Source of the DNA: a virus
Direction: 5' to 3' (one strand)
DNA: 29,045 nucleotides
Virus record (IMG/VR): IMGVR_UViG_3300011430_000035
Coordinates: 1-29,045 of that record
Below, piece by piece: positions 1-29,045 of the stretch. The notes under the pieces were generated by a model, which made no database searches, was not told where the DNA came from, and saw only the letters and a list, made by a program, of their open reading frames with translations. How positions within the stretch are numbered: the stretch's first letter is position 1; every line of letters begins with the position of its first letter. The position numbers were made by a program, and so were the translations under genes.

Positions 1-263
1 AAATATGGTTGAGACATAATATACTTATATAAGCAATAAGGAGCATTAACTATCATCATTAAGACCATAAAAGGAAATGTAATGATTGAAGCAACACATA
101 GCACTACACCAACTAATACATTAAACATTAATGGTAGTAGCCCTAAATGTTTTACTATCCATAAATTATCTCCATCTCTGTTATCGTCTTCGAGAACTAT
201 TCTTTTAGCCGCATTATAGTGTTCTTGATTATATTCAAGTACCCTAATTATAAAATTTGCCAT
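1..263 (-). CDS. Partial small membrane protein, unknown
   Basis: The reading frame opens with ATG at 263 and is still open at the window edge, so the C-terminus is missing. About 87 residues are visible. A charged N-terminal half (start MANFIIRVLEYNQEHYNAAK, then an acidic stretch with DDNRDGD) is followed by a long hydrophobic segment at about residues 42-75, enough for one or two membrane helices. I recognise no family. It is the most distal minus-strand gene seen here, 3 nt downstream of its neighbour, and so probably belongs to the same transcript. Confidence 0.6.
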   Translation of the reverse strand, partial: MANFIIRVLEYNQEHYNAAKRIVLEDDNRDGDNLWIVKHLGLLPLMFNVLVGVVLCVASIITFPFMVLMMIVNAPYCLYKYIMSQPY

Positions 264-266
264 TTT

Positions 267-482
267 TTAAAAGTTTTTTAGTCCGCATTCTATTTTTCTT
301 GATTGCTTATCGTAATCTTCAAACCTATCTACATCAAGATAATCAGATATTTGATGAATAGAATACTCTATTCCTAAATCTTCATGCATTTTTTCTGCAA
401 GGATAACAGGATTAGATGTTTGATATTCAAAAGACACCAAATCGACAGCCATTGCTAATTGTGAGTACAATTTCTTAGACAT
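267..482 (-). CDS. Small acidic hypothetical protein (71 aa)
   Basis: This is a soluble-looking 71-residue protein with no membrane segment or cysteine cluster. The middle (LAEKMHEDLGIEYSIHQISD, about residues 28-47) could form a helix-turn-helix-like pair of helices, but the match to a known DNA-binding family is not convincing. The ATG at 482 lies 16 nt after the stop of the preceding gene, behind an A/T-rich leader with no Shine-Dalgarno, like other genes of this arm. Function unknown. Confidence 0.65.
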   Translation of the reverse strand: MSKKLYSQLAMAVDLVSFEYQTSNPVILAEKMHEDLGIEYSIHQISDYLDVDRFEDYDKQSRKIECGLKNF

Positions 483-498
483 ACGTTTAATTGTTTAA

Positions 499-888
499 TT
501 ACTTTTTAAAAATAAAGGCTTTATAAGTTTCTTTCAATTCTTTTAAAGCTCTTACATTGTACTTAGAAAGTTTCGCTAACTGTACTTTACATTCGTCATA
601 CATATTATCAGGAATATCATATTCCTCATCATCTATAACTACTTTTCTGTGTCTCAGCTTTTGGAACTTTTCTAATAAGTCGTAAGGAACATCTTCAATT
701 CGATCTTCTTCTATGAATTTCACGGTAGATATCCAATTATTTCCTTCTTTCCTAACACCTGCCAGATATACATCTTTATTGTCATGTGACTTAAATAAGA
801 CAACATCTGGAGTTTCATAGAATTTTCTATTAATTCTAACAATTACGGACCCCGCACGTGGAGCAATCTTCTCAGTTTTTTCATTCAT
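499..888 (-). CDS. Hypothetical protein (129 aa) following the NAD-salvage pair
   Basis: A 129-residue soluble protein rich in K, E and D. It starts at ATG 888, which shares bases with the stop codon of the PRPP-synthetase-like gene (TAATG junction), implying translational coupling to the NAD module. The N-terminal half looks like a small beta domain (SVIVRINRKFYETPDVVLFK at about residues 14-33); the C-terminal half is predicted helical and basic. I recognise no family. The tight coupling suggests joint expression but does not establish a role in NAD metabolism. Confidence 0.7.
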   Translation of the reverse strand: MNEKTEKIAPRAGSVIVRINRKFYETPDVVLFKSHDNKDVYLAGVRKEGNNWISTVKFIEEDRIEDVPYDLLEKFQKLRHRKVVIDDEEYDIPDNMYDECKVQLAKLSKYNVRALKELKETYKAFIFKK

Positions 889-1748
889 TAAAATACATTT
901 AATTGTTTAACAAAACCATCTTCAACTCCAATAAAATCTTTGTAGGAGTTAGTGCAATAAATATTTTCAAAGTATTGCTTAAGTTCTTCTAATCCTTTGC
1001 TAAATATACCATGCGTAACAATAAGATATATTTTACTATCATTAAAGTTTTTATCTTCACGAATAGCTTTTGCAATATTAATAAATGTTGCACCACCATC
1101 ACAGATATCGTCTATGATAACAAAATCTTTATCTATATTATTAGTAGATGTTGGTACCATAGTTTTACTTAATTTACCATGTTCGTCACGATACTTACTA
1201 CAAATAAGAATGTCTGCTTTACAGTCAATTTCTTCAGCAATCTTAAAAATCTTCTTACTAGCACCAGCATCTGGTGATACTAAAACAATTTCTTGACTAA
1301 ATCTAATATCTTCCATAAAGAATTTAACTAAATCTACATTAGATAACTTATGGAAGTTATTCAAACAAGCCTCAAGTACATCGCTATGCGGATCCATTAC
1401 TGTAACAGAATCAAGCTTAAGATTATTAATAATAGGAGCAATTACTTCTTTAATATAGTTATTAGATCCTTCTGCAAACTGTCTATCTGACCTACTTCCT
1501 AAGAAATATGGTACATATAAATTAATGTGTCTGAATCTTAAATTACGTAATGACCTAACTGCACATATTATCAACTCTAAGTCAGTAAAATTGTTAAGTC
1601 TTGCTTTAATAGTAACAGGTGTAATCATACCTATTTCTTTTAATGAAGATTTAATAATAAGATTAACTTGTTGTTGACCATCTGGAAAATGAGATACCTC
1701 AAACGGAATGTCTGAGGTATTCTTATCTACTAAATTAAGCGTTAACAT
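888..1748 (-). CDS. PRPP synthetase-like enzyme, candidate NARP1 Adps
   Basis: This is a ribose-phosphate pyrophosphokinase (Prs) fold protein of about 286 aa, somewhat shorter than cellular Prs (about 310). In order it shows FPDGQ (21-25), PYFLGSRSDRQ (80-90, the Prs PYFGYARQDR region), DPHS (119-122, metal-binding D-x-H), SPDAG (158-162) and a PRPP-binding loop DDICDGGAT (213-221) in place of the cellular DDMIDTGGT. That loop is altered exactly where ribose-5-phosphate binds. Phage Prs homologues paired with a NAMPT homologue are known either to make PRPP or, in the NARP1 pathway, to make ADP-ribose pyrophosphate (Adps). I infer the second role from the pairing and the altered loop. I chose ATG 1748 over an in-frame ATG at 1796: the longer form would overlap the upstream gene by 62 nt, and the Prs homology begins near 1748. 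Confidence 0.88.
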   Translation of the reverse strand: MLTLNLVDKNTSDIPFEVSHFPDGQQQVNLIIKSSLKEIGMITPVTIKARLNNFTDLELIICAVRSLRNLRFRHINLYVPYFLGSRSDRQFAEGSNNYIKEVIAPIINNLKLDSVTVMDPHSDVLEACLNNFHKLSNVDLVKFFMEDIRFSQEIVLVSPDAGASKKIFKIAEEIDCKADILICSKYRDEHGKLSKTMVPTSTNNIDKDFVIIDDICDGGATFINIAKAIREDKNFNDSKIYLIVTHGIFSKGLEELKQYFENIYCTNSYKDFIGVEDGFVKQLNVF

Positions 1749-3318
1749 TTGAATAGGAATTAAGTTTTTCTCTAATCTGTTCAAGAGTCGTTTCACGAAC
1801 TAAACTTCCGTTAAAGAAAACAGTTTTAAGTAAGCCTGATTGCTCTTCAGCATAAGAACATTGTTCTTTAACCCAGATTTGACCATCTTCATCAACATGA
1901 GGATTGTTAGTTTGTGTTACACATAATAAACCTTTTTTAGACTTCTTAGTTCCATCATCTGTAACAGGATCTTTAAAGATTTCACGAGCTTCTACTCTAA
2001 ATTTCTCACCTAAAGTTCTACCATGCTCTTTATGCATAATCTCACCATATGTAGCTTTCATAGCAAATCCAAATACATCACGTGTTTGAAAGTTGTATGT
2101 AAAACTACCTACACCAAGCACTACATTAGTAGATGCAAAACCTTTAGCTTTAAGTCGTTCACAGATTTCTACAGCACGTCCTAACGTAATAGAATCGCCG
2201 TAGATGGCTCCAATATGTGGATCCAATACTTTGTATCCTTGAGCATTAGTTGTGCCTCCAAATGTATCCCAAAGTAGCTCTATGAGGCCTTTAGCTTCAT
2301 TAGAATATACTTCTTTACCATTTTTATCTAATCCAAGTAAGCCTTTAAGCTCATTAGCACCACATAAAATATCTACAGGATTACCACTATCAGGACGAAT
2401 TACAAGCTTACCATTACGAGCCATTATTTGTTCTTTAATAGCAGGTAAATAAACTGTAGCAACTTGCCATAAATCCCATGTATCAGATACTACAGATAAT
2501 ATGCCTTCAGGATATAAATCTAAAAGACGTTTAAACGTAGTTATTTCGTCTTCTTTAGTACCCATACACATAACTGAATGCTCAGTAGCAGGCACACTAG
2601 CGCCGATAAGCCCATCAGCATTATAGCTATCTTCGAGTGCGTAGATTGCAGGGATGCAATCCGTTCCAGTAAAGCTAAGTAAATGGCCCATACCACTAAT
2701 AGTAGCCGATTCAACAGAGGACATACCTCGCATAGAGAAGTCGTGAGCCTGCCAATTAACGAAGTCAATGTTCTTCTCATCTGTTTCTAAACAATATTTA
2801 GTTAAGATTTTCTTATATTCATAAGCAATAGTAGCTGATGTCATTGGCTGCCAAATCATACAAGATAACAAAGTTTCTAAATAATTAACTAACCACGCGA
2901 AATCCGGATGTGTATTAGTAATTGTAAGCATTGGTACACCAATTGGGCAAAGAGTACCTTCTTCAAGCGCCTTAATTTCAATAGGTAAGTAACCTAAATC
3001 CCACAAAGCTTCAATATGAGATGTATCAACATCACAATGACGTTTATAATCCTTAATTAATCTGCTTTTAACAGATATATTTGGCCATCTCTTATGAAAA
3101 GCTCTTTCAGCATCATCGCCAAAAAATTCTTCATTGAATAATGTAATTAAGTATTCTTTGATAAAGTGTTGTATTCCAAATGTTACAACTTCTTGAATAC
3201 TATCTATTCTACTTGCACGCGGAGTCCAGTTGGAATAGAGCTTGGTCATGTTCTCAGGATACATCTTAGTATGATGAATCTTGTAGAAGTCAACCAATAA
3301 AAGCGGATTTCTTTTCAT
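1735..3318 (-). CDS. Nicotinamide phosphoribosyltransferase-like (NAMPT/NadV), candidate NARP1 Namat
   Basis: A full-length 527-aa member of the NAMPT/NadV type II phosphoribosyltransferase family (cellular members are about 460-490 aa). Recognisable blocks are LLLVDFYKIHHTKMYPEN (near residue 6), HDFSMRGMSSVESA, FTGTDCIPAIYALEDSY, VPATEHSV, the strongly conserved RPDSGNPVD, YGDSITLGRA and GVGSFTYNFQTRD. Cellular NAMPT joins nicotinamide to PRPP to give NMN. In the phage NARP1 route a NAMPT homologue (Namat) joins nicotinamide to ADP-ribose pyrophosphate to give NAD+ directly. The gene ends inside the start of the Prs-like gene (14-nt overlap), so the two form one translational unit. No NMN adenylyltransferase is visible in the window, which favours the direct NAD+ route. 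Family certain, substrate inferred. Confidence 0.93.
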   Translation of the reverse strand: MKRNPLLLVDFYKIHHTKMYPENMTKLYSNWTPRASRIDSIQEVVTFGIQHFIKEYLITLFNEEFFGDDAERAFHKRWPNISVKSRLIKDYKRHCDVDTSHIEALWDLGYLPIEIKALEEGTLCPIGVPMLTITNTHPDFAWLVNYLETLLSCMIWQPMTSATIAYEYKKILTKYCLETDEKNIDFVNWQAHDFSMRGMSSVESATISGMGHLLSFTGTDCIPAIYALEDSYNADGLIGASVPATEHSVMCMGTKEDEITTFKRLLDLYPEGILSVVSDTWDLWQVATVYLPAIKEQIMARNGKLVIRPDSGNPVDILCGANELKGLLGLDKNGKEVYSNEAKGLIELLWDTFGGTTNAQGYKVLDPHIGAIYGDSITLGRAVEICERLKAKGFASTNVVLGVGSFTYNFQTRDVFGFAMKATYGEIMHKEHGRTLGEKFRVEAREIFKDPVTDDGTKKSKKGLLCVTQTNNPHVDEDGQIWVKEQCSYAEEQSGLLKTVFFNGSLVRETTLEQIREKLNSYSNVNA

Positions 3319-3323
3319 TTGTT

Positions 3324-3737
3324 TTAATTAGTTAATATTCTTCTATTTTTATAAAATTTATACTTTGTTGATGCTTTCTTAAGTATTTTTATAGCTCCTC
3401 TTAATCCACTTTTATCGCATAAATTGTGGTTATAAAATATTTTACCACTATTACCGTAAGGTAAGTCGATAGGATTTTGATTAATAGCATCTACTACAAT
3501 ACCTAAGTTTTTACAATATTTAATGATTTCATCATAACGTTCTTTATCACTTGCTGTGAATATTACAATATAAGCACCAAGTTTTTGAGCCTTCAAGACT
3601 AACCTAATAGTTCTCTCTCTGTCTCTACTGTTTTTGAATGTATCCCATGGAAATAATGTATCATCATAATCCACAGCAAGCACTATCTTTTCATACTTAC
3701 ACCATTCTTCAAATAATCTTTTTGAATAAATACACAT
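3324..3737 (-). CDS. HAD-superfamily hydrolase-like protein
   Basis: A 137-aa protein with the HAD nucleophile motif VDYDDTLF (D23-x-D25-x-T27) and a motif II-like IVIFTAS (about residues 54-60). The usual late acidic motif (LLDDRAGL in many phage HAD proteins) is represented by NLCDKSGL near residue 108, keeping one of two aspartates. The length fits a minimal HAD core without a cap domain, as in small phage phosphatases. It lies directly upstream of the NAMPT-like gene with a 5-nt gap, so it may dephosphorylate a nucleotide or nicotinamide intermediate. That link is contextual only, and loss of one motif IV aspartate leaves catalysis uncertain. Confidence 0.75.
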   Translation of the reverse strand: MCIYSKRLFEEWCKYEKIVLAVDYDDTLFPWDTFKNSRDRERTIRLVLKAQKLGAYIVIFTASDKERYDEIIKYCKNLGIVVDAINQNPIDLPYGNSGKIFYNHNLCDKSGLRGAIKILKKASTKYKFYKNRRILTN

Positions 3738-3740
3738 TTG

Positions 3741-4118
3741 TTAAATAATTAAATTAGCAATTATATACCCTATTTTAATAGCTGTAAAAGCTCCTAATGT
3801 GTAGGGAATTGGCATCATAATGTAACGACCTAACTTACTCTCATATTTATCCCTATTAAGGATATATGACAACATATAAGCATACATTAGAAAGCTAATA
3901 AAGACCCCTAAATCGGATTTGAGAACAATAAAGGGAACCATTATATTAGCTACGAAAGCATATGCAAAGTTTATAATGAATTCAATAGCTAACTCTTTAG
4001 GAGTTGTCTCTGCATCATAAACTTTAATTTGCTTATTAGTAATTTCAAAGAATCTATGCTTCTTAGAAGTCGCCACCGGCACCTCCTCCACTAAAATCAC
4101 CTCCTCCAAAGCCTCCAT
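3741..4118 (-). CDS. Small polytopic membrane protein, unknown
   Basis: From the conserved-looking segment ATSKKHRFFEITNKQIKVYD onward the protein has about four hydrophobic segments (FIINFAYAFVANIMVPFIVL, GVFISFLMYAYMLSYIL and a pair at the C-terminus), so it is an integral membrane protein. The start is uncertain. ATG 4118 is used here; ATG 4190 is possible, and GTG 4076 would leave only a 14-nt overlap. Sequence upstream of about 4063 also encodes the Gly-rich tail of the preceding gene in another frame, so its apparent coding there may be a shadow. No family recognised. Confidence 0.6.
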   Translation of the reverse strand: MEALEEVILVEEVPVATSKKHRFFEITNKQIKVYDAETTPKELAIEFIINFAYAFVANIMVPFIVLKSDLGVFISFLMYAYMLSYILNRDKYESKLGRYIMMPIPYTLGAFTAIKIGYIIANLII

Positions 4119-4347
4119 CAAAGCCTGATGAATCTGATGTAGCATCAAATGAATTAGTGGACACGATATTATTAGTATCAAGAAACTCATCTAAAAGAGC
4201 ATGTGTTACAATATCAACTACTGCATCACTTACAATTTCTTCCGTCTTTCTTTTGTGACGATAATTACGTTGTTGCTCTGGCGATAATGCCATATATGCA
4301 TCCTGAGAGATTTCCATCCCTGTATAGTCATGGATATACATATGCAT
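4063..4347 (-). CDS. Hypothetical protein with glycine-rich C-terminus (94 aa)
   Basis: A 94-aa protein with a charged N-terminal half (SPEQQRNYRHKRKTEEIV), a short helical middle and a low-complexity tail of Gly, Asp and Phe repeats (GFGGGDFSGGGAGGDF) from about residue 75. The tail resembles the flexible GGGGDF-type ends seen on many small membrane or secreted bacterial proteins, but there is no signal peptide. The start codon overlaps the stop of the preceding coiled-coil gene (TAATG). No function can be assigned. Confidence 0.65.
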   Translation of the reverse strand: MHMYIHDYTGMEISQDAYMALSPEQQRNYRHKRKTEEIVSDAVVDIVTHALLDEFLDTNNIVSTNSFDATSDSSGFDGGFGGGDFSGGGAGGDF

Positions 4348-4793
4348 TATACGTCTTTAGGATCTTCAGTATCCATTTCTTCCTCTTCAACAGCTTGACC
4401 GGCAGCACCTAATGCAGCATGATATTCATTATTCAAAGCATCAATACCTTCAATTTTACTGAATAATTTTTGAGCAGTAGTATTAAACTCTTTCTTTTTA
4501 GATATCTCTAAATTGTCAAGCTTTTTACGCTCTTCAATTAATGAAGAGTTTAACTGAACATAACCTTTTAATAAAGATTTAAGTTCTGTTTTAACTTGTA
4601 CAACAGTAGCTTCACTCTCTTCTTTAAAGAGTTCATCTACTAAACTTGCTAAAGAATCTTTCTTTACTTTAGAAGGTAATTTAAGATTTTCTTTGCCATT
4701 TACAACAGCTGTAAGTTTTCTAACTGTTTGCTCGAAGTTTGCTAATACTTTTTTAGCTTCTTTTCCTTGGTCTTGATTTTGTTCGTCAGCCAT
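4347..4793 (-). CDS. Charged coiled-coil protein (148 aa)
   Basis: A 148-aa soluble protein dominated by Lys and Glu with heptad-like spacing across about residues 35-120 (for example SSLIEERKKLDNLEISKKKE), predicting a long coiled coil, and a strongly acidic C-terminus ending near EEEEMDTEDPKDV. There are no cysteines and no membrane segment. It is translationally coupled (TAATG) to the next gene downstream and starts 1 nt after the gene upstream. Such proteins are often scaffold or adaptor-like; I cannot name a family. Confidence 0.7.
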   Translation of the reverse strand: MADEQNQDQGKEAKKVLANFEQTVRKLTAVVNGKENLKLPSKVKKDSLASLVDELFKEESEATVVQVKTELKSLLKGYVQLNSSLIEERKKLDNLEISKKKEFNTTAQKLFSKIEGIDALNNEYHAALGAAGQAVEEEEMDTEDPKDV

Positions 4794-4794
4794 T

Positions 4795-5250
4795 TTATTT
4801 GAATTTAATATTATTTAATGATTTGTAATTTATTAGCCCTGACACATTAAATGGTGGTTCAGGGCCTTTTTCAACATACGTAACTGGACGTAAGTCATGT
4901 AATTCGCTAAATTTTAATATATCCATTTTTTGAACATAATTATTTAAGCTATTAAGATAGACATTCATATCTCTGGAACTAAGTCCTATATTAAAATCTA
5001 TGTTGATAACCATATAATTATTTATTGTTACTAATGGATGATAAATTCGAATATACCTATTATAGGCTCCATATCCAAATTTATGTTTAAAAAATCTAGC
5101 TAAATAACTTCTAAATAAAGAAATCTTTTCATCATAACCAATTGGTTTATTATTTTCTTTCCAATTAGATAAAACTCTATTACATTCTTTAATCGTGTTT
5201 TCAATGATATACTTACAAGCATCTTCATTGATTGGACAATTTGAATCCAT
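4795..5250 (-). CDS. Hypothetical protein (about 151 aa)
   Basis: The protein is read from ATG 5250 (start MDSNCPINEDACKYIIENT) and is soluble, with aromatic-rich middle parts (RFFKHKFGYGAYNRYIRIYH) and a beta-rich second half containing NNYMVINIDFNIGLSSRDMN. An in-frame TTG at 5322, 2 nt after the stop of the preceding small gene, could extend it by 24 residues; tight packing favours the extension and codon preference favours ATG. No family recognised. Confidence 0.65.
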   Translation of the reverse strand: MDSNCPINEDACKYIIENTIKECNRVLSNWKENNKPIGYDEKISLFRSYLARFFKHKFGYGAYNRYIRIYHPLVTINNYMVINIDFNIGLSSRDMNVYLNSLNNYVQKMDILKFSELHDLRPVTYVEKGPEPPFNVSGLINYKSLNNIKFK

Positions 5251-5324
5251 ATTATTTGATACTTTTAATGTTTTCAATAATTCTAGAGAACTCTTTCGAA
5301 AACTCAGATTTCTTTTTAACAAAC

Positions 5325-5498
5325 CTAAAGTTCAAAAGAAATAGCCCCCAGATCATGTTGTGTATCTTGAAACACTTTATGAATCTCCTGCATAGTTCTG
5401 CGTCTTCCTCTTTCGTTAAATGCAACTTGAGGATTGATGGCACAAATTTGTTTCGTGCCATCTGCAAATAAATAGGTAACATTATTGGCAATATCCAT
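5325..5498 (-). CDS. Small hypothetical protein (57 aa)
   Basis: A 57-aa frame from ATG 5498 to TAG 5325 (start MDIANNVTYLFADGTKQICA). I prefer it to the longer overlapping frame at 5252-5491 for two reasons. Its ATG overlaps the stop of the upstream gene in a TAATG junction, the coupling used throughout this arm. Its composition (NERGRRRTMQEIHKVFQDTQ) is also that of an ordinary soluble protein. Function unknown. Confidence 0.6.
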   Translation of the reverse strand: MDIANNVTYLFADGTKQICAINPQVAFNERGRRRTMQEIHKVFQDTQHDLGAISFEL

Positions 5499-5851
5499 TA
5501 TGCTTGAGCTGGAATTACTTTCATGTTATCTGGTACAAACATAACTTCAACTTGTTGACGTTTTGGATAGTTAAGATTTAATCCTTTAGGACTCTTAACA
5601 TTAGCCTTAAACGCTGCCCAAGCTTCTTTACGTTGCTCTCTTGTAGCCATATTACGCAATACAAGCTGATTCATAGCTTTTTTGAATGCATAAAATCTAC
5701 CTAATACCTTGTCATACGAATCATTAACTGACCGTTTCACAAATGTTTGTACAAGAACATCACCTGCTGAGTTCTTGATAGTAATAAAGGTTTTCTGACG
5801 TTCAGAACCTTTATACCTAAACGCAATTTGAATTTCTCCTAATTTTGTCAT
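5498..5851 (-). CDS. Hypothetical basic protein (117 aa)
   Basis: A 117-aa protein, positively charged, with no cysteine pair or membrane segment. The N-terminal third is beta-like (MTKLGEIQIAFRYKGSERQK), followed by a helical basic middle containing RNMATREQRKEAWAAFKANV, and a beta-like end near VEVMFVPDNMKVIPAQA. The net positive charge is compatible with nucleic-acid binding, but no motif proves it. It ends in a TAATG junction with the 57-aa gene downstream. Confidence 0.7.
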   Translation of the reverse strand: MTKLGEIQIAFRYKGSERQKTFITIKNSAGDVLVQTFVKRSVNDSYDKVLGRFYAFKKAMNQLVLRNMATREQRKEAWAAFKANVKSPKGLNLNYPKRQQVEVMFVPDNMKVIPAQA

Positions 5852-5866
5852 AATAGTGGTTTTTGG

Positions 5867-6328
5867 TTATTTACTGTTTTTAATATACTCATTGAATTCT
5901 TGAATATTATTTATACCTAATGGAGTGAGTAATTGTCTCCAAGTATATTTAGAGTCAGCCATAACTCTATCAATATATTCATATGCTGACGTATGATATG
6001 GTATAAAACGAATTCTTCTCATCCCTCCACAAACTGCAAGATGAGGTAAGGCAAATCTATCTTTACCTTGTAATGGAATTTTAGTTGTTAATAAGTAATG
6101 CATCATCTTTTTGGTTGTAATAGAAGGATAATAAGTAGTTACAAGATCATATAAATCATCAAAACTTCTATATGTTCTCCTACAATGCAACCTCCTACAT
6201 TCAGGATCAAACCATGTATCGTGTCCTCTAGCATGATAAGCATCAATACTATAAGAATAATACTTCTTTAAAAACTCTCTGACCGTTCTTGGTCTTTTCT
6301 CTTGTGCAAATTTTACATATAATGCCAT
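5867..6328 (-). CDS. Hypothetical protein, short member of a tandem paralogue pair (153 aa)
   Basis: This 153-aa protein shares a domain with the C-terminal half of the next gene upstream. Shared landmarks in the same order are RSFDD with an aromatic TYYP (here near residues 54-69), a C-x-x-MRRIRF block (near 100-107), W-R-x-LL/LF and a terminal INN-x-x-x-F/W segment. The extra N-terminal part is Tyr- and Arg-rich and holds a Cys/His cluster (FDPECRRLHCRRTYRSFDD), a possible metal or nucleic-acid site. The domain looks helical and basic. Function unknown; duplication followed by divergence is the evident history. Confidence 0.7.
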   Translation of the reverse strand: MALYVKFAQEKRPRTVREFLKKYYSYSIDAYHARGHDTWFDPECRRLHCRRTYRSFDDLYDLVTTYYPSITTKKMMHYLLTTKIPLQGKDRFALPHLAVCGGMRRIRFIPYHTSAYEYIDRVMADSKYTWRQLLTPLGINNIQEFNEYIKNSK

Positions 6329-6329
6329 T

Positions 6330-7061
6330 TTAAACTGGTTTTAATTCAACTTCTTTTGGTTTTAATTCTTTTCTATACCAGTCTTTCCACTGTTCAAGAT
6401 TGTTGATATATAACATATTAAATAAGTCTCTCCATTTATAAACAGACTCAAATTTGCCACAATCAACATTTTGCCATACTTGCCACATCATACATAAGCT
6501 ATTAGTGTACCTAATACGCTTCATAGTTGAACAATTAGCAAGTTGCTTAGGTATAATACCCTTTTCAACATTTTCTATCGTTATATTGAATAATAATAGC
6601 TCTCTGAATACTGTAGCAACATCAATGTTTGGGAAATATGTATCTGCAATAATCCATATATCATCAAATGATCTCATTCTACCTTCAATACATTGTACAA
6701 CCATTTTACCTTCATTGGTTTTATAATAGGTTTCTTGAGATTTCATCTTCTTATCTTCAGGATATAATATTTCAAGCATATGTTTTAAATCACTTGGTTC
6801 TTGAGATAAATAAATTTTATTAGCATCTACTAATATAATAGGTTTCTCAGTCTCATGCTTTAAATCATGTACTTCATATCCATTTTTCCTATCATTATCC
6901 CATTTAACAGATATCCATTCGTTTTCAAGTTTATAGACTGTACCTGTTACATCTTTAGGATTAGACTCTGTAGGTCCTCCTCTGTAGAATCTTGATTCAG
7001 GAACAATTCTAACTCTATCTCCAATATTAAAAAAGAAATATTCTATTAAATTTTCTTTCAT
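6330..7061 (-). CDS. Two-domain protein: SH3/KOW-like N-terminus plus paralogous C-terminal domain (243 aa)
   Basis: The N-terminal domain (about residues 10-70) reads as a small beta-barrel of SH3/KOW type: NIGDRVRIVPESRFYRGGP, then TGTVYKLENEWISVKWDN. The C-terminal half (about 125-235) is paralogous to the neighbouring 153-aa protein: RSFDDIWIIADTYFPNI, CSTMKRIRY, YKWRDLFNMLYINNLEQW. KOW-type barrels often bind RNA, ribosomes or RNA polymerase, so a nucleic-acid or transcription/translation role is a reasonable guess only. ATG 7061 overlaps the TGA of a 22-codon frame upstream. Confidence 0.72.
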   Translation of the reverse strand: MKENLIEYFFFNIGDRVRIVPESRFYRGGPTESNPKDVTGTVYKLENEWISVKWDNDRKNGYEVHDLKHETEKPIILVDANKIYLSQEPSDLKHMLEILYPEDKKMKSQETYYKTNEGKMVVQCIEGRMRSFDDIWIIADTYFPNIDVATVFRELLLFNITIENVEKGIIPKQLANCSTMKRIRYTNSLCMMWQVWQNVDCGKFESVYKWRDLFNMLYINNLEQWKDWYRKELKPKEVELKPV

Positions 7062-7126
7062 GATGATATAGTTTCTTTATTAAACCAATCTAATTCCATT
7101 TTGTCTAAATAATTTTCTTCTTCCAT
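7058..7126 (-). CDS. Possible 22-aa leader or microprotein
   Basis: A 22-codon acidic frame (start MEEENYLDKMELDWF) opens at ATG 7126 and ends in an ATGA overlap with the start of the 243-aa gene. Its size makes chance likely. The exact ATGA junction and the coding-like composition make a coupled leader peptide possible. It begins just after the noncoding RNA block. Confidence 0.3.
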   Translation of the reverse strand: MEEENYLDKMELDWFNKETISS

Positions 7127-7154
7127 ATATTATATTTAAGATTTAACATAAAAA

Positions 7155-7227
7155 AAATGTGAGCTTATCAGCCGCTGCTCCACCGTTACAATCCCTCTTT
7201 CAGATTGCACTGAGGTCACTCACATTT
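7155..7227 (-). ncRNA. Folded 73-nt RNA element with intrinsic-terminator tail
   Basis: On the minus strand a perfect 9-bp outer stem (AAATGTGAG with CTCACATTT) encloses 55 nt. Inside is a hairpin GCAATC/GATTGT and a shorter CAG/CTG one. The 3' arm runs straight into seven T residues, so the whole element can act as an intrinsic terminator for the tRNA-like block upstream. It is tRNA-sized but has no T-loop motif, so I do not call it a tRNA. Confidence 0.5.
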
Positions 7228-7263
7228 AAAACTAACTAATATAAATAAATCGCCATTTATTTG

Positions 7264-7336
7264 CGAAACGAGGAGAGTCGAACTCCCATTCACCCTCTCT
7301 ACTTAAGAAGGCATCTTTCCATTTAGAAGACGTTCC
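7264..7336 (-). tRNA. tRNA-like gene, anticodon uncertain
   Basis: A 73-nt cloverleaf fits the minus strand. The acceptor is GGAACGT against TCGTTTC (one G-U, one U-U), with a 3-bp D stem with GG in the loop and an anticodon stem CTTCT/AGAGG. The T arm is excellent: GGGAG, TTCGACT loop, CTCCT. CCA is not encoded. In canonical numbering the anticodon loop is TAAGTAG, giving AGT (Thr) but with A instead of U at position 33; shifting one base gives AAG (Leu) with U33 and a poorer stem. It may be a diverged or non-decoding tRNA. Confidence 0.5.
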
Positions 7337-7347
7337 TTTTTTTTGTC

Positions 7348-7407
7348 TATAAGGCGCAGGGTTCTCTTCCTTCTGCAGACGAATGCAGGTTCTATGCGAG
7401 GCTTATA
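7348..7407 (-). ncRNA. Folded 60-nt RNA element next to tRNA-likes
   Basis: The minus strand can form a TATAAG/CTTATA outer stem, an inner CGCA/TGCG stem, and a CTGCA/TGCAG hairpin capped by a TTCGTC loop. Two near-identical direct repeats (AGAACCTGC and AGAACCCTGC) lie on either side of the hairpin. It sits between two tRNA-like units and has a similar closed-stem plan but no standard tRNA arms. Confidence 0.35.
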
Positions 7408-7417
7408 AACTCGATAA

Positions 7418-7482
7418 CGATATAGCCCCAGGGATCGAACCTGTGGATCAATAAGGTTTTACATATAAACTAACCTATATCG
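7418..7482 (-). ncRNA. tRNA-like element lacking an anticodon arm
   Basis: On the minus strand GATATAG pairs perfectly with CTATATC (8 bp with the flanking C-G). A T arm with a good TTCGATC loop (CAGG/CCTG) precedes the 3' acceptor strand. A D-arm-like segment (GTTAGTTTATATGTAAAAC) follows the 5' strand. Only about 11 nt separate these two arms, too few for an anticodon arm, and the whole unit is about 65 nt. It is either a decayed tRNA or a deliberate tRNA mimic. Confidence 0.45.
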
Positions 7483-7510
7483 AAAATTTGAATCTTACAT
7501 CAGTAAGAAT

Positions 7511-7810
7511 TCAGTATTTGTTCTCAACAATAGAAGGTTCAGTTTTCTCCATTATTTCTTCGTTAAAAGTGAATGGAAATTTACCTTTTGTAACCTTCTT
7601 AGTTGTAGAATGCTCCCAATTATAATTTTTATTATAATCTATTTTGTAATATTGATCTGCTTTAATTAGATCGCTATGACTAACACTGGAAGCATGCTTT
7701 TGTTTGTCAACTACTACGTAATTCATATTACCATACCAGTTAATACAAATTAATATCCAAAACGCTAATGTAAGGCCAAGGATGTACTTAAGTTTTAATT
7801 TGAATTCCAT
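7511..7810 (-). CDS. Single-pass membrane protein (99 aa)
   Basis: One N-terminal membrane helix (about residues 9-26, YILGLTLAFWILICINWYG) is followed by a soluble, Lys- and Tyr-rich domain of about 70 residues that would face the periplasm if the helix acts as a signal anchor. It overlaps the end of the 258-aa gene by 16 nt and so belongs to the same membrane-protein cluster (7511-9755). No family recognised. Confidence 0.68.
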   Translation of the reverse strand: MEFKLKLKYILGLTLAFWILICINWYGNMNYVVVDKQKHASSVSHSDLIKADQYYKIDYNKNYNWEHSTTKKVTKGKFPFTFNEEIMEKTEPSIVENKY

Positions 7811-8571
7811 TTGAAAAATGATTTTTTAGTAATTAATAATACAGCTACAATAGAGACAATATTTAAAAATAATAATGATCCATGATAACTTGAACCAAAC
7901 ATTGTTACTAATATTCCTATAAATAAGAATATTAATGGAGTTAATAGGAAATAATCTGTTCCTTTTACATATTCCCAAAGTAAACTTCTTTCATTACCTG
8001 GAACACCCCAAGAATACACTTCGATAAGCATATCTCTGTCACTTATCTTACGATAGAAATCTTGAGGATATTCTTCTCTATAAAATAAAGTTGCAGATTT
8101 AACTGGAGCTCCATTAATAGATTGAATTGATGTAAGTATAAAGAAATATGATGTACCTATATTAAGGTCATGTTTCTCAAAAGATCTATTTTCATTCTTT
8201 TCATGTAAAATAGTACGTTCTTTAATGAATTTAATAATCTCTTCACCTACAACAACTGGTACTTGATGATTAAAATCATCTACTCTAATAATCTTCATAC
8301 CATTAGCTTCACAATATTTCTTTATTTGTGTAGCTGAATATACATTACGTCCAAACTTTTGTTCTAACACTGTGAAGCGTTGAATGTTATTTTGAACTTG
8401 TTCAGCATTACGAATATGATTATCAAGACCAATTTTCTTAAGCATCTCAATCTCTTCAGAACTTTGATTAGTTTGTAACAGTAATAATGTATCTGATACA
8501 TCTTTTGAAACTTCTGATTTATCCTTCTTAGATATCCTATCTAATGTAAGGATGTTTTTGTTTTCAGCCAT
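7795..8571 (-). CDS. C-terminally anchored membrane protein (258 aa)
   Basis: About 200 soluble residues are followed by two hydrophobic segments near the end (YFLLTPLIFLFIGILVTMFG and LLFLNIVSIVAVLLI), then a short basic tail. The soluble part is highly charged, with a helical N-terminus (QTNQSSEEIEMLKKIGLD) and a mixed alpha/beta middle. The topology suggests a cytoplasmic domain tethered to the inner membrane. The start at 8571 overlaps the stop of the upstream signal-peptide gene. No family recognised; co-expression with four other membrane proteins suggests an envelope complex. Confidence 0.72.
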   Translation of the reverse strand: MAENKNILTLDRISKKDKSEVSKDVSDTLLLLQTNQSSEEIEMLKKIGLDNHIRNAEQVQNNIQRFTVLEQKFGRNVYSATQIKKYCEANGMKIIRVDDFNHQVPVVVGEEIIKFIKERTILHEKNENRSFEKHDLNIGTSYFFILTSIQSINGAPVKSATLFYREEYPQDFYRKISDRDMLIEVYSWGVPGNERSLLWEYVKGTDYFLLTPLIFLFIGILVTMFGSSYHGSLLFLNIVSIVAVLLITKKSFFKWNSN

Positions 8572-9191
8572 TATTTAATAGTTTGATAAAACTCAATAAT
8601 ATGTTTCATTGCACCATATTCTGGATTATAAAATCCTGTTACCATATCAATAAAATGTTGAGATGATAATATTGACAAGAATACAGCTAAAACTCCATAT
8701 ATAGCAACTAATAGAATATTAGATTCTTTAGTTTCACCTGCTTCAGTTACATCAGTTTTCATAACATCAAATGCTATACCAAATCTATACCACAATACCA
8801 TTGCAGAGATAGTCATAAATAAATAACATATAGACCATACTCTTTGTTGCTTAACTAATATGTCCCACACTTGATTAGTAGTCTTCTCAAGCTTATTTGC
8901 TGTCTTAGTTAGAAGATCTCTTGCTTCAGGTGTTAGAGTCTTAACTACATCTTTTACGTCGCTGTAAACGGTTGTAGTGCCTTCTTTAATATCACCATAA
9001 AATGTGCTAACACCTTCTTTAACAGCGCCACCTGTATTTTTAGATGGTAATGCAGCTTTTACAACATCTGCCGAGTTATTAATTGCAGATTCTGCAACCC
9101 GTGCTGTCTTATTTACAGCATTATCCACTGATTTGCTCTGGGCAAATACAAACGAGCCTGTTAGTAAGGCTAAAAAGAGAATTTTCTTCAT
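8571..9191 (-). CDS. Signal-peptide-bearing membrane protein (206 aa)
   Basis: The N-terminus is a typical signal peptide, MKKILFLALLTGSFVFAQ, with a likely cleavage after A-17. The FAQ ending is characteristic of Flavobacteriia secreted proteins and is a clue to the host. Residues 20-110 are a polar, Ala/Val/Lys/Thr-rich helical region with amphipathic repeats (KEGVSTFYGDIKEG then TTTVYSDVKDVVK). Two membrane helices follow (about 118-138 and 159-178). A periplasmic helical region anchored in the inner membrane is likely. Its phage role could be envelope modification or superinfection exclusion; neither is proven. Confidence 0.72.
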   Translation of the reverse strand: MKKILFLALLTGSFVFAQSKSVDNAVNKTARVAESAINNSADVVKAALPSKNTGGAVKEGVSTFYGDIKEGTTTVYSDVKDVVKTLTPEARDLLTKTANKLEKTTNQVWDILVKQQRVWSICYLFMTISAMVLWYRFGIAFDVMKTDVTEAGETKESNILLVAIYGVLAVFLSILSSQHFIDMVTGFYNPEYGAMKHIIEFYQTIK

Positions 9192-9208
9192 TTATTAATT
9201 AATTAAGG

Positions 9209-9505
9209 TTAATCTAAATTATTGTTAACATCTTTCCAATAGTTTTCCCATATATACGATGGAGCTAAAACTATAGCTGCAGATCGTTCGTTGTTGTAAT
9301 GCAAATATATACAAAATGATATAAACATAACTCCACAATATATTATAAATAATATTTGTGAAGCTACATACCAATAATTATGTTGCCATAATACTAAATT
9401 AGTATTACGTCCATTATTAAATGCAAATAAAGGTAATAACCAATATAAAATCACTGGATACATTGTCAATTGCAATAGTAATCCAAAAAGTCTATTAATT
9501 GTCAT
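9209..9505 (-). CDS. Small polytopic membrane protein (98 aa)
   Basis: A 98-residue hydrophobic, aromatic-rich protein with about three membrane helices (LFGLLLQLTMYPVILYWLLP, then YVASQILFIIYCGVMFISFC). A polar C-terminus ends near YWKDVNNNLD. It overlaps the upstream membrane gene by 11 nt. No family is recognised. Confidence 0.65.
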   Translation of the reverse strand: MTINRLFGLLLQLTMYPVILYWLLPLFAFNNGRNTNLVLWQHNYWYVASQILFIIYCGVMFISFCIYLHYNNERSAAIVLAPSYIWENYWKDVNNNLD

Positions 9506-9755
9506 TACCTATAGGTATTACGATTGATCTACGTTCCATCCAAAGCCATAAGCCCATTGGACCCATTATTATTATAAATAGAATTATTATATGAACGATA
9601 CTTAGTATTCTACCAAATATACAACCATCAGATAATCTATCATAACGTACAAATGTAGGCTCATACCATGATGGTAAATACCAACATACTGTAAGAAAAT
9701 ATGTAGCTATAACTACCACTACAGCTACAAATATTGATGCTATTGTTATTCGCAT
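9495..9755 (-). CDS. Two-pass membrane protein (86 aa)
   Basis: An N-terminal helix (ITIASIFVAVVVVIATYFLT) and a second one (IVHIIILFIIIMGPMGLWLW) flank a short Tyr/Trp/Arg-rich loop. It is the first gene of the membrane cluster, preceded by a 500-nt noncoding block with strong hairpins, so this cluster may have its own 5' leader. Function unknown. Confidence 0.65.
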   Translation of the reverse strand: MRITIASIFVAVVVVIATYFLTVCWYLPSWYEPTFVRYDRLSDGCIFGRILSIVHIIILFIIIMGPMGLWLWMERRSIVIPIGNDN

Positions 9756-9780
9756 TTTTTAAGTTTTTAATTAGTTATTT

Positions 9781-9852
9781 ACAGTACTTAGGTGAGATAT
9801 CGAGGCATGATTCTCACCTGTACTGCGTGCACCCTAGAATTGTATGTCTAGG
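9781..9852 (-). ncRNA. Two-hairpin structured leader upstream of the membrane cluster
   Basis: Read on the minus strand, a small hairpin (CCTAGA/TCTAGG arms around 9833-9852) is followed by a long one with arms AGGTGAGA and TCTCACCT extended by outer GTAC/GTAC pairs (9782-9825). It ends 26 nt before ATG 9755, so it is either the 5' leader of that operon or the 3' end of an independent RNA. No T tract follows, so a plain terminator is unlikely. No riboswitch class recognised. Confidence 0.45.
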
Positions 9853-9857
9853 TAACA

Positions 9858-9908
9858 TTATTAAATCAGTCTTATTGATCGAGCGAAGCAAGCTTAAGAA
9901 CTGAATAA
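9858..9908 (-). ncRNA. Folded 51-nt RNA element
   Basis: On the minus strand an interrupted stem (ATTATT/AATAAT, CAGT/ACTG, CTTA/TAAG with single-base bulges) encloses a GC-richer loop containing GCTTGCTTCGC. It lies in the gene-free block between the genes at 9755 and 10253. The closed-stem plan resembles the other elements here; function unknown. Confidence 0.3.
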
Positions 9909-9912
9909 TATT

Positions 9913-9990
9913 TTAAATTAATTGGATCATTACTACAATAACTACTATAATTAGTGAGAATATCATAGATTTATTAAACTCTTCATCCAT
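9913..9990 (-). CDS. Possible 25-aa single-helix membrane microprotein
   Basis: ATG 9990 opens a 25-codon frame that is one membrane helix with a short acidic N-terminus (MDEEFNKSMIFSLIIVVIVV followed by MIQLI). AT-rich DNA readily gives hydrophobic frames, so chance is a real possibility. The charge asymmetry and its place in a region full of tiny membrane genes are the only support. Confidence 0.3.
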   Translation of the reverse strand: MDEEFNKSMIFSLIIVVIVVMIQLI

Positions 9991-10052
9991 AATTTAATAT
10001 GTATTGATTAGAGAAAGACAGGATAATATATCATCCATTTAATTATGGTCCT

Positions 10053-10103
10053 TATATGATGGGAATCGAGACCCACACATATCTATCAACCCATATTTAT
10101 ATA
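10053..10103 (-). ncRNA. Possible truncated tRNA-like element
   Basis: A T-arm-like hairpin (TGGG, TCTCGATT, CCCA) is followed by TCATATA, which can pair 6 of 7 with TATATAA upstream. Between them only one short arm (ATAT/ATAT around GGGTTGATAG) fits. The result is a 51-nt unit with no anticodon arm, as in the elements at 7418 and 12015. The pairing is A/T-rich, so this is the weakest of the set. Confidence 0.25.
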
Positions 10104-10138
10104 TAATATTAAATGACGTCAATATTATCCCATCGAAT

Positions 10139-10247
10139 TTGATTGTTACCCAGTGGCTAGTACTGGACAATTAATGACACAGTGGCTCCGAGAACGATTA
10201 CGCGGTATTGTGCCCTTCATAGGCGACCATTTTGCTATAACAATCAA
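10139..10247 (-). ncRNA. Folded 109-nt RNA element closed by a 10-bp stem
   Basis: TTGATTGTTA pairs perfectly with TAACAATCAA across about 90 nt. Inside, read on the minus strand, are hairpins GCC/GGC, CCG/CGG and CCAGT/ACTGG, with GCCACTG present twice. The element is clearly GC-richer than its surroundings and ends 6 nt from the stop of the next gene at 10253. A multibranched RNA is likely. The strand is inferred from neighbouring transcription, since a perfect dyad looks the same on both strands. Confidence 0.45.
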
Positions 10248-10252
10248 TTTCC

Positions 10253-10594
10253 CTAATTTGTTAATTTCAAATATTCTTTATGCAAGAAATCTACAGGATG
10301 AGTATTTTTATCCTCATCATAAAATAATTTCATTAATTCATCAACCATACGGAAGTGTGTATCCTTACAAAAATGAAGAGGTTTCTTAGGGTTAAATATT
10401 ATTTTATGAGATAAATGTGTAAGACATAATTCTACCCAATGTAGTCGAGTATATGTACCATCTTTATCTAAATTTTTAAATAATATTATACCATCTACTA
10501 TTACTGCACCTGTTACTGTTAGGTCTTGATAATAGAAATTGCACATATCGAATATCTTCGCCATATGCTCTGTTGTAAGTTCAAGCTTTTTCAT
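10253..10594 (-). CDS. Hypothetical soluble protein (113 aa)
   Basis: A 113-aa protein with mixed helix and strand character (MKKLELTTEHMAKIFDMCNF; TVTGAVIVDGIILFKNLDKD) and many His residues in the second half (LHWVELCLTHLSHK, NTHPVDFLHKEY). The His residues are not arranged in a metal motif I can name. The start shares an ATGA junction with the stop of the coiled-coil gene upstream. Function unknown. Confidence 0.65.
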   Translation of the reverse strand: MKKLELTTEHMAKIFDMCNFYYQDLTVTGAVIVDGIILFKNLDKDGTYTRLHWVELCLTHLSHKIIFNPKKPLHFCKDTHFRMVDELMKLFYDEDKNTHPVDFLHKEYLKLTN

Positions 10595-10863
10595 TTTTGA
10601 TTTAATTTGTTGAGAGTTTTAGTTAATAATTTTATTTCGATTTCTTGTTGTTGAATTTGATGTTCTTTTTCTTTAATTTGTGTTGATATTAAATCAACCA
10701 AATGATTACGCATTTCATTCAAGACAATAAGTCTGTCTTGTTCTGAAAAGTTGTCAAATACATATCTTGCTAGCGATTTAGCTTCATTTTTAGCTAGCGT
10801 ATTTGTACCAGGTATATATTGTATAAACAAATATAATATAAACCGTTTAAACCGCTTTCTCAT
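10591..10863 (-). CDS. Basic coiled-coil protein (90 aa)
   Basis: The N-terminus is basic with a moderately hydrophobic stretch (RFILYLFIQYIPG), followed by an amphipathic helical part. From about residue 58 there is a clear coiled coil (STQIKEKEHQIQQQEIEIKL). This could be a membrane-associated oligomer. It starts 4 nt after the stop of a 51-aa gene and ends in an ATGA overlap with the next. No family recognised. Confidence 0.65.
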   Translation of the reverse strand: MRKRFKRFILYLFIQYIPGTNTLAKNEAKSLARYVFDNFSEQDRLIVLNEMRNHLVDLISTQIKEKEHQIQQQEIEIKLLTKTLNKLNQK

Positions 10864-10867
10864 AAGA

Positions 10868-11023
10868 CTATGTAATAAGTTTCATATTGAATTTCTTATT
10901 TCTATTTGTAGCAATTTTATCTACAAGATATGCTAACATATGAGAATGATCTCTAAATACAATTTCAGCATTATATTTAGGCTTTTTCTTTTTGTGAACG
11001 TAAGGAGTTTGGTTTGAACTCAT
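10868..11023 (-). CDS. Small basic hypothetical protein (51 aa)
   Basis: ATG 11023 to TAG 10868 encodes 51 residues (start MSSNQTPYVHKKKKPKYNAE). The basic N-terminus (KKKKPK) and later RNRNKK-like patches give a strong positive charge, compatible with nucleic-acid binding. The 4-nt gap to the next gene and the 22-nt gap from the previous one fit the operon exactly, which supports it despite its size. Confidence 0.6.
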   Translation of the reverse strand: MSSNQTPYVHKKKKPKYNAEIVFRDHSHMLAYLVDKIATNRNKKFNMKLIT

Positions 11024-11045
11024 AATTAGATAGTTTTTTGGTTAG

Positions 11046-11261
11046 TTAATCTTCGTCTTTAATGTAATCTATACATCTTTTGTGATGAGCTTCATCATTA
11101 GAACAAACTTCATATTGATGAGTTTGTTGAACATTCCAATAAGTTGTTATTTTACATAAACAAGTTTTGCAAACACCAAGATCACTCTCGATGTCTGCTT
11201 CCATTTGTTTATCTATAGCTTGAGCCATAGATTTCTTATGTTTTAAGCTTTGTAAATGCAT
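11046..11261 (-). CDS. Small protein with Cys/His metal-binding motif (71 aa)
   Basis: After a Lys/Gln-rich helical N-terminus there is a compact Cys/His region: CKTCLCK (about residues 31-37) and CSNDEAHHKRC (about 53-63). C-x2-C followed by C-x9-C with His nearby is a plausible zinc site. It is coupled to the SANT-like gene upstream by a TAATG junction. Zinc-bearing phage peptides of this size often regulate transcription, but no specific family is recognised. Confidence 0.65.
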   Translation of the reverse strand: MHLQSLKHKKSMAQAIDKQMEADIESDLGVCKTCLCKITTYWNVQQTHQYEVCSNDEAHHKRCIDYIKDED

Positions 11262-11680
11262 TATTCTAATGTTTTAAGAAGTTCTACAACTTTTTTACGA
11301 TCTTCAGCTGATAAATCTAATAATTGTTTAATAACAACTATTAATGGTTTAAGAGGTTCTTCTCTTTTAAATATACCTTTTACTCTTGCTGTACTTTTAC
11401 CTTGTTTGAATCCTGCAACAGATCCTGTAAGAATAGGGCTTTTCTTTTTACCACCTCTAATAATATAATAATATCTTGCAGATATATTTTGTGGTTTTCT
11501 ATTTTTAAGTTTTCTAGCAGCTTGATCAAAAGCATGTCTTAAATTATCTGGAAATAATGCTACTGTATCCATAATAATTGTATCTTCATCTTTTGTATAA
11601 CCTTTTAAAGTTATTTTTTTAGCCGTGAAAACTTTTTTTGGAGTTTTATCCAAAACGTCATCTAATGTAATTGCATTCAT
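11261..11680 (-). CDS. Myb/SANT-like DNA-binding protein (139 aa)
   Basis: Residues about 28-77 read as a Myb/SANT-type helical domain: GYTKDEDTIIMDTVALFPDN, then FDQAARKLKNRKPQNISARY. The starting TKDED acidic helix and the later R-K-x-x-x-I-x-x-R/Y recognition helix are typical. After it comes a basic linker (RGGKKKSPILTGS) and a C-terminal helix ending LSAEDRKKVVELLKTLE. A sequence-specific DNA-binding regulator is the natural reading. It precedes the zinc-motif gene with overlapping stop/start. Confidence 0.7.
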   Translation of the reverse strand: MNAITLDDVLDKTPKKVFTAKKITLKGYTKDEDTIIMDTVALFPDNLRHAFDQAARKLKNRKPQNISARYYYIIRGGKKKSPILTGSVAGFKQGKSTARVKGIFKREEPLKPLIVVIKQLLDLSAEDRKKVVELLKTLE

Positions 11681-11703
11681 AGTGATTTAATTTATTTATT
11701 TAG

Positions 11704-11838
11704 TTAGTTAATTTTAATTTGTTTGAAACTTTTTACTATAGGTTTATTATTGCTATATTTAACAATTTTACCCCATACTTTTTTGTCATTATTATCAATA
11801 TAATACCATATATTGAATAATTTTAATAATTTTATCAT
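11704..11838 (-). CDS. Small basic hypothetical protein (44 aa)
   Basis: ATG 11838 to TAA 11704 encodes 44 residues (start MIKLLKLFNIWYYIDNNDKK), Lys-rich with aromatic residues. It lies 23 nt upstream of the SANT-like gene in the right orientation. Low-complexity A/T-rich DNA could produce it by chance, so only moderate support. Confidence 0.45.
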   Translation of the reverse strand: MIKLLKLFNIWYYIDNNDKKVWGKIVKYSNNKPIVKSFKQIKIN

Positions 11839-11864
11839 TTGATTTAGTTTTAATAAATACCCAT

Positions 11865-11918
11865 ACCCTTATAGCTTACCGAGTTATCAGTTACGGAGCT
11901 TATATAAGAGCAGGGTAT
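11865..11918 (-). ncRNA. Folded RNA element downstream of the tmRNA
   Basis: On the minus strand ATACC pairs with GGTAT, and inside it CTTATA with TATAAG, around a CCG/CGG hairpin with a 12-nt loop. The 3' side carries a tandem GGGTAT repeat, so two registers of the closing stem are possible. It is the last element of the 11.86-12.6 kb RNA block and could be its 3' end or processing site. Confidence 0.35.
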
Positions 11919-11923
11919 CTAAA

Positions 11924-12006
11924 TATTAAGCATCACCATGTTATTGCACATTTTTCCCAGTATACACGACTACTCTGGTTCAGCGGTGTCCAGCTCCTAC
12001 TTAATA
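11924..12006 (-). ncRNA. Multibranched 83-nt RNA sharing a motif with the 18.6-kb ncRNA
   Basis: The minus strand folds as TATTAAG/CTTAATA enclosing CACC/GGTG, within which CCAG/CTGG and ATGT/ACAT hairpins form. Just inside the outer stem is AGCTGGACACCGCT, a small AGC/GCT hairpin. The ncRNA at 18.6 kb has AGCTGGACACGGCAGC in an equivalent hairpin followed by a second one. The nested pairing is good; function is unknown. Confidence 0.45.
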
Positions 12007-12014
12007 CAATTAGA

Positions 12015-12059
12015 CCTACATCAGGGACTCGAACCCTGTTTAAACCTCATGTATGTAGG
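12015..12059 (-). ncRNA. tRNA acceptor/T-arm minihelix (45 nt)
   Basis: On the minus strand CCTACAT pairs perfectly with ATGTAGG (7 bp). The 3' strand directly follows a perfect 5-bp T arm (CAGGG, TTCGAGT loop, CCCTG). Only 14 nt lie between the 5' acceptor strand and the T arm, so D and anticodon arms are absent. Immediately upstream (12060-12077) is a separate hairpin ACATT, CTTTGCG, AATGT with a 7-nt loop like an anticodon arm, but in the wrong order for a normal tRNA. This is a minihelix-type tRNA mimic or a rearranged tRNA. Confidence 0.5.
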
Positions 12060-12170
12060 ACATTCGCAAAGAATGTTTTATATATTTTAATCTTATATTT
12101 TCAATTCGATGTCTTTCCACCAGTCAGTCTTATGTAAATTTACTATCATTATGAAAAACAACACAAAGTA

Positions 12171-12250
12171 TGTTGGACTTAATAGTTTTGACTCACGCAT
12201 TTACAATAGCTACCTTGCCGACAAGCAAAGATTCCTTATATAGTCCAACA
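12171..12250 (-). ncRNA. Folded 80-nt RNA element closed by a 9-bp stem
   Basis: TGTTGGACT pairs perfectly with AGTCCAACA. Inside, the minus strand has a GC-containing hairpin CTTG, TCGG, CAAG and a less structured remainder. It is close to tRNA length, but there is no T-loop consensus and no believable anticodon arm. It begins 36 nt after the tmRNA 3' end, so it may be co-transcribed and processed with it. Confidence 0.4.
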
Positions 12251-12285
12251 CTTCAAAACACCCCAGAAAGAGGGCAACCGATGTG

Positions 12286-12599
12286 TGGAGCCGGGGGGAA
12301 TCGAACCCCCGTCCATAAATGTATTCAATGTGTAATTTATATAGCTTCACGTTTTTAAATTGTTACGCTCAAAAGGGTCAGCCTGGGCTAACAATCCACC
12401 ACTCTATTTAATCTAACAGAGAAATCCTTAGAATATTATGCTGCCATCAATACTTCCTCAGAAGTAATTAAGCTACGAACTTTTGCCATATTGGCGTCAA
12501 TTTGTTTTCCATTTATTCAATTCACCTTAGTTTTAACCAGTTATCTCTCTGGGCTAATTACATCATTTACTCTCAATCATGTCAAAACCAGTCGGCCCC
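12286..12599 (-). ncRNA. ssrA: tmRNA (ssrA) with 19-residue tag
   Basis: Transfer-messenger RNA, which with SmpB and EF-Tu frees stalled ribosomes and tags the nascent protein. The minus strand opens GGGGCCGACTGGTTTTGACA, matching the tmRNA 5' consensus, and ends with a T arm (GGGGG, TTCGATT loop, CCCCC) and CGGCTCC. GGGGCCG pairs with CGGCTCC over all 7 positions (one G-U), and an A discriminator follows; CCA is not encoded. The messenger part starts after TTGAC: GCC at 12495 opens a 19-codon frame, ANMAKVRSLITSEEVLMAA, with TAA at 12438-12436. The hydrophobic-Ala-Ala end is typical of proteolysis tags, although a tag of about 8-15 residues is usual. Total length is about 314 nt, a little short for a tmRNA. 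Pseudoknots flank the tag in this family; repeated GCCCAG segments here could take part. Confidence 0.9.
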
Positions 12600-12694
12600 T
12601 TGTTGGAGTTTTGGTAGGACTCCATACCTATGGACACATTATAATATAGAGGCTAAACTAAATCACTAACTAAAACCTCTTATAATATGTCTAC

Positions 12695-12943
12695 TTAGTT
12701 AGTAGGCCAATCTGGGAGATTTTCTATTGTGATATAATTACCTTTAGATGGCATTATAAGTGTTTCTGTATATTTTGGTACATTTGTAATAATAGGTTTA
12801 TGCCTAAAATTAGCAATATCAAAAGCTTGTTCATTGGTTACATAAGAACCAGCTATACCAAGCTTTCTGGCGCGTATTCTGACTGTTTCCCGACTTATTT
12901 TATAAGCTTGGACAACTATGTCAAAATGAAAACTATCCTTCAT
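12695..12943 (-). CDS. Small helix-turn-helix-like protein (82 aa)
   Basis: The N-terminal half (FDIVVQAYKISRETVRIRAR then KLGIAGSYVTNEQAFDIANF) reads as one or two helix-turn-helix units of the type where a regulator picks a site by KISRETVRIRARKLG. The C-terminal half is Pro/Thr-rich and probably extended, ending NLPDWPTN. A small DNA-binding regulator is likely. It is the first gene downstream of the membrane cluster and lies just upstream of the tmRNA. Confidence 0.65.
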   Translation of the reverse strand: MKDSFHFDIVVQAYKISRETVRIRARKLGIAGSYVTNEQAFDIANFRHKPIITNVPKYTETLIMPSKGNYITIENLPDWPTN

Positions 12944-13097
12944 TTAACATATATAATGTTAATAAATAAAGAAATATAGTAACTGAAAGATAATAACCAA
13001 GTCTATTTCTAGATATCTTTCTACGTAATACCATACAAAATTCTAAAGTTGATAGTATTGTTGAAAATACTAACAAAGTTACACAAAAGGTTATCAT
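12933..13097 (-). CDS. Two-pass membrane microprotein (54 aa)
   Basis: ATG 13097 to TAG 12933 encodes 54 residues: a first helix (MITFCVTLLVFSTILSTLEF), a basic loop (RRKISRNR) and a second helix (YYLSVTIFLYLLTLYML). The ATG overlaps the upstream TGA (ATGA), and the end overlaps the next start by 11 nt. Both junctions support a real gene. Function unknown. Confidence 0.6.
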   Translation of the reverse strand: MITFCVTLLVFSTILSTLEFCMVLRRKISRNRLGYYLSVTIFLYLLTLYMLNEG

Positions 13098-13285
13098 GGA
13101 TTAAACATATTATAAATTATTACAATATTTATAATAATAAATGCTAAATATGTAGCCAAAAATCCTAATACGTTTGGTTCAGGAGCTTCTACACTTCTAG
13201 ACCACCAATTTAACAAGTTAACTATAACAACATCTATTAAAAATAAAGATATTGCTAATGTATCTGTTGGGATTTCTATAATCAT
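13094..13285 (-). CDS. Two-pass membrane protein (63 aa)
   Basis: Two hydrophobic helices (DTLAISLFLIDVVIVNLLNW and LGFLATYLAFIIINIVIIYN) are separated by a short charged loop with SRSVEAPEP. The start overlaps the upstream stop by 4 nt and the end overlaps the next ATG (ATGA). It is part of a chain of tiny inner-membrane genes from 12.9 to 14.6 kb. No family recognised. Confidence 0.62.
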   Translation of the reverse strand: MIIEIPTDTLAISLFLIDVVIVNLLNWWSRSVEAPEPNVLGFLATYLAFIIINIVIIYNMFNP

Positions 13286-13464
13286 GCGTTTAAAATATAT
13301 CCAAGGTTAAACAATAATATTATTGCAACTCCAGTTAATGCTAAACCAGCAAGAACTTTACCTACAATACCATCTGAATGTGTATCATTCCAATACACAA
13401 GTGTGTGCCACCAATAAGCACCTACTAATAATAATATTAGTATAATCAATATAAATCTTTCCAT
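13282..13464 (-). CDS. Two-pass membrane protein (60 aa)
   Basis: An N-terminal helix (FILIILILLLVGAYWWHTLV) and a C-terminal one (VLAGLALTGVAIILLFNLGY) flank a loop with WNDTHSDG. The start shares bases with the stop of the 59-aa gene upstream (TAATG). Similar in size and plan to its downstream neighbour, though the residues do not align well enough to call them paralogues. Confidence 0.62.
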   Translation of the reverse strand: MERFILIILILLLVGAYWWHTLVYWNDTHSDGIVGKVLAGLALTGVAIILLFNLGYILNA

Positions 13465-13643
13465 TATGTAATTATTATTGTTGATCTACTACTTTGTTTT
13501 GTTTCTCTATTATTTAATGCCTGCCAACGTTCTTCTAGAATATTATATTGTTTAACAATACTATCATTCATCATTTCTATTGGAAGGTCAAATAAAAATT
13601 GCATTTTACGTGCAATAATATTCATTTCTTCTTGTCTACTCAT
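13464..13643 (-). CDS. Small helical soluble protein (59 aa)
   Basis: Mostly helical and polar (MSRQEEMNIIARKMQFLFDL, later YNILEERWQALNNRETK) with a Ser/Thr/Ile-rich tail. I use ATG 13643, which overlaps the upstream stop by only 8 nt; an in-frame ATG at 13649 and a TTG at 13652 are alternatives. It is a soluble member among small membrane genes and might act as a cytoplasmic partner. Confidence 0.58.
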   Translation of the reverse strand: MSRQEEMNIIARKMQFLFDLPIEMMNDSIVKQYNILEERWQALNNRETKQSSRSTIIIT

Positions 13644-13902
13644 TAACATCAATTATATAAGTTGAATTAACGGTTTTAATAATCATCTTTTCTTCATCAA
13701 ATTCTTCTATATCTGATGTTAAAAGTTTTGGACCAGAAGTAAGGTCAAGTGTTGGATATAAATATAATCTTGAACCAATTGTGATTCTATCATATTTAAA
13801 ATAACCTTGAATTGCTCTTGAGCCAATAGGCAGTTTCCCAGCAAGGGCCTCACCAGGAACTCTGTCTTCGATCTTGGTGAGGATTAAGTATTTACCTTTC
13901 AT
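13636..13902 (-). CDS. Hypothetical beta-rich protein (88 aa)
   Basis: The gene starts at ATG 13902 inside a TAATG junction (MKGKYLILTKIEDRVPGEAL). The same frame stays open to 14238, but that region encodes a membrane protein in another frame and the extension there is Arg/Tyr/Asn-rich nonsense. The body looks beta-rich (RAIQGYFKYDRITIGSRLYL; MIIKTVNSTYIIDVNE). No family recognised. Confidence 0.62.
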   Translation of the reverse strand: MKGKYLILTKIEDRVPGEALAGKLPIGSRAIQGYFKYDRITIGSRLYLYPTLDLTSGPKLLTSDIEEFDEEKMIIKTVNSTYIIDVNE

Positions 13903-14123
13903 TAGTCTTCTGTTACGGCGTCGTTGATATAAATACCAGCGACAACCCAGCCAATAATAGTACCTATCCAATATGGTACTGATGTTGTAATAATGTGTGA
14001 AAATGTTTCTTCTGAACATATTGCTATACTCATTGAAATAACTGTAGGCACTAAATTGCCTAAAAATAAGATACATAATATAATTAATGCACCTTCTCCT
14101 GTTTTGTAAATAATTTTTTCCAT
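13902..14123 (-). CDS. Two-pass membrane protein (73 aa)
   Basis: Helices at about residues 10-34 (GALIILCILFLGNLVPTVIS) and 49-67 (PYWIGTIIGWVVAGIYI), with a polar C-terminus. The leader AAATCACAAC before its ATG resembles that of several other genes of this arm. It is coupled by TAATG to the 88-aa gene. Function unknown. Confidence 0.62.
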   Translation of the reverse strand: MEKIIYKTGEGALIILCILFLGNLVPTVISMSIAICSEETFSHIITTSVPYWIGTIIGWVVAGIYINDAVTED

Positions 14124-14159
14124 TTTGTTGTGATTTAGTTTGTTTGTGTTTAAATTGAT

Positions 14160-14354
14160 TTAATCGAACATTGCTAAAATAAATACCCATACTATAGCAC
14201 CTGGTATTGTAATAGGTGCAAATAATATAAGTAACCATTCAGATAAGTTTAAAGTTTTATCTTTATCTTCATGTGTCCAGTATAATACTATACTTAAAAA
14301 ATACATTGCTGTACAATAATATAATATACCTTCCATATAATTATCCATGACCAT
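14160..14354 (-). CDS. Two-pass membrane protein (64 aa)
   Basis: First helix ILYYCTAMYFLSIVLYW, a charged loop THEDKDKT, and a second helix WLLILFAPITIPGAIVWVFI. ATG 14354 overlaps the end of the upstream gene by 14 nt; ATG 14348 is also possible. It belongs to the same run of tiny membrane genes. No family recognised. Confidence 0.6.
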   Translation of the reverse strand: MVMDNYMEGILYYCTAMYFLSIVLYWTHEDKDKTLNLSEWLLILFAPITIPGAIVWVFILAMFD

Positions 14355-14598
14355 TTTCTTCTAAGAAGTTAATAGCATCGTTAACAGTAGCATTACCAAC
14401 TACAATAGTATCTTGTGAAGATTTTCTAATTATAAGCAATGCACCATCTAATGATATATTCTTATTGTCTTCGTGTATAATTATTGTATGATGATTATGT
14501 CTAGGTTTTTCAGGATTTGTTTGAACTGAATATTTAAGAAATTGAGCTGATATTAAAAGCATGAAGCCTATAATAATTAATGTTATACCTATTTTCAT
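14341..14598 (-). CDS. Membrane-anchored protein with His patch (85 aa)
   Basis: An N-terminal anchor helix (ITLIIIGFMLLISAQFL) is followed by a His-rich strand (KPRHNHHTIIIHED) and a small domain ending in a helix, TVNDAINFLEENGHG. The His cluster could bind metal but may simply be a surface patch. The ATG follows an A/T-rich leader after a 150-nt gap (14599-14748) in which I see no gene. Function unknown. Confidence 0.6.
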   Translation of the reverse strand: MKIGITLIIIGFMLLISAQFLKYSVQTNPEKPRHNHHTIIIHEDNKNISLDGALLIIRKSSQDTIVVGNATVNDAINFLEENGHG

Positions 14599-14748
14599 AA
14601 TTTAATTGATTTGTGTTTTACACCTGAAACTTATACTCCTATTATACAATGTAGTTGTTTACAAAGTATTATATTTATATAAGAACTAAGGTGCCCTCAA
14701 CAACTTGGGAAGTTATTTAAGTTTTTGTAACGTCATGATTAAGGTACG

Positions 14749-15027
14749 TTATTCTGTAAGCCATTTTAAAGCTTCTTCTGCATTATTAAAGGTAAATGCA
14801 GTTATAGGATATTTAGATGATAAATCTTGTACAAGTTCTTTTTTTGAAGAATATTGTCGTGAATGAGTACTATTAAATACAGCAACAAGATATCTATTTA
14901 TTGTAAAACATTCTTTTCGATTTTTTACAACAATATATTTCTTATTTTTATGTATTATTCCTATTTTAGATGCTTCATTAATATCATTTAATGGTATTAT
15001 ATTTGGAGTTAAAATTATTGTTTTCAT
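14749..15027 (-). CDS. Small basic hypothetical protein (92 aa)
   Basis: A 92-aa soluble protein, beta then alpha in feel: MKTIILTPNIIPLNDINEAS, GIIHKNKKYIVVKNRKEC, and a C-terminal helix NNAEEALKWLTE. The last part resembles the end of the 85-aa His-patch protein (a short helix with A-x-x-x-L), but too briefly to claim homology. It starts 1 nt after the next gene's stop. Function unknown. Confidence 0.62.
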   Translation of the reverse strand: MKTIILTPNIIPLNDINEASKIGIIHKNKKYIVVKNRKECFTINRYLVAVFNSTHSRQYSSKKELVQDLSSKYPITAFTFNNAEEALKWLTE

Positions 15028-15028
15028 T

Positions 15029-15277
15029 TTAAAATATTTGTTTTGTTATGTTACAATAAAATCCATCTTCTGATTTAAAAGAATATATTTTATCGTCTTG
15101 AAATACTAATCTAAATCTTCTGAATTGATTAGTTTTTGGGTTAATAATATTAAATTGTTGTGGTCCATTAGGAAATGGAATTGCAAAATTAGGAATATGT
15201 AAATCTGTTTCTTTTGCATAAAGAGTTTTAAGGGTTTTACTATATGAGAAAAACCCTATATTATAGTTAAATTTCAT
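15029..15277 (-). CDS. Hypothetical aromatic-rich protein (82 aa)
   Basis: An 82-aa protein with a beta-rich, Phe/Tyr-rich composition (MKFNYNIGFFSYSKTLKTLY; RRFRLVFQDDKIYSFKSED). No membrane helix. The start overlaps the TGA of the 50-aa membrane gene upstream (ATGA). No family recognised. Confidence 0.62.
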   Translation of the reverse strand: MKFNYNIGFFSYSKTLKTLYAKETDLHIPNFAIPFPNGPQQFNIINPKTNQFRRFRLVFQDDKIYSFKSEDGFYCNITKQIF

Positions 15278-15426
15278 TTACTTATTTGTACTATTGCTCT
15301 TATTATAATAAATATAACAATAAGCACTATTAATATTGGTAAGAATTCAATTATACTACTAACCATTTTAAATAAGAACCATCCTGTAAGAAATATAGCT
15401 AATGCTCCAAATAAAAATTGTTTCAT
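15274..15426 (-). CDS. Membrane microprotein (50 aa)
   Basis: ATG 15426 to TGA 15274 encodes 50 residues made of two adjoining hydrophobic stretches (FLFGALAIFLTGWFLFKMV; FLPILIVLIVIFIIIRAIV). The leader TTAAATCACA directly before the ATG matches that of other genes here, and the end is an ATGA overlap. Function unknown. Confidence 0.58.
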   Translation of the reverse strand: MKQFLFGALAIFLTGWFLFKMVSSIIEFLPILIVLIVIFIIIRAIVQISK

Positions 15427-15432
15427 TGTGAT

Positions 15433-15843
15433 TTAATTTTTGTAAGTATATACTATATACTCTTTTTGTTTGTTATTGTATTCATAAATGTCAAACTTAG
15501 TTGACGTACTGCCATCTTGCCACACATAACCTGTATTAAACTCGATTACATATATTTCATCATTACCTGTTAAGAATTTAATGATATAATGATTTGATTC
15601 AATTACTTGATATTGAAAATCATCAATAAATAATGTATTAGCTTTAGGATTAAATTTAATATGTATTGTAGATGGTGCAAATGGAGCTTTATCCATATTA
15701 CCATCAACTACTAACATAAATTTATCACCTATAATATCTACACCTAATTGAGGATTTGTAAGTTTCATTTCAATAGGTTCAGTTGAACAAGAAGATACTA
15801 CTACTAATAGAAGTAGTAGTATCAATTTAGTTACTTGTTTCAT
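15433..15843 (-). CDS. Phage-encoded lipoprotein (136 aa)
   Basis: A clear type II signal: basic start MKQVTK, a Leu/Val-rich core, and the lipobox VSSC with Cys19 as the lipidated residue. The mature part is beta-rich (LVVDGNMDKAPFAPSTIHIK, then HYIIKFLTGNDEIYVIEFN). It should sit in the inner or outer membrane facing the periplasm or exterior. Phage lipoproteins commonly block receptor recognition by further phages (superinfection exclusion), so that is a reasonable hypothesis. It is coupled to the 151-aa gene upstream by overlapping stop and start. Confidence 0.75.
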   Translation of the reverse strand: MKQVTKLILLLLLVVVSSCSTEPIEMKLTNPQLGVDIIGDKFMLVVDGNMDKAPFAPSTIHIKFNPKANTLFIDDFQYQVIESNHYIIKFLTGNDEIYVIEFNTGYVWQDGSTSTKFDIYEYNNKQKEYIVYTYKN

Positions 15844-16298
15844 TATTGTGCAAGTGCTAATTCTAATTCAACTTTATCACATTGTGTGTGATTTACCCAT
15901 TCTTTGACAGTAATAGTATTACCTCTAGAATCAAATGTTGCATAAGCTATTTCAAGCTTGTTGTCAGCATATGGATTAATATCTACTATTTCAGCAGTAT
16001 CAATATCTTTAGATGAACGAACTCTTTCGCCTTCATCATTTGTACCCCAATAACTGTATTTATTTAAATTAGTTGGTTTAACAATATTACCAACTTCAAA
16101 GTTTATCTCTTGATTATAACCATTTAATGAGTTATATAACATAGATATACCTGTTTTATCATATGATAACATACGGCCAATAAGAGTTTCAACAACTAAT
16201 TCGTTATGTTTAAACTCTGGATTCATATTGTCTAACAATTGTTTAGCAATTGAGTCTACAGATACTTCTACTTTAATGCTTTGATTGAAATTTTTCAT
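15843..16298 (-). CDS. Hypothetical soluble protein (151 aa)
   Basis: A 151-aa acidic soluble protein. The N-terminal part is amphipathic (MKNFNQSIKVEVSVDSIAKQ), followed by a beta-rich core (NFEVGNIVKPTNLNKYSYW; DTAEIVDINPYADNKLEIAY) that could be an SH3-like barrel, and a helical end. It is coupled to the lipoprotein gene downstream. No family recognised. Confidence 0.65.
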   Translation of the reverse strand: MKNFNQSIKVEVSVDSIAKQLLDNMNPEFKHNELVVETLIGRMLSYDKTGISMLYNSLNGYNQEINFEVGNIVKPTNLNKYSYWGTNDEGERVRSSKDIDTAEIVDINPYADNKLEIAYATFDSRGNTITVKEWVNHTQCDKVELELALAQ

Positions 16299-16333
16299 TG
16301 TGTTTAAGATATTTAATTAATTATTTGTTTTAT

Positions 16334-16555
16334 TTAATTTTCGCTGATGTTATTAATGTGTAATAACTTCTTTAATGCAACTATTTGATGTAATTCATCA
16401 AGAGATTCATCTAACATATTATGCATTTCTTTTAAGTCTTTACGACTATTAATGAGATCAGATACTCTACCTGTTCTAAGAATAGTAGAATATATTTCAT
16501 GTAATGAGTTTATAGTTGTTGCAACTATAAGCAAATGTTTATCTTCGTTACTCAT
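16334..16555 (-). CDS. Small helical protein (73 aa)
   Basis: Almost entirely helical by pattern (LIVATTINSLHEIYSTILRT, then SRKDLKEMHNMLDESLDELH), with Leu and His at heptad-like spacing, suggesting a short helical bundle or coiled coil. The start overlaps the end of the upstream 53-aa gene by 8 nt. Function unknown. Confidence 0.62.
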   Translation of the reverse strand: MSNEDKHLLIVATTINSLHEIYSTILRTGRVSDLINSRKDLKEMHNMLDESLDELHQIVALKKLLHINNISEN

Positions 16556-16709
16556 GTGTTTTAAATGTTAAAGTTGAATGAGTAATACTGAAGATGTTGT
16601 CATTATATCTTGATACGATATTAAATCGTTTAATCAAAGATACTCTTACTGGATTAGATGATGCAACTAACTGACCACAGCTATTGAATCTTAGACGTCT
16701 TTTTGACAT
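16548..16709 (-). CDS. Small basic protein (53 aa)
   Basis: ATG 16709 to TAA 16548 encodes 53 residues with a basic start (MSKRRLRFNSCGQLVASSNP) and a positive charge throughout. A nucleic-acid-binding peptide is possible. The 8-nt overlap with the next gene fits the operon. No family recognised. Confidence 0.55.
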   Translation of the reverse strand: MSKRRLRFNSCGQLVASSNPVRVSLIKRFNIVSRYNDNIFSITHSTLTFKTHE

Positions 16710-16729
16710 AATAATAAGGTTTAGTTTGG

Positions 16730-16897
16730 TTAAAGTTTAATTTTAAATATGCATAAGCTTAATCTACATAATGCCATAGGCACTAAGAATATAAGGAAAT
16801 TATTAAATGCTGATTCACTAACTTGATAACATAAATATCCAATTAGTAATAATAATACGATAACAAAGACTAATAGTCCTTTAACTAAATTGTTCAT
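16730..16897 (-). CDS. Two-pass membrane microprotein (55 aa)
   Basis: ATG 16897 to TAA 16730 encodes 55 residues: a helix (GLLVFVIVLLLLIGYLCYQ), a short polar loop (SESAFNN) and a second helix (FLIFLVPMALCRLSLCIF) ending in Lys. It is the first gene of this operon stretch after the structured element at 16938-17018. Function unknown. Confidence 0.58.
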   Translation of the reverse strand: MNNLVKGLLVFVIVLLLLIGYLCYQVSESAFNNFLIFLVPMALCRLSLCIFKIKL

Positions 16898-16937
16898 AAG
16901 TATAAGTTTAGTGATTAAGATTGTATAAAATAAGCAA

Positions 16938-17018
16938 TTATACGCCGTTTATTGTAGATCGAACAGGCATGTTTAGTGCTACAATGTCTCCCGGGAAACT
17001 GATTCTAACGACGTATAA
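16938..17018 (-). ncRNA. Strongly folded 81-nt RNA element
   Basis: TTATACG pairs perfectly with CGTATAA, continued by CGTT/AACG. Two inner hairpins follow: GTTTC, CCGG, GAGAC, and a perfect 7-bp ATTGTAG/CTACAAT with a 21-nt loop that contains the T-loop-like GTTCGATC. The dyads hold on either strand; minus is chosen from surrounding transcription. It is one of the best-paired elements in the window. No known class recognised. Confidence 0.5.
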
Positions 17019-17039
17019 AAGCTATTATATAAATTTGAG

Positions 17040-17296
17040 TATTTGATATTGGACGCTTTGTAGGAAATTTGAGGTTGATATTGGTAGCTTTGTCGACAAT
17101 TCTGTCCACGAAAGCTCTACTTATACCACAATACAACAACGACGAAGGAGTTGAGACTCTCGCCGAAGGCAACCTTTACCTCGAACGACTGACTGAATGA
17201 CGAATGAACGACGAAGGAGTGAGTGAGGAATGAAGGAAGGAGTGAGAGTAGTGGTAGTATGCACGCAAAACAAAACACGAGCGGAGCGAGCTAAGC
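17040..17296. other. Gene-free stretch with degenerate purine-rich repeats
   Basis: No convincing gene. From about 17135 the plus strand becomes GC-richer and purine-biased. It carries repeats built from GACGAAGGAGT (near 17141 and 17211) and short GAATGA/GAAGGA/GAGTGA units, and ends in GAGCGGAGCGAGC. The composition is unlike the surrounding AT-rich DNA. It lies just beyond the terminator of the first minus-strand gene. It could be a structured 3' region, a protein-binding repeat array or imported DNA. Confidence 0.4.
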
Positions 17297-17333
17297 AAAA
17301 AAAGAAATAGAGAGTGTTTTACCACTCTCTATT
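17297..17333 (-). terminator. Intrinsic terminator after the acidic-tailed gene
   Basis: An 11-bp perfect stem (AATAGAGAGTG with CACTCTCTATT, 6-nt loop) is followed on the minus strand by TTC and seven T. It lies 11 nt beyond the stop of the 186-aa gene, so that gene can be transcribed as a single unit, separate from the rest of the arm. Confidence 0.85.
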
Positions 17334-17343
17334 ATAAGGAATA

Positions 17344-17904
17344 CTATTCCTGCTCTTCTTCTGTGTCTGCACCTGCAAGCTTGGCAACACGATTAGTGGA
17401 AGACTCTTCAGATACAGGCTTTTCAACAGCCTCTTCTTTAACCTCTTCAACATCTTCGCCTGAAGCCTTTTGTGCGAATGCAAACATAGCATTGAAATCA
17501 TCATTGTCGATTTCATCAACAACTCTTAATCCTCCGCAAGAGAAGTTAACACGAGTCTTATCATCTGATGGACGCATAGTTAACCAATAGCAAGCACCTA
17601 CCTCAATAACAGCAATACGAGGATTTCCTGCCTCGTCTTCGCCTCCATTGAAAATAACTGCAACCTCTTTTTCTTTACCGTTCATAAGCACCTTAGCGGT
17701 ACCGCGGTAAAATTCCTTTCTATCCACAGTTGCTGGTTGTGGATTAGGATTTAGACTTGAAACAGTTCCCGCGACTTGAATGTCTTGAGGGCCTTGAGTT
17801 CCGTCTTTACGTTGAGAATAAGACTTTACAAGCTCGCCTGTAACTTCATCTCTTTTCATTGCTAAACGTGGTTTAGTGGACGTGTGTAACTTAGATTGTG
17901 ACAT
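17344..17904 (-). CDS. Acidic-tailed protein, possible ssDNA-binding protein (186 aa)
   Basis: A basic N-terminus (SKLHTSTKPRLAMKRDEVTG) leads into a beta-rich core (about residues 60-125: FYRGTAKVLMNGKEKEVAVI, then NPRIAVIEVGACYWLTMRPS) and a long acidic, disordered tail from about 145 ending DTEEEQE. A beta core with an acidic C-terminal tail is the layout of phage single-stranded-DNA-binding proteins, but I cannot identify OB-fold signature residues. It is the only gene between the regulatory hub and a strong terminator, which implies independent and abundant expression. That would suit an SSB-like protein. Confidence 0.6.
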   Translation of the reverse strand: MSQSKLHTSTKPRLAMKRDEVTGELVKSYSQRKDGTQGPQDIQVAGTVSSLNPNPQPATVDRKEFYRGTAKVLMNGKEKEVAVIFNGGEDEAGNPRIAVIEVGACYWLTMRPSDDKTRVNFSCGGLRVVDEIDNDDFNAMFAFAQKASGEDVEEVKEEAVEKPVSEESSTNRVAKLAGADTEEEQE

Positions 17905-17972
17905 AATGGAAATTGTATTATGTGACTACACGCTGATTCATAGCTGTAGTAGCCACGATTTATAATGAATGA

Positions 17973-17987
17973 CAAAGACTATCTTTG
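17973..17987. promoter_or_regulatory. Palindromic site overlapping a promoter-like -7 box
   Basis: CAAAGA-cta-TCTTTG is a perfect 6-3-6 dyad. Its plus-strand half is TATCTTTG, a Bacteroidota -7 box; the minus strand gives TAGTCTTTG, off by one base in spacing. It sits 69 nt upstream of the 186-aa gene start, so it could be the operator/promoter of that gene. Confidence 0.4.
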
Positions 17988-18528
17988 CCTAAATTCGATG
18001 AAGGTATAGTGATGATTCAACTTACAACGCAATACAATATATACCAACTAATGAATATAATACCATTATACCTATATATGTATAGTGTACGCATACACAT
18101 AGTGTAGCCTATAGTACACACCACATATGGGTCACACACGCAGTGTGTGTATTACCCACTATAGCACAGCAATAGTATGTATTATATTAGTAGTTGGTAG
18201 TGTGCAAGTGTAGCATAAGCGATAACTCGTACAGCTGAGGGTGGAATTCGAAGAATTCCTTTAGCGTCGATATACGTAATGCAGTTGGCGGTGAATCTAC
18301 TTTTACCTATGGGGGATATCCCCAAAACTCGATTAAGGTGGGGTGATGTTTCAACTTAGTCCACTCTCACACACCTAAAAAAATTTTATAAAAAAAATTT
18401 TGCGGAAAAGTGTCATAGACTGTTCTTGTAAAGCTACTATTTACAAGACTTAACACCACTTTAAACCAGTAACATATATGATAGTAATAGAAGGAAGTAT
18501 ATATATATAGTTGGTTAAATTGACATTT

Positions 18529-18547
18529 TAGCTATTACTTAATATAA
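18529..18547 (+). repeat. 19-nt repeat, copy 1 (upstream of plus-strand arm)
   Basis: TAGCTATTACTTAATATAA, identical to 28451-28469. The two copies lie in the only two intergenic gaps of the plus arm that precede a major transcription unit, so this may be a promoter for a phage-encoded RNA polymerase or another shared control site. Confidence 0.6.
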
Positions 18548-18562
18548 CTTTTTTGAAAATAG

Positions 18563-18605
18563 TTGCAAAAAAATTAGGATTTGTCAAATATATTCCGTAT
18601 CTTTG
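18563..18605 (+). promoter_or_regulatory. Promoter P1 (Bacteroidota type) for the ncRNA
   Basis: TTGC (18563), TTAG (18574-18577, the -33 position), 20 nt, then TATCTTTG (18598-18605). It aligns without gaps with P2 and P3: the distance from TTGC to the -7 box is 35 nt in all three, and AATTAGGA-x-TTGTC is shared. Transcription should begin a few bases past 18605. Confidence 0.8.
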
Positions 18606-18609
18606 TACT

Positions 18610-18878
18610 AAGATATAAAGATGCAACTAGTTAAGGATATGGTTGCCCAATTTAGCTGGACACGGCAGCACTACACAGTAGGTTTGGGATAACGGGTTTT
18701 GAGAGGTATGACAACTTCCATAACACTGGCTAGCCAAGCGGACCACATAACCAAGAAGACGGGTTATCGTGGAAACCTCTCTATATCTATAAGACAACAA
18801 CAGTATACTATTGTATACCTAAGTAATACAACAACAACATTAGTCCATATACCCACTTCAAAAGAGTGGGTTTTTTTT
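18610..18878 (+). ncRNA. Free-standing structured ncRNA gene (about 270 nt)
   Basis: The gene lies between promoter P1 and an intrinsic terminator and contains no believable reading frame. Pairing visible in it: CCCAA/TTGGG enclosing hairpins AGCTGGACACGGCAGC and CTAC-aca-GTAG; GAGAGGT (18701-18707) with ACCTCTC (18775-18781) enclosing CCACATAACC (18743-18752) with GGTTAT-c-GTGG (18762-18772); and GTATAC-tatt-GTATAC. I checked for tmRNA, 6S, RNase P and tRNA hallmarks and found none. The AGCTGGACAC hairpin recurs in the RNA at 11924-12006. A regulatory or host-directed phage RNA is likely. Confidence 0.7.
18852..18878 (+). terminator. Intrinsic terminator of the ncRNA
   Basis: CCCACT and AGTGGG (6 bp, 7-nt loop) are followed by eight T. 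It lies upstream of promoter P2, so the ncRNA and the protein operon are separate transcripts. Confidence 0.88.
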
Positions 18879-18891
18879 ATTTTAAAAATAA

Positions 18892-18934
18892 TTGCAAATA
18901 AATTTGGAAATGTGATTTTTTTTCACTATCTTTG
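18892..18934 (+). promoter_or_regulatory. Promoter P2 for the plus-strand operon
   Basis: TTGC (18892), a perfect -33 TTTG (18903-18906), 20-nt spacer with a T8 run, and -7 TATCTTTG (18927-18934). The first ATG follows at 18952, giving a very short leader. It is the best consensus of the three promoters. Confidence 0.85.
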
Positions 18935-18951
18935 TATAAATAATTTAAAAC

Positions 18952-19194
18952 ATGATTATACCAACAACAGCAGATTGCTCAGATCAATGTCCTTACTTTG
19001 AGGCAGATATTAACACTGATGGACAGACTCAAGGGTTTAAGGATTGGGTTAAACAAATTACTCAATGTAAGCATAAGATATTCCTACCAGATGGAACGTC
19101 GTTAGATTACAAACTTTTTATGGATTCTATCAATGATAGATTTAAAAACAATGACTTTACTAATTACTTAATTAATCACTACAATGAGCTCTGA
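18952..19194 (+). CDS. Small protein, tandem paralogue A (80 aa)
   Basis: First protein gene of the plus arm. It starts with a short Cys/Asp-rich segment (TADCSDQCPYFEAD). The core shares a pattern with the next protein: W-V/L-x-x-I-x-x-x-x-HK-I/V-x-LPD (here WVKQITQCKHKIFLPDGTSL), followed by a helical end with F-x-x-YL. Duplicated small domains at the head of an early operon often act on host functions, but nothing specific is recognised. The end overlaps the next start by 11 nt. Confidence 0.7.
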   Translation: MIIPTTADCSDQCPYFEADINTDGQTQGFKDWVKQITQCKHKIFLPDGTSLDYKLFMDSINDRFKNNDFTNYLINHYNEL

Positions 19195-19372
19195 AGACAA
19201 ATACAATGAATGGTTAGAATCTATAGTACATTTACAACATAAAGTGATTTTACCAGATCAACATACTATAGATAAGACGAGATGGACATCTCATAAGGGT
19301 TTTAACTCAACAGGATTCTACTCTTACTTAAAGGATTTATACGAAGCTAAATATAAGAAAGATGACAAATAA
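19184..19372 (+). CDS. Small protein, tandem paralogue B (62 aa)
   Basis: Shares WLESIVHLQHKVILPDQHTI and the helical end with YLKDLY with the preceding protein, so the two arose by duplication; the Cys-bearing start of paralogue A is missing. It overlaps its neighbours on both sides by 11 nt. Function unknown. Confidence 0.68.
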   Translation: MSSEDKYNEWLESIVHLQHKVILPDQHTIDKTRWTSHKGFNSTGFYSYLKDLYEAKYKKDDK

Positions 19373-19547
19373 TAAATTTAATATAGGAGATGAGGTTTAT
19401 CATGTTACTCCTGAATCAGAGAAAGGTGTTATAGTAGAGGTTAACTATTCGTTTTCACTTGATAGATATGCCTACACAGTAGCTACTTCATGGAATACAG
19501 AATACGTTTGTGCAGAGCATGAATTAACTGAACATAAAAACTTTTAA
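19362..19547 (+). CDS. Small SH3/KOW-like protein (61 aa)
   Basis: Reads as a single small beta-barrel: KFNIGDEVYHVTPESEKGVI, VEVNYSFSLDRYAYTVATSW, then a short acidic end (CAEHELTEHKNF). The opening GD-x-V and G-x-x-x-V pattern is that of KOW/SH3 folds, as in the N-terminus of the 243-aa protein at 6330. A nucleic-acid or protein adaptor is possible. Last gene before promoter P3. Confidence 0.66.
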   Translation: MTNNKFNIGDEVYHVTPESEKGVIVEVNYSFSLDRYAYTVATSWNTEYVCAEHELTEHKNF

Positions 19548-19553
19548 AAATAA

Positions 19554-19596
19554 TTGATAAAAAATTAGGAATTGTCGTTTTTTTTACGTACCTTTG
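19554..19596 (+). promoter_or_regulatory. Promoter P3 within the plus-strand arm
   Basis: TTGA (19554), TTAG in the -33 position (19565-19568), 20-nt spacer with T8, and -7 TACCTTTG (19589-19596). It aligns base for base with P1 and P2. It lies in a 73-nt gap and would drive the genes from 19621 onward. Confidence 0.8.
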
Positions 19597-19620
19597 TACT
19601 ATAATTTAAAAACATAGAAT

Positions 19621-19815
19621 ATGTGGTTAACAAAATCAATAGAAGTTACCCTAGGAGATAAAGATACAGAGATGTTGCTTGGAATATATAATCAAGCGTT
19701 TGATGGATTTCCAGTAGATGAAGATGGTGAACCAATTTTAGATAATGAGCCTATTAGAATTAATAGATGCTTAATAGGATTTTTAATTTTTAACATAGGT
19801 ATATATTATAAGTAA
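19621..19815 (+). CDS. Small acidic hypothetical protein (64 aa)
   Basis: First gene after promoter P3. The N-terminal two thirds are acidic and soluble (MWLTKSIEVTLGDKDTEMLL; FPVDEDGEPILDNEP), and the last 15 residues are hydrophobic (CLIGFLIFNIGIYYK), perhaps a buried helix. The stop shares bases with the next ATG. No family recognised. Confidence 0.65.
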   Translation: MWLTKSIEVTLGDKDTEMLLGIYNQAFDGFPVDEDGEPILDNEPIRINRCLIGFLIFNIGIYYK

Positions 19816-20105
19816 TGGTAGAAGATATTTATTTTTACATAAGACAAGATCTGATTTTACATCAGGATGATTTATTAAACTTACAGAATTATTATACACA
19901 TAAGTATAGAAGCAAAGATGTAAGACTTGATATTAATGTAGGTATATTTCTAAATGACAATCAAGAAGATGTTGTTCAGATATATGTAGCAGATAAGTTT
20001 ACTAAGATACGTGAGCAACTAATACTAAAGAATAATAAGATTATAGATTCAATTTTAACATTAAAAAGATTTACACATGAACAGGAAGATAGAGAGAGAG
20101 ATTAG
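19815..20105 (+). CDS. Hypothetical protein (96 aa)
   Basis: Soluble, alpha/beta, with IYFYIRQDLILHQDDLLNLQ near the start, a beta strand pair (DVRLDINVGIFLNDNQEDVV) and a charged helical end. The pattern of two strands with D-x-x-V resembles the protein at 20891, hinting at a shared small fold, but the identity is low. The end overlaps the next gene by 29 nt. Confidence 0.66.
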   Translation: MVEDIYFYIRQDLILHQDDLLNLQNYYTHKYRSKDVRLDINVGIFLNDNQEDVVQIYVADKFTKIREQLILKNNKIIDSILTLKRFTHEQEDRERD

Positions 20106-20352
20106 TTCTAGTCATTTAGAAATATTTAGTACAACTAATGGTATTGTAGATGAAGATAATATTAGATTCGCTAAAGAGAATTTACTATTTGCAGCAATGA
20201 GACGTAATACAGATTTAGTTGAAGTACATAAAGAATATCCAAAAGATAATATGACTAATGTTAGATTTGACTTAGATGTAATAGTTCTATCTAGATCTCG
20301 ATATAACGAAATGAAAGAACATGAAGATAACTATTTAAAACTTTGTAACTAA
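20077..20352 (+). CDS. Hypothetical protein (91 aa)
   Basis: Soluble, helical first half (DNIRFAKENLLFAAMRRNTD), then a strand-rich stretch (NVRFDLDVIVLSRSRYNEM) and a polar end. The NVRFDLDV strand resembles VRLDINVG in the preceding protein, so the two might be distant duplicates. ATG 20352 of the next gene overlaps its stop. Function unknown. Confidence 0.65.
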   Translation: MNRKIEREISSSHLEIFSTTNGIVDEDNIRFAKENLLFAAMRRNTDLVEVHKEYPKDNMTNVRFDLDVIVLSRSRYNEMKEHEDNYLKLCN

Positions 20353-20642
20353 TGAGTTCGTTTAATAAAGCAGGACAACGACAAGCTAGACAAGTGCTTG
20401 ACAGGAAGACTAAGAAACATGTAAAAGCATTCTATAAGATTATTGGAGAAATGGAAGACATCTCTAAACAATTAGATCCATCTATAGAATATAATGAAGA
20501 GAATATAAATGAATATGTATTACCTATTTATGGTAGAGAATTAGATCATATGGAGAAGTTTATTATCTTAGGTAAGATGAGTGACAGAGGTACTAATATA
20601 GGTAAGGAATTTCATGAGCGAAAAGAAGATAACGCTAGCTAA
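20352..20642 (+). CDS. Hypothetical basic helical protein (96 aa)
   Basis: Starts with a basic stretch (NKAGQRQARQVLDRKTKKHV), followed by acidic helices (IGEMEDISKQLDPSIEYNEE) and a C-terminal part with Lys/Asp/Glu mix. The basic start could contact nucleic acid. It overlaps the next gene by 29 nt in another frame. No family recognised. Confidence 0.66.
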   Translation: MSSFNKAGQRQARQVLDRKTKKHVKAFYKIIGEMEDISKQLDPSIEYNEENINEYVLPIYGRELDHMEKFIILGKMSDRGTNIGKEFHERKEDNAS

Positions 20643-20904
20643 TATATTATCTTTTGTAGAAGGTAATATGCAGTTAATATTAGAAGGACTAAATCGTCAG
20701 CCACAGCATATTAGAGAACAGATTGCATACAGAAGATTATTATGCAAAGACGACTGCGCCGTAGATAACAAATGCGTATACTGTGGTTGTGATTTTTTAG
20801 GTAAAACTTCAGTAGTGAAGAGTTGTAATAAAGGTGTAAGGTTTCCCAACCTTATGAGTAAACCTAGATGGGAGAAATTTAAAATAGACAATGGGATTCA
20901 ATAA
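20614..20904 (+). CDS. Zinc-ribbon-like protein (96 aa)
   Basis: A helical N-terminus (ITLANILSFVEGNMQLILEG) precedes a Cys-rich segment: LCKDDCAVDNKCVYCGCDFL (about residues 44-63) with a further Cys near 72. C-x3-C-x5-C-x2-C-x-C is a plausible zinc site. Proteins with a short zinc knuckle are frequent in phage early and middle regions. No named family. Confidence 0.66.
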   Translation: MSEKKITLANILSFVEGNMQLILEGLNRQPQHIREQIAYRRLLCKDDCAVDNKCVYCGCDFLGKTSVVKSCNKGVRFPNLMSKPRWEKFKIDNGIQ

Positions 20905-21127
20905 TTATTATATAGTAGAAGGTAAAGATTTAACAGACGTGCTTAGTCAAACAGAAGAGATAATGAGTGACTTACAGAAGATTCAAAATAGATACAGTGG
21001 ATATAGTATTAATGTAGAACTTCATAATTCAACAGAAGACAAGGTGTATGCTGAAATAAACATTAGATATGAGCAAGAAGATAAAGAAGGTGTTAAGGAC
21101 TCTATTGAGCCACCTACTCTATTATAA
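20891..21127 (+). CDS. Hypothetical protein (78 aa)
   Basis: Soluble alpha/beta protein: a short start (YYIVEGKDLTDVLSQTEEIM), a helix, then two strands (SGYSINVELHNSTEDKVYAE) and an acidic end. It overlaps the zinc-ribbon-like gene by 14 nt. No family recognised. Confidence 0.64.
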   Translation: MGFNNYYIVEGKDLTDVLSQTEEIMSDLQKIQNRYSGYSINVELHNSTEDKVYAEINIRYEQEDKEGVKDSIEPPTLL

Positions 21128-21131
21128 TAGA

Positions 21132-21383
21132 ATGGCTCCATTCCCTGTATTTGATACAGAGTATGTTGAAGGTATTAAAAATAAATTAAGAGAAGTAATG
21201 GAAGATAAAGATAAAGATTACGATTTAGAACCGGTAGTGGCCTGTAAGTTTTGTAAAGACTTACATATCCTATCAGATGAAATAGGCAATGATGTTTGCA
21301 TGAAATGTGGAGCAATTAACGAGTTGAAAGAGTTCTCAAATATTAACGAATACCTTAAATGGAAACATGGCAAAGACTCTTAA
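21132..21383 (+). CDS. Zinc-ribbon protein preceding PhoH (83 aa)
   Basis: ATG 21132 is used; an in-frame start at 21069 would overlap the previous gene by 59 nt. After an acidic helical start (MAPFPVFDTEYVEGIKNKL) there is a classic double CxxC: CKFCKDL and, 18 residues on, CMKCGAI, which should bind one zinc. Ribbons of this kind are common in nucleic-acid-binding regulators and polymerase accessory factors. It overlaps phoH by 17 nt. Confidence 0.7.
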   Translation: MAPFPVFDTEYVEGIKNKLREVMEDKDKDYDLEPVVACKFCKDLHILSDEIGNDVCMKCGAINELKEFSNINEYLKWKHGKDS

Positions 21384-22038
21384 TTCAGAAAAACCAGCAT
21401 TAAAGACAGAACCTAAACTTAGGGTTGAACTTAATGAAGAACAAAAAGAATTCGTAGCTCTCTTTTATCAATATGATGTTAACTTTCTATTAGGAGACTT
21501 TGGATCAGGTAAGTCATTAGCTGCTGTACACACAGCATTAAAGGCTTTCAGAAAGAGAGATAAAGCATTCTCTATAGATAATATATGGATTACACGTCCA
21601 ATGCTTAAAAACAATCTTGCTGCCCTTCCTGGAACACTTGAAGAAAAGATGGCTCCTTATACGTTTCCTATTATACAGAACTTAGAGGTATGTCAAGGTA
21701 AAGAGAATACTGATAAGATGTTAAAAGAAGGACTTATTAAGATTATGCCTATTGATGTAGCTAAAGGAGTTACCTTTATTAAGTCTGTAGTTATAGTAGA
21801 TGAGTTTCAAGATATGGATTATAATGATTTTAGAACAATCTTAACTAGGCTAGGTGAAGGATCAAAGATGATATTTTGTGGATCCCGTGAACAAATCGAC
21901 AAATCTATCAATGGCAATTCTTGTATACATAGAATTATGAAACTAGAAGAGTCTGGCCTAGTTGGATTTAAAACACTTACAGCAAACCATCGTAATCCTA
22001 TACTTACACATATAATTAAATATTTAGAAAATGAATAA
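21367..22038 (+). CDS. phoH: PhoH-like P-loop ATPase
   Basis: A 223-aa PhoH-family ATPase. Walker A is GDFGSGKS (43-50), Walker B VVIVDEFQDM (141-150), then a GSREQID-type sensor region (ILTRLGEGSKMIFCGSREQI) and a C-terminal conserved ANHRNPI. PhoH proteins are related to superfamily 1 helicase cores and are widespread in phages; suggested roles are in RNA or phosphate metabolism, none settled. Length matches the family core. It overlaps neighbours on both sides. Confidence 0.9.
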   Translation: MAKTLNSEKPALKTEPKLRVELNEEQKEFVALFYQYDVNFLLGDFGSGKSLAAVHTALKAFRKRDKAFSIDNIWITRPMLKNNLAALPGTLEEKMAPYTFPIIQNLEVCQGKENTDKMLKEGLIKIMPIDVAKGVTFIKSVVIVDEFQDMDYNDFRTILTRLGEGSKMIFCGSREQIDKSINGNSCIHRIMKLEESGLVGFKTLTANHRNPILTHIIKYLENE

Positions 22039-22240
22039 AGTAAATTGGACAGAAATAACAGGAGAAGAATTAAAGACTATCTTAAGATTTATAAAAGATC
22101 AAAGAGATCTATTCTCTTCACTTCAATCAGATATGTTGCCAGAAGCAGGAGAATCATGTACACATTGTCATAGTTCATTAGTAGATGGTAGTAGATTAGA
22201 TATTGAATTAAAAATAGAAAGAAAAGTTAGACATGAGTAA
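22031..22240 (+). CDS. Small hypothetical protein with CxxC (69 aa)
   Basis: A helical, acidic first half (WTEITGEELKTILRFIKDQR), then CTHCHSS (about residues 43-49), one CxxC with an adjacent His. One pair is too few for a zinc ribbon alone, so either a redox-type CxxC or a metal site shared between chains. It overlaps phoH by 8 nt and the next gene by 8 nt. Confidence 0.64.
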   Translation: MNKVNWTEITGEELKTILRFIKDQRDLFSSLQSDMLPEAGESCTHCHSSLVDGSRLDIELKIERKVRHE

Positions 22241-22637
22241 TAGTAAGATAGCTAATATGAACGTTAAACTTAAAGATTTATTCTTTAGGTGGTTAGATAT
22301 AACCAGAAGCTTTCATAAGCTAAATAACCAGCAACAGCAAGTATTAGCCTTACTCTTATATTATCATTATAAATATAGAAAAGAAACTACTAATAATAAG
22401 ATTCTTTGGAAGATTATATTTGACTATGATACTAAACTTAAAATAAAAGAAGATGAGGTGTTTAAGAATGGTTTATCAGATGGTGCCCTTCAAAATATAT
22501 TGACTGCTTTACGTAAGAGGAAAATTATAGTAGATGGTGAAATAGCTAAGGTATTTATACCCGAACTTGATTTATCAGCAAAGAACTTTAAGATTGTATT
22601 TAACTTTAATATAATAGATAATGAGCGACAAAGTTGA
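22233..22637 (+). CDS. Winged-helix-like DNA-binding protein (134 aa)
   Basis: Pattern of a winged-helix unit: LNNQQQQVLALLLYYHYKYR (helices), then LSDGALQNILTALRKRKIIV (recognition helix) and a short wing (DGEIAKVFIPEL). The rest is basic and helical. Such proteins before a terminase could be regulators or a small-terminase substitute; the sequence does not separate these. It overlaps both neighbours. Confidence 0.62.
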   Translation: MSNSKIANMNVKLKDLFFRWLDITRSFHKLNNQQQQVLALLLYYHYKYRKETTNNKILWKIIFDYDTKLKIKEDEVFKNGLSDGALQNILTALRKRKIIVDGEIAKVFIPELDLSAKNFKIVFNFNIIDNERQS

Positions 22638-22893
22638 TAAGCTAATACATAGTATAGGGTTAGAACATAATCTTCAAGATAGCATAATTAGGAAGATAGT
22701 CAACTCTCCTTTTAAGTTTACAAGAGAAACTATAGTTAATCTAGAATTACAAGATAAAACAGAAGAGGAGTTTAAAGAGATTAAAACAAATTTTATATAT
22801 TTACATATTGGGAAGTTATATACTAGTTTCCCAATATACGAGAAGATTCAGAAACAGAAAATTAATTTAACGGAGAAATGGAAGAAAGAGTAA
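22621..22893 (+). CDS. Hypothetical charged helical protein (90 aa)
   Basis: Predominantly helical and charged (DSIIRKIVNSPFKFTRETIV; KTEEEFKEIKTNFIYLHIGK), with a basic C-terminus ending KINLTEKWKKE. No cysteines or membrane segment. It overlaps the upstream gene by 17 nt and the GroES-like gene by 16 nt. Function unknown. Confidence 0.64.
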   Translation: MSDKVDKLIHSIGLEHNLQDSIIRKIVNSPFKFTRETIVNLELQDKTEEEFKEIKTNFIYLHIGKLYTSFPIYEKIQKQKINLTEKWKKE

Positions 22894-23252
22894 AGGGAGA
22901 AGACATTAAGGAAATTGCAAGTAACTTTCCTTATGCACCATTGTTTAATAGAGTATATATTACTTTAAATAAGATGGATGAAGACGGAGATTTAGTACTC
23001 TCAGACAATGTACTAGACGATAGGCAATATATCGTAGCAGGTGGATTCGAATGGAAAGGGGTTACAATTGAACCAGGAGATTTAGTTCTCATTGATATTG
23101 AGAAGTTAATGGTTCCAGTTAGACAAGAATCTACAAATGCATATGAAACAGTTATGCAAGTCAAGATTGATCCAGTAGAAGTAGATGGACAAATGTTCGC
23201 ATTAGTGGACGAAAGAGTTATTAAATCAAAAATTTACACAAATTTATTATAA
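22878..23252 (+). CDS. GroES-like cochaperonin
   Basis: A 124-aa protein with the Cpn10 layout: a start strand PLFNRVYITLN (GroES has PLHDRVIVK), the DGDLVLSDNV stretch where GroES has its mobile loop with GGIVL, then VAGGFEWKGVTIEPGDLVLI (GroES: VKVGDIVIF) and a terminal FALVDERVIKSKI (GroES: ESDILAIVE). GroES is about 97 aa; the extra length is a 20-residue start and a longer insert. It caps a chaperonin ring. The GroEL-like gene lies 1.5 kb downstream on the same strand, so a dedicated phage pair is likely. The diverged mobile loop may have co-evolved with it. Confidence 0.75.
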   Translation: MEERVKGEDIKEIASNFPYAPLFNRVYITLNKMDEDGDLVLSDNVLDDRQYIVAGGFEWKGVTIEPGDLVLIDIEKLMVPVRQESTNAYETVMQVKIDPVEVDGQMFALVDERVIKSKIYTNLL

Positions 23253-23253
23253 G

Positions 23254-23448
23254 ATGAGAGAGAATTTAGTTACATTAGACAAAGCCTTAAACGCGGCAAA
23301 CAAATCAGGGGCATTTACTCTACAAGAGGCAATTGCAGTTATTAACGCTTTTCAAGCAGTAGTAAACTTTATTGGTAAAACAGAAGATTTATCTGAACCA
23401 GTAGCAGAAACACCTGCCAAGAAACCTCGTAAAGCTAAAGCAGTATAA
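23254..23448 (+). CDS. Small protein with basic tail (64 aa)
   Basis: An amphipathic helical body (LVTLDKALNAANKSGAFTLQ; EAIAVINAFQAVVNFIGK) and a Pro/Lys/Ala-rich tail (AKKPRKAKAV). The tail is like those that interact with nucleic acid or an acidic partner. It starts 1 nt after the GroES-like stop. No family recognised. Confidence 0.64.
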   Translation: MRENLVTLDKALNAANKSGAFTLQEAIAVINAFQAVVNFIGKTEDLSEPVAETPAKKPRKAKAV

Positions 23449-23449
23449 T

Positions 23450-23647
23450 ATGGCAATAGTTATTTTAATATTAATAAGTCTTGTTTCATGTGTTTGGTGT
23501 TTATTTCAAAGTCAAGAGATTGGCAGATTGAAGTATGAGAACGAGCAATTGATTTCAGATAATATGGATTTAGAACAACAATTACATGTTATTACTGAAC
23601 TTAATAAAGAAACTGCTAAATCAAGAAGATCTAAAAAAACAAATTAA
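23450..23647 (+). CDS. Membrane-anchored coiled-coil protein (65 aa)
   Basis: One membrane helix at the start (MAIVILILISLVSCVWCLFQ) followed by a coiled coil (YENEQLISDNMDLEQQLHVI) and a basic end (KSRRSKKTN). This is the layout of i-spanins (Rz) and of some phage holin partners, but it is short for an i-spanin and no o-spanin partner is seen. The stop overlaps the next ATG. Lysis role possible, unproven. Confidence 0.6.
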   Translation: MAIVILILISLVSCVWCLFQSQEIGRLKYENEQLISDNMDLEQQLHVITELNKETAKSRRSKKTN

Positions 23648-24216
23648 TGAAGTTGTTTGAAATGAAAGACTTCACGTTAAACGTCAATGTTGAAGCGTGG
23701 GGTCTTTTGCCTTTTAAGGCAATACTAAAGAAAGATAAAAGTAGAACTAAAGAAACTGCTTTTAAGGAAATGTTATTTATATATTATTATGTAGATGTTA
23801 GATCTGATTATATGTATATAGTTAACAATAAGGAAAGGGAGAAGGAGATTATTAAAGATATTGGATTACCTTCTGATTGGACTCAGGAAGACTATATAAA
23901 GGATGCTATTGCATTCTATAACAAGTTTACTACTCCAATACAGAAACTATATAAATCTTCTCTTAAATCAGTAGATGATGTGTCTAAGTATTTAGAAGAT
24001 ACTGACATCCTTCTAGCTGAACGAACTGATAAAGGAGGTACAGTAACTACACTTCCTATGATTATGACATCTATTAAAACAGTACCTCTTATTATGAAAG
24101 ACTTAAAGGCTGCTTATAAGGAAGTCTTAGCTGAACAGAAAGAGATGGAAGGAAGAACAAAAGGAAGTAGATCTATGGGATTATTTGAGGAGGGTCTACA
24201 GTTTGAAGATAAATGA
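23647..24216 (+). CDS. Hypothetical protein near the terminase (189 aa)
   Basis: A 189-aa soluble, helical protein. Segments are LNVNVEAWGLLPFKAILKKD, then TAFKEMLFIYYYVDVRSDYM, IGLPSDWTQEDYIKDAIAFY and a Lys/Glu-rich tail (LKAAYKEVLAEQKEMEGRTK). Without the inserted endonuclease it would lie directly before groEL and terL, the usual place for a small terminase or head-assembly factor, and its size fits. I recognise no small-terminase motif. The insertion begins 2 nt past its stop. Confidence 0.68.
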   Translation: MKLFEMKDFTLNVNVEAWGLLPFKAILKKDKSRTKETAFKEMLFIYYYVDVRSDYMYIVNNKEREKEIIKDIGLPSDWTQEDYIKDAIAFYNKFTTPIQKLYKSSLKSVDDVSKYLEDTDILLAERTDKGGTVTTLPMIMTSIKTVPLIMKDLKAAYKEVLAEQKEMEGRTKGSRSMGLFEEGLQFEDK

Positions 24217-24217
24217 T

Positions 24218-24772
24218 ATGAAAAATAATATATGTGTATATCGTCATAGACGATTAGATAAAAATGAAATATTTTACATAGGAATTGGAGCAAAAAGAAG
24301 ATCTAGAGAAAAATCAGGCAGAACTTCATTTTGGAATAACATTGTTAATAAAACCAAATATGAAATAGAGATTCTATATGAAGACTTATCTTGGGAAGAA
24401 GCTTATGAGTTAGAAATATTTCTTATAGAATTATATGGAAGAAAAGATAAAAGGCTAGGAACTCTTGTGAACCTTACTAATGGAGGAGAAGGATCTCCTG
24501 GGAATATTAGATCAGAAGAAACTAGAATTAAAATAAGTAATGCAATGAAAGGAGTAGAAAAATCTTCAGAAGCAAGAAGAAATATGTCAATTGCTCAGAA
24601 AAAAAGAAAAAATAATCCAAACTTTAAAAGACTTAGAAAAGTAATAAATACAGATACAAATGAAGTTTTTGAATCAATTGTAAAAGCAGCAAATTCAATA
24701 AACAAAAATCGTCATGCTTTTTACTGGAGATTAAATTATTCTAAAAATTTTAATTTTAAATATTATGAATAA
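24218..24772 (+). CDS. GIY-YIG homing endonuclease, free-standing
   Basis: A 184-aa member of the GIY-YIG family with NUMOD-type DNA-binding modules. The nuclease start is ICVYRHRRLDKNEIFYIGIG: the family's paired tyrosine motifs appear as CVYRH and FYIGIG, with Arg in GAKRRSREKSG. WEEAYELEIFLIELYG carries the family's later Glu, and there is a following NLTNGGEG. A NUMOD3-like segment (SEETRIKISNAMKGVEKSSE) and a NUMOD1-like one (VINTDTNEVFESIVKAANSI) follow. The gene starts 1 nt after one stop and ends overlapping the groEL-like start by 8 nt, so it disrupts nothing. I chose ATG 24218 over TTG 24185. Confidence 0.88.
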   Translation: MKNNICVYRHRRLDKNEIFYIGIGAKRRSREKSGRTSFWNNIVNKTKYEIEILYEDLSWEEAYELEIFLIELYGRKDKRLGTLVNLTNGGEGSPGNIRSEETRIKISNAMKGVEKSSEARRNMSIAQKKRKNNPNFKRLRKVINTDTNEVFESIVKAANSINKNRHAFYWRLNYSKNFNFKYYE

Positions 24773-26255
24773 AGAAATATTTTTTACTAACGAAGCTAGG
24801 GATAGGCTTTTTGAGGGCGTAAGAAAGTTACATGATGCTGTAGCTTCAACGATGGGTCCTAATGGTAAAACAGTTATACTTTCAGACGAATATGGATTAC
24901 CTCGTATAACTAAAGATGGCGTTAGTGTCTCAAGAGCGATTAATTTTAGAGATCCTATTGAACAGATTGGAGCCACACTTATCAAAGAGGTTGCAGAAAG
25001 AACGGTTAACCAAGCTGGAGATGGAACTACCACTGCTACGGTACTTGCGTGGGCGTTAATAAATAATTTAAAAGAGTTTAATTCTAACGATGTTAATAAA
25101 GCATTCGATGAAATCATACCTAAAGTTCTTCAATATCTTAAAGATAACTCTAGAGAACTTAAACAAGACGAAATTAAATATGTTGCTAGTATATCTGCTA
25201 ATAATGATATACAGATTGGTAATATTATTCAGCAAGCTTATAATTTTTCTAATCTAGTTAAAGTAGAGGAGTCTAATCAGTTTGAGGATTCTATTGAGTA
25301 TATTGATGGAATGAAGTTAGATGTGTCATACTTTTCTAAACATTTCTCTAATACTAAGAAAGAGACTTGTGAATATCATAATCCTTATATATTATTAGTA
25401 GATGGTAAAATAGAAGATCTCATGCCTCTTAAAAACATCCTAACAGATATATCATCTACAGATAAGTCCATACTTATTATAGCAGAACATGTGTCTGAAA
25501 AGGAGATGAGAAAGCTAGAATCAAATGTTCTGTCCAGTAATATAAACTTATGTGTTATTAAAACGCCAGGATTTGGCCCTATAAGGAAAGATTTCCTCAG
25601 AGATATATCAGACTTCACTGGAGCAGAGATCGTGTCTATAATGCCAAATAAACAAGTTTCATGTAAAGCACTTGGACAACTAGAATCATGTACTATTACA
25701 AAGAATCACTCTTTACTTATTAAACATGAAGATATTGATGTAGAAGATATTGTATCTAGTCTCGCCACAATGAGAGATGAAACTCCTGATCTTACAGAAC
25801 ATGATAAAGATATTTTATCTAAACGTATTGAAAACTTAACTGGTAAAGCTGTCATTATTAGAGTAGGAGGTAAATCAGAGATTGAAATGAAAGAACGTAA
25901 AGACAGATATGAAGATGCTGTACTTGCAGTAGCATGTGCATTAGAAGAAGGTATTATAGAAGGTGGAGGAGTAGCTTTCGAAAGAATGAAAATAAAATTA
26001 CATTTAGATTGGCCTACACCTGAAGATGAAACTGAATTTGTTATTCAGAATAGAATGATAGCATGTCTTAGCGCTCCATTGAATCAAATAAACATAAATG
26101 GTTGTAACGTAAATACATTAAGCGGAAGTATGTTTGATAAAAATATTATAGATCCACTTAAGGTTACTCGTTGCGCTTTAGAAAATGCAGTATCAGTCGC
26201 TAAGACGGTACTATCAACAGACTGTATAGTCTTAAATCCAAATCAATGGAATTAA
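24765..26255 (+). CDS. GroEL-like chaperonin (Cpn60)
   Basis: A 496-aa group I chaperonin homologue, shorter than GroEL (about 548). Key parts present are STMGPNGKTVIL (28-39), ITKDGVSVSR (48-57, with the ATPase Asp51), GDGTTTATVL (85-94), IIAEHVSEKEM and KTPGFGPIRK in the apical domain, and KDRYEDAVLAV with ALEEGIIEGGG in the equatorial return (the catalytic Asp398 region). The C-terminal GGM tail is missing: the protein ends LNPNQWN. It should form ATP-driven rings, probably with the phage GroES-like protein. The position just before terL suggests a virion-protein client. It overlaps terL by 10 nt. Confidence 0.93.
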   Translation: MNKEIFFTNEARDRLFEGVRKLHDAVASTMGPNGKTVILSDEYGLPRITKDGVSVSRAINFRDPIEQIGATLIKEVAERTVNQAGDGTTTATVLAWALINNLKEFNSNDVNKAFDEIIPKVLQYLKDNSRELKQDEIKYVASISANNDIQIGNIIQQAYNFSNLVKVEESNQFEDSIEYIDGMKLDVSYFSKHFSNTKKETCEYHNPYILLVDGKIEDLMPLKNILTDISSTDKSILIIAEHVSEKEMRKLESNVLSSNINLCVIKTPGFGPIRKDFLRDISDFTGAEIVSIMPNKQVSCKALGQLESCTITKNHSLLIKHEDIDVEDIVSSLATMRDETPDLTEHDKDILSKRIENLTGKAVIIRVGGKSEIEMKERKDRYEDAVLAVACALEEGIIEGGGVAFERMKIKLHLDWPTPEDETEFVIQNRMIACLSAPLNQININGCNVNTLSGSMFDKNIIDPLKVTRCALENAVSVAKTVLSTDCIVLNPNQWN

Positions 26256-28450
26256 ACAAATACCAGACTCCTATAGATATAGAACTTCAAAACTCTGTAC
26301 CTAAAGAAGTCTATGACAACTTATTGGAGTATATAGCTACAGTTAAGTTTATAAAGAATCTTATAGATCCTAATAGAGAGTATGTTAAAGATAGACCAGT
26401 AGATCCACTATATGAAGATGGACGTATCTTAGTAGATATAACTAATCCTCATATATTAGAGGATATGGATTACTTTAGAGAACGTTCACTATTCTTTGCT
26501 AAGAATGGTAAGTATACTAATATACCAGCTAACTCAAACCCTAAATCAGATTATGCAGAATTTTGGAAAGAAGAACTACGTCGTTGGAAGTATGGAATGG
26601 TACGACCTGATGGCGAATGGATTCCTGGAGAATTGTATTTCTATTGGAACTATTCTCCTATTTGGTTAGCTAAAACTATTGCTCAAGGTAAAAAAGAAGA
26701 ACGTAGTCAAGGAGAACGTGTACGTAACTTTGCCAAGACATGGTTAGGTGACTATCTTTATTATCATTATGTAGCACGCGCTAAACGTATAGGTAAACAT
26801 GGTAAGATACTTAAGACAAGGGGTATTGGATTCTCATTTAAGAATGCATCTGAGTCTCCACGTAATATGTATGTATTTCCAGGTTCAGGTAATCCTAACT
26901 TCCATTTAGCATCTGATAAAGGATTCTTGAGTGGAGATAAAGGTATATGGGGTAAAGTATTAGATACGCTTGACTGGATAGCTGAAACTACTCCATTACC
27001 TCGTTGGAGAACTGTAGATGCAACTAAAGAGATGAATGTACAGTTAGGATTCAAAGATGAATATGGTGTACGTAAAGGACTCCTATCGTCTGTCTTCTGT
27101 ATATCTATGAAAGATAACCCTGATAAGGCAAGGGGTATTAGAGGACCTTTAATTCATTATGAAGAAGATGGTCTGTTCCCTAATCTTGAGAAAGCATGGA
27201 ACGTTAATCTTAAAGCTGTACAGGATGGTAATGTATCCACTGGATTTATGTTAGCTGGTGGTACAGGTGGTGTTGAAGGAGCTTCATTTGCAGGATCTGA
27301 GAAGTTATTCTATAGACCTGCAGCTTTTAATATATATGGAATACCTAATGTATTTGATAAAGGAGCTCATGGAGAAACTGAATGTGGATTCTTTTGGGGA
27401 GCATATCTTAATCGTAACGGGTGTTATGATATTGAGACTGGAGAACCAGACGTTATTAAAGCTCTCGTAGAACTATTAGTTGAGCGTCATACGATTAAAT
27501 ATAATTCATCTGATGCAGGAGCTATTACTCAGCGTAAAGCAGAGGAGCCTATTACTCCACAGGAAGCTATCATGCGAACTGAGGGTACTGTATTCCCTGT
27601 AGCTGACATTAAAGATTATCTTGAGAGTATAGCGCCTAAAAAAGAATCATTCCTTGCAGAGCACTATATAGGAGAATTAGTATATGATCCTAAAGGAGAG
27701 ATAGAATGGAGACCAACTGACAAGTATCCCTTGCGGGCATATGATAGTTCAGATACAGATAGAACAGGATGTTTAGAAATCTTTGAAATGCCTAAGAAAA
27801 ATGGGGAAGGAAATATACCTCGTGGAAGATATATATTTGGGATTGACCCAATTGATGCAGATGCTGGGACATCTCTATTTAGTATTATTGGCTTTGATAC
27901 TTTTACTGATCGCATTGTATGCGAGTATACTGGTAGACCACGTTTGGCGAACGACGCATACGAAATAGCATTACGTATGTTAAAGTTCTATAATGGTGAA
28001 GCTAATTATGAAAGCAATTTAAAAGGACTCTTTAGTTACTTTGATTCACGTAATTGTCTTCATTATTTAGCAGATGTGCCACAGATACTTAAAGATATGG
28101 ATATGGTTAAAGCAACTAATCTATATGGTAATAAAGCTAAAGGTACACATGCTAATAAAGAAGTGAATAAGTGGGGACGTCTACTTCAAGCTCAGTTTAT
28201 GCTAACTCAGTTTAATCCAGGTGATGAAGAAGATAATCGTCTTAATCTACATCTCATAAGAACTATACCTTATTTAGAAGAATGTATAGCCTGGAATGCG
28301 GATGGAAACTTTGATAGAGTATCAGCTGCAGGTATGTTATTTATATTACGTGAGGATAGAATTAAACGTACTAATTATGCTAGAGACAACCAATATAAGC
28401 AAATTAAGAAGGTATCAACGGATCCTTTCTTCGAACGTAATTACAAATAA
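26246..28450 (+). CDS. terL: Large terminase subunit (TerL)
   Basis: A 734-aa two-domain packaging motor, a size usual for crAss-like TerL. The ATPase part carries ELYFYWNYSPIWLAK, a diverged P-loop ILKTRGIGFSFK (in place of GKT/S), a Walker B-like GPLIHYEEDG and FMLAGGTGGVEGASFAGSEK. The nuclease part opens with YIFGIDPIDADAGTS, whose Asp pair is the first RNase H-fold acidic site, and later has NYESNLKGLFSYF. It cuts concatemeric DNA and drives it through the portal, encoded next. It is separated from that gene by a 110-nt gap containing the 19-nt repeat. Confidence 0.93.
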   Translation: MELNKYQTPIDIELQNSVPKEVYDNLLEYIATVKFIKNLIDPNREYVKDRPVDPLYEDGRILVDITNPHILEDMDYFRERSLFFAKNGKYTNIPANSNPKSDYAEFWKEELRRWKYGMVRPDGEWIPGELYFYWNYSPIWLAKTIAQGKKEERSQGERVRNFAKTWLGDYLYYHYVARAKRIGKHGKILKTRGIGFSFKNASESPRNMYVFPGSGNPNFHLASDKGFLSGDKGIWGKVLDTLDWIAETTPLPRWRTVDATKEMNVQLGFKDEYGVRKGLLSSVFCISMKDNPDKARGIRGPLIHYEEDGLFPNLEKAWNVNLKAVQDGNVSTGFMLAGGTGGVEGASFAGSEKLFYRPAAFNIYGIPNVFDKGAHGETECGFFWGAYLNRNGCYDIETGEPDVIKALVELLVERHTIKYNSSDAGAITQRKAEEPITPQEAIMRTEGTVFPVADIKDYLESIAPKKESFLAEHYIGELVYDPKGEIEWRPTDKYPLRAYDSSDTDRTGCLEIFEMPKKNGEGNIPRGRYIFGIDPIDADAGTSLFSIIGFDTFTDRIVCEYTGRPRLANDAYEIALRMLKFYNGEANYESNLKGLFSYFDSRNCLHYLADVPQILKDMDMVKATNLYGNKAKGTHANKEVNKWGRLLQAQFMLTQFNPGDEEDNRLNLHLIRTIPYLEECIAWNADGNFDRVSAAGMLFILREDRIKRTNYARDNQYKQIKKVSTDPFFERNYK

Positions 28451-28469
28451 TAGCTATTACTTAATATAA
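28451..28469 (+). repeat. 19-nt repeat, copy 2 (between terL and portal)
   Basis: TAGCTATTACTTAATATAA, identical to 18529-18547, immediately following the terL stop. The remaining 90 nt to the portal ATG contain no gene and no TAnnTTTG box that I can find, so this repeat is the best candidate promoter for the structural genes. Confidence 0.6.
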
Positions 28470-28560
28470 GAAAATGAAAGATTTATTACAAAACATTTGG
28501 AATTAGTCTTAAAATAGCTTATATTAGTAGGTTAAAAACAATTAAATAAATTTATTGATA

Positions 28561-29045
28561 TGCCAGTACCAATGATTAATAGTCTGATAATGCCACGGCA
28601 ACGTCTTCCTTATAAAATGAAAACTAAGGAATGGCGTATTAGTTGCGTGGATTATTCAGATAGACATTCTTTTTATAATAACGAACGTGTTAGAAAAAGT
28701 TTACAAAATAAGATTATAAATTTAAATCTATATAATGGGATTGTCGACGTTAGAGATTTAACTAACGTTGTTAACCCTCATCATATAGATGCTAGTTTTG
28801 TACCAGACAATATACCTCATCACCCAATACTAGTTCCTAAGATTGATCTATTAGTTGGTGAAGAAGTGAAAAGAAGATTTGATTGGTCAGTTATAGTAAC
28901 TAATCCAGATGCTATATCTAAAAAAGAAGAAGATAAAAAAGCTTTTCTTCAGCAAAAGATAGTTGACTTTCTTCAAGCTAATTATACAGATGAAGAATTA
29001 AAAGTTAAAATGGATGAGCTTGGTAAACATATGAAGTATACTTGG
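28561..29045 (+). CDS. Portal protein, partial (first 161 aa)
   Basis: The frame opens at ATG 28561 (MPVPMINSLIMPRQRLPYKM) and remains open at the window end. The visible 161 residues include ILVPKIDLLVGEEVKRRFDW, the pattern with which crAss-like portal proteins begin, and a Lys/Glu-rich helical segment (SKKEEDKKAFLQQKIVDFLQ). The portal forms the ring through which TerL drives DNA. Position directly after terL is the family's standard order. The assignment is based on pattern and place. Confidence 0.8.

Follow-up and report, generated by a model that had tools for sequence, protein, structure and literature searches.

A candidate late-expressed, structured RNA gene found as an accessory element in one clade of crAss-like phages

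Main finding

The DNA analysed here (the window, a virus record of 29,045 bases) carries, where its leftward and rightward arms meet, what its sequence marks as a stand-alone noncoding RNA gene with its own promoter and terminator signals in a crAss-like phage. We propose, with a probability of about one half, that this gene at 18610-18878 represents a new family of stand-alone structured RNA, accessory in one clade of Crassvirales, that is made late, acts in trans and occupies a variable host factor. That a real structured noncoding RNA is encoded is almost certain; its being late and trans-acting is rather probable, and its being a decoy for a host factor is a tentative suggestion.

The terminase encoded at 26246-28450 shares 39-42% identity with Steigviridae (Crassvirales) terminases, which identifies the phage, as far as this protein can tell, as crAss-like and of a lineage outside the named records. 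The RNA locus has a GC content of 43%, against 31% for the window. The same phage carries on the minus strand (888-3318) an NAD+ salvage pair, a phosphoribosyltransferase-type protein adjoining NAMPT/NAPRTase, which may counteract defence by NAD depletion. Besides the RNA, a further noncoding element is conserved at 18310-18383, with a partial copy at 17985-18024; it occurs in more relatives than the RNA does, close to the gene that opens the left arm (some 50-110 nt before it where inspected by eye), and could be a left-arm promoter or leader, or an origin.

The gene and its signals

The signals that delimit the gene are as follows.

18530-18544, plus strand: upstream element AGCTATTACTTAATA, 60 nt before the -7 box; an identical 15-mer lies at 28452, before the portal gene
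18574-18605, plus strand: Bacteroidota-type promoter, TTAG (-33) at 18574-18577 and TATCTTTG (-7) at 18598-18605
18610-18878, plus strand: predicted noncoding RNA transcript of about 270 nt, its start placed from the -7 box and its end from the terminator
18851-18879, plus strand: intrinsic terminator ACCCACTTCAAAAGAGTGGGT-T8, an 8-bp stem (18851-18871) followed by T8

A preliminary description of this DNA had seen a promoter and an intrinsic terminator framing some 270 nt, and both are borne out, the promoter being of Bacteroidota type rather than sigma-70; a scan for sigma-70 promoters yields no more matches than chance. On the plus strand the Bacteroidota pattern TTxG-N20-TANNTTTG occurs only at 18574, 18903 and 19565, and the next gene downstream has its own promoter at 18903. 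The layout upstream of the homologs is similar to that of the window. The terminator at 18851-18871 is the sole plus-strand terminator found between 18.5 and 29.0 kb, and terminators of differing sequence follow 14 of 15 homologs, 63-136 nt 3' of the core, the exception being L007, where the RNA runs on into a DUF5856 gene. The RNA had also been called the first product of the plus arm, which is not always so among relatives, as plus-strand ORFs precede it in L009, L011, L014, L006 and L052. In L011 a tRNA-Thr(UGU) at 6600-6673 sits between promoter and RNA, and one transcript may therefore hold both.

The earlier view that the region holds no gene is upheld. Its sole long plus-strand frame, 18699-19001, reads through the terminator, and in relatives the frame from the same ATG has only about its first 10 codons in common, stopping after 11 to 46 codons where that of the window is still open after 50. 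Helix P1 of the fold described below accounts for most of the base changes within these shared codons. A coding peptide (MTTS..) is ruled out by this decay and by changes that mostly fit P1, and the comparison of frames in relatives, which bears on the preliminary description's own caveat of a translated conserved peptide, revealed none. Promoter and terminator signals of its own, compensatory changes in a conserved structure and the lack of a conserved ORF together mark the locus as a stand-alone structured noncoding RNA.

A conserved pseudoknot

The minimum-energy fold of 18610-18878 reaches -70.9 kcal/mol, compared with -53.4 +/- 4.5 for shuffles (z -3.9; none of 200 as good). Comparative data point to a different fold, a pseudoknot formed by the crossing of two helices, the long-range P1 of 11 bp and the 7-bp H4. 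The strands follow each other in the order P1-5', H2, H4-5', P1-3', H5, H4-3', an H-type arrangement in which two of the loops each contain a hairpin; its parts in the window are the following.

18627-18642, plus strand: P1 5' strand, CUAGUU-AAGGA-UAUGG (6 bp, internal loop, 5 bp)
18646-18688, plus strand: H2 hairpin domain, CCCAA (18646-18650) with UUGGG (18684-18688), and an inner hairpin at 18655-18669
18701-18707, plus strand: H4 5' strand, GAGAGGU, crossing P1
18718-18733, plus strand: P1 3' strand, CCAUA-ACACU-GGCUAG
18743-18772, plus strand: H5 hairpin, CCAC-AUAACC with GGUUAU-C-GUGG, varying in length and sequence among relatives
18775-18781, plus strand: H4 3' strand, ACCUCUC

The strong long-range pairing first noted thus stands in so far as the fold beats all 200 shuffles and the 11-bp P1 is conserved, with the amendment that the minimum-energy fold is not the conserved one. 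For the comparison, helix strands were cut at sequence anchors and counted on a concatenated alignment with shuffled and slid controls. Overall, 98.4% of the cells are paired, with double changes at 14 of 24 pairs. P1 is paired in every cell (100%) and has double changes at 6 of its 11 pairs, its 5-bp part occurring as UAUGG/CCAUA, UACAG/CUGUA, UAUUG/CAAUA, UGUAG/CUACA and UACUG/CAGUA, and its 6-bp part as CUAGUU/GGCUAG, CUUAUU/GGUAAG and CUUAUA/UAUAAG. H4 is paired in 98% of the cells (double changes at 2 of 7 pairs). Both P1 and H4 were anchored on invariant sequence and do not lean towards the model, except that one T of L006 was dropped in the P1 loop. H2, nearly all of whose sequence is replaced between members, has double changes at all six pair positions and 96% of its cells paired, figures that do lean towards the model because the register of its 3' strand was picked by best pairing and that of L005 was set by hand.

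The covariation score of 0.547 stands against 0.185 for shuffles (none of 500 as high), a control that overstates significance because the sequences are related, and against at most 0.125 for slid partners, a control that is independent of relatedness and from which the separation is still clear. P1 taken alone likewise lies above its controls. The CAAC/GUUG hairpin of the energy fold is invariant among members, so covariation says nothing on it, and it would be hard to form alongside a fully paired P1. A GATAAC/GTTATC pairing in the window was dropped, as it is not conserved in relatives.

The conserved core spans about 170 nt and holds some 55 invariant bases, many of them in internal loops and joints: AGGA/ACACU inside P1, GGGUUU, AUGACRACUU, GCCAAG and GGAA. 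Conservation is highest in the helices and inner loops, and the 3' tail is poorly conserved and seemingly unstructured in several members.

A sharply bounded family

A search with PhoH gave 32 related loci. Apart from the window's own record, an nhmmer search that used 18610-18878 as query retrieved clear copies from several related contigs (E 3e-10 to 4e-50), and core patterns brought the total to 20 contigs with 17 distinct sequences, beyond which two looser or wider viral patterns added none. The preliminary description had proposed a covariance search in crAss-like phages; a covariance model gives bimodal scores, with members at 144-205 bits and nothing else above about 20 bits, so that the family is sharply bounded. 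All homologs belong to one clade of uncultured Crassvirales. On a tree of PhoH, for those loci that have it, the RNA is confined to one clade (support 99/94) and is patchy within it, its presence and absence needing 6 changes, at least 3 of which are forced by well-supported branches.

Outside this clade, the covariance model gave nothing above 20 bits in seven whole named phage genomes, blastn against annotated phages matched mostly promoter-like pieces, and no copy was found in plasmids. Two exact-pattern scans of GTDB genomes returned 0 and 5 matches, the five being about the chance expectation for 18 fixed bases and falling in Bathyarchaeia-type, Chloroflexota, Oscillospiraceae and unnamed bacterial contigs. 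No cellular copy from which the RNA might derive was found by exact patterns and blastn, a search that could miss distant copies.

A promoter module in common with head genes

The element AGCTATTA lies about 60 nt upstream of the -7 box at the RNA promoter and likewise at 28452 before the portal gene; it is possibly an activator site. As a module, AGCTAT-N60..62-TANNTTNG, it occurs in exactly three copies in each of six genomes (G001, G005, G006, G007, G011 and G013). Where genes were mapped, the three sites fall at this RNA and immediately on either side of portal, before and after it; in the others of the six genomes the copies are spaced alike. The reversed pattern had no matches in related genomes. 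The remaining related genomes have extra matches inside genes or lack one copy, and G018 (L010), which is without the RNA, has the module only at the two head-gene places. At 18903 and 19565 lie promoters of small genes that do not have the upstream element. Sites at 28452-28527 of the window and at 16509 and 19026 of L005, in which AGCTATTA precedes a TATATTTG-type -7 box by about 60 nt, form a candidate late promoter class.

In cultured crAss-like phages the virion polymerase makes the early and middle genes, and the late genes, terminase and structural proteins included, are probably transcribed by host polymerase (review PMC10136315). A promoter module common to the RNA, the portal and the post-portal genes argues for late rather than early expression, and the probable transcription of late structural genes by host polymerase (PMC10136315) makes this more likely. 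We therefore infer that the RNA is expressed late, with the head genes; the earlier proposal that it is made early from host RNA polymerase finds no support in a promoter that makes up a set of three with those of the portal and post-portal head genes.

An accessory gene in an exchangeable slot

The relatives L014 and L015 are 99.06% identical over 12.6 kb (8088-20653) that begin at the terminator and take in PhoH, GroEL, terminase and portal; just upstream of the slot they are 94% identical. Between the same promoter and terminator L014 has this RNA, and L015 has an unrelated noncoding stretch and a GIY-YIG-type gene (180 aa, T5orf172/MUG113). Its presence or absence in near-identical phages suggests that the RNA is an accessory gene, and the near identity of the motor DNA makes it unlikely to be a required motor part. 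It is also absent from L010 and L003; the former keeps the gene order with neither RNA nor late module at the slot.

The stretch in L015 (7218-7500) is conserved in L008 (7939-8196), a second noncoding RNA candidate that occupies in L015 the slot of the RNA and is followed in both phages by a gene of 178-180 aa, the protein of L008 having overlapping PHROG matches. A third noncoding stretch, L003:6343-6690, has the same kind of promoter upstream and a GGGGATTTTTATATCTA end much like that of L015, and folds no better than shuffles. HNH, GIY-YIG or endonuclease VII-like genes lie beside the slot in L006, L014, L015, L035, L036 and L042 and could drive its exchange, in which case the swapping could be due to neighbouring homing endonucleases instead of an arms race.

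Proposed role and alternatives

The proposal is that a free RNA of about 270 nt would be made late, alongside the head genes, and that its pseudoknot would display invariant loops that bind a protein or ribonucleoprotein. With many of the some 55 invariant bases in internal loops and joints, a shaped binding surface is suggested. The preliminary description had listed regulation of host or phage mRNAs, sequestration of a protein and inhibition of a defence system as possible roles; the patchy distribution and cassette swapping favour a variable, host-facing target. Most likely this target would be a host factor that varies from one host to the next, for instance a defence or stress effector, which the RNA would occupy in trans as a decoy or aptamer, protecting or favouring late infection. 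Given the late-type promoter, the gene's own terminator and the swapping of cassettes, our best guess is that the RNA acts in trans and occupies a variable host factor. A broader version, which we regard as possible if rather doubtful, sees a swappable site for RNA effectors in the slot that lies between a late promoter of head-gene type and a terminator: unrelated structured RNAs (this one, that of L015 and L008, and perhaps the L003 stretch) would be exchanged there as counter-measures that act in trans against host factors.

A cis-acting leader, modifying RNA polymerase or controlling its own terminator in the manner of HK022 put/EAR or of a riboswitch, would let the late promoter read on into PhoH-GroEL-terminase. 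In its favour, the RNA comes directly after a promoter where the arm starts and ahead of that arm's only plus-strand terminator, and in L007, as in L015, L008 and L003 with their unrelated noncoding stretches, the slot opens straight into a gene. The downstream genes, however, have their own promoters, no other plus-strand terminators that would need antitermination were found from 18.5 to 29.0 kb, L010 has the same gene order with neither the RNA nor the late module at this slot, and no pairing between core and terminator was seen by eye, all of which makes a leader unlikely. A small RNA that regulates phage or host mRNAs by base pairing, as the length, the terminator and the unstructured-looking tail of several members would allow, likewise has a small chance of being right: conservation is concentrated in the helices and inner loops rather than in the tail, the possible place of a seed, and two words derived from the loops have no antisense match elsewhere in the window.

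The P3 and P7 helices of group I introns have the same crossing strand order as P1-hairpin-H4-P1'-hairpin-H4', and this resemblance, together with the endonuclease genes that adjoin the slot in several relatives, might point to a remnant of a ribozyme or mobile element. Such an origin is quite improbable given that no group I or other ribozyme matches in Rfam at E up to 10, that no gene is interrupted and that the ends are set by promoter and terminator. Lower still do we rate a part in head assembly or DNA packaging akin to phi29 pRNA: a compact, pseudoknotted RNA with a promoter class in common with the portal and post-portal genes would suit it, but L015 does without the RNA and has an unrelated stretch in its place, although its terminase and portal DNA is 99% identical to that of L014, the RNA is also missing from L010 and L003, and Rfam has no pRNA match.

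Should the RNA prove to be the counter-measure proposed above, crAss-like phages would use exchangeable RNA effectors late in infection.

Comparison with known RNA families

None of 4227 Rfam models matches 18610-18878, either at the gathering cut-off or at E up to 10, in keeping with the first impression that tmRNA, 6S and RNase P do not fit. The window does hold a complete phage tmRNA on the minus strand at 12283-12599 (Rfam 83.7 bits, tag GKQIDANMAKVRSLITSEEVLMAA), one of 8 among 24 records searched that score over the cut-off; a partnership with tmRNA was dropped, since it occurs in members and non-members alike. TROVE has been mentioned for crAss001 early genes (PMC10136315), and a Y RNA, the Ro60/TROVE partner, was set aside because PF05731 is absent from 26 records, several of them fragments. 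For a group I intron there is no core match in Rfam and no split gene was seen, and the locus has its own promoter and terminator.

Like HK022 put and EAR it is a structured RNA that comes immediately after a promoter heading an operon; unlike them, it is followed by its own terminator, with no further plus-strand terminators found downstream. It resembles phi29 pRNA as a compact phage RNA gene, here with a promoter class common to the portal gene, and differs in being absent from a phage with a near-identical motor (L015) and in lacking an Rfam match. The type III antitoxin RNAs (ToxI, CptI, TenpI) and the abiF motif RF03085 likewise come from genes for structured RNA; those of ToxI type form pseudoknots, and in C. 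difficile the abiF RNA ends at a terminator of its own, both of which features are predicted here. In contrast to type III antitoxins, this locus has no tandem repeats, no recognised toxin gene adjoining and no Rfam match, and a single pseudoknot, not an array, whose P1 and H4 enclose whole hairpins. The abiF motif was rejected for want of an Rfam match. By analogy, the RNA could in principle neutralise a type III-like toxin.

In the open literature searched, with closed journals and most preprints outside its scope, there is no report of a conserved noncoding RNA in Crassvirales. A structured phage RNA of unassigned function is a kind that has precedents, and the family and its architecture are new to the sources searched. 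GOLLD and ROOL are phage-encoded structured RNAs, often near tRNA genes, and GOLLD is up during phage lysis (PMC12286853). The present RNA resembles them in being phage-encoded and structured, with a late-type promoter and, in L011, an adjoining tRNA-Thr, and in a related phage, cr111_1, tRNA genes form an island ahead of GroEL-terminase. It differs from GOLLD in its size, about 270 nt where many GOLLD RNAs exceed 800 nt (PMC12286853), and in architecture, and has no match to the Rfam covariance models of GOLLD or ROOL. Those RNAs are large and difficult to work on; the small size of the present one, its covariation-backed pseudoknot, its clear promoter class and a natural pair of near-identical phages with and without it make its function directly testable.
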